The translations under genes and the position numbers were made by a program. From the NCBI RefSeq assembly GCF_018205975.1, contig NZ_CP073577.1, positions 1,054,001-1,118,000 on the forward strand: 64,000 nt of DNA, written 5' to 3'. How positions within the stretch are numbered: the stretch's first letter is position 1; every line of letters starts with the position of its first letter. Shown here in pieces: positions 1-64,000 of the stretch. Source of the stretch: Erythrobacter sp. JK5. GTDB taxonomy: Bacteria > Pseudomonadota > Alphaproteobacteria > Sphingomonadales > Sphingomonadaceae. A model generated the notes under the pieces. It was given only the letters and a program-made list of their open reading frames with translations, did no database searches and was not told the origin of the DNA.

Positions 1-8
1 AGGGCACT

Positions 9-98
9 CCAGTTGCACCTCAGGGCTGACGACACAGCCGTCTCTCGGCGGAAGACACCCCAAATCCGGCCTTCCGCCGAGAAAGGCACCCCAACTGG
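9..98. repeat. Nested inverted repeats upstream of the first operon
   Basis: An outer pair, CCAGTTG (9-15) and CAACTGG (92-98), encloses a perfect 12-base pair, TCTCGGCGGAAG (43-54) and CTTCCGCCGAGA (71-82), with a 16-base loop. No T-run follows, so a terminator for an upstream gene is not certain. It could equally be a leader structure or operator for the membrane-protein operon that starts at 119. Confidence 0.45.
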
Positions 99-118
99 AT
101 CGAACGAGAAAGAGACCG

Positions 119-523
119 ATGAGCTACCCTGAAGACCCCCACGGACCGCGCAGCTACGGCAGGATGCACCTTGTGCTGAGCCATGTCGCAGCGGTCTCGT
201 TCCTCGTCATGGTCTTGAGCAGGTTCGAAGTTATCCCGACTTCATTTGGCGTGATTGGCATCACGTTCGGCGTCCTCTCCCTGGTCGTGATGTTCACCAC
301 ACGCAACAGCGACGAATGGATCGCTTCCCTATGGTCGGCAGGCGCGAATGCGGGATTTTTTGCCGCCATGGCGTGGCTGCTGATCCTGCCGTTTGCCGAA
401 GGCGCCTACGATGGTCTGCTGGCCAACGAACGCCGACAGGATTTGCCCACTGACCTCGCCTCCTTTGTGGCGATGGGCGCATTTCTCGTCGCCTTTAATC
501 TCAAGCGGCTGAGAGGATACTGA
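119..523 (+). CDS. Four-helix membrane protein, paralogue 1 of 3
   Basis: A 134-residue protein that I do not recognise as a named family. Hydrophobic segments lie at about residues 17-35, 42-60, 74-93 and 112-128. The loop after the second helix carries RNSDEW (62-67), and an aromatic-rich helix (GFFAAMAWLL) follows. The same R-x-x-D-E-[WY] loop recurs in the next two genes, so the three are probably diverged tandem copies. It is followed after one base by the second copy and, further down, by a small XRE regulator, so this is likely a single operon. The inverted repeats at 9-98 lie just before the start. Function unknown; a role in the inner membrane is inferred from the helices only. Confidence 0.75.
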   Translation: MSYPEDPHGPRSYGRMHLVLSHVAAVSFLVMVLSRFEVIPTSFGVIGITFGVLSLVVMFTTRNSDEWIASLWSAGANAGFFAAMAWLLILPFAEGAYDGLLANERRQDLPTDLASFVAMGAFLVAFNLKRLRGY

Positions 524-524
524 C

Positions 525-1046
525 ATGACCGATGCTACACCCGTCTCGTCTCGCCAGAAAGCAGTCGATCGCTATCTCAGGGCCGGGAATATCGGAACGG
601 CGGCCGCAATCGCTTCTCCCGTCATTTACTTTGCGATGGTAAGCATTCTTGCAGATTGGAAAGAGGGCGATTCCGTTCTCCTGGTCTTGCTCCTCTTTCT
701 CGCGATCGTGGTCTATCTGATTTGCGAGGCATATTCGGTCTTTCACGTGTTCTTCCGCCGCAAGACGGACGAGTACACCCTGGCAATGTGGCATAGCGGA
801 ACGACCTTCGCGTTCTTCGCAGCCATGCTCTGGCTTATCCTTGGGCCATGGGTCGAGACAGGCGTCTACGTGTATCTGGATTTCGACGTATTCGAGAGCG
901 CTTCGGCGCGCGAGAACACGAGCTTCGAAGGCATCCTGGACGAGCCGGCCACTAGGGCCAGTGTTATCGAGCAATTCGCCACTCCGGTGATTCTGGCCGC
1001 GTTCTTTCTCGGCTTCCAATACAAGCGCTTCAAAGGAGCATATTGA
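525..1046 (+). CDS. Four-helix membrane protein, paralogue 2 of 3
   Basis: A 173-residue membrane protein with hydrophobic segments at about 24-43, 51-68, 93-110 and 149-165. It shares the post-helix-2 motif with its neighbours (RRKTDEY, 78-84), followed by an FFAAMLWLIL helix very like that of the first gene. It differs by an insertion of about 30 polar residues between helices 3 and 4 (about 115-145), which should face the periplasm or cytoplasm as one loop. Its stop codon overlaps the next start by one base (TGATG), so the genes are translationally coupled. No catalytic motif is visible, and no function can be assigned. Confidence 0.75.
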   Translation: MTDATPVSSRQKAVDRYLRAGNIGTAAAIASPVIYFAMVSILADWKEGDSVLLVLLLFLAIVVYLICEAYSVFHVFFRRKTDEYTLAMWHSGTTFAFFAAMLWLILGPWVETGVYVYLDFDVFESASARENTSFEGILDEPATRASVIEQFATPVILAAFFLGFQYKRFKGAY

Positions 1047-1498
1047 TGCCCTACGTTCCCAATGAGCCGGACACATATGAGCGCAGCAAGGTCTATCAGA
1101 CCATCTGGATCAGCGCGGCTGCGTCCATTCCGACATTCGCGAACACTTTCATCGGATGGGAAAACTTCCTGATGGCGATCCTGTTCGGAGCGAGCGTCGG
1201 CGGACTTATCGTCGCTTTCATGGCCAACCGGGCCGACGAATACTTTCAGGCCATGATCGGTACCGGGATGCGCTGGGTGATGCTGATCCTGGGGCTGTAT
1301 CTGTTCGCGATTTTCCTGCTCAACATCTCCGATATTTCGTTTTCAGCCGGTGCTGTCATGGCGGGCGGCATTGAGGGAGGATCCGGGGTATCCCCGCTGC
1401 GACATCTCTTGGACGCCAACGTGCTGGGCAAGGGATTGATGATCACATTCTACGCCGGATATGCCTTTGCCTGGAGCAAAGACTGGTGGGGCGGATAG
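1046..1498 (+). CDS. Membrane protein, paralogue 3 of 3
   Basis: A 150-residue membrane protein. I take ATG 1046 as the start because AAGGAG lies at 1033-1038 and the ATG overlaps the preceding TGA by one base; the in-frame TTG just before it is less likely. The motif NRADEY (61-66) matches the RxxDE[YW] loop of the two upstream genes, and three to four hydrophobic segments surround it. A glycine-rich loop (about 105-115) precedes the last helix. A gene for a compact XRE regulator begins 4 bases after it. Small membrane proteins are often paired with such regulators, which suggests that this operon regulates itself, but this is inference. Confidence 0.75.
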   Translation: MPYVPNEPDTYERSKVYQTIWISAAASIPTFANTFIGWENFLMAILFGASVGGLIVAFMANRADEYFQAMIGTGMRWVMLILGLYLFAIFLLNISDISFSAGAVMAGGIEGGSGVSPLRHLLDANVLGKGLMITFYAGYAFAWSKDWWGG

Positions 1499-1502
1499 GG
1501 AC

Positions 1503-1703
1503 GTGAAAAACCGCCTCAAGGTCCTGCGCGCCGAACGCGACTGGAGCCAGGCCGAACTGGCCGCGCGGCTCGACGTGTCGCGTCAGGCCGTGAACGCGAT
1601 CGAGACCGGAAAGCACGACCCCTCGCTCCCTCTGGCCTTTCGCATCGCCCGCCTGTTCGACATGGCGATTGAAGAGGTGTTCGATGACGGCGAAAACAGA
1701 TAA
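1503..1703 (+). CDS. Small XRE-family DNA-binding regulator
   Basis: A 66-residue protein that is almost entirely one helix-turn-helix domain. The fold is recognisable from LRAERDWSQAELAARL, the recognition part VSRQAVNAIETG and the closing PSLPLAFRIARLF. The start is GTG 1503, four bases after the preceding stop, with AGGGA just upstream at 1496-1500. This short type (YozG-like) usually binds DNA as a dimer and represses its own operon. Its position as the last gene after three related membrane proteins suggests it controls them. No effector domain is present, so the signal it responds to is unknown. Confidence 0.9.
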   Translation: MKNRLKVLRAERDWSQAELAARLDVSRQAVNAIETGKHDPSLPLAFRIARLFDMAIEEVFDDGENR

Positions 1704-1767
1704 CCCACTCCCGTTCAACCTTCCGAAAAGCTTCCGCCCCTAATCAGCCCCCCGAAAGGATCGCTTC

Positions 1768-2679
1768 ATGAAATTCTCGAAAGTTCTCACGCTGACATCG
1801 GCCCTCAGCCTCGCGCTGTTGGCCGCCAATCCGGTGCTCGCCGACGACCACGCCGCGCACGAGGCCGCGGCTGCGGTCGCCAAAGGCCCGGCACTGTGGA
1901 AGGTCGCAGACGAGGACACCACCATCTACCTGTTCGGGACGATCCATGCCTTGCCCAAGGAAATCGAGTGGTACGATGCCGAAATCGCCGAGGCGCTGAC
2001 GGCGTCCGACACGATCGTGACGGAGATCAAGCTCGACAAGCAAAGCGAGGCCGCGATGCAGCAGCTGGCGATCGCCAAGGGCCTGCTGCCGCCGGACACC
2101 ACCCTGCGCTCGCTGCTCGATGACGATCAGACCGCCACTTACGAAGCGGCGATGACCAAGCTGGGGCTGCCTACGGAAGCCTTCGACCGGCTCGAACCGT
2201 GGATGGCGGCGCTGTCGCTGACGATGCTGCCGCTGATGCAGCAGGGCTATTCCCCAGATAGCGGTGTCGACAAGGTGCTGATCCAGAAAGCGGGAGACAA
2301 GTCGCAGGACGCGCTCGAAACCGCCGAATTCCAGATCGCGATCTTCGACGAGATGGCGCAGGACGCGCAGATCGCATTCATGATCGAAGCCGCCGAAGGG
2401 ATCGACGAGGTCAAGCCGATGCTCGACAGGATGGTCGAAGTGTGGGTCAAGGGCGATGCTGATACCCTTGCCGAATTCATGAACGAGAACATGGACGATC
2501 CGATGGTCGCGGAAAAGCTGCTGTTCGAGCGCAACCGCAACTGGGCCGAATGGATCGATACGCGGCTCGATTCGCCCGGCACCATCTTCATGGCGGTCGG
2601 CGCGGGTCACCTGGCAGGCGAAAAGAGCGTGCAGGATTACCTCGCCGAACGCGGGATCGAAACGATCCGAGTCCAGTAG
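1768..2679 (+). CDS. TraB/GumN family protein, periplasmic
   Basis: A 303-residue protein of the TraB/GumN family. Residues 1-25 form a Sec signal peptide ending in a PVLA-DD type cleavage site, so the mature protein should be periplasmic. The family signature is clear: FGTIHALP (56-63) near the start, and GAGHLAG near the C-terminus, supplying the conserved Gly-x-x-His pair. TraB-like proteins resemble the Tiki/PrgY metalloprotease superfamily, but a defined substrate is not known for the bacterial members. The next gene encodes a second, diverged member starting 15 bases later, so the two are probably co-transcribed. Confidence 0.9.
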   Translation: MKFSKVLTLTSALSLALLAANPVLADDHAAHEAAAAVAKGPALWKVADEDTTIYLFGTIHALPKEIEWYDAEIAEALTASDTIVTEIKLDKQSEAAMQQLAIAKGLLPPDTTLRSLLDDDQTATYEAAMTKLGLPTEAFDRLEPWMAALSLTMLPLMQQGYSPDSGVDKVLIQKAGDKSQDALETAEFQIAIFDEMAQDAQIAFMIEAAEGIDEVKPMLDRMVEVWVKGDADTLAEFMNENMDDPMVAEKLLFERNRNWAEWIDTRLDSPGTIFMAVGAGHLAGEKSVQDYLAERGIETIRVQ

Positions 2680-2694
2680 GCGGCAGACCCAATC

Positions 2695-3630
2695 GTGACC
2701 CCGGCGCCCGCCAGCATCCTCGAGCGGCTCCTGATGGGCTGCAGGACGTTGCCGGCGGCGCGCTGGTGGACGCTGGCGGCGCCACTGTTGCTCGCTGCCT
2801 GCGACGATGATCCCGCGCCCGAAGGGCCGCCACCCAGCCCGCTGCTGTTGCAGATCACGTCGGAAGACGGCGCTGTCGAAGGATGGATGCTCGGCACAAT
2901 CCATGCGCTGCCCGACGACGTCGAGTGGCGCACTCCGGCGATCGAGCGCGTGATCGGCGATGCCGATCTGCTCGCAGTCGAGGTCGCCAATCTCGAAGAC
3001 CGCGAGGCGATCTCCGCGATCTTTGCCGAGCTGTCGCGCTCGACCGGATTGCCCGATATCGTCCAACGCCTCCCGCCGAGCCAGCGCGCCGACCTCGCCG
3101 ACCTGATTTCGCGCGCCGGTTTCACCCGCGAGCATCTCGGCACCACCGAGACCTGGGCAGTGGCATTGCTGCTGGCGCAGGTGGATGCGCAGGGCAAACC
3201 GGAAAACGGGGTCGATCGGCAGCTGATCCGCGCATTCACCGACCGCGAAGTGCGTGAACTCGAAGGCGCGGCGCGGCAATTGACGATCTTCGACACCCTG
3301 CCCGAAAACGACCAGCGCGACCTGCTGGCAGGTGTGGTCGAGGAATCCTCGGATCAGCGCGACAATCCGGGGCGGCTGCGCGATGCGTGGCTTGCCGGCG
3401 ACGTCGCCATCCTCGAAGAGGCGACCACGACCGGGATCATGGCCGATCGGGAGCTGCGCGAGGCCTTGCTGGTGGAGCGCAACCGCGACTGGGCCGCCCA
3501 GCTTGCGGCGTTGCTGCGCGCCCGCGAACGCCCGCTGATCGCGGTCGGCGCGGCGCATCTCGTCGGCCCCGACAGCGTGGCCGCGATGCTCGAACAGCGC
3601 GGCTACACGGTTACGCGAGTCGGCCGATAG
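2695..3630 (+). CDS. TraB/GumN family lipoprotein
   Basis: A 311-residue paralogue of the preceding protein. It has [13 protein letters not shown] near residue 65 and the matching C-terminal GAAHLVG. Its N-terminus is different: a hydrophobic stretch ending in LLLAAC fits a lipobox, so it is likely a lipid-anchored form. GTG 2695 gives a long n-region; an in-frame ATG at 2734, 23 residues before the lipobox cysteine, may be the true start. Together the two genes give one soluble periplasmic and one membrane-tethered TraB-like protein. Confidence 0.87.
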
Positions 3631-3745
3631 GCCTTGCCATTACGGCCCGCCCGCTGTAACGGCCCGCGCTTCGGCGCTCTGGTCATCCCTGGAGGCGGCG
3701 CGCCGCCAAAGACGTTTCAATCACACGCATTCGAAAGGTAGCATT

Positions 3746-4429
3746 ATGAGCGACGCTCTGACCCTGCCGGCCGAAGCGCGCGAACGGGCCGGCAAGGGAG
3801 CCGCCCGATCACTTCGCCGCGAAGGTCGGATCCCCGCTGTCATTTATGGCGGCAAGGAAGAACCCACCCCGATCCACGTCGAGGAAAAGGAACTGGTCCG
3901 TCAGCTGATGACCGGCCACTTCATGAACTCGATCGTCGAAATCGAGATCGACGGAAAGAGCGTGCGCACGCTGCCCAAGGACGTGGCGCTGCACCCTGTG
4001 ACCGATCGCCCGCTCCATGCCGACTTCTTCCGCCTCGCCAAGGGCGGGAAGATCGAAGTCAGCGTGCCGGTCGTATTCTGCAACGAGGAAGAATCTCCCG
4101 GCCTGAAAAAGGGCGGCGTTCTCAACGTGGTGCGCCACGAGATCGAACTGATCTGCGAGAACGACAAGATCCCCGGCGAAATCGAGATCGATGTCACCGG
4201 CAAGGAAGTCGGCGATTCGATCCACATCAGCGAGATCCAGCTGCCAGAAGGTTCGGCGAGCGCGATCACCGATCGCGACTACACCATCGCCACGCTGGTT
4301 GCTCCGTCCGCCCTGAAGAAGAGCGAAGATGAAGCGGCCGACGAGGAAGAGGTCGCAGCCGACGAAGTCGAAGCCACCGAGCAGACCGACGACGCAGACG
4401 GCGAAGATGAAGGCGGCGACGGCGAATAG
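3746..4429 (+). CDS. rplY: 50S ribosomal protein L25/Ctc
   Basis: This 227-residue protein is the long CTC form of ribosomal protein L25, which binds 5S rRNA in the large subunit. The N-terminal L25 domain is seen in [16 protein letters not shown] and [12 protein letters not shown] (about 1-95), followed by the CTC beta domain (VPVVF through [11 protein letters not shown]). The last 35 residues or so are a strongly acidic Glu/Asp tail, common in alphaproteobacterial versions. It is followed by a hairpin terminator and then pth, the usual gene order in this class. Confidence 0.97.
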
Positions 4430-4461
4430 TTGGCGCCGCTTCCCGATTGCAAGATCACCAG

Positions 4462-4494
4462 AACACCGGGCCCGATGGGTCCGGTGTTTTGTTT
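4462..4494 (+). terminator. Rho-independent terminator after rplY
   Basis: AACACCGGGCCC (4462-4473) pairs with GGGTCCGGTGTT (about 4477-4488) with one G-T wobble and a very short loop, followed by TTGTTTTG. It lies 32 bases after the rplY stop and before pth, so pth probably has its own promoter or relies on read-through. Confidence 0.8.
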
Positions 4495-4521
4495 TGTGCG
4501 CAGTGCGACTAGAGGCGCCTC

Positions 4522-5088
4522 ATGCAGATTTGGGTCGGCCTCGGAAATCCTGGACCGCGTTATGCGCTGCACCGGCACAATGTCGGGTTCATGGCGCTCG
4601 ACGTGATTGCGGACATGCACGGTTTCGGACCGGTGCAGAAGAAGTTCGCCGGCTGGGTCCAGGAAGGCCGGATTGGGCGCGAGAAGATCTTGCTGCTGAA
4701 GCCGGCGACCTTCATGAACGAAAGCGGCCGCAGCGTCGGTGAGGCATTGCGGTTCTACAAGCTCGATACCGGTCCATTGACTGTGTTCCACGACGAGCTC
4801 GACCTCGCGCCGTTCAAGGTCAAGGTGAAGCAGGGCGGCGGCACCGCCGGACACAACGGACTGCGCTCGATCGACCAGTATCTCGGCCCCGATTTCCGCC
4901 GGGTGCGGATCGGCATCGGCCATCCCGGCCACAAGGACCGGGTAACCGGGCACGTGCTCGGCAATTACGCCAAGGCCGAACAGGATGATCTGGCGACAAT
5001 GCTCGGCGCGATCGGTGCCGAAGCGGACTGGCTGGCACAGGGCGACGATCCCCGCTTCATGAGCGACGTGGCGCTGCGCCAGCAATGA
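4522..5088 (+). CDS. pth: Peptidyl-tRNA hydrolase
   Basis: A 188-residue cytoplasmic enzyme that releases peptides from prematurely dropped peptidyl-tRNA. Family hallmarks are visible in order: GLGNPGPRYALHRHNVGF near the N-terminus with the catalytic His, LLKPATFMNESG, and HDELDLAPFKVKVKQGGG followed by GHNGLRSI. Length is normal for the bacterial family. The rplY-pth pairing is conserved in many bacteria. Its stop overlaps the next start in an ATGA tetranucleotide, so the downstream CPBP protein is translationally coupled to it. Confidence 0.97.
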   Translation: MQIWVGLGNPGPRYALHRHNVGFMALDVIADMHGFGPVQKKFAGWVQEGRIGREKILLLKPATFMNESGRSVGEALRFYKLDTGPLTVFHDELDLAPFKVKVKQGGGTAGHNGLRSIDQYLGPDFRRVRIGIGHPGHKDRVTGHVLGNYAKAEQDDLATMLGAIGAEADWLAQGDDPRFMSDVALRQQ

Positions 5089-5726
5089 GCGATGACGATC
5101 ACGAAGAGACGCTGAGCGTTGTGCAGGTGCTCACGCTCATGGCGCTTCAGACCGCGCTGTTGGGCGCGTTCGGATGGGCGCTGTGGTGGTTTTCGGGGCG
5201 GGAACTTGGCGATTTCGTCGGGATCGATGTCTACCAGGTGACGATCGGACTTGCGATCGGGGCAGCGCTGATCGTCGTCATCGGCGGCTTCTTCTACGGC
5301 TTCCCGCGCATCGCGGAACAGCTCGTGCGGGCGCAGGGCGAAAATCTGAAGTTCCTCGAAAACCGCCTGTCGCTGGGCGCGATCGTGCTGATCTCGATCG
5401 GCGCGGGGGTCGGCGAAGAAGCTCTGTTTCGCGGCGGCCTGCAGACCCTCGCGGGCGATTACATGGCCATGCCGCTCGCCATCGCCGCCAGCTCGGTGCT
5501 GTTTGCGCTGGTCCACCTTGCCAGGCCGCTGATCAGCGTCCTGATCTTCGTGATCGGTTGCGTTTTCGGCGTGCTGTACTGGCAGACCGGCAGCCTGCTC
5601 GCGGTGATGATCGGCCACGCGGTCTACGATGTTTTCGCGCTGTGGTATGTCCAGCGCGAACTGCACCGGATCGGCTATTTCACCGAAAATGCCGAGCGGA
5701 TGGACGAGGTTGCCGCGAGCGAATAG
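5085..5726 (+). CDS. CPBP (Abi) family intramembrane metalloprotease
   Basis: A 213-residue multi-pass membrane protein of the CPBP/CAAX-protease-like family. Motif 1 is GEEALFRGGL (the EExxxR type), motif 2 is FALVHLARP with its His, and a third conserved region (MIGHAVYDVF) supplies the last His and an Asp. About six hydrophobic segments span the protein. Such proteins cleave membrane substrates or act in bacteriocin immunity or maturation; here the coupling to pth gives no hint of the substrate. The start overlaps the pth stop (ATGA). Confidence 0.88.
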   Translation: MSDDDHEETLSVVQVLTLMALQTALLGAFGWALWWFSGRELGDFVGIDVYQVTIGLAIGAALIVVIGGFFYGFPRIAEQLVRAQGENLKFLENRLSLGAIVLISIGAGVGEEALFRGGLQTLAGDYMAMPLAIAASSVLFALVHLARPLISVLIFVIGCVFGVLYWQTGSLLAVMIGHAVYDVFALWYVQRELHRIGYFTENAERMDEVAASE

Positions 5727-5757
5727 GCTGGCGGCACGTTACAAGGAGCCCCGCTCG

Positions 5758-6750
5758 ATGCCCGACCTCAACCGCCGCGCCCTGCTGGCCGGAGCCGCCG
5801 CCACCGGCGCGCTCGCCGCGACCGCCAGCCTCGCGCAGCCCGACACGCTGACCGCCACGCCCGATCTTTCGGGCAGGAGCATCCTCATCACCGGCTGTTC
5901 GAGCGGGTTCGGCAGGCTGATGGCGGAACACTTCGCCAGGATGGGCGCAACGGTGTTTGCGACCATGCGCGGCACACCGCGCCCCGAAGCCGCCGAGCTG
6001 GTGCAGATCGCCGAACGCGACGGGTTGGACCTGCACGTGCTCCGGCTCGACGTCACCCGGCAGGACGAAGTCGACGAGGCGGTGGCGCAGGCGGAGCGGA
6101 TCGCCGGCGGCGCGATCGACGTGCTGGTCAACAATGCCGGGATCTCGTTCGGCGGACCGATCGAAATCCAGGATATGGAGGCGACCCGGCTCACCTTCGA
6201 CACCAACGTCTTCGGCCCGCACCGCATGGCGCGCGCGGTCCTGCCCGCGATGCGCGCAGCGAAATCGGGGCTGATCGTCAACATCTCCTCGCAGCTCGGC
6301 CGCGTCATCGCCCCGTCCTATGGCCAGTATTCGCCGACCAAGTTCGCGCTCGAAGCCATGAGCGAAGGTCTCGCCTACGAACTGGTCCCGCACGAGATCG
6401 ACGTGACGGTGATCGAACCCGGCGGCTATCCGACGATGATCTGGAAGAACGCCAACGCAAACAGTCTCGAACTGGTGGCACGCGCCGATCAGAAGCACCT
6501 TTCGGGCTACCCGGAACTGGTCGAACGGCTCGGCACGCGGACCGGTGGCGGCACGACCGATCCGATGGATGTGCCGCGCGCCATCGCGCAGGTGATCGCC
6601 ATGACGCCGGGCACGCGCCCGCTCCGCCGTCCGGTCCACCCCGGTCCCAAGCCGCAGATCCCGATCAACGAGCTGACTGCCAAGGTCCAGGTCGATTGGC
6701 TCGGAAACTCTGCCTTCGGCCCGTGGGTAAAGGCGGTGCACAACGCCTGA
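5758..6750 (+). CDS. Short-chain dehydrogenase with Tat signal
   Basis: A 330-residue SDR-family oxidoreductase. ATG 5758 is preceded by CAAGGAG (5742-5748). The first 25 residues (NRRALLAGAAATGALAA) look like a twin-arginine signal, which would export a folded cofactor-loaded enzyme. The Rossmann glycine motif GCSSGFG, the NNAG motif, the catalytic Ser (NISS) and YGQYSPTK with the Tyr-x-x-x-Lys pair are all present, so it should be active with NAD(P)H. An exported SDR is unusual, because nicotinamide cofactors are scarce in the periplasm; the substrate is unknown. Confidence 0.88.
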   Translation: MPDLNRRALLAGAAATGALAATASLAQPDTLTATPDLSGRSILITGCSSGFGRLMAEHFARMGATVFATMRGTPRPEAAELVQIAERDGLDLHVLRLDVTRQDEVDEAVAQAERIAGGAIDVLVNNAGISFGGPIEIQDMEATRLTFDTNVFGPHRMARAVLPAMRAAKSGLIVNISSQLGRVIAPSYGQYSPTKFALEAMSEGLAYELVPHEIDVTVIEPGGYPTMIWKNANANSLELVARADQKHLSGYPELVERLGTRTGGGTTDPMDVPRAIAQVIAMTPGTRPLRRPVHPGPKPQIPINELTAKVQVDWLGNSAFGPWVKAVHNA

Positions 6751-6823
6751 CATGCGCGCCGGGCTGGCCTTACGCACAACCGCCCGCTAAGGGCCGCGGC
6801 CTGACACAATTTCGGAGTTTCCG

Positions 6824-7924
6824 ATGGGTTTTCGTTGCGGGATTGTCGGCCTGCCCAATGTCGGCAAGTCCACCCTCTTTAATGCACTCACCGAAACGCA
6901 GGCCGCGCAGGCTGCGAACTATCCGTTCTGCACGATCGAGCCGAATGTCGGGCAGGTCGCGGTGCCGGACGAGCGGCTCGACAAGATTGCCGCGATTGCC
7001 AAGAGCGCAAAGGTCGTCGCGACGCAGCTCGCCTTCGTGGACATTGCCGGCCTCGTGAAAGGGGCGAGCCAGGGCGAAGGGCTCGGCAACCAGTTCCTCG
7101 GCAACATTCGCGAGGTCGATGCGATCGTCCACGTGCTGCGTTGCTTCGAGGATGACGACATCCAGCACGTCTCGAACACGGTCGATCCGATCGCCGATGC
7201 CGAAGTGGTCGAAACCGAGCTGATGCTGGCCGATCTCGAAAGCCTCGAAAAGCGCGTCTCGAACGCGGAAAAGCGCGCGACGGCGGGCGACAAGGAAGCG
7301 AAGATAACCGCCAGCGTGCTGGGGCAAGCGCTCGAACTGCTGCGCGACGGCAAGCCTGCGCGGCTGACCGAGCCCAAGGACGACGAGGAAGCGCGGGTCC
7401 TGAAACAGGCCCAGCTGCTGACCGCCAAGCCGGTGCTGTATGTCTGCAACGTCGCCGAGGAAGACGCGGCAGAGGGTAACGCGCTGTCGGCCAAGGTGTT
7501 CGCCAAGGCAGAGTCGGAAGGCGCGCAGGCGGTGGTGGTCTCCGCCGCAATCGAAGCCGAGCTGGTCGCGATGCCACCCGAAGATCGCGCGGAGTATCTC
7601 ACCGAGCTCGGGCTGGAGGAAAGCGGCCTCGCCCGCGTGATCCGCGCCGGATACAAGCTGCTGGGCCTCAACACCTTCTTCACCGCCGGGCCCAAGGAAG
7701 CGCGCGCCTGGACCTTCCCGGCAGGCGCCAAGGCCCCGCAGGCGGCCGGCGAGATCCACACCGATTTCGAGAAGGGCTTCATCCGCGCCGAGACGATCGC
7801 CTACGACGACTACGTTGCGCTGGGCGGCGAAGCGGCGGCGCGCGAGGCGGGCAAGCTGCGGCAGGAGGGCAAGGAATACCTCGTGCAGGACGGCGACGTG
7901 ATGCTGTTCAAGTTCAACGTCTGA
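6824..7924 (+). CDS. ychF: Redox-regulated ATPase/GTPase YchF
   Basis: A 366-residue OBG-family P-loop protein. Walker A is GLPNVGKSTLFN near residue 10, the switch region is DIAGLVKGASQGEGLGNQFL, and the C-terminal TGS-like domain ends in AKGFIRAE-type sequence (EKGFIRAETIAYDDY) and VQDGDVMLFKFNV. YchF hydrolyses ATP in preference to GTP and associates with ribosomes and stress responses. Length and sequence are typical. It has a weak GGAG ribosome site about 8 bases upstream and looks monocistronic. Confidence 0.97.
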   Translation: MGFRCGIVGLPNVGKSTLFNALTETQAAQAANYPFCTIEPNVGQVAVPDERLDKIAAIAKSAKVVATQLAFVDIAGLVKGASQGEGLGNQFLGNIREVDAIVHVLRCFEDDDIQHVSNTVDPIADAEVVETELMLADLESLEKRVSNAEKRATAGDKEAKITASVLGQALELLRDGKPARLTEPKDDEEARVLKQAQLLTAKPVLYVCNVAEEDAAEGNALSAKVFAKAESEGAQAVVVSAAIEAELVAMPPEDRAEYLTELGLEESGLARVIRAGYKLLGLNTFFTAGPKEARAWTFPAGAKAPQAAGEIHTDFEKGFIRAETIAYDDYVALGGEAAAREAGKLRQEGKEYLVQDGDVMLFKFNV

Positions 7925-7947
7925 GAGCCAACGGCACGCCCCTTGAT

Positions 7948-7966
7948 TATACCCTGGGGGGGTATA
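7948..7966. promoter_or_regulatory. CsoR/CstR/FrmR-type operator
   Basis: The 19-base element TATACCCTGGGGGGGTATA has TATACC and GGTATA arms around a C/G tract, the architecture known for operators of the CsoR-RcnR-FrmR-CstR repressor family. It ends one base before the ATG at 7968, so a bound repressor would cover the ribosome site; the seven-G run itself may serve as the Shine-Dalgarno sequence. No gene for such a repressor lies in the window. Confidence 0.6.
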
Positions 7967-7967
7967 T

Positions 7968-8714
7968 ATGCGGGGCATGTCGAAGACCGCCGAACTCCAC
8001 CGGATGGTGATGGACAAGCATGTCTGTCCCTATGGCACCAAGGCGAAGCACCTGCTGGAAAGCCGCGGCTATACGGTCGAGGATCATCACCTCACCTCGC
8101 GCCCGGAAACCGATGCTTTCAAGGCGAAACACGCCGTGGAAACCACACCGCAGGTGTTCATCGATGGTGAGCGGATCGGCGGCTACGATGCGCTGCGCGA
8201 GCACTTCGGGATCGCCAATGACAAAGGTGGCACAAGCTACCGCCCGGTTCTTGCAGTGTTTGCGGTCGCCCTTGCGCTCTCGGTTTCGCTGTCTTTCGGC
8301 GTGCTGGGAGGCCTGGGCGGCCGCTCCCTCGAATGGTTCGTCGCTTTCTCGATGGGCATGCTGGCGATGCTCAAACTGCAGGATGTCGAGCAATTCTCGA
8401 CCATGTTCGTCGGCTACGACCTGCTGGGCCAGCGCTGGGTGCCCTATGCCTACGCCTATCCGTATCTCGAGGCGCTGGCGGCGGTTCTGATGGCGGGGCG
8501 GCTGTTGCCGTGGCTCTCGATCCCGGTCGCCTTCACCATCGGCACGATCGGCGCGGTGAGCGTGTTCTACGCGGTCTATGTGCAAAAGCGCGACATCAAA
8601 TGCGCCTGCGTCGGCGGGAGCGGCAACGTGCCGCTGGGCTTCATCTCGCTGAGCGAAAACCTCGCGATGATGGGGATGGCGGTGTGGATGACCTACGGTC
8701 TGATGACCGTTTAA
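7968..8714 (+). CDS. Glutaredoxin-MauE/DoxX fusion membrane protein
   Basis: A 248-residue two-part protein. Residues about 10-80 are a glutaredoxin-like domain (KHVCPYGTKAKHLLESRGY, then TTPQVFIDGERIGGYDAL) with a single cysteine in the CPYG active site, so a monothiol type. The rest is a MauE/DoxX-like membrane domain with four or more helices and a KCACVGG cysteine pair near the C-terminus. MauE-type proteins act in thiol-disulfide exchange across the membrane. The operator overlapping the start points to induction by metal, reactive sulfur or aldehyde. Its stop overlaps that of the convergent lipoprotein gene. Confidence 0.85.
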   Translation: MRGMSKTAELHRMVMDKHVCPYGTKAKHLLESRGYTVEDHHLTSRPETDAFKAKHAVETTPQVFIDGERIGGYDALREHFGIANDKGGTSYRPVLAVFAVALALSVSLSFGVLGGLGGRSLEWFVAFSMGMLAMLKLQDVEQFSTMFVGYDLLGQRWVPYAYAYPYLEALAAVLMAGRLLPWLSIPVAFTIGTIGAVSVFYAVYVQKRDIKCACVGGSGNVPLGFISLSENLAMMGMAVWMTYGLMTV

Positions 8715-9349
8715 TCCTGGATATTCTCCGTAGCCGCCAAATTCAGCACTTCGTTCAGAAGATCATTCAACTCGGGATATTCGTCGATGTCACATTCATG
8801 GCGGGTAGCAAAGGCTCGTCCTGACGCGCTTAGATACTCGAATACATATCGGGTGCCATCAGCACATATCGTGATCACACCATCATCGGCGACTGGGTTG
8901 TGATACTGCGCTGCATCATAGATATTTGCCGCAGATATTCTTGAATTAAGGCTCTCGAGCTCCGGCGCCTTCAGTTCCCGCGCCCAAGTTACCGCTATTC
9001 CGCCAGGATCATATCCTCCTGCTCCGTTGAGACGGGTGTAGGTTATCGTCGCGGAGCCGTCTTTGCCTTGATCCGAACGCAGGACAATGGCGGGGCTGAA
9101 ACTCGGGAGAACCAGCAAGCGAAACCGGGAATTGAAGGAATACAGGTCGGCTTGGTCCACCAGAGGTTTCTCGTTTGCGGCGGCGAGTTGTTTGCCGAAC
9201 CAATCCTCATAGAAATCGCGGTACCAGGCATTCTCTTCGGGATCGTCATCCCATCCCGCATCGGGAGCGAAATCCGTACCCGCACAAGCCGAGAGAAACG
9301 CGGCGATCAAGGCTGAACAAGCGGCAAGCCGGAATGACGATCTCACCAT
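8711..9349 (-). CDS. Hypothetical lipoprotein
   Basis: A 212-residue protein starting with a lipoprotein signal (hydrophobic stretch ending FLSAC at about residue 22). The rest is polar, with a stretch of aromatic residues (AWYRDFYEDWFGKQL) and a likely C-terminal alpha helix. I recognise no family. The lower half includes DGVITICADGTRYVFEYL, typical of a beta-sandwich, and two cysteines that could form a disulfide in the periplasm. It lies three bases downstream of mutL on the same strand, and its stop overlaps the convergent gene by four bases. Confidence 0.8.
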   Translation of the reverse strand: MVRSSFRLAACSALIAAFLSACAGTDFAPDAGWDDDPEENAWYRDFYEDWFGKQLAAANEKPLVDQADLYSFNSRFRLLVLPSFSPAIVLRSDQGKDGSATITYTRLNGAGGYDPGGIAVTWARELKAPELESLNSRISAANIYDAAQYHNPVADDGVITICADGTRYVFEYLSASGRAFATRHECDIDEYPELNDLLNEVLNLAATENIQD

Positions 9350-9352
9350 GCC

Positions 9353-11197
9353 TCAATGCCGTCCGAACAGCTTTTCGACGTCGTCCATGCTCAGCTTGAC
9401 CCAGGTCGGGCGGCCGTGGTTGCACTGGCCTGAGCGGGGGGTGGCTTCCATTTCGCGCAGGAGCGCATTCATCTCGTCGACGCGGAGCACCCGCCCTGCC
9501 CTGACCGATCCGTGGCAGGCCATGGTGGCGAGGACGTATTCGAGCTTTTCCGAGAGCAACAGCGCGCCCGAATCCTCGTTCTTGCCGTGCTTGGCGATAT
9601 CGTCGGCGAGGTCCTGCAGCAGCCTGGTCGTATCGGCCTTGGCGATGGCGGCGGGGACCGCGCGCACCAGCATCGCAGAAGGGCCGAAACGCTCGATGGC
9701 GAGCCCGAACCGAGCGAGACCCTCGGCGGCGTCTTCGAGCCGGTCGCAATCGGCTTCGTCCAGTTCGACCACGTCGGGAACCAGCAGCGCCTGCGAGCGC
9801 TGGGTCGCTTCCCCAGCCCCTGCCGATTTGAGCCGTTCGAGCACGAGCCGCTCGTGCGCCGCGTGCTGATCGACCAGCACCAGCCCGTCCGCCGCTTCGG
9901 CAACGATGTAGGTGTTGGCGACCTGACCGCGCGCGATGCCGAGCGGGTAGTCCTGCGCCTCCTCGGGCATTGGACCGGCTTCCTCGGCGCGGCCAGTTGG
10001 CAGCGCATCCTGCGACGGCGGATTCCATTCGGGGCGCGGTTCGCTCACCCGCGCCTGCGGTCCAGTCCAGTCGCGGCCCTCGAATATCGATCTCAGCGCC
10101 GGTGCTTCCTCCCGGACCGGTTCCGCCTGCCACCTTTCCATCGCCTTGCGATCCGGCCCCTGTGCGCTTCGCCGATCCCCTGTCGCCAGCGCCTGACGCA
10201 GGCCGGAGACGATGAACCCACGCACGCCCGTAGCATCGCGGAACCGCACCTCGGTCTTGGCCGGGTGGACGTTAACGTCGACATCCAGCGGCGGCAGGTC
10301 GAGAAACAGCGCCAGCACCGCGTGCCGGTCGCGCGCAAGCATATCCGAATAGGCCCCGCGCACAGCTCCGGTCAGCAGCCGGTCCTTCACCGGGCGACCG
10401 TTGACGAACAGGTACTGGTGGTCCGCCACGCCGCGATTGTAGGTCGGCAGGCCGGCCAGCCCGGTGAGCCGCATCGCACCGTGCGGGGTATCGCGCTCCA
10501 GCTCAATCGCAACGGCGTTGTCCTTGAGTTCGCGCGCCACGATCTGCGAGACGCGCGTCGCCAGTCCCTCGTCCGCTTGCGTCGACAGCGCGGTACGCGA
10601 CTTGCCCTCCGCGCCATTGGTCAGGGTGAAAGCGATCTCGGGCCGCGCCATCGCGAGGCGGCGCACGATATCGAGGCAGGCGATGTACTCGCTGCACGGC
10701 GTACGCAGGAACTTGCGGCGCGCCGGCACCCTTGCGAACAGTTGCTCGACCCGCACGCGCGTGCCCGGCGGCAGCGCAGCGGGTCCCTCCTCGATCATTT
10801 CCCCATGATCGATCACGCGCCGCCATCCGCTGTCGGCCTTGCGAATGCGGCTCTCGATACTTACCTTGGCAACACTGGCAATCGACGGCAGGGCTTCGCC
10901 GCGAAAGCCGAGAGTTTCGACCAGTTCGATAGCGTCGTTCGGCAGCTTCGAGGTGGCGTGGCGTTCCAGCGCCAGCGCCATATCCTCGGAAGACATGCCG
11001 CAGCCATCGTCGGTCACTTCGAGCCGGGTCAGCCCGCCGTCGGTCAGCGCGACAGCGATTCGCCGCGCACCAGCATCGATCGCGTTCTCGACCAGCTCCT
11101 TGAGCGCGGAAGCAGGCCGTTCGACCACTTCGCCCGCAGCAATGCGGTTGACCAGATCGGTCGGAAGTCGGCGGATGCGGGGCAGGTTTTCGGGCAT
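9353..11197 (-). CDS. mutL: DNA mismatch repair protein MutL
   Basis: A 614-residue MutL, the ATP-driven matchmaker of mismatch repair. The start at 11197 (MPENLPRIRRLP) fits family length better than an upstream in-frame ATG at 11227. The GHKL ATPase motifs are visible: VNRIAAGEVVERPASALKEL, ENAIDAGA, DDGCGM, and GFRGEALPSIASV. The C-terminal dimerisation domain begins near residue 420 (GIARGQVANTYIVAE). It carries the motif DQHAAHERLVLERL, which in many MutL proteins belongs to an endonuclease site, and a CNHGRPT near the end (residues around 600). It is therefore likely to be a nicking MutL, as expected where MutH is absent. Confidence 0.97.
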   Translation of the reverse strand: MPENLPRIRRLPTDLVNRIAAGEVVERPASALKELVENAIDAGARRIAVALTDGGLTRLEVTDDGCGMSSEDMALALERHATSKLPNDAIELVETLGFRGEALPSIASVAKVSIESRIRKADSGWRRVIDHGEMIEEGPAALPPGTRVRVEQLFARVPARRKFLRTPCSEYIACLDIVRRLAMARPEIAFTLTNGAEGKSRTALSTQADEGLATRVSQIVARELKDNAVAIELERDTPHGAMRLTGLAGLPTYNRGVADHQYLFVNGRPVKDRLLTGAVRGAYSDMLARDRHAVLALFLDLPPLDVDVNVHPAKTEVRFRDATGVRGFIVSGLRQALATGDRRSAQGPDRKAMERWQAEPVREEAPALRSIFEGRDWTGPQARVSEPRPEWNPPSQDALPTGRAEEAGPMPEEAQDYPLGIARGQVANTYIVAEAADGLVLVDQHAAHERLVLERLKSAGAGEATQRSQALLVPDVVELDEADCDRLEDAAEGLARFGLAIERFGPSAMLVRAVPAAIAKADTTRLLQDLADDIAKHGKNEDSGALLLSEKLEYVLATMACHGSVRAGRVLRVDEMNALLREMEATPRSGQCNHGRPTWVKLSMDDVEKLFGRH

Positions 11198-11211
11198 TTG
11201 TCGCACGCTAG

Positions 11212-12429
<1,218 letters not shown>

Positions 12430-12469
12430 TGCGCTTTTGGCGGAGCTAGACGGAAGGAAGTAATCGGCC

Positions 12470-13360
12470 ATGGCGCCGCCCTCATCGCGTCGATCGAGCT
12501 ATTCCAAGAAGGCCCAGTATTCGGTCTTCACCGGGTACCTGCTGGCGACGCTCGGAGCGCTGCTCGGGGCCGGGTTGCTGGCGCTGTCGCTCTGGCAGCC
12601 TTCCTCGTTCGCCCCGCTTCGTGGTGGCGCACGCGATGCGGTGACGCCGGCCGGCGAAGGCGCCGCCGCCGTCCGCACCGAAACAAAGGGGCTGCTCGAT
12701 ACGCTGGCGGGATACTGGCGCGCGGGCAGCCAGAATGCGGCGCTGCGGGAAGAGGTCGAGATCGCGCGCATCCGGCTTGCCGAGGCGGAATCGGTCAAGC
12801 AGGAGAACGAACGGCTGAAGGCGCTGCTCAACCTTGCCGAGGGCGAGGCAAAACCCGTCGCGGTCGCGCGGCTGGTGGGATCGAGCGCTTCGAGCAGTCG
12901 CCGGTTCGCCTATATCGGGGTCGGGTTCGAAGACGGCGTCCGGGTCGGCATGCCGGTCCATTCGCCGCGCGGCGTGGTCGGCCGGATCCTGGAAGTCGCG
13001 CGCGGATCGTCGCGCGTTCTGTTGCTGACCGACAGCGAGAGCGTGCTCCCGGTCCGCCGCGCCAAGGACGAAGTCGTCGCCTTCGCCGAAGGGCGCGGCG
13101 ACGGGTTGCTGCGTATCCGACTGATCAATCTCGGCATGAACCCGCTCAAGGAAGGCGATCTGTTCGTAACCAGCGGCGCGGGAGGCTATTATCGTCCCGG
13201 AATGGCAGTCGCGATCGTCAGCGAAATCACCAGCGACGGCGCGGTCGGGCGACTGATCGCGGATCCATCGGCGACCGATTTCGTGTCGGTCGAACCGATC
13301 TACGAGCCGACGGCGGTGCAAGCGGCGCAGACCCCGATCGAAACCGAGGTCGGCGATTGA
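12470..13360 (+). CDS. mreC: Rod-shape determining protein MreC
   Basis: A 296-residue bitopic membrane protein of the elongasome. A single membrane helix (about 22-44) is followed by a coiled coil (about 85-125, rich in Glu, Ala and Leu with EVEIARIRLAEAESVKQENERL-type heptads) and the two beta barrels of the MreC periplasmic domain (SPRGVVGRILEV, LLLTDSESVLPV, GDLFVTSGAGGYYRPG). GGAAGGAAG precedes ATG 12470. Its stop overlaps mreD by one base (TGATG). Confidence 0.96.
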   Translation: MAPPSSRRSSYSKKAQYSVFTGYLLATLGALLGAGLLALSLWQPSSFAPLRGGARDAVTPAGEGAAAVRTETKGLLDTLAGYWRAGSQNAALREEVEIARIRLAEAESVKQENERLKALLNLAEGEAKPVAVARLVGSSASSSRRFAYIGVGFEDGVRVGMPVHSPRGVVGRILEVARGSSRVLLLTDSESVLPVRRAKDEVVAFAEGRGDGLLRIRLINLGMNPLKEGDLFVTSGAGGYYRPGMAVAIVSEITSDGAVGRLIADPSATDFVSVEPIYEPTAVQAAQTPIETEVGD

Positions 13361-13914
13361 TGGAGCGGATCAATCCTTCCGCGCGTGCCGACCGCTACGG
13401 CAGCCGGATCAACCGCGCCCAGTCGCCGTGGCGGGCGCTCACCGTGCCCTATGTCACGATCATGCTGGGTTCGCTGCTCCCGGTGCTGTTTCTCGCCGAC
13501 GTCATGCCGATGGTGCCGCCGGTCGCATTCCTGTTCCTGCTCGGATGGCGGATCATGCGGCCCGGCCTGCTGCCGCTGTGGGTCGGGGTCCCGCTCGGCG
13601 CGTTCGACGACCTGTTCAGCGGTCAGCCGTTTGGCAGCGCGGTGCTGCTGTGGTCGCTCACCATGATCGCTCTCGAAGCGATCGAGGCCCGGTTTCCGTG
13701 GCGCGGTTTCTGGCAGGACTGGTTCACCGCCGGTCTAGCGATCGTGCTATACATCATTGCAGCAATGGTCATTTCCGGTGCCCCCATAACCCCCTTCCAG
13801 CTGGTTGCGGCGATGCCCCAGATCGCACTTTCGGTGCTGATCTATCCCGTGCTCGCGCGGGTCGTCGCGCGGCTCGACCAGTTCCGCCTCGCGCGCTCGC
13901 GGAGGATCGGGTGA
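13360..13914 (+). CDS. mreD: Rod-shape determining protein MreD
   Basis: A 184-residue polytopic membrane protein of the elongasome. About five hydrophobic segments are visible, with GVPLGAFDDLFSGQPFGS as the most family-like loop. I use ATG 13360, which overlaps the mreC TGA by one base. Sequence conservation in MreD is low, so the call leans on its position between mreC and mrdA and on hydrophobicity. It ends in GTGA with the next gene, a sign of coupling. Confidence 0.92.
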   Translation: MERINPSARADRYGSRINRAQSPWRALTVPYVTIMLGSLLPVLFLADVMPMVPPVAFLFLLGWRIMRPGLLPLWVGVPLGAFDDLFSGQPFGSAVLLWSLTMIALEAIEARFPWRGFWQDWFTAGLAIVLYIIAAMVISGAPITPFQLVAAMPQIALSVLIYPVLARVVARLDQFRLARSRRIG

Positions 13915-16013
13915 AGAAACTGTTCGGTCGCAAACGCGACGCGAGGCGAAGCGGTCCGGTCATCAGCGCGTCGACGCTGAAGAACACGTTCGATCGCCGC
14001 AGCATGGTGATCGGTTCGATCCAGGGCGGGATCGGCGTGCTGCTGGCGATCCGGATGGGCTACATCGCGATTGCCGAGAACGAGAAGTATCGGCTCGAAT
14101 CCGAAAGCAACCGGGTCAATCTGTCGCTGATTCCGCCGCGTCGCGGGTGGATCCTCGATCGCAACGACGCTCCGCTTGCTTCGAACCGGGCGGACTTCCG
14201 CGTCGATGTCATACCGGGCCGGCTCGCCGATCCGGATGCGACGATCGACCAGATCGGCTCGCTGCTCGATCTCAATCCCGGTCGCATCGCCGATCTCAAG
14301 GCCGAGATCGCGGCAAGCAGCGGATATCAGCCGGTCGAGGTCGCCAGCGGGCTCGATTACGAGGAGTTCGCCGCGCTCAGCGTGCGCCTGCCCGACATGC
14401 AGGGGGTAGTCCCGCAACGCGGCTTTTCGCGCTTTTATCCCACCGGCTGCAGCGTCGGTCATCTGATCGGCTATGTCGGTCCGGCCAATGCCGAGGAATA
14501 CGACGAGGAGGAGCGCAATCCGCTGCTGGTGACGCCGGGCTACAAGATCGGCAAGGACGGGCTGGAAAAGCAGTTCGAACAGGACCTGCGCGGCGTGCCC
14601 GGAGCGCGCCGGGTCGAAGTCACCGCATCGGGCCGGATCGTGCGCGATCTCGAAACCCGCGAGGATATCCAGGGCGATCCCGTTCGCCTGACGATCGATG
14701 GTCCGCTGCAGGATTATGCCGCACGCCGGATCGGGCTGGAAAGCGGATCGGTGGTGGTGATGGACTGCAAGACCGGGGACCTGCTGTGCATGGCCTCCAT
14801 GCCGAGCTTCGATCCCAACAGCTTTTCGGACGGCATCGGCAGCGTCGAATACGCGATGCTGCGCGATGACCAGCGCGTGCCGCTGCGCAACAAGGTGCTG
14901 AAGGGGCTCTACCCCCCCGGCTCGACCGTCAAGCCGATGCATTGCATGGCGTTCCTCAAGGCAGGGGTGCGGCCCGAAGAAACCATCGTGTGCGGCGGCG
15001 GGCGCCGGATCGGGAACCGCTTTTTCAATTGCTGGAGCAACCACGGCGTCGTCGATATGGCGAAGGCGATCTACCAGAGCTGCGACAGCTATTTCTATCA
15101 CTTCGCGCAGCAGGTCGGGTTCGACAAGGTCGCAGCGATGGCGAAGGAGATGGGGCTCGGTCAGGAATTTCCTCTGCCCGTCACCAGCCAGTTCTACGGC
15201 ACCGTGCCGACCCCTGACTGGAAGGTCGAGAAATTCGGTCGCGACTGGCAGCCGTTCGACACCGTGAACTCCTCGATCGGACAGGGCTACTACCTTACCA
15301 GTCCGTTGCAACTGGCGGTGATGAGCACCCGTCTCGCGACTGGACGGCACGTGATGCCGCGGCTGGTGATGAATACGCCGCCCAAGGGTTTCGATCAGGT
15401 CGAGTTTCCCGACGATCAGGTGCAGTTCGTACGGCAAGCGATGAGCGACGTGGTCAACGGGCCCGGTACCGCCGGCCGCGGCCGGCTGCCCTTCCCCGAC
15501 ATCCAGATGGCGGGCAAGACCGGGACCGCGCAGGTCGTCTCGCTGAGCGTGTCCGACGGACGTTCGGGCCCGTGGAAATACCGCGACCACGGCCTGTTCG
15601 TGTTTTTCGCCCCGACCGACAAGCCGCGCTATGCCGGTGCAGTCGTCATCGAGCACGGCGGCGGGTCGGGCGCGGCCTATCCGATCGCGCGCGACGTCAT
15701 GACCTTCATGTTCGACCCGGCCAAGGGACTGGAAGCGCTCAAGGCGCTCGAAACCCAGTGGGGCGGCACCGCGCAGCAGCGGCTCGAAATGCGCTATGCC
15801 GCCTATGCCGCCGAGCGCGGCGAAACCGTCATCGCGACGCCGCGACGCGACGAGGAAATCTTCGACCAGGTCGAAGCCGAAGCCCGGCTTGCCGCCCAGC
15901 AATCCGAAGCGATTGCCGAAGATGCCATTGCCCCGCGCCCCGATCCAACCGCCTCGGGCTCACCGCCACCGCAGGCGATCCCCTTACCCGTTTCGCAATC
16001 GGCAGGCGAATGA
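13911..16013 (+). CDS. mrdA: Penicillin-binding protein 2, peptidoglycan transpeptidase
   Basis: A 700-residue class B PBP that crosslinks peptidoglycan during elongation with RodA. Its GTG start overlaps the mreD stop. A short cytoplasmic tail and one membrane helix (about 40-58) precede the PBP dimerisation domain (IPPRRGWILDRNDAPLASN). The transpeptidase motifs are SxxK at Ser338 (PGSTVKPMHCM), SCD near 385 and KTG at 536 (AGKTGTAQV). The C-terminal 80 residues or so are an Ala/Pro/Glu-rich tail that is not conserved. It overlaps rodA in ATGA. Confidence 0.97.
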   Translation: MKKLFGRKRDARRSGPVISASTLKNTFDRRSMVIGSIQGGIGVLLAIRMGYIAIAENEKYRLESESNRVNLSLIPPRRGWILDRNDAPLASNRADFRVDVIPGRLADPDATIDQIGSLLDLNPGRIADLKAEIAASSGYQPVEVASGLDYEEFAALSVRLPDMQGVVPQRGFSRFYPTGCSVGHLIGYVGPANAEEYDEEERNPLLVTPGYKIGKDGLEKQFEQDLRGVPGARRVEVTASGRIVRDLETREDIQGDPVRLTIDGPLQDYAARRIGLESGSVVVMDCKTGDLLCMASMPSFDPNSFSDGIGSVEYAMLRDDQRVPLRNKVLKGLYPPGSTVKPMHCMAFLKAGVRPEETIVCGGGRRIGNRFFNCWSNHGVVDMAKAIYQSCDSYFYHFAQQVGFDKVAAMAKEMGLGQEFPLPVTSQFYGTVPTPDWKVEKFGRDWQPFDTVNSSIGQGYYLTSPLQLAVMSTRLATGRHVMPRLVMNTPPKGFDQVEFPDDQVQFVRQAMSDVVNGPGTAGRGRLPFPDIQMAGKTGTAQVVSLSVSDGRSGPWKYRDHGLFVFFAPTDKPRYAGAVVIEHGGGSGAAYPIARDVMTFMFDPAKGLEALKALETQWGGTAQQRLEMRYAAYAAERGETVIATPRRDEEIFDQVEAEARLAAQQSEAIAEDAIAPRPDPTASGSPPPQAIPLPVSQSAGE

Positions 16014-17128
16014 ACTCCATCGTTCCCGAACCGATCGCGCGTCAGCCTTGGGGCATGCTGATCCCGTTGTTCATGCTGGTCGCATTCGGGGCAGCGGTGC
16101 TGTATTCCGCCGCCGGCGGTGCGATGCAGCCGTTTGCCGCCTCGCACCTGTTCCGGTTCGGCGTGTTCCTTGTCATGGCGACCGTCATCGCAGCGATTCC
16201 GCGCGACCTGGTGCGAACGCTGACCTATCCGGCCTATATGGCGGTGGTGGTGATGCTGATCGCGGTCGAGGCGATGGGTGCACTGCGCGGCGGAAGCCAG
16301 CGCTGGCTCGATCTCGGGTTCATGGTGCTGCAGCCGTCCGAGCTGATGAAGCCGGTTATCGTCGTCACGCTGGCGCAATTCTATTCGACCCTGCCGGTCG
16401 GGATGATCGGCGGCTGGCGCGCACTGCTGTTGCCCGGCGCACTGGTCGCGGTGCCGATGGGACTGGTGCTGATGCAGCCCGACCTTGGCACGGCGCTTGC
16501 CATCGGGTTCGGCGGAGGCGTGGTGATGCTGCTCGCAGGCCTGCCGCTGCGCTGGTTCATCGCCGGAGGGGCAGCGGGTGTGGTCGCGGCGCCCTTGATG
16601 TTCTTCTTCGGCCTCAAGGAGTACCAGCAGCGCCGGGTGCTGACGATGTTCGATCCCGAAGCCGACGCGCTTGGCGCAGGCTATCACATCACCCAGTCGA
16701 AGATCGCGATCGGATCGGGCGGCCTCTTCGGCAAGGGCTTCAACGAAGGCTCTCAAAGCCATCTGCAATACCTGCCCGAACCGCACACCGATTTCGTGTT
16801 CGCCACCATGGCCGAGGAATGGGGCCTGATCGGCGGCCTGTTCGTGATCGCGGTGTTCAGCATCATCCTGCGCTGGGGGCTGAGGGTTGCGCGGGATTCG
16901 CGCGATCGCTTCGCCAGCCTGCTGGCCGCAGGCATGGTCGCGACGATATTCTTCTACGTCGCGGTCAACCTGCTGATGGTGATGGGCATGGCCCCGGTGG
17001 TCGGTATCCCGTTGCCGTTCATGAGCCACGGCGGATCGTCGATGCTGACCAACATGATCTGCATCGGCGCGCTGCTGATGGTCAATCGCTGGAACCGCAA
17101 CGCGCCGCGCGGCGGCCTTTCGGGTTGA
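16010..17128 (+). CDS. rodA: Peptidoglycan glycosyltransferase RodA
   Basis: A 372-residue SEDS-family membrane enzyme that polymerises lipid II into glycan strands together with PBP2. About ten hydrophobic helices are present. The family motifs include MVLQPSELMKP, MLMQPDLGTAL-type sequence (LVLMQPDLGTALAIGFG), and the C-terminal PLPFMSHGGSSMLTNM. The catalytic-type Asp occurs in the QPDLG motif. It starts in ATGA with mrdA, completing the tightly packed operon, and no further gene on this strand follows closely. Confidence 0.97.
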   Translation: MNSIVPEPIARQPWGMLIPLFMLVAFGAAVLYSAAGGAMQPFAASHLFRFGVFLVMATVIAAIPRDLVRTLTYPAYMAVVVMLIAVEAMGALRGGSQRWLDLGFMVLQPSELMKPVIVVTLAQFYSTLPVGMIGGWRALLLPGALVAVPMGLVLMQPDLGTALAIGFGGGVVMLLAGLPLRWFIAGGAAGVVAAPLMFFFGLKEYQQRRVLTMFDPEADALGAGYHITQSKIAIGSGGLFGKGFNEGSQSHLQYLPEPHTDFVFATMAEEWGLIGGLFVIAVFSIILRWGLRVARDSRDRFASLLAAGMVATIFFYVAVNLLMVMGMAPVVGIPLPFMSHGGSSMLTNMICIGALLMVNRWNRNAPRGGLSG

Positions 17129-17132
17129 CTTC

Positions 17133-17843
17133 TCAGACCTGCACCAGCCCCAGCTTGAGCGCCTTCACCGTCGCCCCGACCCGGTCGGACACGTCGAGCT
17201 TGGCATAGATCCGCTTGGTGTAAGTCTTCACCGTGTCGGGCGCGATGTCGAGTATGGTCGCGATCGCCGAAATCGACTTCCCGCGCGCGACCCAGCTCAT
17301 CACCTCGCGCTCGCGTTCGGACAGTTCGGGGCGGTCGTCCATCGAATCGAGCAGGACGCTCACGCGCTGATGCGCCGCCTGCGGCACACTGCGCACGATG
17401 CCGAGCCTGTGTCCGTCGATCTGCGTGATCGGCATGCCGAAATCGAACGATGCATAGGCATCGCGACCGCGCGGGCCGAACAGCGGCAGGCCGAAACCGT
17501 GCACCAGTCCGAATTCGGCCATCGCCGCGAAATATTCTTCGTTTTCCCGGGTGTTGGGCGCATAGCTGATCGCATCCTGCCACGAGAGCATCGATCCGTG
17601 CTGCAGCGTCCGCACCGGAATTGGGTCCTTGGCGCGAAAATCGGCCTGTTCGTACAGATCAAGCCATTCGCGGCTGAACCCTTCGGCGACGACTGCGGTC
17701 CCGGGAGAGTTGGGAGCCTCGAACAGCGGAGTGAAATGATAACTGTACCGCACGACCTGCTGTTCGAGACAGATATCGGCCGCGTATCGCAGGACATCCC
17801 CGATGTCCGTAAACGCCTCGATCTTGCCGAAATACTGCTGCAT
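17133..17843 (-). CDS. LuxR-type quorum-sensing regulator (solo)
   Basis: A 236-residue LuxR protein if started at 17843 (MQQYFGKIEAF); an in-frame ATG at 17909 would add 22 residues. The N-terminal autoinducer domain carries every classical pocket position at the right spacing from the first Trp: Trp, Tyr (+4), Asp (+13), Pro (+14), Trp (+28) and Gly (+56), in EWLDLYEQADFRAKDP, LSWQDA and FGLVHG. The C-terminal GerE helix-turn-helix is intact (SEREREVMSWVARGKS, then DTVKTYTKRIYAKLDV). No luxI-type synthase lies in the window, so it is probably a solo receptor. It faces the downstream RiPP region but is not co-transcribed with it. Confidence 0.93.
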   Translation of the reverse strand: MQQYFGKIEAFTDIGDVLRYAADICLEQQVVRYSYHFTPLFEAPNSPGTAVVAEGFSREWLDLYEQADFRAKDPIPVRTLQHGSMLSWQDAISYAPNTRENEEYFAAMAEFGLVHGFGLPLFGPRGRDAYASFDFGMPITQIDGHRLGIVRSVPQAAHQRVSVLLDSMDDRPELSEREREVMSWVARGKSISAIATILDIAPDTVKTYTKRIYAKLDVSDRVGATVKALKLGLVQV

Positions 17844-18062
17844 GCGAGTCCGAATACTACCACAGGTCACCCAGGTGGGCGACTTTCCCTTTACGTAACG
17901 TCCGTCCATATGTCGGAGGTCGCTCGCAAGAGCACTCGCGTTCGGGTCGCATTCCGGCAGGTCACGACCGTCGGACTTGGTTGGGCGCGAAAAGTCCTGA
18001 CGGCAACGGCCGCACCCCGCGTCTGTCTGTCGTCAGGCAACGGTCTTCGAAAGGCAGAAACC

Positions 18063-18386
18063 ATGGTTCGTCGCGCGGCGATCGCTCAGTGGCTGCGCGG
18101 AATGCTGACCGCGGACGGCGCACAACAGGCCGAACCTGACAACGCGGCGCTGGTCGCCAATGCGATCGCCGTGCGCGAGGCGCAGGGGCAGCCCACGGTT
18201 CTGCGCCAACTGCACACGATTACCCCGCTTTCGCAGTCGCAGGCATTTCAGGCGGTCGCGCAACTCGAAGAGCGCGGCACGGTCGCGGTCATCCCGCACG
18301 AACACGATGCGCTGGATTCGCAGGTGACGCTTCTGCGCAGCCCGCGCGGCGTGCTGGACAGCAAAGCGCATTGCGATGCCGCATAG
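18063..18386 (+). CDS. Small winged-helix-like protein, function unknown
   Basis: A 107-residue protein. Its middle part (ALVANAIAVREAQGQPTVLRQLHTIT, then LSQSQAFQAVAQLEERGTVAVIPHE) reads like a MarR/ROK-type winged helix with a recognition helix and a wing, but the match is by eye and weak. A larger MarR-like protein with comparable order occurs at 34577. The AT-poor stretch from 17844 to 18062 before it holds no clear gene. It ends about 100 bases before tRNA-Lys. Confidence 0.6.
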   Translation: MVRRAAIAQWLRGMLTADGAQQAEPDNAALVANAIAVREAQGQPTVLRQLHTITPLSQSQAFQAVAQLEERGTVAVIPHEHDALDSQVTLLRSPRGVLDSKAHCDAA

Positions 18387-18491
18387 GCCCTTCCAATCCC
18401 CAATCCGCGCGCTATATGCAGCGCCTTGCCTGATTCGGACGCTGTCGATGCCGACGCCCGAACACAGGCAAACCGATGTTTCGATCGGAAT

Positions 18492-18567
<76 letters not shown>

Positions 18568-18593
18568 TCGAAGCCGATCGCAACTGCCAGCCC

Positions 18594-20024
18594 TCAGAAC
18601 GTGCGCACTTGCCGCATGATCCGCGCATCGGCCTCGTCGAGAACGCGATCTACGTCGTCTTCGAACATCGCGAGGCACAGCAGCGGATCTTCGCTCCGCA
18701 GCCGGTGGTACAGCCGGATACCTTCTTCGATCTCGGCGCGCCAGTACGGGCAGTGGGCAGTCTGCGGGGCGAGGCGATCCTGTTCGTACACCACCGAATC
18801 CGCGTAGCAGCCGCCGCCGCAGATGTAGCGCGCCCAGCAATCCCTGCAGTGCGGGCGATTGTCGACTTCGGCTGCCTCGGCGTGGCGGAACGCCTGACGC
18901 CGTTCATCGTCGAGGCCCTCACTCACATGGCCCAGGCGGTACTCCTCCAGCCCGAGATGCCGGAAGCACGGATAGATCGCGCCGTCGGCCCTTACCCCGA
19001 CATAGCTGCCCGCCACTCCGCAGAACCGCGTGATCGGCTGCGGCAGCATCATCCGGCGCACGGTCTTGGCCAGTGGATGATAGTCGATCGGCCGACCGCC
19101 GTTCTTGAGCGTGGTGAAGATCTCGTCGGCGATTGCTGCTGAGTCTTCGATGAAATCGGCCAGGTCGCGGGATCGCAGGTGTTCGTCGCTCTCTTCGTCC
19201 GCGCCGACCTTGATCGCGTGATAGTGCCTGATCCCGAGCGATTGCGCCCAATCCCACAGCTCCGATAACCGCGTTCCGGAACAGAACACGCTGTTCACGG
19301 TAACCCGCTCGGGCAATTCCTCGAGCAGCAGCTTCAGGCCACGCTCGACCAGAGGGTACGACCCGCGCCCGTTGGCCATCGGGCGAAAACGGTCGTGAAT
19401 GGCCGCCGGCCCATCGCAACTGACCCGGATATTGTACGGATGCGCGGCGAAGAACCGCGCGATCTCGGCGGTCACCAGCGTGGCGTTGGTGGTCAGCTCG
19501 AATTCGACCTCCTGCCCGCCTTGCGCCGCCCGGTCGAGCGCCATCGCGGTCAGGGCCTTGAGCTGCTCGAACTGGATCACCGGCTCGCCCGAACCGAAGT
19601 GAAACACGACCTTGGGCGCTCCCTTTGCGGCGGCGAAGGCGAAATCGACCGTCTGCGCCAGCGTCGCATCCGACATCGGCCCGATGCGCGAATTGCTCGG
19701 CTTTTCGAAACAGTATGTGCAGCCCATGTTGCACGCGCCGGGCAGATCGATCGAAACATCGGTCACCTGCGGCGGCGGGGCATCCTTCGCCTCGCGCTTG
19801 GCAGGCACCGGCAGCCGGGTAAGCAGGTCGTTGTCGGCCAGCCATCTCTCGAGCGCGGGATCGCTGCGGGCTGGCGGCCACTGTCCTAACCGATCCGACA
19901 TCTCGTCCGGAACCTCGAACAGATAGGTGCGCTCCAGATCGTACAGCAGCGGACCGTCCGGCTCGCGCGAAATCAGCCTGGTATCGCGGAGCCGCAACGC
20001 ATCGAGCGTTTCCACCTCAGACAT
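18594..20024 (-). CDS. Radical SAM/SPASM peptide-modifying enzyme 1
   Basis: A 476-residue enzyme. Residues 1-90 or so look like a RiPP-recognition (PqqD-like) wing. The radical SAM CxxxCxxC is at Cys98, Cys102 and Cys105 (CNMGCTYC). The C-terminal SPASM domain has the full set: FCGVAGS...GAIYPC, then CRDCWARYICGGGC (the CxxCxxxxxCxxxC pattern) and a last CPYW. Such enzymes make thioether, C-C or other crosslinks in ribosomal peptides. It is the last gene of a three-gene minus-strand operon, overlapping the second radical SAM gene by 8 bases. The precursor is encoded at 21553-21792. Confidence 0.93.
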   Translation of the reverse strand: MSEVETLDALRLRDTRLISREPDGPLLYDLERTYLFEVPDEMSDRLGQWPPARSDPALERWLADNDLLTRLPVPAKREAKDAPPPQVTDVSIDLPGACNMGCTYCFEKPSNSRIGPMSDATLAQTVDFAFAAAKGAPKVVFHFGSGEPVIQFEQLKALTAMALDRAAQGGQEVEFELTTNATLVTAEIARFFAAHPYNIRVSCDGPAAIHDRFRPMANGRGSYPLVERGLKLLLEELPERVTVNSVFCSGTRLSELWDWAQSLGIRHYHAIKVGADEESDEHLRSRDLADFIEDSAAIADEIFTTLKNGGRPIDYHPLAKTVRRMMLPQPITRFCGVAGSYVGVRADGAIYPCFRHLGLEEYRLGHVSEGLDDERRQAFRHAEAAEVDNRPHCRDCWARYICGGGCYADSVVYEQDRLAPQTAHCPYWRAEIEEGIRLYHRLRSEDPLLCLAMFEDDVDRVLDEADARIMRQVRTF

Positions 20025-21543
20025 AGCTGCGCAATTCCGCCGCCGGTTCGCGCGGCGTCAGCGAGTCAGCGTCATCGAGCTCGCCACCCGCCCACTGGGC
20101 GATCTTGGGCGAAACCAGCGCGATCAGCTGCACCGGGTTGGTCCGGGCGAAATGGCGGTAGACGATGATTGCGGCCTCGCTTTCGGCGCGCAGCGAATCG
20201 CATTTCTCGTGGCCGAACCGGTCGACCATTGCCGAACAGCCTCCGCCGCACAGCGTCCGGTTCCAGCACGCACGGCACACTTCCTGCCCTGCGGCGCTGA
20301 ACTTTTCGCGGAAGGCAGCGACCTTGTCAGGATCCGGTCCGTTCTCGACATCGCCGAGCACCGATTGCGGACGCCCGACATGCAATGCGCAGGGATAAAG
20401 CTCGCCATCCGACGAGACACCGAACATGCGATCTCCCGCGGGGCAGAAGAAATCGCGCCGCTTGTGCGTCAGCAGCTGGAGGATCTTCGAGGTCAACCGG
20501 TAATCGAGCGGTTTCTCGCTGCGGTCGATATAGTCGATGTAATGATCGGCCAGATCGCGAATGTCGTCGAGATAGTCGCCGAAGGCATCGTCGACCAGCG
20601 CCAGCGGATCGTCATCGGTCAGCCGCACGCGTTCGGCCTTGCACTGGCTCGCCCCCGTTTCCGCGAGCTTTTCGATCGCCTCGCCGAGACTGTTGGCCTC
20701 GCGCACAACCGACGATCCGATCAGGTGGACGCCGGGCCGCTCGACAAGCAGTCTGAGATTGCGCTCGACATCGGCGTAACTGCCGTTGCCGTTGATATAC
20801 TTGCGCAATTCATCGTGCGTTTGCTCGTCGCTGTCGATCGAATAATAGACTGTGAAGCGATGCTCGGCCATGAAATCGGCGATTTCGGCCGTCAGCAGCG
20901 TCCCGTTGGTGGTGATGTGATAGTCGGTCTCGGTGCCGGTAGCGCGCGCTTTCGCTTCGGCCTGCTCGACGATCCGGCGGATCGCCTTGAAATTGAGCAA
21001 CGGCTCGCCGCCGTAGAAGTGGTAGCCGTAAATCCTCAGTTCCGGAAAATTCGCGTGGATGTGGTCGACGATAGTTTCGGCCCGCGCCATCGGCATCTTC
21101 GGGATCGGCACCTCGCTGTAATCGAAATGCCCCTTGTTCACGTAGCAATAGGGACATGTCAGATTGCAACGCTGCGACACGTTGACCATGAAGGTCGCGT
21201 AGTCGGATGCGTCGGCGATCGGGGCACGCTCGATCGGCTCGGCTGGCCCGACCAGCAGGCCCCGCTCGATCAGGCTGTCGATCATCTCCGCCGCGTGGTC
21301 CGCCGCGATCGCAGCGTCAGTCTGGCAAAAACGTTCGAGCAAACCATCGCGGGAGAGCGGGCCGCCATCGCGGGCGAGCGCGAGCAACGCACCCTCTTCC
21401 GGATTGCTGTCGTGCGCAATGACGCGGTCGATATCGAACAGGTAGTGCCTGCCGCGTGAACCGAAATGGTGGAAAGCGACCGGTTTGAGCGTCGCGGTCC
21501 GCTCCGCCGGCGCCGGGCGGTCAGGGGCTGCGGTAATCGTCAT
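20017..21543 (-). CDS. Radical SAM/SPASM peptide-modifying enzyme 2
   Basis: A 508-residue enzyme that is not closely alike in sequence to its partner outside the motifs. The N-terminal 110 residues resemble a RiPP-recognition domain (HYLFDIDRVIAHD followed by a winged-helix-like part). The radical SAM cluster is Cys126, Cys130, Cys133 (CNLTCPYC), with YHFYGGEPLLN as the GGEP motif. The SPASM domain has DFFCPAGDRM...GELYPC and CRACWNRTLCGGGC with a further Cys. TAGGAG at the precursor stop gives the ribosome site, so translation is coupled to the precursor. Two SPASM enzymes on one precursor suggest two separate chemistries, or a heteromeric enzyme. Confidence 0.93.
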   Translation of the reverse strand: MTITAAPDRPAPAERTATLKPVAFHHFGSRGRHYLFDIDRVIAHDSNPEEGALLALARDGGPLSRDGLLERFCQTDAAIAADHAAEMIDSLIERGLLVGPAEPIERAPIADASDYATFMVNVSQRCNLTCPYCYVNKGHFDYSEVPIPKMPMARAETIVDHIHANFPELRIYGYHFYGGEPLLNFKAIRRIVEQAEAKARATGTETDYHITTNGTLLTAEIADFMAEHRFTVYYSIDSDEQTHDELRKYINGNGSYADVERNLRLLVERPGVHLIGSSVVREANSLGEAIEKLAETGASQCKAERVRLTDDDPLALVDDAFGDYLDDIRDLADHYIDYIDRSEKPLDYRLTSKILQLLTHKRRDFFCPAGDRMFGVSSDGELYPCALHVGRPQSVLGDVENGPDPDKVAAFREKFSAAGQEVCRACWNRTLCGGGCSAMVDRFGHEKCDSLRAESEAAIIVYRHFARTNPVQLIALVSPKIAQWAGGELDDADSLTPREPAAELRSYV

Positions 21544-21552
21544 CGCCCGCTC

Positions 21553-21792
21553 CTACGCGAGCCCCGGACAACCACCTCCTCCGCCGCACAGGATCTCGCC
21601 CGCCAGCGAACCGACCAGATCGTCGAGCGCGGGCAGTGTCTTCTTCAGCCGGGCGATCGCTTCGACATCGGCCCGCGTGACTTCACCGAAAACGCTTTTG
21701 GGATCGGCGAGCAGCTTCTTGCGGAAGGCCGGATCGACAATTGCCTTGGCAAGCGCCTGCTTGCGTGCATCGATTCTGCTTGACTCTTCCAT
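21553..21792 (-). CDS. NHLP-type RiPP precursor with Cys-Gly5-Cys core
   Basis: A 79-residue peptide, preceded by a strong GGAGGTG ribosome site. Residues 8-50 resemble the nitrile-hydratase-leader-peptide (NHLP) type: ARKQALAKAIVD then PAFRKKLLADPKS and a helical part. The C-terminus is unusual, with LCGGGGGCPGLA ending the chain: Cys69, five glycines, Cys75, Pro, Gly, Leu, Ala. It heads the operon whose next two genes are radical SAM/SPASM enzymes, so it is their likely substrate. The two cysteines are the obvious sites for thioether (sactipeptide or ranthipeptide-type) bonds to glycine, or for a metal site. The product class is not identified. Confidence 0.82.
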   Translation of the reverse strand: MEESSRIDARKQALAKAIVDPAFRKKLLADPKSVFGEVTRADVEAIARLKKTLPALDDLVGSLAGEILCGGGGGCPGLA

Positions 21793-22099
21793 TGCCCACC
21801 TCCGTTTTTGGGTAAAGTAGTGAATTCTCCGAGTATTGATTCTATGCGAGAGAGCACAAGATTACCATAATTGCCCGCGATTACAACCGCACTACATCAT
21901 CGCACCGATGAACGCGGCCATCGCGCCGCTCATAGTCTGCGTCTTGCTCTGCGTAGGCTGACTTGCCGCGAACAGAGCCGAAGGGAGCCCGGATCATACC
22001 CCGGCCATCGCACCTCATCGTATTCGGCGAGCATCGACTGTATTGCGTATGCCTCCCTCAATCTTGCGAATAGTGCAATAGTATTTCCGAACTCGCGCG
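21793..22099. other. Divergent AT-rich promoter region
   Basis: A 307-base stretch between the NHLP precursor (minus) and the XRE regulator (plus), clearly richer in A/T than its neighbours. I find no open reading frame that looks real. It should hold the promoters for both directions and probably the operator for the XRE protein, but I could not settle on -35/-10 boxes. A half-site CTACAT (about 21892) resembles the BlaI-type half-site found at 24972, without a second arm. Confidence 0.5.
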
Positions 22100-22498
22100 A
22101 TGTTGACCGCAATTGCGGCCCATTTCATCGTAAGACGACGACAATTTCTCGAGAAACAACTTGAATTTGCCGAATTTCTTTTGCTAGCTGTAACAAATGC
22201 CTCGGCGTCGCAATCCGGATATTCCCCCCAAGACGAACTTGCCTGGTCCTTCGGCCAGCGGGTGGCGACGCTGCGCCGACGCAGCGGCATCGAAACCAAG
22301 ACGCTGGCTGCACGATCGGGAATGAGCCCCAATTACGTCTGGCGTCTCGAACAGGGGCTTGTGGTCCCCAACCTGCGCAACATCGCGCGCCTCGCGATCT
22401 CGCTCGAAGTGCCGCTGCCGATCCTGCTGGAGAAGGTCGACGTGTCTTCGGTACGGCTCGAAAACCGGGCCTACAATCGCCGTGACGCCGCGGAATGA
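22100..22498 (+). CDS. XRE-family regulator of the NHLP operon (probable)
   Basis: A 132-residue protein if ATG 22100 is used. The helix-turn-helix occupies about residues 48-112 (FGQRVATLRRRSGIETKTL, then GMSPNYVWRLEQG and NLRNIARLAISLEV). The N-terminal 45 residues have no family support, and no good ribosome site precedes 22100; a shorter protein starting at an in-frame TTG near 22188 is possible. It is divergent from the NHLP precursor, the usual place for its regulator. The gene stops one base before the end of the TonB receptor gene on the other strand. Confidence 0.75.
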   Translation: MLTAIAAHFIVRRRQFLEKQLEFAEFLLLAVTNASASQSGYSPQDELAWSFGQRVATLRRRSGIETKTLAARSGMSPNYVWRLEQGLVVPNLRNIARLAISLEVPLPILLEKVDVSSVRLENRAYNRRDAAE

Positions 22499-22499
22499 C

Positions 22500-24572
22500 C
22501 TAGAAGCTCCGCTTGTAGGAGATACGCGGGACGAGATGCGAATCGTTGCGTCTGGTTTCGATCAGCACCGGATTGTCCTGTGACCGGTCGGGCGAAAAGA
22601 ACACGCGGCGACGCTCGGTTGGAACATCGAACAGGTTCGACAGGCTGAAGGTCAGCGTGGATTTGTCGTCGGGCCGGATCTGGTAGAACACCGACGCATC
22701 AGGAAACCGCGAAAGCGAGATATCGAACTCGTCGCGCCGGAAACTCGTGCTTTCGCTGCTACCGCTAAGATCGAACCCCCATGCCGTGCGTTTCCCGTCG
22801 CGCCGGAACCCGACGCTGACGCTCGCGATCGGCACGCCGGAAAACCGGCGAGGCTCGAGCGTGTAGGGATCGCGCACGGTGGTGAGGACCAGTGATGACT
22901 GCGCCGTAATTCTTCCACCCGCGATACCGATCCGGTCGAGCGGCAGTTCGAGCGTGGCGTCGACCGCCCACAGATCGGCCGAACCGAGATTGCCCGGCGC
23001 ATCGAACCCGCCCTCGACCGGCACCCGGTCCTGCAACTGGGAAATGCGGTCGTATTCGAGCGTGATCCGCGCCACTCCGTCGCGAAGGATCGGGCGCTCT
23101 GCAGTGAGCTTGACCTCCCAGGCGCGCTGCGGTCGCAATTCGGCGTTGCCGCCGTTGATACGGTCGTCGCGCAATTCCGCAAAGCTGACGAAGTCGTCGA
23201 AATCGAGTTGCGAAACCGTCCGTTCGATCGACAGCTGTACCGAAACCTGATCGGGCGCTTCCCACAACAGCGAGATGTTGGGCTTGACGAACGACAGGGT
23301 TCGCTCGGCCTCGGCATCGCCGGTGACCGACAGGCGCGAATGTTCGAACCGCAGCCCGGTTTCGATCCGCAGCTTGTCGGTCACGCCGAAACCGAGCGTG
23401 GCGAAGGCTTCGGCGCGGTCTTCGCTTACCGTCACATCGTCGACAGGCAGGTCGATTGCCGCACCGCTCGCGAGATCGCTGAGCTGCACCTGGCTGTCCA
23501 GCACGTTGCGCGCGCCTTCTATCCCGACCTGCAAGGATGCACCGCCCAGCACCGCGCGCGAATGGGTGATCCGCCCGATCGTTTCTGTCAGCCGATCGTC
23601 GAGGATCTGCGAAAAGCCGTCCACCACTCCCGATTCCACGTCGAATGCGAACAGGTCTTCGAACAGACGGTCGCGGCGCGAATGCAGCACCACGAATTCG
23701 GTCGCACCGCCCAGCGCCTTGAGCGTCGCGTCCGCGCCGATTTCGAATTCGTCGGTGACATAGTCGGACCGGAACACGTCGCGCGCCGAGGTGGGGCCTG
23801 CGACGGTTTTCAGGTCCTCGAGATAGTCGAAACCGGTGCGCGCATAGCGCAGGTTGAGATGCGCGCTATCCAGCGTTTCTCCGTCGAAGGCATAGTTGAA
23901 CGAAACCGACCGCACCGGTTCATCGATGACAATCGTCTTGGGCCTGACCGATATCGGATCGGCGACCCCGGGCAGAAACAGACGGTCGATCCCGACTTCG
24001 TCGGACGGACCATTGGTATAGCTCCCGGCCAGCGCGAGCGTGTGCCGCCGGGATATCCAGCTGGCCGATCCATCGGCTGAAGCCGTGAGCCGCCCGGCAA
24101 AGTTCCGTTCCAACGCAGCAACGACATTTCCCGAAACGCCATCTTCAGCTGACAGCACCACGTTGGCGACTTGAACCTCACCGGCATAGTCGGCTCCGTA
24201 TCGTTGACCCGGCCCGATCTCGATCCGCACCACGCGGTTCGCCGGTATCCGTTCGAGGACATCGACGAGCGGATCCGACTTGGAACTCGGTCGTTTGCCG
24301 TTGATCACGACATTTCCCGCCGCCTGCGCAAATCCGCGACTGTCGGCATTGCCCAGCCTCAGCGTGAAGCCCGGCACGCGCAAGACCATGTCGAGCGCGT
24401 TGCGCGGCGCGAATGGCGCAAAGAACGCCGCCGGGAAGGTGCCCGTCCCGGTCGCCTTGACCTCATCACCAGCGGCGGGCGGTGCACCTGGCGCGGCCTC
24501 CTGCGCCGAAGCCGCAAACGGTGCCAGTGCGGTAGAAGCCAGCACCGCTGCCATCACGCAGCTGCGCGTCAC
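22500..24572 (-). CDS. TonB-dependent outer-membrane receptor
   Basis: A 690-residue receptor starting at a GTG that overlaps the preceding BlaI-type gene's stop (GTGA). A signal peptide of about 22 residues (ending ASAQ) is followed by a plug domain (MVLRVPGFTLRLG, VINGKRPSSKSDPLVDVLERIPANRVVRIE) and a long beta-barrel ending in KRSF with a terminal Phe. The coupling to a repressor and the location between two RiPP operons suggest import or sensing of a peptide or of a metal complex made by them, but nothing in the sequence names the ligand. The barrel is on the small side for the family. Confidence 0.9.
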   Translation of the reverse strand: MTRSCVMAAVLASTALAPFAASAQEAAPGAPPAAGDEVKATGTGTFPAAFFAPFAPRNALDMVLRVPGFTLRLGNADSRGFAQAAGNVVINGKRPSSKSDPLVDVLERIPANRVVRIEIGPGQRYGADYAGEVQVANVVLSAEDGVSGNVVAALERNFAGRLTASADGSASWISRRHTLALAGSYTNGPSDEVGIDRLFLPGVADPISVRPKTIVIDEPVRSVSFNYAFDGETLDSAHLNLRYARTGFDYLEDLKTVAGPTSARDVFRSDYVTDEFEIGADATLKALGGATEFVVLHSRRDRLFEDLFAFDVESGVVDGFSQILDDRLTETIGRITHSRAVLGGASLQVGIEGARNVLDSQVQLSDLASGAAIDLPVDDVTVSEDRAEAFATLGFGVTDKLRIETGLRFEHSRLSVTGDAEAERTLSFVKPNISLLWEAPDQVSVQLSIERTVSQLDFDDFVSFAELRDDRINGGNAELRPQRAWEVKLTAERPILRDGVARITLEYDRISQLQDRVPVEGGFDAPGNLGSADLWAVDATLELPLDRIGIAGGRITAQSSLVLTTVRDPYTLEPRRFSGVPIASVSVGFRRDGKRTAWGFDLSGSSESTSFRRDEFDISLSRFPDASVFYQIRPDDKSTLTFSLSNLFDVPTERRRVFFSPDRSQDNPVLIETRRNDSHLVPRISYKRSF

Positions 24573-24949
24573 GATGCGTTCCCGGACTGGCGAAGGTTCT
24601 CGATCAGGCTCTCGATCTCGCGCCATTCGCCATCCGTCAGCGGGCCGTCCATCTCGAGAAGCGCGTTGACCGCCGCCGTGCGAGATCCGGCAAACAGAAC
24701 GTCGGTCAGACGGTGGAGGCAGTCGTCGACGATCTCCGCGCAATTCAGACGTACGCGGTAGCTGATATATTCATCGCGGCGGGTTTCGCTGATCAATTGC
24801 TTGCCGACCAGGCGCTTAAGCATCGTTCGCACGGCCGACGCGCTGGGCGCTCCGTCGATATCCGCAATCACTTCCGAAACCGTAGCATCCGGGTTCTTGA
24901 AAACCGCGTCGAAGACTTCTCGTTCCCGGGGTGAAAGCGAATCGCGCAT
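24569..24949 (-). CDS. BlaI/MecI-type transcriptional repressor
   Basis: A 126-residue winged-helix protein with the BlaI/MecI/CopY pattern: LSPREREVFDAVFKN, DATVSEVIADI, SASAVRTMLKRLVGKQLI and a C-terminal dimerisation helix. GGAGGTAACGAG precedes ATG 24949, which sets the start. Its usual partner, the BlaR1/MecR1 antirepressor peptidase, is absent; instead it is coupled to a TonB receptor gene. A palindrome matching this family's operator lies 22 bases upstream, so it probably represses its own two-gene operon. Confidence 0.88.
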   Translation of the reverse strand: MRDSLSPREREVFDAVFKNPDATVSEVIADIDGAPSASAVRTMLKRLVGKQLISETRRDEYISYRVRLNCAEIVDDCLHRLTDVLFAGSRTAAVNALLEMDGPLTDGEWREIESLIENLRQSGNAS

Positions 24950-24971
24950 CTCGTTACCTCCGCATGCCCCG

Positions 24972-24983
24972 CTACATTTGTAG
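24972..24983. promoter_or_regulatory. BlaI-type operator
   Basis: CTACATTTGTAG is an inverted repeat with arms CTACA and TGTAG around TT, the core of the known BlaI/MecI operator (consensus TACTACATATGTAGTA). It sits 22 bases before the start of the BlaI-type gene on the minus strand, where bound repressor would block transcription. It also lies 280 bases before the triceptide precursor on the plus strand, so a shared effect on that operon is possible. Confidence 0.7.
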
Positions 24984-25263
24984 TTTTCCCGCGCTATTGT
25001 GAAACATCGCAATTTCTACTTTCGCATGATTTGGCAAAGTTTTTCATCAAGTGCGCCTTTAAAGTCATTCATATGCCAAAAGATGTTCTTAATTTTCCTC
25101 TATGCTTCAGATGTTTATGCGACTCCCCGGTCGATCGGCGTAGATTCGCGGCGGTTCGGCGGATTGGTTGGCGGGCAAATCGTATACTTCACCTATTCTT
25201 TGTCTGTCGCAGGGGTTGGTGCGGTTACCAAATCTGAAGCGACATTCGAAAAGGAACTGTGAA
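24984..25263. other. AT-rich leader/promoter region of the triceptide operon
   Basis: About 280 bases with markedly higher A/T than the flanks, between the BlaI operator and the precursor start. Open frames exist (for example 24999-25262 on the plus strand) but have no family signs or ribosome site. The region should hold the promoter of the peptide operon; no convincing -35/-10 pair could be fixed by eye. AAGGA (25251-25255) is the ribosome site for the precursor at 25264. Confidence 0.45.
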
Positions 25264-25401
25264 ATGGCGAAGAACAAGACGCCCAAGACTGAAGCAAAAG
25301 CCCAGTCGAAGAGCCTCGAATCGCTGATCGATGCTCAGCTCGACAGCATCGTCGTCGGCGGCTGGTCGCGCACGGTCTTCAACCGCGTCCGCCCGGTCTA
25401 A
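25264..25401 (+). CDS. Triceptide-type RiPP precursor peptide
   Basis: A 45-residue peptide with a well placed AAGGA 8 bases upstream. The leader (1-33) is Lys/Ala-rich and then helical (SLESLIDAQLDSIV), ending in VVGG, a double-glycine cleavage site for a C39 peptidase. The core is WSRTVFNRVRPV: it holds two aromatic-x-Arg triplets, WSR and FNR, separated by Thr-Val, with a Val-Arg-Pro-Val tail. Aromatic-x-x triplets in cores of this kind are the substrates of three-residue cyclophane-forming radical SAM enzymes (XyeB, GrrM, FxsB, and DarE in darobactin). The next gene is such an enzyme. The core is basic (three Arg), as in darobactin-like antibiotics. Confidence 0.88.
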   Translation: MAKNKTPKTEAKAQSKSLESLIDAQLDSIVVGGWSRTVFNRVRPV

Positions 25402-25405
25402 TCGT

Positions 25406-25437
25406 AATTGCCCCGCAGTTTCGTCTGCGGGGCAATT
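25406..25437 (+). terminator. Attenuator-like hairpin after the precursor gene
   Basis: A perfect 13-base stem, AATTGCCCCGCAG (25406-25418) with CTGCGGGGCAATT (25425-25437), and a TTTCGT loop. Only a short T-run follows (GCTTTCC). It lies between the precursor and the first modifying enzyme, where partial termination or 3'-end protection would give far more precursor mRNA than enzyme mRNA, a common RiPP operon layout. Confidence 0.75.
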
Positions 25438-25466
25438 GCTTTCCCAGTACGTCGAGGAGCATGCCG

Positions 25467-26687
25467 ATGTTCGATGTCGAGGCACGTCTTGCCCGTCCTG
25501 GGCGGCGCCATGTGTCGGTCGTGCTTAAGGTGGCCGAACGCTGCAATCTGGCCTGTACCTATTGCTATTTCTTCTTCGGCGGGGACGACAGCTATCTCAA
25601 GCATCCCGCGTTGATTTCGTCTGACAGGGTATCGGATGTTGCCCGGTTCCTGGGCGAGGCCGCGATCAAGCACCGTCTCGAACGGATCGAGATCGCGCTC
25701 CATGGCGGGGAGCCACTGTTGCTCAAGCCCGATCGCATGGGCGCGCTGGTCGAAACCATCCGCGCTGCCGTGCCCGACAGTTGCGAGGTCGACATCCTGC
25801 TCCAGACCAATGGTGTGTTGGTCGACGAAACGTGGATTGCGCTGTTCGAACAGCACTCCATCGGCATCGGGGTCAGCCTTGATGGTCCGCGCGCGGTCAA
25901 CGATATTGCCCGGCTCGACAAGAAGGGGCGCAGCAGCTTCGACGCGACGATTGCCGGCTGGGGCTTGCTCAAGAAGGCCGCCGCAGATGGCCGCATCTCC
26001 GAGCCCGGTATCCTCTCCGTCATCGCTCCCACGACCGATGCGGAGACGCTTTCCTTCTTCATCGACGAACTTGGCGCGCACAGCCTCAATTTCCTGTTGC
26101 CCGATATGTTCTTCGACAATCCGGAAACGCAGCCGGAGGATGTCGCGCGGATCGGCGAGACGATGATCGCGATCTTCGAGGAGTGGCGACGGCGGGCCGA
26201 TCCGGGCCTGCATATCCGGTTCGTCAATGATGCCCTGTTGCCGATGATCGTGGCCATTCCGGCCGAGTCCACCCACCACTGCCGCGAAGATCTGTCGCAC
26301 GCGATGACGATTGCATCGGACGGCACGATCTATGTCGAGGATACGATCCGCAGCGCGTTTGCCGATCGCTTCGACGAAACGCTCAATGTCGCGAGCGCAA
26401 CCCTCGCCGATGTCTTCGCGCATCCCCATTGGCAGAGCATCGCTCGCGCTGCCGAGCAACCGGCCGGACCGTGCACATCGTGTCGCTACGGCGAGATCTG
26501 CCAGGGTGGCCCGCTGATCTCCCGCTACTCGTCCGACAGGGGGTTCGACAATCCCTCGCTCTATTGCTCCGCGCTGTTCGCGTTCCACCGGCATGTCGAA
26601 CGCGAGGTTTCGGCCACCGGGCGCTTGCTGCCCTCTCCGCGCTTTGCCGCGGACCCCCTGTTTCCCGCCCGAAAGGAAGTTGCATGA
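25467..26687 (+). CDS. Radical SAM/SPASM cyclophane synthase (XyeB/GrrM/FxsB-like)
   Basis: A 406-residue enzyme. ATG 25467 is favoured over ATG 25461 because GAGGAG (25454-25459) is then 7 bases away. The cluster motif CNLACTYC is at Cys26, Cys30 and Cys33, followed by YFFFGGDDSYLKHP as in three-residue-cyclophane-forming enzymes. The shortened SPASM end has CTSCRYGEICQGGP and a last LYC, lacking the fourth Cys of full SPASM, which is also usual in that group. It should couple the aromatic side chain to the beta carbon of the third residue (Trp1-Arg3, Phe6-Arg8). It overlaps the next gene in ATGA. Confidence 0.87.
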   Translation: MFDVEARLARPGRRHVSVVLKVAERCNLACTYCYFFFGGDDSYLKHPALISSDRVSDVARFLGEAAIKHRLERIEIALHGGEPLLLKPDRMGALVETIRAAVPDSCEVDILLQTNGVLVDETWIALFEQHSIGIGVSLDGPRAVNDIARLDKKGRSSFDATIAGWGLLKKAAADGRISEPGILSVIAPTTDAETLSFFIDELGAHSLNFLLPDMFFDNPETQPEDVARIGETMIAIFEEWRRRADPGLHIRFVNDALLPMIVAIPAESTHHCREDLSHAMTIASDGTIYVEDTIRSAFADRFDETLNVASATLADVFAHPHWQSIARAAEQPAGPCTSCRYGEICQGGPLISRYSSDRGFDNPSLYCSALFAFHRHVEREVSATGRLLPSPRFAADPLFPARKEVA

Positions 26688-27805
26688 GTGCCGCATGTTC
26701 CGATGACTCGCCCGTTGCACGCCTGCTCGATGAATGCGCGCAGGCAGCTCCTGCCGCCGCTCCGGCAATTGCCCAGACGCTGCTCGCGTTGGTAAAGGTG
26801 CTGCACCGGCGGGCTGCTGCGGCTGCAGCGGACGAAGTGGCACGTGAGCACGCGAAACACATCGCCGCCGCACTCGCGCGGATTGGTCCGGAGCAAGATG
26901 GCGAAATCTGTTTCGCGCTGTGGACCCCGGCAATCGCGGAAACGACCCGCCTCATCGAACGTGGCGAGGCGGAAGCGGCGCTCGTGCAGCTCGCCGCGAT
27001 GCTGCGCGACGCGGGTTTGCCAGCGAAGGAGCCGGAGCCGACCGGGCCGATCGATCGCTTGTGGAGCGATGGCCGGTTCGTCTCGATCGACAGCAGCGGT
27101 CGCCCGGCTCCGCTCGGCGGCGACTGCCGCTGGTATCGGTTACCCGGCATCCGAGACAAATTTGTACTTCCGACCCGCGAAGTGATTCTCGACAATGCCG
27201 ACGTCGAAGTGATGTGGCCCGCACCGCTCGATCATGGCGTGCCGGAGCATGTGCTCAACGAAGCGCAACACGCAATGATCGAGGCGGTACGGTGGATCGG
27301 TGAGGTTTCGCCGCGGCATCTCGCCTGGATCGACCGGCTCGTCTGCGGTTTCGCGATCACCGAAATGCCGGAAGACAGCGACCTCAGCAGCGGCTCCTAC
27401 AAGAGCCGCCCGGGGGTGGTACATATCTCGTTTCCACTCGACCCGGTGATGGTCGCCGAGACGCTGATCCACGAAGCCAGTCACCAGCACTACCTGCTGC
27501 TCAACAGCGTCGTGCCGCTGGTCGATCCGGAGGCGACCGAGTTCGTCTTTTCGCCGATCAAAGGTTGCGAGCGACCGCTGGTTCGCTGCGCCTTTGCGCA
27601 TCACGCCTGCTTCAATATCTGGGATTTCATGCGCCGGGCGCTTTCGGGTCGCTATGGTGTGCAGGCCGGCGAACGCATGGTTCTGATGGCCGGTTACACC
27701 GAGGTGCTGGGCATGAACGTGCTCGCCAGCGGACGCCTGACCGAGGCCGGCACGGCATTCCTTGGCGGATTGCAGGCGCAAACGCTGCTGCCGGAGGCGG
27801 CGTAG
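26684..27805 (+). CDS. HExxH-motif peptide modification protein 1 (putative 2OG beta-hydroxylase)
   Basis: A 373-residue protein with the metal-binding motif HEASH at 263-267 in AETLIHEASHQHYLLL. Proteins with this HExxH domain occur beside FxsB/XyeB-type enzymes; members of the group have been described as 2-oxoglutarate-dependent beta-hydroxylases of peptides despite their protease-like motif. The N-terminal half (about 1-170) is an alpha-helical part with no recognised motif. It starts in ATGA with the radical SAM gene and is followed after one base by the HlyD-like stub. The likely target is a beta position in the 12-residue core. Whether it is a hydroxylase or a peptidase cannot be read from sequence alone. 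Confidence 0.8.
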   Translation: MSAACSDDSPVARLLDECAQAAPAAAPAIAQTLLALVKVLHRRAAAAAADEVAREHAKHIAAALARIGPEQDGEICFALWTPAIAETTRLIERGEAEAALVQLAAMLRDAGLPAKEPEPTGPIDRLWSDGRFVSIDSSGRPAPLGGDCRWYRLPGIRDKFVLPTREVILDNADVEVMWPAPLDHGVPEHVLNEAQHAMIEAVRWIGEVSPRHLAWIDRLVCGFAITEMPEDSDLSSGSYKSRPGVVHISFPLDPVMVAETLIHEASHQHYLLLNSVVPLVDPEATEFVFSPIKGCERPLVRCAFAHHACFNIWDFMRRALSGRYGVQAGERMVLMAGYTEVLGMNVLASGRLTEAGTAFLGGLQAQTLLPEAA

Positions 27806-27806
27806 C

Positions 27807-28090
27807 ATGGACCGCCGCAGCATCTTCCGCTCCGATGCGCTCGAAGCGCAAGCCTACGGCGAGATCGGCGAGCCGCGCCTTACCCTGCCGCGCTGGACCA
27901 TGGCGGCGGCGATCCTGCTGCTGCTTATTCTCGGGGGGCTCTCTACGGAGCGCTCACCGTGCCGATCGAACTGCGTTCGGATGGATGTATTCAAACGGCT
28001 GAGCAAACGCAGACGCGCCAGAGCTGCGAGATTCGCCGCGTCCATCCGGTGGAAGACCTGCTGATCGATCGGCACGGAGAGATGCGGTGA
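27807..28090 (+). pseudogene. Frameshifted HlyD-like N-terminal stub
   Basis: ATG 27807 opens a frame whose first 43 residues or so match the start of HlyD-family membrane fusion proteins: a short head (FRSDALEAQAYGEIGEPRL), then a membrane helix (MAAAILLLLILGG). After the six-G run at 27933-27938 this frame goes on in arginine-rich sequence and stops at 28064. One added base in the G-run (or loss of CT in CTCTCT) restores a sensible continuation, ALYGALTVPIELRSDG, to a TGA at 28088-28090 overlapping the next GTG start. The repaired protein would be about 94 residues, without the coiled-coil hairpin of true HlyD. It could be a sequencing error, a mutation, or a slippage-expressed protein. Confidence 0.7.
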
Positions 28091-30252
28091 TCGGGCGGGC
28101 GCGGCGCGCGCGCAAGACCAGGGTGGAAGTAGTGCTGCACCCGTCCACCACCGATTGCGGGATCGCCAGCCTCAAGATGGTGCTCGGCGCATTCGGCATT
28201 CCCGCCACCATGCCGGAAGTGCGCGCCGCGACGCGATACACTTCCAGCGGCGTAACCGTCGGCAATATCATCAAGACCGCCAAACGCTTCGGGCTCGATG
28301 GCCGCGCGGTGCGGGCCGAACTCGACCAGCTCGACCAGCTCGAACTGCCGGCCATCCTGCACTGGAATTTCAATCATTTCGTCGTGCTCGAGAAGGTCGG
28401 CGCACGGCATGCGACAATCCTCGATCCGAGCCACGGTCGCCAGAGAATCGGGCTTCAGGAGCTGTCGCGCGGGTTTACCGGGGTGGCCGTCGAATTCGAA
28501 CCTTCGGTCGAACTGTCCGCACGCCCGCCGGGCGTTGGCAGCGCTCCGGTCAGGCCGTTTCTTCCGAACCTGCGGGGGCTCGGTGCGTTGACCGCGATGG
28601 CCTTCATGATCGCGCTGCTGTCGCAGGCACTGGTGATATTGGCACCGGTCTGGATGGCGAGCCTTGTCGACAATATCGGAGCGGAGGGCGCGATCGCCGC
28701 GATCCCGCATGCCGCGGCCCTGGTGCTGGGCATGATCGCCGCCGCCGCGATCGCCGAACTGGCGCAGCGCGAAATGCTGCTGCGGGTCGGCGTCATGGCC
28801 AGCCTGAGCTCGAGCAACAAGCTGGTCGATCACCTGTTCCGCCTGAGCTACGGGTTTTTCGGTGCGCGCCGGATCAACGATCTCGTCGCGCGGGTCGGCC
28901 ATATTCGCGATATCCGCGACCTTGTCGTCGAACAGGGCATTCCGGCCGCGATCGACCTGCTGTTCGGCATCCTCGCGCTGTTCGTCCTCTTTCGGTTCAG
29001 CCCGTTCTTCGGCGCGATCAGCCTGGTAATGCTGGGCATCTATTTCCTGCTGCGGGTAAAGCTGCTGGCGCTCAATGCGCGGCTGAACCAGGAACAGGTC
29101 AAGGCCGATTCGACCGAGATGGGCCACCTGATCGAGAACCTGCGCGGTATCCTGACGTTGAAGGCCGCCAATATCGAGCCGCAGCGGCTTTCGATCTGGC
29201 AGTCGGCGCTGCACCGCGGCGGCCTCGCGACCCTCAGGATGCGCCGGCTAGAAACGGTGGTCGGGTCCGCCCGCTTCTCGATCTCGGCGATCGACCAGCT
29301 CGGGATCGTGATCGCCGGCATCTGGCTTGTCGCCACTGGCCAGCTGTCGCTCGGCGTGCTGATCGCGGTGCTGATGATCCGTCAGCAGCTCTACGACCGG
29401 ATGATGACGCTGTTCGACCGGCTGGCACAGCTCGCCCTGATCAAGATGTATGCCTATCGCCTCGCCGACGTGACCGGTGCGAGAGCCGGGCTGTCCTGGA
29501 CGCAGCCCGAGCCGGACGCGTTCGCGACCGCAGCACCGGTGCTGCGCGCCGAGGATGTCTGTTTCCGCTACGCCGACGAGGCACCGCTGGTCGTCGACCG
29601 GACCAGCCTGACGCTGGCCCCGGGATCGATGGTCGCCATTCGCGGCCCTTCGGGTGAAGGCAAGTCGACCTTGCTCAAATTGCTGCTCGGTCTGATCTCG
29701 CCCGAGTCCGGTCGCGTGACCATCGACGGCACCGAGCTCGACGAAGCCGGTTTCCGCGCGTTGCGCGATCGCTCCGGCGTGGTGCTGCAGGGGGAACAGC
29801 TGTTTTCCGGGACGATCCTCGAAAACCTGACGTGGTTCGGCTGCGATCGGGACATGGAACGGGTCGAACATTGCGCCCGGATGGCCTGCATTCACGAGGA
29901 TATCGAGCGGCTGCCGATGGGCTATTTCAGCCCGATCAACGAAGGCATCTGCAACTTTTCCGGTGGCCAGATCCAGCGGATGTTGCTGGCCCGCGCCTAT
30001 TATCGCGAACCGCAGTTCATGCTGCTCGACGAAGCGACGTCGGCACTCGATCCGGAACTGGAGGAACGCGTCGTGGCCGAGCTCGAAATGCATCCGGCGG
30101 CGAAGCTGTGCGTGTCTCACCGCAGCCTGATGCTCGAGCGTGCCGACGTCGTCTATCGGATGGAGGAAGGCCGCCTCGTGCTCGAGCGCGACGGCGCGAT
30201 CGTGCCGTTCGCCCCCGAAGCCAGGGATTTCACCAAGCGCCAGCAGGCGTGA
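28087..30252 (+). CDS. C39 peptidase-ABC transporter (bacteriocin-type exporter)
   Basis: A 721-residue three-domain exporter. GTG 28087 overlaps the preceding TGA. Residues 1-140 are a C39 peptidase with Cys24 (TTDCGIASLK), His97 and Asp113 as a complete triad; His18 stands where most members have the oxyanion Gln. A six-helix membrane domain follows (about 160-440). The ATPase domain has Walker A GPSGEGKST near 520-528, the signature FSGGQIQRM near 624-632, and Walker B FMLLDEATS near 644-652. It should cut the precursor after VVGG and export the core. Its position in the operon makes the precursor at 25264 its likely substrate. Confidence 0.93.
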   Translation: MIGRARRARKTRVEVVLHPSTTDCGIASLKMVLGAFGIPATMPEVRAATRYTSSGVTVGNIIKTAKRFGLDGRAVRAELDQLDQLELPAILHWNFNHFVVLEKVGARHATILDPSHGRQRIGLQELSRGFTGVAVEFEPSVELSARPPGVGSAPVRPFLPNLRGLGALTAMAFMIALLSQALVILAPVWMASLVDNIGAEGAIAAIPHAAALVLGMIAAAAIAELAQREMLLRVGVMASLSSSNKLVDHLFRLSYGFFGARRINDLVARVGHIRDIRDLVVEQGIPAAIDLLFGILALFVLFRFSPFFGAISLVMLGIYFLLRVKLLALNARLNQEQVKADSTEMGHLIENLRGILTLKAANIEPQRLSIWQSALHRGGLATLRMRRLETVVGSARFSISAIDQLGIVIAGIWLVATGQLSLGVLIAVLMIRQQLYDRMMTLFDRLAQLALIKMYAYRLADVTGARAGLSWTQPEPDAFATAAPVLRAEDVCFRYADEAPLVVDRTSLTLAPGSMVAIRGPSGEGKSTLLKLLLGLISPESGRVTIDGTELDEAGFRALRDRSGVVLQGEQLFSGTILENLTWFGCDRDMERVEHCARMACIHEDIERLPMGYFSPINEGICNFSGGQIQRMLLARAYYREPQFMLLDEATSALDPELEERVVAELEMHPAAKLCVSHRSLMLERADVVYRMEEGRLVLERDGAIVPFAPEARDFTKRQQA

Positions 30253-30281
30253 CCTGCCGAGCCAATCAGGAGGACTGCTCG

Positions 30282-31355
30282 ATGTACTGCGAACTCAGGA
30301 AAACGCTGCAGTGGGAAAATCCGATGAGCGAGGCGGGCGCGCTGGCGCGCAATCTCGAACGCAATGCCGCGCGACGTTACGACAGATTTCTCAACGACGA
30401 CGAGCGGCTGTTGCCCGAAGAGCGCGTGCGGCTCGAGGCGGCCGCCGCGCTGCTGGACGAAAGCGACCGGATTGCCTGCATCTCTTCACCGCAGGGCATC
30501 TTCGCCAGCAGCCGGATGTGCGAACCCGATACCGCGATCGAATATTTCGAAGGCGCTTTCGCCGTCGCGGCGATCGAGACCGGCAAAAAGCCGAAGTCGC
30601 GCGCTGCAGCGATCTGGTCGGCCAAGGGCGATCGCTCTTACCGCATCGATCCCGCTGGCGACGGAGATTGGGAACTTGCCTACAGCGCGCCGGTGCTCGA
30701 CGGCTACCTTCCGATCGACACGCGGTGCCCGGCGACGCAGGGCATCATTCCCGGCGTCGATAGTGGCGCCGAGCCGATCGACGAAGCCACCGAGAGCGAC
30801 ATCCTGGCGCTGTTGTTCACCGCCTATGCGCTGGTCGAGAGCGGATCGCCCCTCGCCCGGCGCTTCCTCGAAGACTTCGCCCGCGTCATGGTCGCGCGCA
30901 ATTCACGCGCGGACGAAGGGTTCCATTCTGGCGGCGCGCGGGTGACTGCAGGGCGAATGGTAATGACCAATCCGCTGTTCGCGCGGGACAAGCCGGAATT
31001 GATCACCGACGGGCTGGTTCATGAATCGATCCACTGCGCGATCGACCATTGCGAATTCGTCGCGCCGATCCTCACCGTGGTGCAGACCGATGCCGCGATC
31101 GTTTCGCCATGGACGGGTAAATTGCTCGACATCAACACCTTCATCCATGCGAGTTTCGTCTGGTACGGTCTGGTGCATTTCTGGACGCTCGCCAATGCCC
31201 GCACTTCGCAGCCGACCCCCGGAGCGCTTGAAATGCTGGCCACGGCGCGGCGCGGCTTCATTCGGGCGCGCCCGAGCGAACTGATCGCCCCCTTCACCGA
31301 TCTGCTGAATCCCGACGTGACCCGCGCCCTCGGCGAGATGGAGATGCCGGGATGA
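30282..31355 (+). CDS. HExxH-motif peptide modification protein 2
   Basis: A 357-residue protein, started at ATG 30282 with CAGGAGGA upstream. It carries HESIH at residues 247-251 (DGLVHESIHCAIDHCEF), the same metal motif as the 26684 protein. Overall sequence likeness between the two is low, so they are probably distant members with different target residues. Two such enzymes for one 12-residue core suggest hydroxylation at two positions. It is the last plus-strand gene of the operon, 29 bases after the exporter, and its stop is three bases from the convergent oxygenase gene. Confidence 0.78.
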   Translation: MYCELRKTLQWENPMSEAGALARNLERNAARRYDRFLNDDERLLPEERVRLEAAAALLDESDRIACISSPQGIFASSRMCEPDTAIEYFEGAFAVAAIETGKKPKSRAAAIWSAKGDRSYRIDPAGDGDWELAYSAPVLDGYLPIDTRCPATQGIIPGVDSGAEPIDEATESDILALLFTAYALVESGSPLARRFLEDFARVMVARNSRADEGFHSGGARVTAGRMVMTNPLFARDKPELITDGLVHESIHCAIDHCEFVAPILTVVQTDAAIVSPWTGKLLDINTFIHASFVWYGLVHFWTLANARTSQPTPGALEMLATARRGFIRARPSELIAPFTDLLNPDVTRALGEMEMPG

Positions 31356-31358
31356 TCG

Positions 31359-32063
31359 TCAGTCGGCTTCCGATTTGGTCGTGAAGAAGCCCGAGATCGC
31401 TGCGCGAAAGGCTTCGCCCGCGGCGCTGTCCACCTTCTTCACCATGTGACGGATTCCGGATCGGAATGCGACGAGTCGATTGGGCACCGGCGCGAGAAAT
31501 CGTCCGTCTCCGGGGCCGCCATCCAACGCCTGGCTGATCGAGCCGTAGAATTCGCGGTGCCTCGACGGTGCCACCCCCTCAGTGCCGCTGTCGGGGGAGC
31601 GCGGGTCTTCGATCAGCAGTTCCCCGCCCCAGCTGTCGTGCCATTCGGGGTGGACATAATAGATAAAGGCCCCCGAATGCCCCTGGTCCGCATGCCAGCC
31701 CAGCCCGCATCCCGGCGGGTAGAGCGAACAATTGAAGGCGATGTGAGTCCAGGGTTCGAACCCGGCCGCAAAGGCCGCGAACCCCTTGGTCGCGAACATC
31801 GCCTGAAAGAGCCGCATGATCGGGTTGGCTGCCCCCGTCCCGACAGAGGGGACCGCCGCGCTCGGATCGTCGTGGACTTGCAGGAAGTGACTCTCCGAAG
31901 TCCAGCTTTCGCCATCGGTAAGGCGATAGACGCGCGACAGGCCCTGTTCGTGAACCCGGCTGAACGATTGCGCGAGGAAGAACTGCCACAGCGCCTCGTG
32001 TTCGGCCTCGGATAACAGCCCGTCGGACACGACGATGGCATTCTCGGGATGGCGGATCGGCAT
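31359..32063 (-). CDS. 2OG-Fe(II) dioxygenase, prolyl-hydroxylase-like
   Basis: A 234-residue protein of the double-stranded beta-helix 2-oxoglutarate oxygenase fold. ATG 32063 has GGAGCAGGA upstream; an in-frame ATG 33 bases earlier is possible. The iron ligands are visible as HAD (His124, Asp126 in LGWHADQGHSG) and His206 (RSGIRHMVKK), with a following Arg (about 220) for the 2-oxoglutarate carboxylate. It is convergent to the RiPP operon and only three bases from it. It may be a third hydroxylase for the peptide (a Pro lies in the core tail) or an unrelated housekeeping enzyme; position is the only link. Confidence 0.8.
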   Translation of the reverse strand: MPIRHPENAIVVSDGLLSEAEHEALWQFFLAQSFSRVHEQGLSRVYRLTDGESWTSESHFLQVHDDPSAAVPSVGTGAANPIMRLFQAMFATKGFAAFAAGFEPWTHIAFNCSLYPPGCGLGWHADQGHSGAFIYYVHPEWHDSWGGELLIEDPRSPDSGTEGVAPSRHREFYGSISQALDGGPGDGRFLAPVPNRLVAFRSGIRHMVKKVDSAAGEAFRAAISGFFTTKSEAD

Positions 32064-32253
32064 GGCAGTGTCCTGCTCCCGCGACCTCGACGCCACGCAT
32101 GCAAGTCGATCAAATCGCGGGAGAAAGATACGGTGTTAGCGCAGGCCGGTCTATCAATAATGCGTTGATCGGCCCGGTGCATATGCCGAATGCGACCAGG
32201 CCGACTCCACTTGTGCCGCTTGCAATCACATTACGATGTGATATATTTGAGCA

Positions 32254-33504
32254 ATGGACACATCGACAATCACACGCGTGCGCGAGCTTGTCACATCGGG
32301 CGAAATGACCAAGGCCGGGCTCGCCCGTGCCGCCGGTCTCCACGCCAATACCCTGCGTGACGCCGCCGAGCCCGAATGGAACCCGACCGCCGAAACGCTC
32401 GCCAAGCTCGAAGCGTTTCTCGATGCCAATGACGATCGCCCCGTGCTGGTCGGGATCGAGGAAATCATCGACGAAGCGCGCAACGGGCGGATGTACATCC
32501 TCGTCGACGATGAGGACCGCGAGAACGAAGGCGACCTGATCATCCCCGCGCAGATGGCGACTCCGGCGGCGATCAACTTCATGGCGACCCACGGACGCGG
32601 CCTGATCTGCCTCGCGCTCGACAAGGCGCGGGTTGACAAGCTCGGGCTCGAGCCGATGAGCCGCAACAACAAGGAATCCATGCAGACTGCCTTCACCATC
32701 TCGATCGAGGCAAGGGAAGGCGTCACCACCGGCATATCGGCAGCTGATCGCGCGCGCACGGTGTCGGTGGCGATCGACAGCACCAAGGGCCCGGACGATA
32801 TCGTCACCCCAGGACATGTCTTCCCCCTTACCGCGCGCAACGGCGGCACGCTGGTCCGCGCCGGCCACACCGAAGCAGCGGTCGACATTTCGCGGCTCGC
32901 CGGGCTCAATCCCAGCGGCGTGATCTGCGAGATCATGAACGAGGACGGGACCATGGCCCGGCTCGACGACCTCGTGGCCTTCGCGCGCAAGCACGATCTC
33001 AAGATCGGCACCATCCGCGACCTGATCGCCTATCGCATGCGCAACGAACACCTGGTCGAACGCGTCGGCGAACGCGCTTTTGACAGCGATTACGGCGGGC
33101 AGTGGCGGCTCATCACCTACCGCAACCGGGTTTCCGACAACGAGGCCTACGTCCTCCAAAAGGGGCACGTCGATCCCGATCAGCCCACCCTCGCCCGCGT
33201 TCACCCGATTTCGGTCTTCGATGACGTGCTGGGGCAACCGGGGCCGCGCAAACGCACGCTGCAGCGTGCGATGAGCGCGATCGGCGAACACGGCTCGGGC
33301 ATTATCGTAATCCTGACCGGGCGCGTCGGTTCGAGCGGGGAGTGGACTCAGGACGAGGAAATCCGCAACATCGGTATCGGTTCGCAGATCCTCGCCGATC
33401 TCGGCGTGCACGACATGATCCTGCTGTCCAATTCGCGGCCTGACCTCGTCGCCATCGAAGGCTTCGGTCTCACCATTACCGGCCACAAGCCCATTCCGGA
33501 GTAA
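32254..33504 (+). CDS. ribB: 3,4-dihydroxy-2-butanone 4-phosphate synthase with N-terminal HTH and degenerate GCHII domain
   Basis: A 416-residue protein of riboflavin synthesis. Residues about 15-58 look like a helix-turn-helix ([20 protein letters not shown]). RibB follows from about 70 ([52 protein letters not shown]). The C-terminal 190 residues have the RibA fold, but the zinc site CxxxxxxxxxxCxC is absent: the place reads [17 protein letters not shown]. So only the RibB activity is expected. ribH follows 7 bases later. An HTH in front of RibB is unusual and could bind DNA or serve dimerisation. Confidence 0.9.
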
Positions 33505-33511
33505 TCCCCAC

Positions 33512-33931
33512 ATGGCCCATATCCTGATTGTCGAAGCGCGGTTCTACGCGCACCTCAACGATATGCTGATCGCCGGCGCGAAGGCTGCGATCGAATCCGC
33601 CGGTCACGAAGCCGACGTGATCACCGTTCCGGGTGCGCTCGAAGTGCCCGGAGCGATCGCGCTCGCCGCTGAAAGCGGCGCATATGACGGGTTCGTGGCG
33701 ATCGGCGTCGTCATCCGCGGCGAAACCTATCATTTCGAAATCGTCGCCGGCGAAAGCGCGCGCGCGATCATGGCACTGACGATGGATGGAATCGCGATCG
33801 GGAACGGCATCCTGACCACCGAAAACGAGGAGCAGGCACTGGTTCGCGCCGATCCCGCGCAAAAGGACAAGGGCGGCGAAGCTGCTAGGGCCGCGCTCGC
33901 GATGTTGCAGCTGGCCGAACGCTTCGGTTGA
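33512..33931 (+). CDS. ribH: 6,7-dimethyl-8-ribityllumazine synthase
   Basis: A 139-residue lumazine synthase that condenses the RibB product with the pyrimidinedione to give the riboflavin precursor. Visible family marks are [40 protein letters not shown], and [15 protein letters not shown]. The short length and the TYHFEIV sequence match the type II-like alphaproteobacterial form. It lies 7 bases after ribB and is probably co-transcribed with it. Confidence 0.95.
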
Positions 33932-34052
33932 AAACTCTTGGAAATACCCGTTCCATCCCGCTCCTGTGCGACCGTGACTACGTAGTTTCCCGGTATAGCT
34001 TTCCATAAGGTGTTAGGTTGATATCCGAGGCAATTCCGCTGTTCCGGGGGGA

Positions 34053-34292
34053 TTGGCTGCGGTAATTGCCTCAGCGCGAAAAAATAATGCAGACACGGGG
34101 AACCGAGAATTGGCGGAAGGCAACACGGCAAGACCCGCTGTTGAAAGGATCGGTCTGGTGCTGGCAACGCTCGAACAGCAATTGTTGGAACTCGACAGGA
34201 TCGGGTCCCTGCTGGCGGCTGCACACCTCGATGCAGCCATCCAGCAATTGCGGCTGGAACAGATGAAGCGAGCGGTCGCAAGGGATACTTGA
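34053..34292 (+). CDS. Possible small helical protein
   Basis: A 79-residue frame starting at TTG 34053. Its second half (ERIGLVLATLEQQLLELDRIGSL then AAAHLDAAIQQLRLEQMKR) is a regular Leu/Ala-rich amphipathic helix pattern expected of a real coiled-coil-like protein. The first 20 residues are less convincing, no ribosome site at proper distance is seen, and no family is recognised. The region from 33932 to 34576 otherwise shows nothing I can name. Confidence 0.35.
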   Translation: MAAVIASARKNNADTGNRELAEGNTARPAVERIGLVLATLEQQLLELDRIGSLLAAAHLDAAIQQLRLEQMKRAVARDT

Positions 34293-34576
34293 GAGGCCAG
34301 AATATGCCGCAGAATTGTCGCGCGACAGCCTCTTCCGCTGGCGGCAGCAATTGCAAACCCTGCACATCCGTATTTGCACGTAAAGCCAAGGTCCGCCCCG
34401 GCCGCTAAGAAAATGCGGGGGCGAGGAACCATGGCGGCGCCATTCTACCGCTGAGGACCTCGTCTTGTTGAGCTGGAGGCTCCGATTCAGGTTCACAGGG
34501 TGGCAGACGTTGCAATGGGTCAATCATTCGCTCGATGGAGGGGCGGCACCACCGCTGCAGGCCTGCCCGCGTGAAT

Positions 34577-35143
34577 ATGGGAGAATCCGTCAACCCTGAT
34601 AGCTCGGGGGACGAGGCCCGCAGCGAACGCGCACGCCAAGCCGCGCTGTCAACCGGAGCGTTACAGGACCTGCGCCCATTCGCCGACCAGCTGATGGCGA
34701 TTGCCCAGCAGTTGCGCGATGGCGACCTTGAGCCGAAACCCGCCACGTCCGCGCCCGACGCGGGAGGGTATCAAGCGCGCAGCCAAGACAAGCCCGCCCC
34801 GCACGACGATTATCTGGCTATCGCCAGGCGCACCTACGCGGTCCGTCGCCAGCGCGCCGCGATCTTCGGAAGTTCCGAACTGTTCGGCGAACCGGCCTGG
34901 GATATCCTGCTCGATCTGTTCATCGCCCAGGCCGAAGGCAAGACGGTGTCCGTGTCGAGCGCCTGTATCGGCTCGGCAGCGCCGCCGACCACCGGCCTGC
35001 GCTGGCTGGGGGTGCTGGCCGATCAGGGGCTGGTGCTGCGCGAACAGGATGCCGACGATCAGCGCCGGGTGCTCGTGCGACTGACGGAGCGCGGGATCGC
35101 CGCCATGGAACAATACTTTGCCAGCGCCGGCGGTCCCTACTGA
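34577..35143 (+). CDS. MarR-family winged-helix regulator
   Basis: A 188-residue protein whose C-terminal half is a MarR-type winged helix: AWDILLDLFIAQAEGK, GLRWLGVLADQGLV with the wing REQDADDQRRVLVRLTERG, and a closing helix. The DDQRR motif of the wing is characteristic. The N-terminal 80 residues are polar and of unknown role. ATG 34577 was chosen; a GTG six bases earlier is also possible. It is convergent with eno, 78 bases away. Confidence 0.85.
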   Translation: MGESVNPDSSGDEARSERARQAALSTGALQDLRPFADQLMAIAQQLRDGDLEPKPATSAPDAGGYQARSQDKPAPHDDYLAIARRTYAVRRQRAAIFGSSELFGEPAWDILLDLFIAQAEGKTVSVSSACIGSAAPPTTGLRWLGVLADQGLVLREQDADDQRRVLVRLTERGIAAMEQYFASAGGPY

Positions 35144-35221
35144 TCCGCCCGCTGACAGCGCCTGAGCACCTCTCTCTCGCCCCAATCAACGGAGAGCGTG
35201 TTCAGGCGCACCCTGCCTCGA

Positions 35222-36601
<1,380 letters not shown>

Positions 36602-36704
36602 CTATTCCCCGGAACATGCAGGCGCAAGCGGCGTTGACCTGACACGTATCAACCCCGAGCTTTCCTACTGGAAAAGCAATCGATTGGAGGGCAAGACAAA
36701 GACC

Positions 36705-37313
36705 ATGGCAGACACAAGCACCACGAAAACACCGGCCAAGACCTCGGCCAAGGGTTCGACCAGCAAATCGACATCGCCCAAGAAGGCTTCGCCGAAAAAG
36801 ACGGCGGCCACCGCCAAGGCTTCCGATGCGTCGACCGGCACAGCAGAAGCGAAGAGCCGCTTCAATGCCGCTCTCGAGGAAGCGAGGGCCGGAGCCGCCG
36901 CGCTACGCAGCGAAGCGGGAACCCGTGCCGATGCATACCGCGAACAGGCTCGCAGCAAAGGAGACGACCTTATGAGCGAGGCGCGCCAGTATGGCGAAAA
37001 AGCAAAGACCCGCGCAGGCGAACTCGCCACCGACGGTAAATCCGCTGCAAGCGATGCGATCGCTTCGATCGGCAAGGTCGTGGGCGACACCGCCGATCAG
37101 ATCGACAACCGTTTCGGCGAGCAATACGGCGATTACGCCCGCAAAGCGTCGCGCAGCCTGGCCGAAACCTCGGCCAAGCTCGAAGCCAAGAGCGTCGAGG
37201 AAATCGGCGAGGACGCGCGCGAGTTCGTGCGCAAGAGCCCCGGCGTGGCGGTAGGCATCGCTGCGGTGGCGGGATTTCTCCTCGCACGCATGTTCCGCGG
37301 CCCGCGCGGCTGA
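36705..37313 (+). CDS. ElaB/YqjD/DUF883-like membrane-anchored protein
   Basis: A 202-residue protein. The first 50 residues are a Lys/Ser/Thr/Ala-rich low-complexity tail (KTSAKGSTSKSTSPKKAS) as found in histone-like repeats. The middle is a long amphipathic helix region, and a single C-terminal membrane helix follows (SPGVAVGIAAVAGFLLARM at about 180-198), the layout of ElaB/YqjD proteins that tie ribosomes or DNA to the membrane in E. coli. It leads a three-gene operon with a holin-like protein and a second YqjD-like protein. Confidence 0.75.
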   Translation: MADTSTTKTPAKTSAKGSTSKSTSPKKASPKKTAATAKASDASTGTAEAKSRFNAALEEARAGAAALRSEAGTRADAYREQARSKGDDLMSEARQYGEKAKTRAGELATDGKSAASDAIASIGKVVGDTADQIDNRFGEQYGDYARKASRSLAETSAKLEAKSVEEIGEDAREFVRKSPGVAVGIAAVAGFLLARMFRGPRG

Positions 37314-37337
37314 CCGCAGGCGAGCGGGGGGCCGTTC

Positions 37338-37811
37338 ATGCTCGACGACAAGGGACCGGCAGGTCCGCAAGGCGATCCCGATGCGCCGCTGTCCCCTGCT
37401 TCACCGGGTCTGAAGCCGGACCCTTCCGTCGCGTCCGAAGACGATGTCTCCGGCGATGAGGGGCTGTTCGAGGAACTGGCCGCACTGGTCGACGACGGGC
37501 GGACCTACGCCGAAGCCGAGATCGCGTTTCAGAAGACCCGCGCGTCGCTTGCCGGGCGCAGCGTCGGAATGGCGGCGGTGTTCGCCGTTCTCGCCATCAT
37601 CGCGCTGCACATCGCCTTTCTCGCGCTGGCGGTCGGACTGGTGATCGCGCTCGCCCCGCTGGTCAGCATCTGGGGTGCGATTGCGATCGTCGTCGGCGCG
37701 CTGCTGTTGCTGGTGGCCTTGCTCGCGCGCGCCGCAATGCGGCAGGGCACACGGATAGGAGCCCTGTTCGAAAGTCCGCCCAAGCTCGAACCGACGGACG
37801 GCGACACGTGA
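37338..37811 (+). CDS. Phage-holin-family (DUF1469-like) membrane protein
   Basis: A 157-residue protein with a 55-residue polar N-terminus and two strong adjacent membrane helices (about 75-100 and 108-130), the pattern of the 'phage holin family' proteins that accompany YqjD/YqjC in proteobacteria. It is probably an envelope stress or structure protein, not a phage holin: no phage genes are near. The stop overlaps the next start as GTGA. Confidence 0.7.
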   Translation: MLDDKGPAGPQGDPDAPLSPASPGLKPDPSVASEDDVSGDEGLFEELAALVDDGRTYAEAEIAFQKTRASLAGRSVGMAAVFAVLAIIALHIAFLALAVGLVIALAPLVSIWGAIAIVVGALLLLVALLARAAMRQGTRIGALFESPPKLEPTDGDT

Positions 37812-38755
37812 CCGGACTGCCCGAACAATTCCTCGAAGACCGGGCGCTGCGCGATGCGGCACGCCAGGTGTTGATGGCCGATCTCGCGCATGCGAAGGCA
37901 AGCCTTTCGGGCAAGTCGATCGCCAATCGTGTCGGCAGCCGCGTGGGCGACGGAGCGAAAGACGTGTTCGAAGTCGCCAGAACTCACGCGGAAGACAACC
38001 GCGGAATCCTCGCGGCCCTGATCGGGGCGATCGTCCTGTTCTTCGCGCGCGAGCCGATTTTCGAAATACTCGGCATTGCCAAACCGGACGGTGACGACGA
38101 CATGTCCGGCGACGAAACTGAGCAGGAGGGCGCGGACCCTGCGCCGCCCCCGCCCCCGAATCCTACGGAGACGACTATGACCGATAATCTGCCCGCCACC
38201 GCCTCCGAAAAACGCGACGAGCTGCGCGCCAAGATCGAGGCGAGCGAACGCCGCATCGCCCAGCGTACGCTCGCCGACCAGGCGCGCGAGGCCGCGAGCG
38301 CCGCCACCGAATACACGCGGCAGCACCCGTTTACCGTGCTCGGTGGAGCTATCGCGGTCGGAGTCGTCATCGGTCTGATGACCAAGCCGGGGCGGCGAGC
38401 GGTGACACGCGCAGCGACCGGAACCGTAAGCGCAGTCGGAGGCGCCGCATCGGGCGCCGCGAAGAGCGTCGGCGGTGCGGCCAGAGCGCGCGGCGCAGCG
38501 ATCGGCACCCTGTTTACCGATGCAATCGTCGCCTACGGCATGAGACTGATCGACGACGTGCTCGACACTGCGCGAAGCGGCCAGGACAGGATCGAGGATC
38601 TGGGCGACAGCGCCGCTGCAAAGTCGCGCGAAATGAAGCGCGAGGCCGGATACATGGCCGGAACCGCAGCTGACAAGTCGCGCACCATCGCCCGCCGCAC
38701 CCGTCGCCGGGCAGAACGCGCGGTACGCGGTATCAAGGATCGTGTCGCGAACTAG
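37808..38755 (+). CDS. YqjD-like membrane protein with two membrane segments
   Basis: A 315-residue protein with GTG start overlapping the preceding stop. It looks like two joined units: residues 1-130 with one membrane helix (ILAALIGAIVLFFAREPIF) and a Pro-rich linker (PAPPPPPNP), then a DUF3618/YqjD-like unit from the internal Met at about 124 (MTDNLPATASEKRDELRAKI) with a helix FTVLGGAIAVGVVIGLM. The end is Arg-rich. A fusion of two formerly separate genes is plausible, because the second half has its own start-like ATG (38177) and a ribosome-like GGAG before it. Confidence 0.65.
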   Translation: MTGLPEQFLEDRALRDAARQVLMADLAHAKASLSGKSIANRVGSRVGDGAKDVFEVARTHAEDNRGILAALIGAIVLFFAREPIFEILGIAKPDGDDDMSGDETEQEGADPAPPPPPNPTETTMTDNLPATASEKRDELRAKIEASERRIAQRTLADQAREAASAATEYTRQHPFTVLGGAIAVGVVIGLMTKPGRRAVTRAATGTVSAVGGAASGAAKSVGGAARARGAAIGTLFTDAIVAYGMRLIDDVLDTARSGQDRIEDLGDSAAAKSREMKREAGYMAGTAADKSRTIARRTRRRAERAVRGIKDRVAN

Positions 38756-38841
38756 GCGTTAGCCGCCATCGGGACAGACTTGCCCCGCTCGCGCGGTGCG
38801 CTATGGCGCGCCCATAACACCATCTCCCCAAGGATCAGGCT

Positions 38842-39072
38842 ATGGAAGAAACCACCCCGAACCAGCGGCTCCACCTCGTGATGGGTGGCCGCGTCAAGGA
38901 CCCGCGCGGACACGAGTTCCAGGACCCGGAAAGCCTGCACGTCGTCGGTGTGTTCAGTTCCTATGACGATGCGGTCGAAGCCTGGCGCGCGCAGGCGCAG
39001 CGCACGGTCGACGATGCCGAAATGAAATATGTGGTGGTCCACATTCACAAGCTGCTGACCCCGGACAAGTAG
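38842..39072 (+). CDS. DUF4170 domain protein
   Basis: A 76-residue protein that matches the alphaproteobacterial DUF4170 type: LHLVMGGRVKDP, VGVFSSYDDAVEAWRAQAQRTVDDAEMKY, VVHIHKLL. Its function is unknown; members often sit near small-molecule or envelope genes. A good ribosome site precedes it, and a GNAT acetyltransferase starts 8 bases after its stop. Confidence 0.85.
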   Translation: MEETTPNQRLHLVMGGRVKDPRGHEFQDPESLHVVGVFSSYDDAVEAWRAQAQRTVDDAEMKYVVVHIHKLLTPDK

Positions 39073-39080
39073 GCCGGGCG

Positions 39081-39581
39081 GTGGCCTATGCTATCCGCCC
39101 GTTCCGCGCTGACGACGCGCCGGCGCTGGCGGACCTGACGCTGGATGCAATCCGGGCGGTCGGTTCTGCTAAATACACGCCCGAGCAGGTGGAAGCCTGG
39201 GCGGCACGGCATCCCGGACCAGACCGGTTCCTCGAGAGGTTCCGGAACGGCGCCACGATCATCGTCGCAGCTGACGCCGACGACCATGCGGTCGCCTACA
39301 CGCTGCTCGAGCCGAACGGGCACCTCGACATGCTGTATTGCCACCCCGAGCACACCCGGCGCGGGTTGGCCGATCAACTGCTGGTGCAGGCCGAACAGGC
39401 GGCACGCGCTGCCGGGATCGAGCGACTCTACACCGAAGCGAGTGAACTGGCCCGCCCGGCGTTCGAGCGCGCCGGGTACACGGCGCTGAATCGCCGCGAC
39501 TTCGCAATCTCGCACGACCGGCAGGACGGCACCCGCAGCGTGCCGATCCACAACTACGCGATGGAAAAGTGTTTGGCGTGA
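39081..39581 (+). CDS. GNAT-family N-acetyltransferase
   Basis: A 166-residue acetyltransferase started by GTG 39081. The GNAT core is visible: IRPFRADDAPALADL at the start, MLYCHPEHTRRGLADQLL supplying the acetyl-CoA-binding R/Q-x-x-G-x-G/A loop, and the C-terminal FERAGYTALNRRDF. The substrate is unknown. A pair of short palindromes follows its stop directly. Confidence 0.88.
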   Translation: MAYAIRPFRADDAPALADLTLDAIRAVGSAKYTPEQVEAWAARHPGPDRFLERFRNGATIIVAADADDHAVAYTLLEPNGHLDMLYCHPEHTRRGLADQLLVQAEQAARAAGIERLYTEASELARPAFERAGYTALNRRDFAISHDRQDGTRSVPIHNYAMEKCLA

Positions 39582-39631
39582 GCTCCTGCGAAAGCAGGAG
39601 CCCGGCGCCATGCAATCCTGCTTTCGCAGGA
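39582..39631. repeat. REP-like palindrome pair
   Basis: GCTCCTGCGAAAGCAGGAGC (39582-39601) is a perfect 8-base stem with a GAAA tetraloop. Fifteen bases on, TCCTGCTTTCGCAGGA (39616-39631) is the same palindrome with the loop on the other strand. Placed between convergent genes (acetyltransferase and greA) they look like a REP/BIME-type element and could end transcription from either side. Confidence 0.7.
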
Positions 39632-39643
39632 CAACACGATCGT

Positions 39644-40120
39644 TCAGATGAATTCGATCTTGTTGACGAGGTAGAACTTGTCGCCCGCAGGCACCGTCAC
39701 TTCGATCTCGTCGTCGACCTGTTTGCCGATCAGCGCTCGCGCCAGGGGCGAAGAATAGGAAATGCGGCCCTTGGCGGCATCCGCTTCGGTCTGGCCGACG
39801 ATCTGATACTTCACCGGCTTGTCGTCTTCATCGAGCAACGTCACGGTCGCGCCGAAGATGATCTTGTCGCCCGAAAGGCTCGCAGGGTCGATGATCTGCG
39901 CGCGGCTGACCTTGTCTTCGAGATCGGCGATCTGCGCTTCGACCTGGCCCTGGCGCTCTTTCGCGGCGTGGTATTCGGCATTTTCCGACAGGTCGCCATG
40001 CGCACGCGCTTCCTCGATCGCATCGACGATGCGCGGCCTTTCGGCGCGCAACGCCTTGAGATCGCTGGTCAGACGCTCATACCCCTCCGCGAGCATCGGA
40101 ACCTTTTCCATCGTGGCCAT
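39644..40120 (-). CDS. greA: Transcription elongation factor GreA
   Basis: A 158-residue factor that rescues backtracked RNA polymerase by stimulating transcript cleavage. ATG 40120 ([15 protein letters not shown]) is set by AAGGAAAG upstream. The coiled-coil tip with acidic residues [35 protein letters not shown] and the closing [15 protein letters not shown] are standard. It follows carB on the same strand, a common gene order. Confidence 0.97.
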
Positions 40121-40233
40121 CCGTTTCTTTCCTTCTGGTCCCATCCCGGCGCAAATCGCATGATTTCGAGTGCGACCGCTGCTCAATTGGCGGTCCGAAA
40201 GGCGAAAATGTCGGGAGAGACGGCGTGGTTGCG

Positions 40234-43200
40234 TCAGCTATAATAGTCCTGCAACGAGCGGACTTCAAGCTCCTCTGGTGCAATCGCTGCAATCGCCCGG
40301 GCCGCGGCATCCGAAGCAGCCGCCGTGGTGTAATACGGCACCTTCTTCTCCAGCGCGGTCGCACGGATCGATTTTGAATCCATCAGCGATTGCCAACCCT
40401 CGGTGGTGTTGAAAATCAGCGCGATCTCGCCGTCGATGATCTTGTCGACGATATGCGGCTGCCCTTCGGCGACCTTGTTGATCCGTTCCACCGCGAGGCC
40501 CTGTTCTGCGAGATAGCTTTGTGTCCCGCCGGTTGCGATCACCTTGAACCCCTGTCCGATCAGACTCTTGACCGCCGGAACAATCACCGGCTTGTCGGTG
40601 TTCTTGACCGAAACGAACACGGTCCCCTCGCGCGGGAGCGTCATGCCCGTGCCCATCTGCGATTTGAGAAACGCGGCCTCGAAGCTGGTGTCGATCCCCA
40701 TCACCTCGCCGGTCGATTTCATTTCGGGGGTGAGCACCGGATCGGCGCCGGGGAACCGGTTGAACGGGAACACCGCTTCCTTGATGGCCATGTACGGCAG
40801 ATCGCGCTTGAACGGCTCGAAGGTGCTCAGCATCTCGCCTGTCATCACGCGGCTGGCGATCTTGGCGACCGGCTGGCCGATGGCTTTCGCGACGAACGGC
40901 ACGGTGCGGCTGGCGCGCGGGTTGACCTCGATCAGGTACACTTCGCCGTCCTTGACCGCGAACTGCACGTTCATCAGCCCTATGACGTTTAGCGCCCTGG
41001 CGAGCGCATCGGCCTGACGCTCCATTTCCTCGACGATCTCTGCGGGCAGCGAATAGGGCGGCAGGGTGCAGGCGCTGTCGCCCGAGTGCACCCCGGCTTC
41101 CTCGATATGCTGCATCACTCCGGCGATGCGCACTTCCTCGCCATCGCACAGCGCATCGACATCGCATTCGGTCGCGTCGCGCAGGTACTGGTCGACCAGC
41201 ACCGGGCTGTCGCCCGACACATTCACGGCGGTCTTGATGTAATCATCAAGCTGCGCTTCGGAATCGACGATTTCCATCGCCCGCCCGCCGAGCACGTAGG
41301 AGGGGCGCAGCAGCACCGGATAGCCGATCCGCGCGGCAACCGCCGCCGCCTCGTCGCGGCTGTAGGCGATACCGTTTTCGGGCTGCTTGAGTTTCAATTT
41401 GTTGACCAGCTTGGCAAACCGCTCGCGGTCCTCGGCGAGGTCGATCGCATCGGGGCTGGTGCCGAGGATCGGGATTCCCTCATCCTCCAGCGCCTGCGCG
41501 AGCTTCAACGGCGTCTGCCCGCCGAATTGCACGATCACCCCGGCCATTTCGCCGGTGGACATTTCGACCCGCAGAATCTCGAGCACGTCCTCGGCCGTCA
41601 GCGGCTCGAAATACAACCGGTCCGAGGTGTCGTAATCAGTCGAAACCGTCTCCGGGTTGCAGTTGATCATGATCGTTTCGAAGCCCTGCTCCGCCAGCGC
41701 GAAACAGGCATGGACGCAGCAATAATCGAACTCGATCCCCTGCCCGATCCGGTTCGGCCCGCCGCCGAGGATGACGACCTTCTTGCGGTCGCTCGGATCG
41801 GCTTCGCATTCGGGCTCGCCGAAGCTGGGGGCCTCGTAGGTCGAATACATGTAGGGCGTGATCGCTTCGAATTCGGCGGCGCAGCTGTCGATCCGCTTGA
41901 ACACCGGCAGCACGCCGAGTTTGCGGCGCAATTGGCGCACCTCTTCCTCGCTGGTCGCACCTGCCATGGCTTGCAGCGCGTCGTGCAGCAGCCCGGAGCG
42001 CTTGGCCTGCGTTTCCGCCATGCCGCCCGCGACCCCGACCGAGCGCACCGCCAGCGTCGCGAGACGCTTGTCGGAAAAGCCCATGCTCTTGAGCCGCCGC
42101 AGTCCGGCCGCATCGGTCGGCAGCCCATCGGCCTGCACTTCGCGCTCCGCAGCGATGATCGCCTCGATCTGGCGCAGGAACCACGGATCATAACCGGTGA
42201 TCGGGTGGATGTCCTCGACGCTCAGCCCCTCGCGGAATGCCTGCGCCACCTTGAGCAGCCGGTCCGGGGTCCTCCGCGAAAGCGCTGCGGTGATGACATC
42301 GGTCGCCACCCCTTCGAGCTCGGGCACGCGGTTGAACCCGTCGAGCCCGGTTTCGAGACCGCGCAGCGCCTTCTGCATCGATTCCGCGAAATTGCGCCCG
42401 ATCGCCATCACCTCGCCGACCGATTTCATCGCGGTCGACAGCGTCGCTTCGGTGCCCTTGAACTTCTCGAACGCGAAGCGCGGGATCTTGGTCACGACGT
42501 AGTCGATGGTCGGCTCGAAGCTCGCCGGGGTCGCGCCGGTGATCTCGTTGGTGATCTCGTCGAGCGTGTAGCCCACCGCCAGTTTCGCCGCGACGCGCGC
42601 GATCGGGAAGCCGGTGGCCTTGGATGCCAGCGCCGACGAGCGCGAGACGCGCGGGTTCATCTCGATCACGATCAGGCGGCCGTCCTTGGGATTGACCGCA
42701 AACTGCACGTTCGATCCGCCGGTCTCGACCCCGATCTCGCGCAGCACCTCGATGCTGGCGGTGCGCATGATCTGGTATTCCTTGTCGGTCAGCGTCAGTG
42801 CCGGGGCGACCGTGATCGAATCCCCGGTGTGGACGCCCATCGGATCGACATTCTCGATCGAGCAGATGATGATGCAATTGTCCGCCTTGTCGCGGACGAC
42901 CTCCATTTCGTATTCCTTCCAGCCGAGCAGCGATTCCTCGATCAGCACCTCGGTGGTGGGCGAAGCGTCGAGCCCGTCGGATACAATCTTGTCGAACTCG
43001 GCCTTGTTGTAGGCGATTCCCCCGCCCGTCCCGCCGAGCGTGAAGCTGGGGCGGATGATCGCGGGCAGACCGGTATGGTCGATCAGCGCGCGGGCTTGTT
43101 CGAGAGTGTTGGCAACGCCGCTGCGCGCGCTTTCGAGCCCGATGGAATCCATCGCCTCGCGGAACCGCTGGCGGTTTTCGGCCTTGTCGATCGCGTCGGC

Positions 43201-43557
43201 CTTGGCCCCGATCATCTCGACCCCGTGCTCGGCCAGCACACCCATCTCGTCGAGCTTCAGCGCGCAGTTGAGCGCGGTCTGCCCGCCCATCGTCGGCAGC
43301 AGCGCGTCGGGCTTTTCCTTGGCGATGATCTTGGCGACGATTTCGGGCGTGATCGGCTCGATATAGGTCGCGTCGGCAAACTCCGGATCGGTCATGATCG
43401 TCGCCGGGTTGGAGTTGACGAGGATGACCCGGTAGCCCTCCTCCTTCAACGCCTTGATCGCCTGCGTGCCCGAGTAATCGAACTCGCAGGCCTGCCCGAT
43501 GATGATTGGGCCTGCGCCGATGACGAGGATGGATTGTATATCTGTGCGACGTGGCAT
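40234..43557 (-). CDS. carB: Carbamoyl-phosphate synthase large subunit
   Basis: A 1107-residue subunit making carbamoyl phosphate for arginine and pyrimidines. The duplicated ATP-grasp halves are both seen: [20 protein letters not shown] and the second [20 protein letters not shown]. The C-terminal MGS-like allosteric domain ([17 protein letters not shown]) is complete. It is close to the family's usual length. Its partner carA lies about 500 bases upstream, separated by an oppositely oriented DUF559 gene. Confidence 0.98.
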
Positions 43558-43568
43558 TATGTGCTCCG

Positions 43569-44070
43569 AAGCCCCTTCCCTTGAGAAAAGGGGTTGGGGA
43601 TGGGTGTAGTGCGATGACTGAGAAGCGCCTCACCGGCGTGGCGCGCAAACTGCGCAACGATCCAACCGAAGCGGAAAAGCGGCTGTGGTCGCACCTGCGC
43701 GCAAGCCGGATGGGCGCGAAATTCGTCCGTCAGTCTCCGATTGGCGATTTCATCGCGGACTTCGCGTGCCGCAGCCTGAGAATTGCGATTGAACTCGACG
43801 GAGGACAGCACACCGCAGAGGCTGACGCTGCCCGAACGCAGATCATCGAAGCGCACGGCTACCGCGTGATCCGCTTCTGGAATCACGAGGTGCTTGAGAA
43901 CACTGATGGTGTACTCGAAGCGATCAAGCGCGAAATCGAAATAGCGCGCAACTGCTAAGCCCCCTCCCTTGAGGGAGGGGGTTGGGGTGGGTGTGCGACG
44001 CCCGAGTTGTCGCCCTGCCCCATCACCGCTGAACCCCCATCCCCAACCCTTCCCCAAGGGGAAGGGAGAG
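43569..44070. repeat. G-rich repeats bounding the DUF559 gene
   Basis: Two direct copies flank the DUF559 gene: 43569-43614 and 43957-44000, each reading AAGCCCC, then CCCTTGAG, then GGGGTTGGGG and TGGGTGT. A third, inverted copy is at 44032-44070 (hairpin CCCTTCCCC-AA-GGGGAAGGG), and a fragment at 44092-44111 lies inside the last codons of carA. Such repeats commonly accompany DUF559 genes in Sphingomonadales, and the arrangement here looks like an inserted cassette. Confidence 0.75.
43614..43958 (+). CDS. DUF559 (Vsr-like) endonuclease-fold protein
   Basis: A 114-residue protein of the DUF559 family, a restriction-endonuclease fold related to Vsr. Motifs: [45 protein letters not shown], and a C-terminal [14 protein letters not shown]. 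The D...E-x-D-G-x-Q-H pattern suggests a catalytic site. Substrate and role are unknown. It runs against carA and carB, between them, and is framed by direct repeats, so it is probably a mobile cassette. Confidence 0.85.
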
Positions 44071-44071
44071 A

Positions 44072-45274
44072 TCATGAATCGGACCGAAGATCCTCACCCC
44101 AACCCCCAACGAATTTCTCGAACAGGTAGAAGCTATCCTGCGGCCCCGGTGACGCCTCCGGGTGGTACTGCACCCCGAACGCCTGCTTGCCCTTCACGGC
44201 AATCCCGCAATTGGAGCCGTCGAACAGGCTCACATGCGTCTGCTCCACCTCCGGCGGCAGCGTGTCGGCGTCGACCGCGAAGCCGTGGTTCATGCTGGTG
44301 ATCTCGACCAGCCCGGCGGTTTCGCCCCAGCCCTCCCCGACCCGCTGGACCGGATGGTTCGCGCCGCGGTGGCCCTGGTGCATCTTTGTCGTTTTCGCGC
44401 CCGCCGCCAGCGCAAGCATCTGGTGGCCGAGGCAAATGCCGAACAAAGGCACATCGGCATCCAGCAGCGCCTTGATCACCGGCACCGCATACTCACCGGT
44501 CGCAGCCGGATCGCCCGGGCCGTTGGAGAGGAACACGCCGTCGGGCTCCAGCGCCATGATCTCGTCGAACGAGGTCTTCGCCGGAACCACCGTCACCTTC
44601 GCACCCGCTTTGACGAGATTGCGGAAGATGTTGTCCTTCGCGCCGTAATCGATCGCGACCACGTGCGGCTTGTTCGACCAGTCGGCCCGGCCGTATCCAT
44701 GCCCGAGCCGCCAATACCCCCCGGCCCAGTCCTCGCGCTGTGCGCGCGTGACCTTGATCGCGAGATCGAGCCCTTCGAGCCCCGACCATTGCTGCGCCTG
44801 CGCCAGCAACGCATCGAGATCGAACTGGCCTTCCGGATCATGCGCGATCACCGCGTTGGGCGCGCCGCTCTGCCGGATGCGCCGGGTCAGTGCGCGGGTG
44901 TCGACGCCCGACAGGCCGATCTTGCCGTGCCTTTCCATCCATTCGGTAAAGCGCTCCAGCGAGCGGAAGTTCGAAGGCTCGGTCACATCCTCGCGCACCA
45001 CGCAGCCGACTGCGCTTTCGACCGCGCTTTCGACATCTTCGGCATTCGCACCGACATTGCCGATATGCGGAAAGGTGAAGGTGACGATCTGCGCCGCGTA
45101 AGAGGGATCGGTCATCACCTCCTGATATCCCGTCATCGCGGTGTTGAAGCACACCTCGCCCACCGCACTGCCGCTCGCGCCGAACCCCCGGCCCCAGATC
45201 ACGCTGCCATCGGCCAGAACGAGGACTCCTGTCGCCCCCTTGGGTTGCGCAGGACGGGAGGCAGCAGAAGCCAT
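44072..45274 (-). CDS. carA: Carbamoyl-phosphate synthase small subunit
   Basis: A 400-residue glutaminase subunit feeding ammonia to CarB. The class I glutamine amidotransferase triad is present: nucleophile Cys in PLFGICLGHQMLALA and the His-Glu pair in QYHPEASPGP. The N-terminal domain (LVLADGSVIWGRGFG and TAMTGYQEVMTDPSYAAQIV) is normal. The last dozen residues or so (GGWGEDLRSDS) run into a G-rich repeat, so the native end may have been altered by it. Confidence 0.97.
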   Translation of the reverse strand: MASAASRPAQPKGATGVLVLADGSVIWGRGFGASGSAVGEVCFNTAMTGYQEVMTDPSYAAQIVTFTFPHIGNVGANAEDVESAVESAVGCVVREDVTEPSNFRSLERFTEWMERHGKIGLSGVDTRALTRRIRQSGAPNAVIAHDPEGQFDLDALLAQAQQWSGLEGLDLAIKVTRAQREDWAGGYWRLGHGYGRADWSNKPHVVAIDYGAKDNIFRNLVKAGAKVTVVPAKTSFDEIMALEPDGVFLSNGPGDPAATGEYAVPVIKALLDADVPLFGICLGHQMLALAAGAKTTKMHQGHRGANHPVQRVGEGWGETAGLVEITSMNHGFAVDADTLPPEVEQTHVSLFDGSNCGIAVKGKQAFGVQYHPEASPGPQDSFYLFEKFVGGWGEDLRSDS

Positions 45275-45420
45275 TCGGGCTCTCCGGGTCAGGGTTTCCA
45301 GCGATGTCGCTAAGTCTCATCCGCTAGGGCCGTGCGCGGTGCGCGTCAACCTAGGCGAACGCGCTCGGTTGCGTTAGAGCGCGCTCCAGCACCCTTCCAT
45401 CCACAGAAAGTTCCAGAGCA

Positions 45421-45873
45421 ATGATCCGCGACGATATCAAGGCTGCCACCATCACCGCCATGAAAGCCGGCGAAAAAGGCCGCACCGCGACGCTCCGCCA
45501 GATCGCGGCCAAGATCAAGGACCGCGATATCGAAGAGCGGACCAGCGGCAAGGATATCCCCGACGACGAGCTGGTGACCTCGGTGCTGCAGAAGATGGCC
45601 AAGCAGCGCCGCGAATCGATCGAAATGTACGAACAGGGCGGCCGCCAGGAGCTGGCCGACAACGAAAAGGCCGAACTCGCGGTGATTGATGAGTTCCTGC
45701 CGCAGATGATGAGCGAGGAAGAGACGAAGGCCGCGATCGAGGCGATCAAGGCCGAAACCGGCGCGTCATCGATGAAGGACATGGGCCAGGTCATGGGTGC
45801 GCTCAAGGCGAAGCACGGCGCGGTGCTCGATGGTAAGCTGGCGAGCGGGCTGGTGAAAGCGGCGCTCAGCTAA
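45421..45873 (+). CDS. GatB/YqeY domain protein
   Basis: A 150-residue protein of the YqeY type, like the tail domain of the tRNA amidotransferase GatB. Motifs: AGEKGRTATLRQIAAKIKDRDIEERT, KMAKQRRESIEMYEQGGRQELADNEKAEL and a final GxMKDMGQVMGALKAKHG-like helix. Its precise role is unknown; it may bind tRNA. It lies divergent from carA and just before dnaG, as in many bacteria. Confidence 0.93.
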   Translation: MIRDDIKAATITAMKAGEKGRTATLRQIAAKIKDRDIEERTSGKDIPDDELVTSVLQKMAKQRRESIEMYEQGGRQELADNEKAELAVIDEFLPQMMSEEETKAAIEAIKAETGASSMKDMGQVMGALKAKHGAVLDGKLASGLVKAALS

Positions 45874-45933
45874 TCACAGCCTATTCCACAGAGTGCGCTT
45901 GAACGCGCGCGCATTCGGACGCACTCTTCACCC

Positions 45934-47775
45934 ATGACAATCACCCCGCAATGGAAGGACGAGCTGCGCGCGCGGATCACGCTGTCGAGCGTCATCATGC
46001 GCACGACCAAGCTCACCAAGGCGGGGCGCGAATGGAAGGCGTGCTGCCCGTTTCACGACGAGAAATCGCCGAGTTTCACCGTCAACGACCAGAAGGGCTT
46101 CTACCACTGCTTCGGCTGCGGCGCGCATGGCGACGTCATCGGCTGGATGATCGAGCAGCGCGGGCTGTCGTTTATCGACGCGATCAAGGAGCTTGCCGCC
46201 GAAGCCGGGATGGAGGTCCCCGCCCCCGATCCGGTCGCCGCGCAACGGGCCGAGAAGCGCGCCAGCCTGGTCGACGTCACCGAAGCGGCGCAGCAATGGT
46301 TCGTCGACAACCTGCGCGGGCCGGAGGGGCGCGAGGCGCTCGAATATCTGAAGCGGCGCGAGCTGAAACCGGAAACGCTGCGGGAGTTCGGTTTCGGCTA
46401 CGCCCCCGAAAGCAAGCAGGCCCTGCCAACCGCGCTGCCCGGCTTCGACGAGGCGATGCTGGTCGAAAGCGGGATGCGGATCGCAACCGAGGACGGCACC
46501 AAGTACGATCGTTTTCGCGGCAGGGTGATGCTCCCGATCCAGGATGCCCGCGGCCGGGTCATCGCGTTCGGCGGACGCATCCTGCAGGACCGCGACGGCG
46601 TCGCGAAATATCTCAACTCGCCCGACACCCCGTTGTTCGACAAGGGGCGCACGCTTTACAACCTGCACCGTGCCGCGCCCGCATCGCGCCAGTCCGGCCG
46701 GGTCGTCGTGGTCGAAGGCTACATGGACGTCGTCGCGCTGGCGCAGGCGGGGTTCGGCGATGCCGTCGCCCCGCTGGGCACCGCGCTGACAGAGATGCAG
46801 CTCGAAATGCTGTGGCGCATGGTCGAAGTGCCGGTGCTGTGTTTCGATGGCGACGCCGCCGGGCAGAAGGCGGCGATGCGCGCGATCGGCCGGGCCCTGC
46901 CCCTGCTCGCCCCGATGCGATCGCTCAGCATCGTCCGCCTGCCAGCCGGTCTCGATCCGGACGACCTCATCAACCGCGACGGGGTCGGCGCGATGGAACG
47001 GCTGCTGGCCGAGCCGACCTCGCTGCTCGATTTCCTGTGGCAGTATGAACGCGATGCGTTGCCGCTGGAGAGCCCCGAGGCGAAAGCCGGGTTGAAGGCG
47101 CGGCTGATGGCGCATGTCGATACGATCCAGGATCGCGATATCCAGGCGCTTTATCGCCGCGAACTGCTCGACCGGTTTTCGGCCTTTGCATATCCGCCTC
47201 GACCGCCGCGCGCTCGGCCGGGCTCCGCATCGTGGCGCACGGGGCCGTCGCAGTCGCGCGGCCTCTCGCCCGAGGCGCGTTCGGCCCTGCAAGCGATCAC
47301 CGTCGGCGGCCAGCGGTCCGATCTGCTCGATGCCGTGCTGGCCGGTTTTCTCCGCCATCCCGGCGAAATCGAACGCCATGCCGAGGCGCTCTCCAGCCTC
47401 GCCCGGCTCGACCCGAAAGCCGCACCTGCAATCGAATCGCTGATAGAGCTGTCCGAGACACTTGATTCGCGCGGCGAAACCGCCATATCTCACCCGCAAG
47501 GCTATCCTGCCCCACCGGTCGATATTCGCTACGCCTTCCTCAGAGATGGCATTCCACCCGGTGAAGCGCGCGAGGAACTGGCCGAAGCTGTGTCGCTGCT
47601 GGTTGAGAAGCCGGCGCTCGAGGATGCTATGGCAGCCACGATCGCCCGGTTTGACGAGGACCCGGAAGGATCAATCGCCGAGCAGATCAGACTGCGGCAA
47701 CAGCTTACGACAGTTGACGAGCGCCTGAAGGCATTCGGGCGCAGGAAGGCCGCTCCGGCGGCGGGAACGGAATAA
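45934..47775 (+). CDS. dnaG: DNA primase
   Basis: A 613-residue primase making RNA primers at the replication fork. The N-terminal zinc finger (CCPFHDEKSPSF...FHCFGC-type) is at about 27-56. The TOPRIM domain has VVVEGYMDVVALAQAGF (residues about 260) with CFDGDAAGQKAAMRA. The C-terminal helicase-interacting part is less conserved. It is followed by rpoD, the macromolecular-synthesis arrangement. Confidence 0.97.
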   Translation: MTITPQWKDELRARITLSSVIMRTTKLTKAGREWKACCPFHDEKSPSFTVNDQKGFYHCFGCGAHGDVIGWMIEQRGLSFIDAIKELAAEAGMEVPAPDPVAAQRAEKRASLVDVTEAAQQWFVDNLRGPEGREALEYLKRRELKPETLREFGFGYAPESKQALPTALPGFDEAMLVESGMRIATEDGTKYDRFRGRVMLPIQDARGRVIAFGGRILQDRDGVAKYLNSPDTPLFDKGRTLYNLHRAAPASRQSGRVVVVEGYMDVVALAQAGFGDAVAPLGTALTEMQLEMLWRMVEVPVLCFDGDAAGQKAAMRAIGRALPLLAPMRSLSIVRLPAGLDPDDLINRDGVGAMERLLAEPTSLLDFLWQYERDALPLESPEAKAGLKARLMAHVDTIQDRDIQALYRRELLDRFSAFAYPPRPPRARPGSASWRTGPSQSRGLSPEARSALQAITVGGQRSDLLDAVLAGFLRHPGEIERHAEALSSLARLDPKAAPAIESLIELSETLDSRGETAISHPQGYPAPPVDIRYAFLRDGIPPGEAREELAEAVSLLVEKPALEDAMAATIARFDEDPEGSIAEQIRLRQQLTTVDERLKAFGRRKAAPAAGTE

Positions 47776-47832
47776 ACAGCGGCGTCCCCGGGTCATCCCG
47801 CGGACGACCCGACAACGGATTGATAGCGATAC

Positions 47833-49866
47833 ATGGCCTCGACCGCTAAAAAGAAGAAAAAGCTAGACGAAGACGCACCGCTGATCGACCTCAACGAGGC
47901 GTCGGTGAAAAAGCTTCTCACCAAGGCGAAGAAGAAAGGCTACGTCACGTATGACGAGCTGAACGCCGCGCTGCCTTCAGGCGAGATGAGCCCGGACCAG
48001 ATCGAGGACATCCAGACCGCGCTTTCCGAAATGGGCGTGCAGATCGTCGAAAGCGACGAGGAAGCCGAAGCCGAGGCCGAACAGGAGGCCGAGGTCGAGG
48101 AAATGTCGGTCGGCGAAGACGGCAAGAAGAAAGACGTCAAGAAAGATACCAAGGTCGCCGTCAAGAAGACCGGCACGGGCGAGCGCACCGACGATCCGGT
48201 GCGGATGTATCTGCGCGAGATGGGCGCGGTTGAGCTGCTCAGCCGTGAAGGCGAAATCGCGATCGCCAAGCGCATCGAGGCCGGCCGCGACATGATGATC
48301 ATGGGGCTTTGCGAAAGCCCGATCACCTTCCACGCGATCATCCAGTGGTCCGAAGCGCTCAACAACGAAGACATGCAGCTGCGCGAGATCCTCGATCTCG
48401 ATGCGATGCTTTCCAAGGAGCCTCCGCCCGACAAGATGGAGGAAGAGAACGCCGACGACGACGGCGAAATCTCGGAAGAGACCGCCGGCCCGACCATTCG
48501 CGACGACGATGACGACGACGACTCCGATGAGGAAACCGCCGAGGGCGAAGACGGCGAAGAAGGCAGCTCCAAGAAGGACGACGAAGAGGAGGAAGACAAC
48601 ACCCTCTCGCTCGCCCAGATGGAAGCCGCGCTGAAGCCCGAGGCAATCGAACGCTTCGCGCGCATCACCAAGCTGTTCAAGACTTTCGAGAAATTGCAGG
48701 CCGAACGCGTCGAAACGCTCGCCGCTGGAGACGATTTCCCTGCCGCGAAGGAAAAGAAGTACGAAAAGCTCGGCGAGGAGCTGACCGGCGAAGTCGAAAG
48801 CATGCAGTTCCACGCGACCAAGATCGAATTCCTGGTCGACAATCTCTACGCCTTCAACCGGCGCCTGACCGCGCTCGGCGGGCAGATGCTGCGCCTGGCC
48901 GAACGGCACAAGATCAAGCGGATCGATTTCCTCAATTCCTACGTCGGCAACGAACTCGACGATGCGTGGATCAAGGCCAACGCCAAGAAGGACAAGAAGT
49001 GGGCGGCCTTCGCCGACAAGGAAGCCGACGCGATCGACCGCATCCGCGCCGAAATCGCCGATATCGCCGCGCAGACCGGCATGGCGCTCCCCGAGTTCCG
49101 CCGCATCGTCAACATGGTGCAGAAGGGCGAGCGCGAGGCACGCATCGCGAAGAAGGAAATGGTCGAGGCGAATCTGCGCCTGGTGATTTCCATCGCCAAG
49201 AAATACACCAATCGCGGGCTGCAATTCCTTGATCTTATTCAGGAAGGCAACATCGGCTTGATGAAGGCAGTCGACAAGTTCGAATACCGCCGCGGTTACA
49301 AGTTTTCGACCTACGCGACGTGGTGGATCCGGCAGGCGATCACCCGCTCGATCGCCGACCAGGCGCGCACGATCCGTATCCCGGTTCACATGATCGAGAC
49401 GATCAACAAGCTGGTCCGCACGAGCCGCCAGTTCCTGCACGAAGAAGGCCGCGAGCCGACTCCGGAAGAAATGGCCGCACGTCTCTCGATGCCGCTCGAA
49501 AAGGTCCGCAAGGTGATGAAGATCGCCAAGGAACCAATCTCCCTCGAAACGCCGATCGGCGACGAGGAAGATTCGCATCTGGGCGATTTCATCGAGGACA
49601 AGAATGCCGTGATCCCGGTCGATGCCGCGATCCAGGCGAACCTCAAGGAAACCGTCACTCGCGTGCTCGCCTCGCTCACTCCGCGCGAAGAACGCGTGCT
49701 GCGCATGCGCTTCGGCATCGGGATGAACACCGACCACACTCTGGAAGAGGTCGGCCAGCAGTTCAGCGTGACCCGCGAGCGTATCCGTCAGATCGAGGCG
49801 AAGGCGCTGCGCAAGCTCAAGCACCCGAGCCGCTCGCGGAAGATGCGGTCTTTCCTGGATCAGTAA
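47833..49866 (+). CDS. rpoD: RNA polymerase sigma-70 factor RpoD
   Basis: A 677-residue primary sigma factor. Region 1.1 is at the N-terminus ([19 protein letters not shown]), region 1.2 is [22 protein letters not shown], region 2 is [28 protein letters not shown] followed by [17 protein letters not shown], region 3 is [13 protein letters not shown], and region 4 is [13 protein letters not shown] with REKIRQ-type [20 protein letters not shown]. Between 1.2 and 2 there is a long, strongly acidic linker with a run of seven Asp and further Glu stretches (about residues 195-255), as in other alphaproteobacteria. Confidence 0.98.
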
Positions 49867-49884
49867 CGGTCGGCTTGGAGGCTC

Positions 49885-50286
49885 ATGTCCGAGATCCTAA
49901 AACTCGGCGAGCGGCTCTATGCGGCCCTCGGATCAAGTGACGGTGAGACGCTGATGGAACTTCTCCACCCGGATTTCCGCGGCGACACGACTCCGGGTCT
50001 GCCGTTCGATCTCGGCGGTGTCTATGAAGGACGCGATGCGATGATGCACGATTGCTGGGGGGTCATCGGGCAGCACTTTGACATGCACTCCGAAGTCGAA
50101 CACCTGGCTGCGACAGACGATGCGATCATGGCTTACGGCACGTATCGCGGAACCGCCAAAAGCACTGGAAAGCCCATTGCGGCACGCTTTGCGCATTTCT
50201 GGCCGGTCTACGGAGGCCGGATTACCGGCGTGCACCAGACAACCGATAGTGCCGCCTGGTACACGGCGTTGGAAAAAGACAGCTAG
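49885..50286 (+). CDS. NTF2/SnoaL-like protein
   Basis: A 133-residue protein of the NTF2-like fold, such as SnoaL-type polyketide cyclases: GERLYAALGSSDGETLMELLHPDFRGDTTPGLPFDLGG, then a second half with FAHFWPVYGGRITGVHQ. This fold hosts many small-molecule enzymes and binding proteins. It starts 18 bases after the rpoD stop; the function is unknown. Confidence 0.8.
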   Translation: MSEILKLGERLYAALGSSDGETLMELLHPDFRGDTTPGLPFDLGGVYEGRDAMMHDCWGVIGQHFDMHSEVEHLAATDDAIMAYGTYRGTAKSTGKPIAARFAHFWPVYGGRITGVHQTTDSAAWYTALEKDS

Positions 50287-50319
50287 CGCACGCGAACTGT
50301 CTTGGGCATTGTCGCTCGC

Positions 50320-51219
50320 ATGGAGAATTTGCAAAGCGCAATCGACTTCATCGGCGGGCCCGCCGCTCTCTGGATTCTCGCCTCAGTCTATTTCGGCAGC
50401 GTGATCCTCGAGCGGCTGTGGGCGATCCGGGGCAATCCGGATTATAACAACAAGGATGCGCTGTGCTCGATCGGGCTCAACCTGATGTCGAGCGTCATCA
50501 ACCTCGTCATCGGGCTGCTGATCCCGCTGGCGCTCTACGTCCTCGTGTTCGACAATCTGCGCCTGTTCGAGAGCATCCCGCTGCTGCTCGCGATCCCGCT
50601 GGCCTTCGTGCTGCACGAATTCCCCTATTACTGGGATCACCGGCTCGCGCACCGGATCGGGCTGCTATGGGCGTTCCACGCGATCCATCATTCTTCCAAT
50701 GACTTCAATCATTCGACGGCGGCGCGGGGGTTCTTCCTCGATGGCCAGCTCAAGGCGTTCTTCGCGATCCCCGCAGCCTTCATCGGCATCGACCCGGTGA
50801 TCTACATCGCCGTCAGCGTATGCACCAACGCCTTTGGCATCTGGAACCACGCCAGCTGGGTTCCGCGCCTCGGTTGGGTCGACCGGGTGCTGATGACGCC
50901 CAAGATGCACAAGATCCATCACGCCAACCAACCGCAATATATCGATCGCAATTACAGTCAGGTCACGTTGCTGTTCGATCGCCTGTTCGGCAGCACGGCG
51001 TATCTCGGCGAGGAACCCAATCCGGGGCTGGTCAAGCCGACCTACGACTACAATCCGCTGACCGCGCAGTTCGTGGGGCTGATGCAACTCAAGCACCGGA
51101 CGGACGCGGCCGAGCGCTGGCAGGACAAGCTCGCCTATCTCTGGCGCCCGCCCGAATGGTCGCATGACGGGGTGTGCCGCAGCGACTGCCCCAAATATTC
51201 GGGTGCCGCGCACGCCTGA
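50320..51219 (+). CDS. Fatty-acid hydroxylase/sterol desaturase-family membrane enzyme
   Basis: A 299-residue membrane protein (start taken at ATG 50320). Several membrane helices precede the three histidine boxes: HEFPYYWDHRLAHR, WAFHAIHHSS and HKIHHANQ. These bind a di-iron centre in this superfamily, which hydroxylates or desaturates lipids, carotenoids or sterols. The N-terminal ENLQSAIDFIGGPAAL helix is typical. Substrate unknown; in Sphingomonadales such enzymes often act on carotenoids or hydroxy fatty acids. Confidence 0.85.
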   Translation: MENLQSAIDFIGGPAALWILASVYFGSVILERLWAIRGNPDYNNKDALCSIGLNLMSSVINLVIGLLIPLALYVLVFDNLRLFESIPLLLAIPLAFVLHEFPYYWDHRLAHRIGLLWAFHAIHHSSNDFNHSTAARGFFLDGQLKAFFAIPAAFIGIDPVIYIAVSVCTNAFGIWNHASWVPRLGWVDRVLMTPKMHKIHHANQPQYIDRNYSQVTLLFDRLFGSTAYLGEEPNPGLVKPTYDYNPLTAQFVGLMQLKHRTDAAERWQDKLAYLWRPPEWSHDGVCRSDCPKYSGAAHA

Positions 51220-51299
51220 GGATTGCGGAAACCTCGCCTCTCGCAAAGCTGCATGAATTGACCTACGCATTGTGCATTGCAGCAAAGCGGGATTGATCC

Positions 51300-51920
51300 A
51301 TGCCAATCATAGCCATCGTCAGCCAGAAGGGCGGCTCCGGAAAGACCACCCTCGCGGTCCACCTCGGCACGCGCGCAGCTCAGGCGGGGCATGAGAGTTG
51401 CGTGATCGACACCGATCCTCAGGCGACGGCTGCGGCGTGGGGGGACTGGCGCGGGGATTTCCTGCCCGTCGTCGTCACCAGCCCTCCTGCCCGGCTTGGC
51501 CGCACGATCGAGAGCGCCAGGAAGAACGGGGTCGATTTCATCGTTATCGACACCCCGCCCCACGCCGATGCTGCGGCGCGCGAAGCCATCAAGCAGGCGG
51601 ATATCGTCCTGATCCCGACCAAACCGCGCGCTTTCGATCTGCACGCGCTCGAACCGATCGCCGACCTGGTTGAATTCGCCAATAAGCCCGCCTTCGTCGT
51701 GCTCAACGGCGTTCCGGCCGGCGCGACCGTCCTGACCAAGGATGCGCGCAGGGCGGCCAAGAATATGGGGCTCGATATCTGCGCGGTCGAGCTCGGCGAT
51801 CGCGCCGCGTTCCACCGCTCGAGCGCAAAGGGCGAGACCGCCGCCGAGATCGATCCTGACGGCAAGGCCGCAAAAGAAATCGAGAAGCTGTGGAAGTGGC
51901 TGACGAAAAAGCTTGGTTAG
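51300..51920 (+). CDS. ParA-family partition ATPase
   Basis: A 206-residue ParA/MinD-type ATPase with the deviant Walker A SQKGGSGKTTLAVHL including the signature lysine, followed by DTDPQATAAAW and IDTPPHADAAARE. No ParB gene or parS-like site is near, and it is shorter than chromosomal ParA (no N-terminal HTH), so it may position another cell component. The gene is bracketed by unrelated genes. Confidence 0.9.
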   Translation: MPIIAIVSQKGGSGKTTLAVHLGTRAAQAGHESCVIDTDPQATAAAWGDWRGDFLPVVVTSPPARLGRTIESARKNGVDFIVIDTPPHADAAAREAIKQADIVLIPTKPRAFDLHALEPIADLVEFANKPAFVVLNGVPAGATVLTKDARRAAKNMGLDICAVELGDRAAFHRSSAKGETAAEIDPDGKAAKEIEKLWKWLTKKLG

Positions 51921-51990
51921 TCCGCTGTGGCTAAGCTGGTGCAATCCGGTTGCGATATCCAACAAAATCGCCGATGCGGGCGGTCACCAC

Positions 51991-52755
51991 ATGTTGAGCC
52001 ACCAGATCAAACGCCAGCTGCGTTCGGTGCAGACCTTTTTTCCGGGTATCCGCACCGCGAAGTTCTCCGCCTACAACTGGGCGACGCGAAACCTTGGCTG
52101 GCGGGTCGAGCCGGAATTCAGGCTGCTGGATGCGCTCGCCCCGTGCGACCTGGCGGTGGATATCGGCGGGAACTGGGGCCAGAGCATCTACGCGCTTCAG
52201 CGCCATGCAAAGCCCGGAAAAATCGTCAGCTTCGAACCGAACCCGCAACTTGCGGCGCGCCTGAAGAGCACGTTTGCTGGCGACGCCTCGGTGGAGGTCG
52301 AATCCTGCGCGCTGGGGGATACGCCAGGCGAGTTCGACCTCTACCTGCCGTCCTATCGAGGATATGAATATGATGGCCTCGCCAGCCTCGACTACGACAG
52401 CGCCGCGAAATGGCTGAACCCGGAGCGGATGGCAGCGTTCAATGCGCACTTGCTTGAGATTCAGCGACATCGGATCGAAGTGCGCACGCTCGACAGCTAT
52501 GACCTCGCGCCCGATATCGTCAAAATCGACGTCCAGGGCCATGAAGAGGCGGTCATCAAAGGCGGTCTCGATACGATCGCTCGCAGCCAGCCCGTGCTGA
52601 TTATCGAGGACCCTACCGAGGGACTGATTGCCCTTCTGGCCGATGCGGGACTGGGACATTTCGGGCTTGTGGACGGCAAGCTTATTCCGGGCGACCTATC
52701 TCAGCCCAACTCGCTGTTCCTGAGCGATGCTAGGCGAAAGCTCATCGCAGGTTGA
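51991..52755 (+). CDS. FkbM-family methyltransferase
   Basis: A 254-residue methyltransferase of the FkbM family, started at ATG 51991 (an earlier in-frame ATG at 51913 overlaps the ParA gene). It has the SAM-binding pattern [18 protein letters not shown] (I-G-x-N-x-G-x type), [15 protein letters not shown] as the second motif, and [18 protein letters not shown], a FkbM signature. FkbM proteins methylate sugars or polyketides in surface or secondary-metabolite structures. The target is unknown. Confidence 0.87.
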
Positions 52756-52830
52756 TTTGCCGCATTTCGGGTGATGAAAAGCCGCATTGCCCGGTGGAGT
52801 TTCGCCGCCCGCCGCCCTATGTAGGCCCGC

Positions 52831-53310
52831 ATGCGTATTGCCATTGCTTCCGATCACGCCGCGACCGACCTGAAGGCCCAGCTGGCCGAATGGTTGATCG
52901 ACGAGGGCCACGAAGTCGCCGATCTCGGCCCCGACAAGGGCGAGAGCGTCGATTACCCCGACTACGGTTACAAGCTCGCCGAAGTCATCGCCGACGGGAC
53001 AGCCGAATTCGGCATTGCGCTGTGCGGATCGGGAATCGGCATTTCGATCAGCGTCAACCGGCACCCGGCGGCCCGCTGCGCGCTCGTATCCGAGCCGCTT
53101 TCCGCTGCGCTGTCGAGAGAGCACAACGATGCGAATTGCATCGCGCTCGGCGCAAGGCTGATCGGCATCGAAATGGCCAAGACCTGCGTCGCGACCTTCC
53201 TCAACACCGAATTTGCCGATGCCGACGACCCCAGTGGGCGTCACCAACGCCGCGTCGCCAAACTCGGCAACCCGCCCGCCCTGCCCGATCACATCGAGAC
53301 CCATCAATGA
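52831..53310 (+). CDS. rpiB: Ribose-5-phosphate isomerase B
   Basis: A 159-residue RpiB/LacAB-family enzyme interconverting ribose 5-phosphate and ribulose 5-phosphate. The motifs [40 protein letters not shown] (with the catalytic Cys) and [18 protein letters not shown] are clear. It overlaps glyA in ATGA, so the two are translated together. Confidence 0.95.
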
Positions 53311-54617
53311 GCACGCAACCCTCCCACAGCACCGATCCGATGCACGGATTCTGGCACGATGACCTGGCGACCTCCGACCCGGACATCGCAGCCGCAATCG
53401 GCAACGAGTTGAAGCGCCAGCAGGACAAGATCGAACTGATCGCAAGCGAGAACATCGCTTCGAAAGCCGTGCTTGAAGCGACCGGAAGCGTGTTCACCAA
53501 CAAGTATGCCGAAGGATATCCGGGCAAACGCTACTATGGCGGCTGCGATTATGCCGACGTGGTCGAAACGCTGGCAATAGAGCGCGCCAAGCAGCTGTTC
53601 GGCTGCAATTTTGCCAATGTTCAGCCGAATTCCGGTTCGCAAATGAATCAGGCCGTATTCCTCGCGCTGCTGGAGCCGGGCGATACCTTCATGGGACTCG
53701 ATCTCAATTCGGGCGGACACCTCACCCACGGATCGCCGGTCAACATGTCGGGCAAGTGGTTCAACCCGGTCAGCTACGGCGTGCGCGAAGGCGACGAGCT
53801 GATCGACATGGACGCAGTCGCCGCCACCGCGCGCGAACACAAGCCCAAGCTGATCATCTGCGGCGGCACCGCTTATTCGAGGTTGTGGGACTTCGCGGCA
53901 TTCCGCGAAATCGCCGACGAAGTGGGGGCATATCTGCTGTGCGACATGAGCCACATTTCCGGCCTCGTCGCCGGCGGCGCGCACCCTTCCCCCTTCCCGC
54001 ATTGCGACATCGTCACCTCGACCACGCACAAGAGCCTGCGCGGACCGCGTTCGGGCATCATCCTGTGGAACGACGAGGCGCTGACCAAGCCGCTCAACAT
54101 GGCGGTGTTCCCCGGCCTTCAGGGCGGCCCGCTGATGCATGTAATCGCCGCGAAGGCGGTGGCTTTCCGCGAGGCGCTGCGCCCGGAGTTCAAGACCTAC
54201 GCCCATCGTATCGTCGAAAACGCCCGCGCGCTCGCCGCGAGCCTTGAAGAGAACGGTCTGCGGATCGTGTCGGGCGGGACCGACAACCACTCGATGCTGG
54301 TCGATCTCACCGCGAAGGACGTGACCGGGAAGGACGCGGAAAAGGGCCTCGATCGCGCCTGGCTTACCTGCAACAAAAACGGCATCCCGTTCGATACGCG
54401 CTCCCCCTTCGTCACCAGCGGTATCCGCCTCGGCACACCTGCGGGCACCACGCGCGGTTTCGGCCCGGTCGAATTCCGCACGGTTGGCAAGCTGATCGCC
54501 GAAGTGGTCGACGGCCTGTCGAAGAACGGCCCCGAGGGCGATGCGCAGGTCGAGGAAAGCGTGCGCTCGCGGGTCGCCGGACTGTGCGCCGATTTCCCGG
54601 TTTATCCGGGCATGTAG
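53307..54617 (+). CDS. glyA: Serine hydroxymethyltransferase
   Basis: A 436-residue PLP enzyme making glycine and one-carbon units. ATG 53307 overlaps the rpiB stop. The N-terminal [18 protein letters not shown], the [18 protein letters not shown] region, the PLP-lysine motif [13 protein letters not shown] and HAITNGMPF-like region ([13 protein letters not shown]) are all present. Family length is typical. Confidence 0.98.
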
Positions 54618-54639
54618 TGCAGGCCGTGGGTCGCCAGCC

Positions 54640-54891
54640 ATGAACGATATCAAGCCGGACGACGAACGGCCGACGGGCACGCCTCCGGAGGACGGTCAGG
54701 ATTTGCTGGAAGACGCGAAAACCGAGATTTCTGCGATGGCGAAGGATGGCACCGGCCACCCCTCGACCAAGCCGATCCTGATCGGAGCGGCGATCGGCTT
54801 TGCGGTGGGGATGATAGTGCTCGATGGCGCGTGGTTTCTCGGCCTGATTGCCGGTGCAGCCGTGGCGCTCTATTTGCGGATAAAGAAGTAA
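54640..54891 (+). CDS. Small single-pass membrane protein
   Basis: An 83-residue protein with a polar first half (Asp/Glu/Pro-rich) and two close hydrophobic segments ([20 protein letters not shown], then [19 protein letters not shown]). ATG 54640 has no strong ribosome site. It lies between glyA and nrdR, and I recognise no family. Probably an inner-membrane protein. Confidence 0.6.
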
Positions 54892-54899
54892 GACACGCA

Positions 54900-55361
54900 A
54901 TGCGTTGCCCCTTTTGCGCCAATGACGATAGCCAGGTCAAAGACAGCCGGCCCACCGAAGACGCCACCTCAATCCGCAGGCGGCGGCAGTGCTCCTCTTG
55001 CGGTGCACGCTTCACCACCTTCGAGCGGGTACAGCTGCGCGAGGTGGTGATCGTCAAGTCGGGCGACCGGCGCGAGGCCTTCGATCGTTCGAAGCTCGAA
55101 CATTCCGTCACCCTTGCCTGCCGCAAGCGCGGCGTGACCCAGGAACGGATCGACCGTCTGGTGTCGGGCATCCAGCGCCAAGTCGAAACGTCGGGCGAGG
55201 CGGAGGTGCCATCGGCCAGGATCGGCGCGATGGTGATGGACGGGCTCAAGCAGATCGACAGCGTCGCCTATATCCGCTTCGCCAGCGTCTACCGCGATTT
55301 TTCCGAAGCACGCGACTTCGAGGAATTCGCCAGCTCGGTGCAGGAAGCCGCGAAGGACTGA
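54900..55361 (+). CDS. nrdR: Transcriptional repressor NrdR
   Basis: A 153-residue repressor of ribonucleotide reductase genes. The N-terminal zinc ribbon ([18 protein letters not shown] then [15 protein letters not shown]) and the ATP-cone domain ([21 protein letters not shown]) are complete, and family length is right. In the neighbourhood it is followed by a TrmJ-like methylase. Its targets would carry NrdR boxes, none of which I looked for in detail in this window. Confidence 0.97.
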
Positions 55362-55367
55362 CCGACG

Positions 55368-56102
55368 GTGCCAGCCCCAGCCAGCAAACCCGTCATCGTT
55401 CTGGTTCGCCCGCAACTCGGCGAGAATATCGGCAAGGCCGCGCGTGCGATGCTCAATTTCGGTTTGACCGAGATGCGGCTCGTCAATCCGCGCGACGGTT
55501 GGCCCAATCCCGCGGCCGGGCCTGCGGCCGCCGGTGCCGATATCGTGCTCGAGCAGGCGAAGGTGTTCGAACGCACCGCCGATGCCATCGCCGATTGCGA
55601 GCACATCTACGCCACCACGGTGCGCAGGCGCGGGGTGACGAAGCCCGTGGTCGGACCCGACGAAGCCGGCCGATTGATGCACAGCGAGCCAGGTCGTCAT
55701 GCGATCCTGTTCGGGCGCGAGGCATCGGGGCTCGAGACCGAGGATGTCGCACTAGCGCGGCACATCCTCACCGTGCCGATCAACCCCGAATTCGGATCGC
55801 TCAATCTGGCGCAGGCCGTGATCCTGTGCGCATACGAATGGTCGAGGCAGGCCGGGCTCGTGCAGCCGACCGCCGAGGAAGAGCCGCTTCCACCGGCCCC
55901 GCAGGACGAGCTTGACGGTCTGATCGCGCATTTCGACGCGATGCTGGCCCCGCGTGGCTATTTCCTGCCCGAAGGCCGCGCCGAAGCGACGCGCCGGACG
56001 TTGCGCAGCGTGCTGACCAGGCCAGGCTGGAATCACCTTGAAGTGCGGACCCTGCGCGGCATCCTGAGCACGCTCGAGCGCGATCCGCGCCCCGAAGAGT
56101 AA
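55368..56102 (+). CDS. TrmJ-like SPOUT RNA methyltransferase
   Basis: A 244-residue SpoU/TrmH-family methyltransferase with the deep-knot marks VLVRPQLGENIGKAARAMLNFG, HAILFGREASGLE and GSLNLAQAVILCAYEW. In family terms it is closest to TrmJ, which methylates the 2'-oxygen of tRNA position 32. It begins with GTG 55368, 6 bases after nrdR. Exact target not certain. Confidence 0.88.
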   Translation: MPAPASKPVIVLVRPQLGENIGKAARAMLNFGLTEMRLVNPRDGWPNPAAGPAAAGADIVLEQAKVFERTADAIADCEHIYATTVRRRGVTKPVVGPDEAGRLMHSEPGRHAILFGREASGLETEDVALARHILTVPINPEFGSLNLAQAVILCAYEWSRQAGLVQPTAEEEPLPPAPQDELDGLIAHFDAMLAPRGYFLPEGRAEATRRTLRSVLTRPGWNHLEVRTLRGILSTLERDPRPEE

Positions 56103-56218
56103 GCGGCACAGCGCTGGCAGCGACACCGCCTTCCGCAAACGCCGCGTTTCAACCGTAGACAATGCCGGATTGCCCGGCTAATCGATCCGTCCCCTCCAGC
56201 AATTCCAAGAGATTAACG

Positions 56219-56476
56219 ATGAAAACCGGCATCCTTTGCGCTGCGATCCTGATGGCTGCCCCGTTGTTCGCGGCGACGGCGTTTGCGTCCGAACCCGAGA
56301 ACGATGAAACCGCCAAGCCGGAAACCGCCGAGACTGCGGAAGTGGACGCGGCCAAGGACGCCAAGGCCGAGGAAAAGCGCATCTGTCGCCGTGTTCGGGT
56401 CGACGCGAGCAGCCGCCGTGGGACAAAGGTGTGCAAGACCGCCGACGAATGGCGCGAGTTCAACCAGCGCCGCTGA
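56219..56476 (+). CDS. Small exported acidic/basic protein
   Basis: An 85-residue protein with a Sec signal (KTGILCAAILMAAPLFAATAFA) and then an acidic middle (EPENDETAKPETAETAEVDAA) and a basic C-terminus with CRRVRVDASSRRGTKVC, whose two cysteines could form a disulfide. The ATG at 56219 gives the clean signal. No family recognised; the two-cysteine pattern is common in small Sphingomonadales periplasmic proteins. Confidence 0.65.
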   Translation: MKTGILCAAILMAAPLFAATAFASEPENDETAKPETAETAEVDAAKDAKAEEKRICRRVRVDASSRRGTKVCKTADEWREFNQRR

Positions 56477-56502
56477 CCGGTGTCGGTCGCTTCATTCGAA
56501 AC

Positions 56503-56530
56503 TTGACGCGTGGCTGATTCCTGTTAGACG
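56503..56530 (+). promoter_or_regulatory. Possible promoter before rpsD
   Basis: TTGACG (56503-56508) and TTAGAC/TAGACG (56524-56530) stand 15-16 bases apart, close to a sigma-70 promoter. They are 130 bases before rpsD, leaving room for a leader in which S4 could act on its own mRNA, but no S4-type fold was confirmed. Confidence 0.4.
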
Positions 56531-56659
56531 CGCGCCTTCGCAAATGGACCCCGCATCCCGGTGAAGCGGTGGTCGCGTATGGCAGCAGGCCATGCGGTGC
56601 GATGCCGGGTTGAATGGCGGGTCGATGGGGCTCGCTCTGCAAATTTGAAGGAAAGACTC

Positions 56660-57274
56660 ATGTCGAAGCGCAAGAGCGCCAAGTACAAACTCGACCGCCG
56701 GATGGGCGAAAACATCTGGGGTCGCCCGAATTCTCCGGTCAACAAGCGGTCCTACGGCCCCGGCCAGCACGGCCAGCGTCGCAAGAGCAAGATGAGCGAC
56801 TTCGGCCTGCAGCTGCGCGCCAAGCAGAAGCTCAAGGGCTATTACGGGGACGTCACCGAAAAGCAGTTCCGCCGCACCTACAAGGACGCGACCCGGATGA
56901 AGGGCGACACCGGCCAGAACCTGATCGGCCTGCTCGAGCGTCGTCTCGACATGATCGTCTACCGCGCCAAGTTCGCCCCGACGATCTTCGCCGCGCGCCA
57001 GATCGTCAGCCATGGTCACATCCACGTGAACGGGGTGAAGTGCAACATCGCAAGCCGCCGCTGCGACGTCGGCGACGTCATCAGCCTCGGCAGCAAGGCG
57101 AAGGAAATGGCACTGGTGATCGAGGCGCAGAGCCTGCCCGAGCGTGACATTCCCGATTACGTCGCGCCCGACGGCAACGACAAGGTGCAGTTCACCCGCG
57201 TGCCCAAGCTCGACGAAGTGCCCTATCCGGTGACGATGGAACCGAACCTGGTGGTCGAGTTCTATTCGCGCTGA
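56660..57274 (+). CDS. rpsD: 30S ribosomal protein S4
   Basis: A 204-residue protein nucleating assembly of the small subunit. Motifs are standard: [41 protein letters not shown], the S4 RNA-binding domain ([33 protein letters not shown]). ATG 56660 has GAAGGAAAG upstream. It is followed by a strong terminator. Confidence 0.98.
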
Positions 57275-57295
57275 TCCGACATTTCAGCCAGACGA

Positions 57296-57330
57296 AAAAG
57301 GGCGGCCTTGCGGGGCCGCCCTTTTGTTTT
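57296..57330 (+). terminator. Rho-independent terminator after rpsD
   Basis: AAAAGGGCGGCC (57296-57307) pairs with GGCCGCCCTTTT (57314-57325) around a TTGCGG loop and is followed by GTTTTG. The A-run on the upstream side makes it potentially bidirectional, serving the convergent chorismate mutase gene too. Confidence 0.9.
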
Positions 57331-57347
57331 GTGCCTCTTTCAGAGGC

Positions 57348-57662
57348 TTATGAAATGCCCGGATCGCGAAATCGATCCCATTCGGTGAATTCATAGGCGA
57401 TCGAACCTTCGACCAGCTGTTCCCAGATTTGCGCGATCACATCCTCGGGCAGCCCTCGCGTCCTGGCGTCCGCAACCGCCGCTTCGATCACGCTGGCCTT
57501 GCGCATCTCGTCGCGCACCGTATCGCGGCTTTGCTTGATCCGCGCTGCCGCGCGCATGTAGCCGAACCGCCTGTCCAGCAGCGCGACCAGTTCGCGGTCG
57601 GTCGCATCGACACCCTCGCGCACCTCGATCATGTCCTGACAGTCTTCGGGCAGCTTCGGCAT
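57348..57662 (-). CDS. Chorismate mutase (AroQ type)
   Basis: A 104-residue all-helical chorismate mutase. VREGVDATDRELVALLDRRFGYMRAAARIKQ contains the Arg and Lys residues of the active site, and the C-terminal helices (EDVIAQIWEQLVEGSIAYEF) complete the AroQ fold. It gives prephenate for phenylalanine and tyrosine. Position beside tgt does not suggest a special role, and it could also be the pyochelin-type (PchB) salicylate-related form. Confidence 0.88.
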   Translation of the reverse strand: MPKLPEDCQDMIEVREGVDATDRELVALLDRRFGYMRAAARIKQSRDTVRDEMRKASVIEAAVADARTRGLPEDVIAQIWEQLVEGSIAYEFTEWDRFRDPGIS

Positions 57663-57665
57663 CGG

Positions 57666-59564
<1,899 letters not shown>

Positions 59565-59568
<4 letters not shown>

Positions 59569-60509
59569 TCTGCCGCCTCCCGCTCGGAAACGAGGCCCAC
59601 GAAGATATCCTCCAGCGAGCTGTCGTGAATGTCGATCCCGCGATAATCGATGCCCGCTTCGACCAGCGCCTTGGTCAGCGCGGCGACTTCCTCCCGGCCC
59701 TTGCCCGATCCGTCGCCGCCGCGATAACACAGCTGCAGGCCGCCCTCGCGCAGCTCGACCGGGTAAGCGGCGATGCTCGAAGGCAGCTCGGCAAGCGGCT
59801 GCGTCAGAGCGATCAGCGCCTCGGTCCGCCCCAGCCGCTCCATCATCGCGCTTTTCTCGTCGACCATCAGGATCTGCCCCTTGCGGATGATCCCCACCCG
59901 GTCGGCCATCTCCTCGGCCTCCTCGATATAGTGAGTGGTGAGGATGATCGTGGTCCCGCGCTCGCGCAGCGCGCTGATTTGCGCCCACATGTCCTTGCGC
60001 AGCTCGACATCGACGCCGGCGGTCGGCTCATCGAGAAACAGCAGGTCCGGCTCGTGCGCCAGCGCCTTTGCAATCAGCACCCGGCGCTTCATCCCCCCCG
60101 AAAGCTCGCGTATCTGGTTGTCGCGCTTGTCCCACAGGCTGAGCGATCGCAGGACTTCCTCGATCCTCGCCTTGTCGGATGCATGTCCGAACAGACCGCG
60201 CGAATAGCTGACCGCGCGCTGCACCGTTTCGAACATGTCGGTGCTGAGCTCCTGCGGGACCAGTCCGATCCGGGCACGGGCCGCGCGCCAGTCTTTCGCA
60301 AGATCGTATCCGAATGCTGAGATCGTGCCCGAAGTGGGCCGCACCAGCCCGCATACCGCGCCGATCAGCGTCGTCTTGCCCGCGCCGTTGGGGCCGAGCA
60401 GCGCGAAAATCTCGCCCTTGCGAATGTCGAGATCGACATTGTCGAGCGCCTTGACGCCGCCCGAATAGACCTTCGAGAGGCTGGATACTGAGAGGATCGC
60501 ATCGGTCAC
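59565..60509 (-). CDS. ABC-2 type transporter ATPase
   Basis: A 314-residue ATPase. Walker A GPNGAGKTTLIGAV, signature LSGGMKRRVLIAKALA, Walker B LLFLDEPTAGVD and the H-loop TTHYIEEAEEMADRV are all present. The C-terminal 80 residues form a small extra domain typical of this family. It is coupled to the permease. The operon sits between tgt and queA, which are usually adjacent in alphaproteobacteria. Confidence 0.93.
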
Positions 60510-60551
60510 GGTGCGCCATGTGGCACAGTGCCGGGCGAATGCAAGCGTCCG

Positions 60552-61586
60552 TCACGGCAGGAGCAGCGAAGAATCTCCATACGAATAGAAACGATACTCG
60601 CTGGCGATCGCGTGATCGTAAGCCGCCATCATGCGCTCGCGGCCCATCAGCGCGCTCACCAGCATCACCAGGGTCGATTTGGGCAGGTGAAAATTGGTCA
60701 TCAGCCCGTCGATTCCCCTGAAGCGGTAGCCGGGGGTGATGAAGATATCGGTGTCGCCTTCGAACGGCGCAATCGTGCCATCGGGTTGCGCCGCGCTTTC
60801 GAGCAGGCGCAGCGCGGTGGTGCCGACCGCGATGATGCGACCTCCCCCGTTCCTCGCCGCATTCAGCCGGGCGGCGGTGGCGGCCGAAATCCGCCCGAAC
60901 TCGGAATGCATCGCATGATCGTCGGTGTCGTCTGCCTTGACCGGCAGGAACGTGCCTGCGCCGACATGCAGCGTGAGCGTTTCGCGCCCGATCCCGCGTG
61001 CGTCGATTGCATCGACCAAGGCGTCGGTGAAATGCAGCGAAGCGGTGGGCGCAGCGACGGCCCCGTCTTCCTTCGCGAACATCGTCTGGTAATCGGCGAG
61101 GTCCTGTTCGTCGACCGCGCGCTTGCCCGCGATGTAGGGCGGCAGCGGCATCGTGCCCGCGCGATCGAGCAGGACCTCGACCGGTTCCTCGCCTTCGAAC
61201 ATCAACGTCAGCGAACCGTCGGCCTGCCGTGCTTCGGCAATCGCGGTGACGCCGCCCCCGAATACCAGCTGGTCGCCCAGCTTCACGCGTCGGGCATTGC
61301 GCACGAATGCCTGCCAGCGGCGCAGATCGATACGCTTGTGCAGGGTCGCACCGATCTTTGCCTCACCGCCCGCCCGGCGCCCTTCAAGCTGCGCCGGGAT
61401 CACGCGGGTATCGTTGAAGACCAGCACGTCGCCCGGTTCGAGCAGGTCGGGCAGGTCGCTAACGCCGCGATCTTCGAACGGGCCTTGCGCGCGCACGACC
61501 AGCATACGCGCCGCATCGCGCGGGCGAACGGGTCGCAACGCAATCCGCTCGGGCGGAAGCTCGAAATCGAAGAGGTCGACTTTCAT
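60552..61586 (-). CDS. queA: S-adenosylmethionine:tRNA ribosyltransferase-isomerase
   Basis: A 344-residue enzyme that adds the epoxycyclopentane ring in queuosine synthesis. I start at ATG 61586 ([19 protein letters not shown]), which gives the family length. The motifs [41 protein letters not shown] and [16 protein letters not shown] are standard. A REP-like hairpin stands immediately before the start. Confidence 0.96.
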
Positions 61587-61603
61587 GGCGCGCGCCATAG
61601 AGA

Positions 61604-61671
61604 GTTCCCGCATAGGCGGGAACCTCTTTCGAATGTGGTCGGCTTTGACATGATGCCCCGCGTGCGCGGGG
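61604..61671. repeat. Two short hairpins before queA
   Basis: GTTCCCGC-ATAG-GCGGGAAC (61604-61623) is a perfect 8-base stem with a tetraloop; CCCCGCG-TG-CGCGGGG (61656-61671) is a second palindrome followed by a G-run. Both lie between queA and the cyclophilin gene on the same strand. They are likely REP-type elements or a terminator for the cyclophilin gene (minus strand). Confidence 0.55.
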
Positions 61672-61688
61672 GGGGGTCGCGGCCAGCC

Positions 61689-62387
61689 CTATTGCTGCTG
61701 CAACGGCGCGTTCAGCAGATCGGCGGTGATGTCCTGCTCGACGCGCGGTGCCTGCGGCGCAGGCTGCGGGCGGTTGTCGCTGGCGAGCGAGGCCTGCAGG
61801 ATGCGCGTCGGGTTTTGCGGGGGTTCGCCGCGATTGATTGCATCGACCGCCGCCATGTTGGCGATCACCCGACCGAAATTGGTGTAGCGCTTGTCGAGGC
61901 TGAACCGCGGGTAGAACACGATGAAGAACTGGCTGTTGGCGCTGTTCTCTTCGGTCGCACGCGCCATCGAAACCGTTCCGCGCACGTGCGGCATCGGGTT
62001 GAACTCGGCTTCGAGGTCGGGAAGCTGCGAACCGCCCTGCCCGGTCCCGGTCGGATCGCCGCCCTGCGCCATGAAACCATCGATCACGCGGTGGAACACC
62101 ACGCCATCGTAAAACCCCTGCCGGGTCAGCGTCTTGATACGATCGACATGGTCCGGTGCCCATTGCGGCATCAGGCGGATCTGCACCCGCTCTCCGTTCG
62201 ACAGGTCCAGCACCCAGATGTTCTCGCGATCCTCGGCGACGCTGTAATTGATCCCGGGATAGGTGCGCTGGCTGGTATCGTTGACGACCTCCTGGTCGTC
62301 CTGGTTCTCCAGCGTTTGCGCGAATGCCCCAGCGGGCACGGCGAACAGCGCGAGGGCGGTCGCGCCGCCAAGCAGAGTCTTTATCAT
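61689..62387 (-). CDS. Cyclophilin-type peptidylprolyl isomerase, exported
   Basis: A 232-residue cyclophilin with a Sec signal (LLGGATALALFAVPAGAFA), so it should fold proteins in the periplasm. ATG 62387 was chosen over upstream in-frame starts because it gives the signal. Cyclophilin marks: FYDGVVFHRVIDGFMAQGGDPTGTGQGG, FNPMPHVRGTVSMARA, NSQFFIVF and NFGRVIANMAAVDAI. A Gln-rich C-terminal tail ends it. The catalytic FHRV and QFFI residues are intact. Confidence 0.94.
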   Translation of the reverse strand: MIKTLLGGATALALFAVPAGAFAQTLENQDDQEVVNDTSQRTYPGINYSVAEDRENIWVLDLSNGERVQIRLMPQWAPDHVDRIKTLTRQGFYDGVVFHRVIDGFMAQGGDPTGTGQGGSQLPDLEAEFNPMPHVRGTVSMARATEENSANSQFFIVFYPRFSLDKRYTNFGRVIANMAAVDAINRGEPPQNPTRILQASLASDNRPQPAPQAPRVEQDITADLLNAPLQQQ

Positions 62388-62492
62388 GTTGGCTTTCACG
62401 GTGTTGTCCAAATCTGCGCGGGCTTTAGCCACCCGCGCCTGACACTTCAATGAATGATCCCCCGCCATCGACGGGCGATCGAACGGCATGGT

Positions 62493-63005
62493 TCAGAAAT
62501 CGCCCTTGCGGCCGATCTTGTCGACCCGGGCGACCACATCCTCGCATACCGGCTGGCTGACGAACGGCGTGATGTCGCCGCCATACAGCGCGATTTCCTT
62601 GACCAGTTTCGATGCGATCGGCTGCAGGGAGACGTCGGCCATGAGGAACACCGTCTCGATGTCGTCGTCGAGCTGCTGGTTCATGCCCGCCATCTGGTAT
62701 TCGTACTCGAAGTCGGCGACCGCCCGCAGCCCCCGGATTATGACGCTCGCCCCCTGCTGCTGCGCGAATTTCACCAGCAGCGCATTGAATCCGACGACGT
62801 CGACATTGTCGAGGCCAAGGCCCGCGACTTCGCGTTCGACCATGGCAAATCGCTCTTCGGTCGAGAACATCGGGTTTTTCGAAGGATTGGTCGTTACTCC
62901 GATGATCAGCCGATCGACCAGCTTCGCTCCGCGCCGAATGATATCGGCATGGCCCAGCGTAATCGGGTCGAACGTGCCCGGGTAAAGTCCCACGCGGCGT
63001 GTCAT
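62493..63005 (-). CDS. coaD: Phosphopantetheine adenylyltransferase
   Basis: A 170-residue enzyme of coenzyme A synthesis. The nucleotidyltransferase motif GTFDPITLGHADIIRR is near the N-terminus, then NPMFSTEERFAMVE, VIIRGLRAVADFEYEYQMA. ATG 63005 overlaps the stop of the upstream lipoprotein gene in ATGA. The order coaD-cyclophilin-queA-tgt is common in alphaproteobacteria. Confidence 0.97.
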   Translation of the reverse strand: MTRRVGLYPGTFDPITLGHADIIRRGAKLVDRLIIGVTTNPSKNPMFSTEERFAMVEREVAGLGLDNVDVVGFNALLVKFAQQQGASVIIRGLRAVADFEYEYQMAGMNQQLDDDIETVFLMADVSLQPIASKLVKEIALYGGDITPFVSQPVCEDVVARVDKIGRKGDF

Positions 63006-63367
63006 GGATTGATATCCTCCCATTCGATGCCGCCGCTTTTGCGGTCTGGCGTGCGCTTGATCGTAACGGTCTCAGACCCGCCGCGACTGTTCTGGAAAGC
63101 GAAAACACCCGCGTCATTTTTCTTGAACCCGATGGTGGTCATCCCGTCCACGAGACTGTCGAGGCATTCTGCATCGGCGGTATAGGCGCGGATCACTTCG
63201 CTGCCCTCCGGTCCGGTCTTCCCCATGCTGGCGACAGGTGAGGCGTCGGCGCATGCAGGAGCATCGAAGCGGTCGACCAGGATTTCGACCAATGGCGGTG
63301 CGTCGGGCTGCCCGCACGAAACGGCTGCCAGCGAGCACGCCGGAATGACCAGACGATAGTGCCTCAC
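63002..63367 (-). CDS. Hypothetical small lipoprotein
   Basis: A 121-residue protein. RLVIPACSLAAVSC gives a lipobox-like end (AVSC), so a lipid anchor is likely. The rest has two or three cysteines and a KRTPDRKSGGIEWEDI tail; no family recognised. It starts in ATGA with the upstream prenyl synthase gene and ends in ATGA with coaD, so all three are one coupled operon. Confidence 0.7.
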   Translation of the reverse strand: MRHYRLVIPACSLAAVSCGQPDAPPLVEILVDRFDAPACADASPVASMGKTGPEGSEVIRAYTADAECLDSLVDGMTTIGFKKNDAGVFAFQNSRGGSETVTIKRTPDRKSGGIEWEDINP

Positions 63368-64000
63368 CGGTCGCGCTCGATGATGAATCGCGCCAACGCC
63401 CGCAGCATGTCGGCCTCGCTTCCATGCGAGCCGAGATGACCGATCGCCTGGTCGATCAGCATTCGCGCCTGTTCGCGCGCCTTGGCGACTCCCATCAGGG
63501 TTACGAAGGTCTGTTTGCCTTGCCCCTCGTCCTTGCGCAGCGCCTTGCCGGCCCTGCTCTCGTCGCCTGTCACGTCGAGCAGATCGTCGGCGATCTGGAA
63601 CGCGAGGCCGATGTCGCGCGCATAACCACGTAAGTGCGTACGGCCTTCGGGCGGGATCCTGCCGAGGATCGCGCCCATTTCGACACTTGCGGCCAGCAAC
63701 GCGCCGGTCTTCAACTGCTGGAGCCTGGTGATGGTGTGTAGGTCGTAATCGACCCCCTCTTCGTCGGCGACCATGTCCATCATCTGGCCGCCCGCCATTC
63801 CGCCCATCCCGCTCGCCTTACCCAGCGTCGCGATCAGTTCGCTGCGGGTGAAGGGATCGGGGCTGGTGCCGGTATCGGCCAGGATTTCGAACGCCAGCGC
63901 ATGCAGTGCATCCCCGGCAAGCACCGCAGTCGCCTCGTCGAAGGTCTTGTGAAGCGTCGGCTTGCCGTGGCGAAGATCGTCATCGTCCATGCACGGCAAA
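63364..64000 (-). CDS. Polyprenyl (farnesyl/geranylgeranyl-type) diphosphate synthase, 5' end outside window
   Basis: The C-terminal 212 residues or so of an isoprenyl diphosphate synthase; the N-terminus lies beyond base 64000. The first Asp-rich motif is present (MDDDDLRHGKPT), the second is IADDLLDVTGD, and KTGALLAASVEMG and the Lys of GKQTFVTLMG are in place. It builds farnesyl or geranylgeranyl diphosphate for lipid carriers, quinones or carotenoids. It is coupled to the lipoprotein gene and to coaD. IspA is the likely family name, but the missing N-terminus prevents certainty about chain length. Confidence 0.93.
   Translation of the reverse strand, partial: LPCMDDDDLRHGKPTLHKTFDEATAVLAGDALHALAFEILADTGTSPDPFTRSELIATLGKASGMGGMAGGQMMDMVADEEGVDYDLHTITRLQQLKTGALLAASVEMGAILGRIPPEGRTHLRGYARDIGLAFQIADDLLDVTGDESRAGKALRKDEGQGKQTFVTLMGVAKAREQARMLIDQAIGHLGSHGSEADMLRALARFIIERDR

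Follow-up and report, generated by a model that had tools for sequence, protein, structure and literature searches.

A probable Xye-like triceptide operon with two distantly related HExxH proteins in Erythrobacter sp. JK5

The gene set described here, which lies within a 64,000-nucleotide stretch of Erythrobacter sp. JK5 DNA (the window), is very probably responsible, as judged from its sequence, for the synthesis and export of a short cross-linked peptide that belongs to a known class. We consider it likely that the locus is a Xye-like triceptide operon with a pathway of two crosslinks, HExxH tailoring and C39 export. An earlier note had called the product a triceptide-type RiPP, and the profile matches, the match to ChlB, the tree and the recurrence of aromatic triplets favor that assignment. 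The two HExxH proteins are distantly related and not recent duplicates; HExxH-A is a candidate aKG-HExxH beta-hydroxylase, whereas the hydroxylase label for HExxH-B is unproven.

Results

The operon spans positions 25264-31355 and contains, in order, a precursor, a radical SAM enzyme, HExxH-A, a HlyD-like stub, a C39-ABC exporter and HExxH-B. The earlier note had proposed this gene set, and every part of it was found in place. Its description of all genes as overlapping was not exact: the radical SAM and HExxH-A genes overlap by 4 bases, but gaps of 59 and 29 bases separate the precursor from the radical SAM gene and the ABC gene from HExxH-B, respectively. The five genes other than the stub are open, with a third-position GC of 0.75-0.83. 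The features of the locus and its flanks are:

22500..24743, minus strand: TonB-dependent receptor (PF00593), adjoining the BlaI/CopY-type repressor
24569..25012, minus strand: BlaI/CopY-type repressor (Penicillinase_R), divergent from the precursor
25264..25401, plus strand: precursor peptide (P0001), 45 aa, double-Gly leader, core WSRTVFNRVRPV (reading frame; compared with XyeA and relatives)
25404..25439, plus strand: hairpin of a 15-pair stem and a 6-base loop, in the intergenic gap ahead of the radical SAM gene (fold of 25396-25465)
25461..26687, plus strand: radical SAM/SPASM enzyme (P0002), placed in the cyclophane-forming group, Xye side, by its Cys pattern, its tree position and its profile and PDB matches
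26684..27805, plus strand: HExxH-A (HEASH; P0003), candidate aKG-dependent peptide beta-hydroxylase (TIGR04267, 69.2 bits, above the cut-off of 40)
27807..28064, plus strand: HlyD/CvaA-like N-terminal stub, 85-aa ORF (likeness by eye, without a model match)
27938..28090, plus strand: second stub frame with two Cys, its stop overlapping the ABC start by 4 bases (reading frame)
28087..30252, plus strand: C39-peptidase ABC exporter (P0005; Peptidase_C39, ABC_membrane, ABC_tran)
30282..31355, plus strand: HExxH-B (HESIH; P0006), divergent, without the family Arg (TIGR04267, 29.0 bits, below the cut-off of 40)
31359..32096, minus strand: convergent 2OG-Fe(II) oxygenase (Pfam PF13640/PF13661)

The C-terminal part of the precursor reads VVGG-WSRTVFNRVRPV, and a ribosome-binding-site-like AAAAGGA lies upstream of its ATG. 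No family model matched it; the XyeA model TIGR04495 gave no match at E 0.01, and scored 69.3 bits with the XyeA of Xenorhabdus bovienii (L086). Two aromatic-x-x triplets, WSR and FNR, are present in the core. Among 200,000 random 12-mers with the composition of four window proteins, 188 carried two [WFY]xR triplets and 1,959 carried two [WFYH]x[RKNDQ] triplets. The hairpin that follows the precursor folds at -31.6 kcal/mol (z -5.07), with no long T run on its 3' side, and an Rfam search of 24800-25600, around the precursor, gave no match.

The radical SAM enzyme carries CNLACTYC and C-terminal cysteines at positions 338, 341, 347 and 369. Its three top profiles all represent cyclophane-forming families, with bits below each family's cut-off: YhhB (E 4e-82; 276.1 bits, equivalog cut-off 445), XyeB (E 2e-79; 266.8 bits, equivalog cut-off 450) and FxsB (E 3e-73; 247 bits). 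By far the top PDB match was the ChlB radical SAM domain 9gm3 (E 3e-54). The HMM bits had pointed to YhhB as the nearest family, a reading overturned by the tree, in which P0002 stands apart from YhhB and falls into a ten-row set with XyeB and eight others (support 96/93; the branching within the set has no clear order). This tree does not include the distant radical SAM protein of L020. Among the triceptide maturases, P0002 thus appears to belong to the Xye side rather than the YhhB side. None of the relatives found is more than about 38% identical to it over the greater part of the length, and given this low identity and the missed cut-offs, the ring positions may differ. Nothing beyond two loci (48% over 43 residues) came from a search of genome contigs with P0002. 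A Nonomuraea locus contained both radical SAM and HExxH matches.

The TIGR04267 matches of the two HExxH proteins (E 4e-19 for P0003 and 9e-7 for P0006) fall on opposite sides of the cut-off. The alignment profiles of HExxH-A (A2) and HExxH-B (A1) matched ChlH (8s5f) at E 7e-21 and E 4e-8, respectively. P0006 retains HExxH, SPW and the His at +12, but at +5 after SPx it has Leu where P0003 has Arg; this Arg is kept in all 16 of the other aligned rows, and Leu or Ile takes its place throughout the P0006 clade (7/7). A C-terminal Thr found in 15 of the 16 other rows is likewise absent from P0006. The earlier claim of two hydroxylases therefore stands for HExxH-A, as a candidate only, and is uncertain for HExxH-B, given its low score and missing Arg.

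The P0006 clade comprises seven rows (support 99/98), and five of these proteins adjoin a radical SAM gene (P0006, two in L026, and those of L019 and L020). The PflC-like L081 lies outside the clade and joins it on one side of the branch (support 90/84). We had considered that this protein shares the type-B pocket, and hence the Arg loss, which proved wrong since L081 keeps the Arg. The HExxH tree and the 23-row count were made without five TIGR04267 members (L069, L070, L071, L074 and L079), all of which have Arg at +5 by eye. Scans of viral contigs with both HExxH alignments found no relative, and single-sequence AlphaFold models did not give a confident fold (mean pLDDT 41 for P0003 and 36 for P0006).

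Export through a C39 transporter, as the earlier note had it, is predicted from the domains found in P0005 (Peptidase_C39, E 6e-31), in which the C39 Cys, His and Asp are visible by eye. The stub, split here over two frames, consists of a start and one hydrophobic stretch and departs from the other frame after about residue 44; the junction of the frames lies close to a run of six G. The full periplasmic part of HlyD is absent from the 85-aa ORF, and the N-terminal part of the stub had no match among plasmids. L083 and L023 show the same arrangement of precursor, radical SAM, HExxH, short HlyD-like piece and C39 ABC, and neither has a second HExxH gene at the locus. Their HlyD-like counterparts are also short (135 aa and intact in L083; 51 aa in L023), and from this comparison the stub is a part common to related operons.

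An Arg-terminated pair of triplets combined with two hydroxylases had been regarded as unusual in the earlier note. As far as the Arg-terminated triplets go, published Trp-Arg, Tyr-Arg and His-Arg cyclophanes contradict this, PMC11002830 describing a Trp-Arg link for XncB and Tyr-Arg and His-Arg links for YhhB, and so do relatives with Arg triplets. The XyeA of X. bovienii contains F-A-R, and among precursors adjoining enzymes of the same radical SAM tree set, that of L023 has SSWNRTGRG (W-N-R), that of L044 ends in W-S-R, and those of L016 and L083 carry FGR/FLR and HGS, respectively; no precursor was recognised in L045 and L046 of this set. Arg is nevertheless not the rule, because L083 combines radical SAM, HExxH, stub and exporter genes with H-x-S triplets, and aromatic-x-Gln accompanies the radical SAM enzyme in both L017 and L024. 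Enzymes kept without an aromatic-x-Arg core, which the earlier note had held to speak against its reading, are thus seen, although with aromatic-x-x triplets still present.

The Xye system of X. bovienii, the products of which are presumably the xenorceptides, is arranged as xyeA-xyeB-hypothetical-HlyD-C39 ABC and likewise places a HlyD-type protein before the C39 ABC gene. Its XyeA core WVNVFARWDKAI follows directly after GG, as the core does here, and the two systems share the GG-W core start, an F-x-R triplet and the same radical SAM tree set. They differ in that our locus scores below the XyeB cut-off, lacks a XyeA model match, encodes two HExxH proteins and has HlyD reduced to a stub. Moreover, the third Xye triplet, WDK, is absent here, and no counterpart was seen of the L086 "hypothetical protein" gene (5173-6036). 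ChlB/ChlH and the fused radical SAM-aKG-HExxH proteins of the YhhB type resemble the locus in the ChlB-like radical SAM enzyme and in the ChlH matches of both HExxH alignments, but here the proteins are separate and the radical SAM enzyme lies on the Xye side. The His of HExxH-A also comes three residues later, and HExxH-B is without the Arg. PflC and PosC of the pfl/pos clusters belong to the same superfamily, and the PflC-like L081 and HExxH-B have a PW[ST]G motif in common; L081, however, keeps the Arg, falls outside the seven-row clade and neighbours an MNIO-nitroreductase instead of a radical SAM enzyme. PMC13060819 presents PesO as the aKG-HExxH proline hydroxylase of nitrilobacillins; by name it is of the same superfamily, and a Pro lies near the core end here too, but the pathway differs.

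The operon lies within about 13.7 kb between tRNA-Lys and ribBA and adjoins a second radical SAM RiPP cluster. The corresponding gap measures 0.1-0.2 kb in 9 of the 16 loci scanned in relatives (20 ribBA loci were returned including our own genome; L062, L063 and L066, on short contigs, were left out of the tRNA scan). When the insertion's right edge was searched for a copy of the tRNA 3' region, just 11 bases were found, within the 2OG gene, and these were put down to chance. The convergent 2OG-Fe(II) oxygenase is a possible third tailoring enzyme; of 99 family genomes searched at E 1e-8, only its own contained it, and it had no PDB match at E 0.01. The BlaI/CopY-type repressor is a possible operon regulator.

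Discussion

In the proposed pathway the leader, with its VVGG end, would guide the precursor to the radical SAM enzyme, and this enzyme would join Trp1 to Arg3 and Phe6 to Arg8, from an aromatic ring carbon to the Arg beta-carbon, minus 4 H. HExxH-A would then hydroxylate a beta-carbon within or beside a ring; Phe and Pro, residue types hydroxylated by tested family members, are target candidates, and Asn is a further one. HExxH-B, from a separate branch and encoded at the operon's 3' end, would make a second, probably oxidative change. Finally, the C39 domain would cut after GG and the ABC protein export a basic, bicyclic 12-residue peptide, with the stub perhaps an export partner cut down to its N-terminal membrane piece. 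The calculated [M+2H]2+ of this 12-residue core is 758.928 when unmodified and 756.913 when doubly crosslinked; one or two O on the crosslinked form would bring it to 764.910 or 772.908, respectively.

Two parts of this pathway could be read differently. It is quite improbable that the radical SAM enzyme makes another bond or an epimer and that the triplets are due to chance: P0002 does fall below the cyclophane family cut-offs, and two aromatic-x-[RKNDQ] triplets arise in about 1% of random 12-residue stretches, but P0002 is nested beside XyeB in the tree and relatives repeat aromatic triplets. The frame-split stub means that export could be impaired, and one might suppose an operon in decay, with an orphaned exporter and no product outside the cell. 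We regard this as very improbable, since the other five genes are open with their high third-position GC, the L023 piece is similar in length to the undisturbed start of our stub, and a sequencing error may hide in the run of six G.

There is about an even chance that HExxH-B is a second ordinary aKG beta-hydroxylase, holding 2-oxoglutarate by other residues and giving a product with two hydroxyl groups. The retained motifs, the ChlH match and the position of L081, which is of a published hydroxylating type, favor this; the loss of an Arg that even L081 keeps, and of the C-terminal Thr, argues against it. Somewhat unlikely, in our view, is that the branch gave up the Arg and turned the shared iron fold to a different reaction, say with a different co-substrate or in C-terminal processing, such that one 12-residue triceptide would meet two mechanistically different HExxH enzymes. 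That HExxH-B is specifically a processing enzyme, oxidative or zinc-hydrolytic, trimming the C-terminal VRPV tail or another site, we consider unlikely. PMC12636437 describes oxidative backbone cleavage at a C-terminal motif by PflC and PosC, members of the same superfamily, and, for PflC, hydrolysis without a leader as well. No other C-terminal peptidase gene was seen in the operon, and the HExxH-B gene comes last, after the exporter. However, C39 alone is able to release the peptide, and no second precursor of the very same type was found with which to compare a C-terminal motif.

No triceptide with two HExxH proteins appeared in the titles and abstracts of the literature searched, mostly outside subscription papers. 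The aKG-HExxH enzymes are a young family, with hydroxylation of His, Asp, Phe, Gln and Pro and one oxidative cleavage reported in the sources consulted, and HExxH-B comes from a little-known branch. As the operon pairs a short substrate with one member of each branch, the role of the missing Arg is directly testable. Xenorceptides are reported to block BamA (PMC12971899), and by this analogy the Xye-like peptide of the present operon is a candidate antibacterial.

A probable Xye-like operon

The earlier note read this locus as a triceptide-type operon with two HExxH hydroxylase-like enzymes, and its gene list describes the locus well: every gene that it named was found there. The genes discussed most here are as follows.

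25461-26687 (+): P0002, radical SAM/SPASM enzyme
26684-27805 (+): P0003, first HExxH protein
30282-31355 (+): P0006, second HExxH protein

Our comparisons suggest an Xye-like operon of the kind found at the related loci L083 and L023, with a P0006-type gene added behind the exporter. L083 (6814-12074) has the operon order of the window as far as the exporter, but differs in a core with H-x-S triplets. The second HExxH enzyme is a more unusual part of the operon than the earlier note held.

P0002 scored under the cut-off of each profile (YhhB, 276 bits against 445; XyeB, 267 against 450; FxsB, 247 against 370), and in the PDB it best matched the radical SAM domain of ChlB (E 3e-54). A tree of 28 rows placed it with Xenorhabdus XyeB in a ten-row set (support 96/93) with no settled branching inside, and the YhhB, HaaB/FxsB and Rhizobium rows lay apart from this set. 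Relatives of P0002 occurred in 10 of 396 genomes of the order, its own included (E 1e-30).

The window precursor, 45 residues long and with a double-glycine leader, reads ...VGG-WSRTVFNRVRPV, as against ...SGG-WVNVFARWDKAI in XyeA of X. bovienii. The gap between it and the radical SAM gene contains a hairpin with a stem of 15 pairs (z -5.07); such an element would fit a need for more precursor than enzyme.

Precursors at related loci (all of the ten-row radical SAM set)
L023: ...AGG-AGHSSWNRTGRG
L044, 8825-9022 (-): ...YGG-DDAS, then FDLS repeats, with WSR at the end
L016: SGG-QVCFGRSEFLRGDGHSK...
L083: ...ISGAAAHGSAHGSGHASGHLS..., triplets HGS, HGS, HAS and HLS
L017, 6671-6910, and L024, 10709-11020 (-): repeated aromatic-x-Gln triplets, adjoining Xye-side radical SAM genes

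No precursor was recognised at L045 or L046, also of the ten-row set. The genes after the L044 precursor encode radical SAM, prolyl-oligopeptidase-like, HlyD and C39-ABC proteins; L024 and the window share a genus.

We take xenorceptides to be the products of Xye systems. Passages of one report describe them as BamA binders (PMC12971899), and the window peptide may or may not act likewise. To the earlier note the combination of an Arg-ended pair of triplets (WSR, FNR) with two hydroxylases looked unusual, which goes too far for this core: as passages of a review state that XncB links Trp to Arg or Asn and that YhhB links Tyr and His to Arg (PMC11002830), there is nothing out of the ordinary in a triplet that ends in Arg. 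The review's passages on XncB and YhhB mention no link from Phe to Arg.

Judged by eye, the HlyD-like stub is a part common to related operons. At L083 its counterpart, placed between HExxH and ABC genes, is an unbroken ORF of 135 aa that contains two Cys and a hydrophobic stretch and matched no family model; L023 has a 51-residue frame in the same place (start MSNSFFRAEALK). In the xye operon the HlyD is full-length and begins in a similar way (SIFRPEALQ). The ORF of the window opens with MDRRSIFRSDALEAQ and continues in another frame past about residue 44, this second frame ending at 28090 and overlapping the ABC start. The frame break may be real or a base-calling error.

Two branches of HExxH proteins

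Against TIGR04267 (cut-off 40 bits) P0003 scored above (69.2) and P0006 below (29.0). In single-sequence PDB searches (E up to 1) each matched only ChlH (8s5f), weakly (E 0.013 and 0.029); as alignments they matched it at E 7e-21 and 4e-8, respectively. Pairwise identity between the two was 23% over 103 residues (E 0.13, not significant alone), and their alignments matched each other with a probability of 97.6%. A 23-row domain tree, in which several branches are long and the inner order unsure, separated a P0003 clade (with L023, L083, L088 and L026a; 98/93) from a P0006 clade (with L026b1, L026b2, L019, L020, L042 and L082; 99/98). A weaker branch (90/84) placed the seven-member P0006 clade on one side with L081, a pfl-like locus (precursor ending QQQQIQARMD, HEATH protein, MNIO-nitroreductase) that served as the PflC-type row.

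Counted after the SPx motif, Arg stood at +5 in all 16 rows outside the P0006 clade, as against Leu or Ile in all seven inside. This Arg may hold 2-oxoglutarate. His stood at +12 in 11 outside rows (ten canonical rows and L081) and at +15 instead in 5/5 of the P0003 clade; in the P0006 clade +12 was His in five members, P0006 among them, and Gln in two. The Arg was present in both the ChlH and the 22nu alignments. Since 22nu has Gln at +12, the Arg is the stricter of the two.

Passages of published work give the chemistry of relatives: in a fused radical SAM-HExxH protein, cyclophane formation is followed by hydroxylation of Asp and His, and PflC/PosC combine Gln hydroxylation with an oxidative backbone cut (PMC12636437); PesO hydroxylates Pro, earlier members His, Asp, Phe and Gln (PMC13060819).

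A search of 296 genomes of the order with P0006 gave no match besides P0006 (E 1e-3), and its alignment matched two of 385 genomes of the class, its own and G396 (E 1e-15). TIGR04267 was found in 11 of 299 genomes of a phylum sample, nine over cut-off. Sixteen fetched loci joined a radical SAM gene of the P0002 kind to an HExxH gene or domain (window, L018, L019, L020, L023, L025, L026, L027, L028, L029, L030, L031, L043, L047, L083 and L088; L020 is counted, with a radical SAM enzyme that resembles P0002 at just 25% over 240 residues). Both branches were combined in two, the window and L026 (5760-12698), whose genome surfaced in the larger 396-genome sample of the order. L026 holds one P0003-branch and two P0006-branch proteins, a radical SAM gene, and YcaO and TfuA genes; no precursor was identified in it, and the radical SAM enzymes of the two loci belong to different tree sets. 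The L026 genome is of the same family as the window. On a Rhizobium plasmid (L019, 4986-6884) a 632-aa protein with MHDQTHSEGGG-like repeats, which resembles a multi-core precursor of very large size, precedes radical SAM and P0006-type HExxH genes.

Genomic setting

The window (positions 1054001-1118000) comes from a genome that is a single contig of 3.34 Mb. Among plasmid records listed, its ribBA and mrdA-rodA DNA was closest to Novosphingobium (73%) and Sphingomonas (68%), so that the host is likely one of the Sphingomonadales. In some genomes of the genus hardly anything lies between tRNA-Lys and ribBA; in others the spot carries different cargo. ribBA was found in 40 of 41 same-genus genomes; 20 loci were retrieved, and 16 relatives' loci scanned for tRNA. 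tRNA-Lys(CTT) flanked ribBA in ten, at 0.1-0.2 kb in nine and about 1.1 kb in L058. Further reading of the six loci without tRNA at first scan placed it about 6.1 kb (G277, with what look like efflux-pump genes between), 1.9 kb (G091) and 2.7 kb (G205) away in three; in G381, G332 and G798 neither a tRNA-Lys nor a rodA neighbour turned up over roughly 11-12.5 kb. In the window the gap runs from the tRNA end (18567) to the ribBA start (32254), about 13.7 kb (18568-32253). It also holds a TonB receptor, a BlaI-type repressor, a 2OG-Fe(II) oxygenase, and two radical SAM/SPASM genes with a small precursor, which form a second RiPP cluster (18594-21792, -).

21553-21792 (-): precursor
20017-21543 (-): radical SAM/SPASM
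18594-20024 (-): radical SAM/SPASM

This precursor ends LCGGGGGCPGLA and scored 28 bits against the NHLP clan, below the cut-off of 40; its radical SAM proteins scored best against PapB, nif11 and quinohemoprotein maturases, each under cut-off. The oxygenase (31359-32096, -) was found in one of 99 genomes of the family, its own (E 1e-8). On a Serratia plasmid (L091) a distant relative has a C39-ABC gene nearby.
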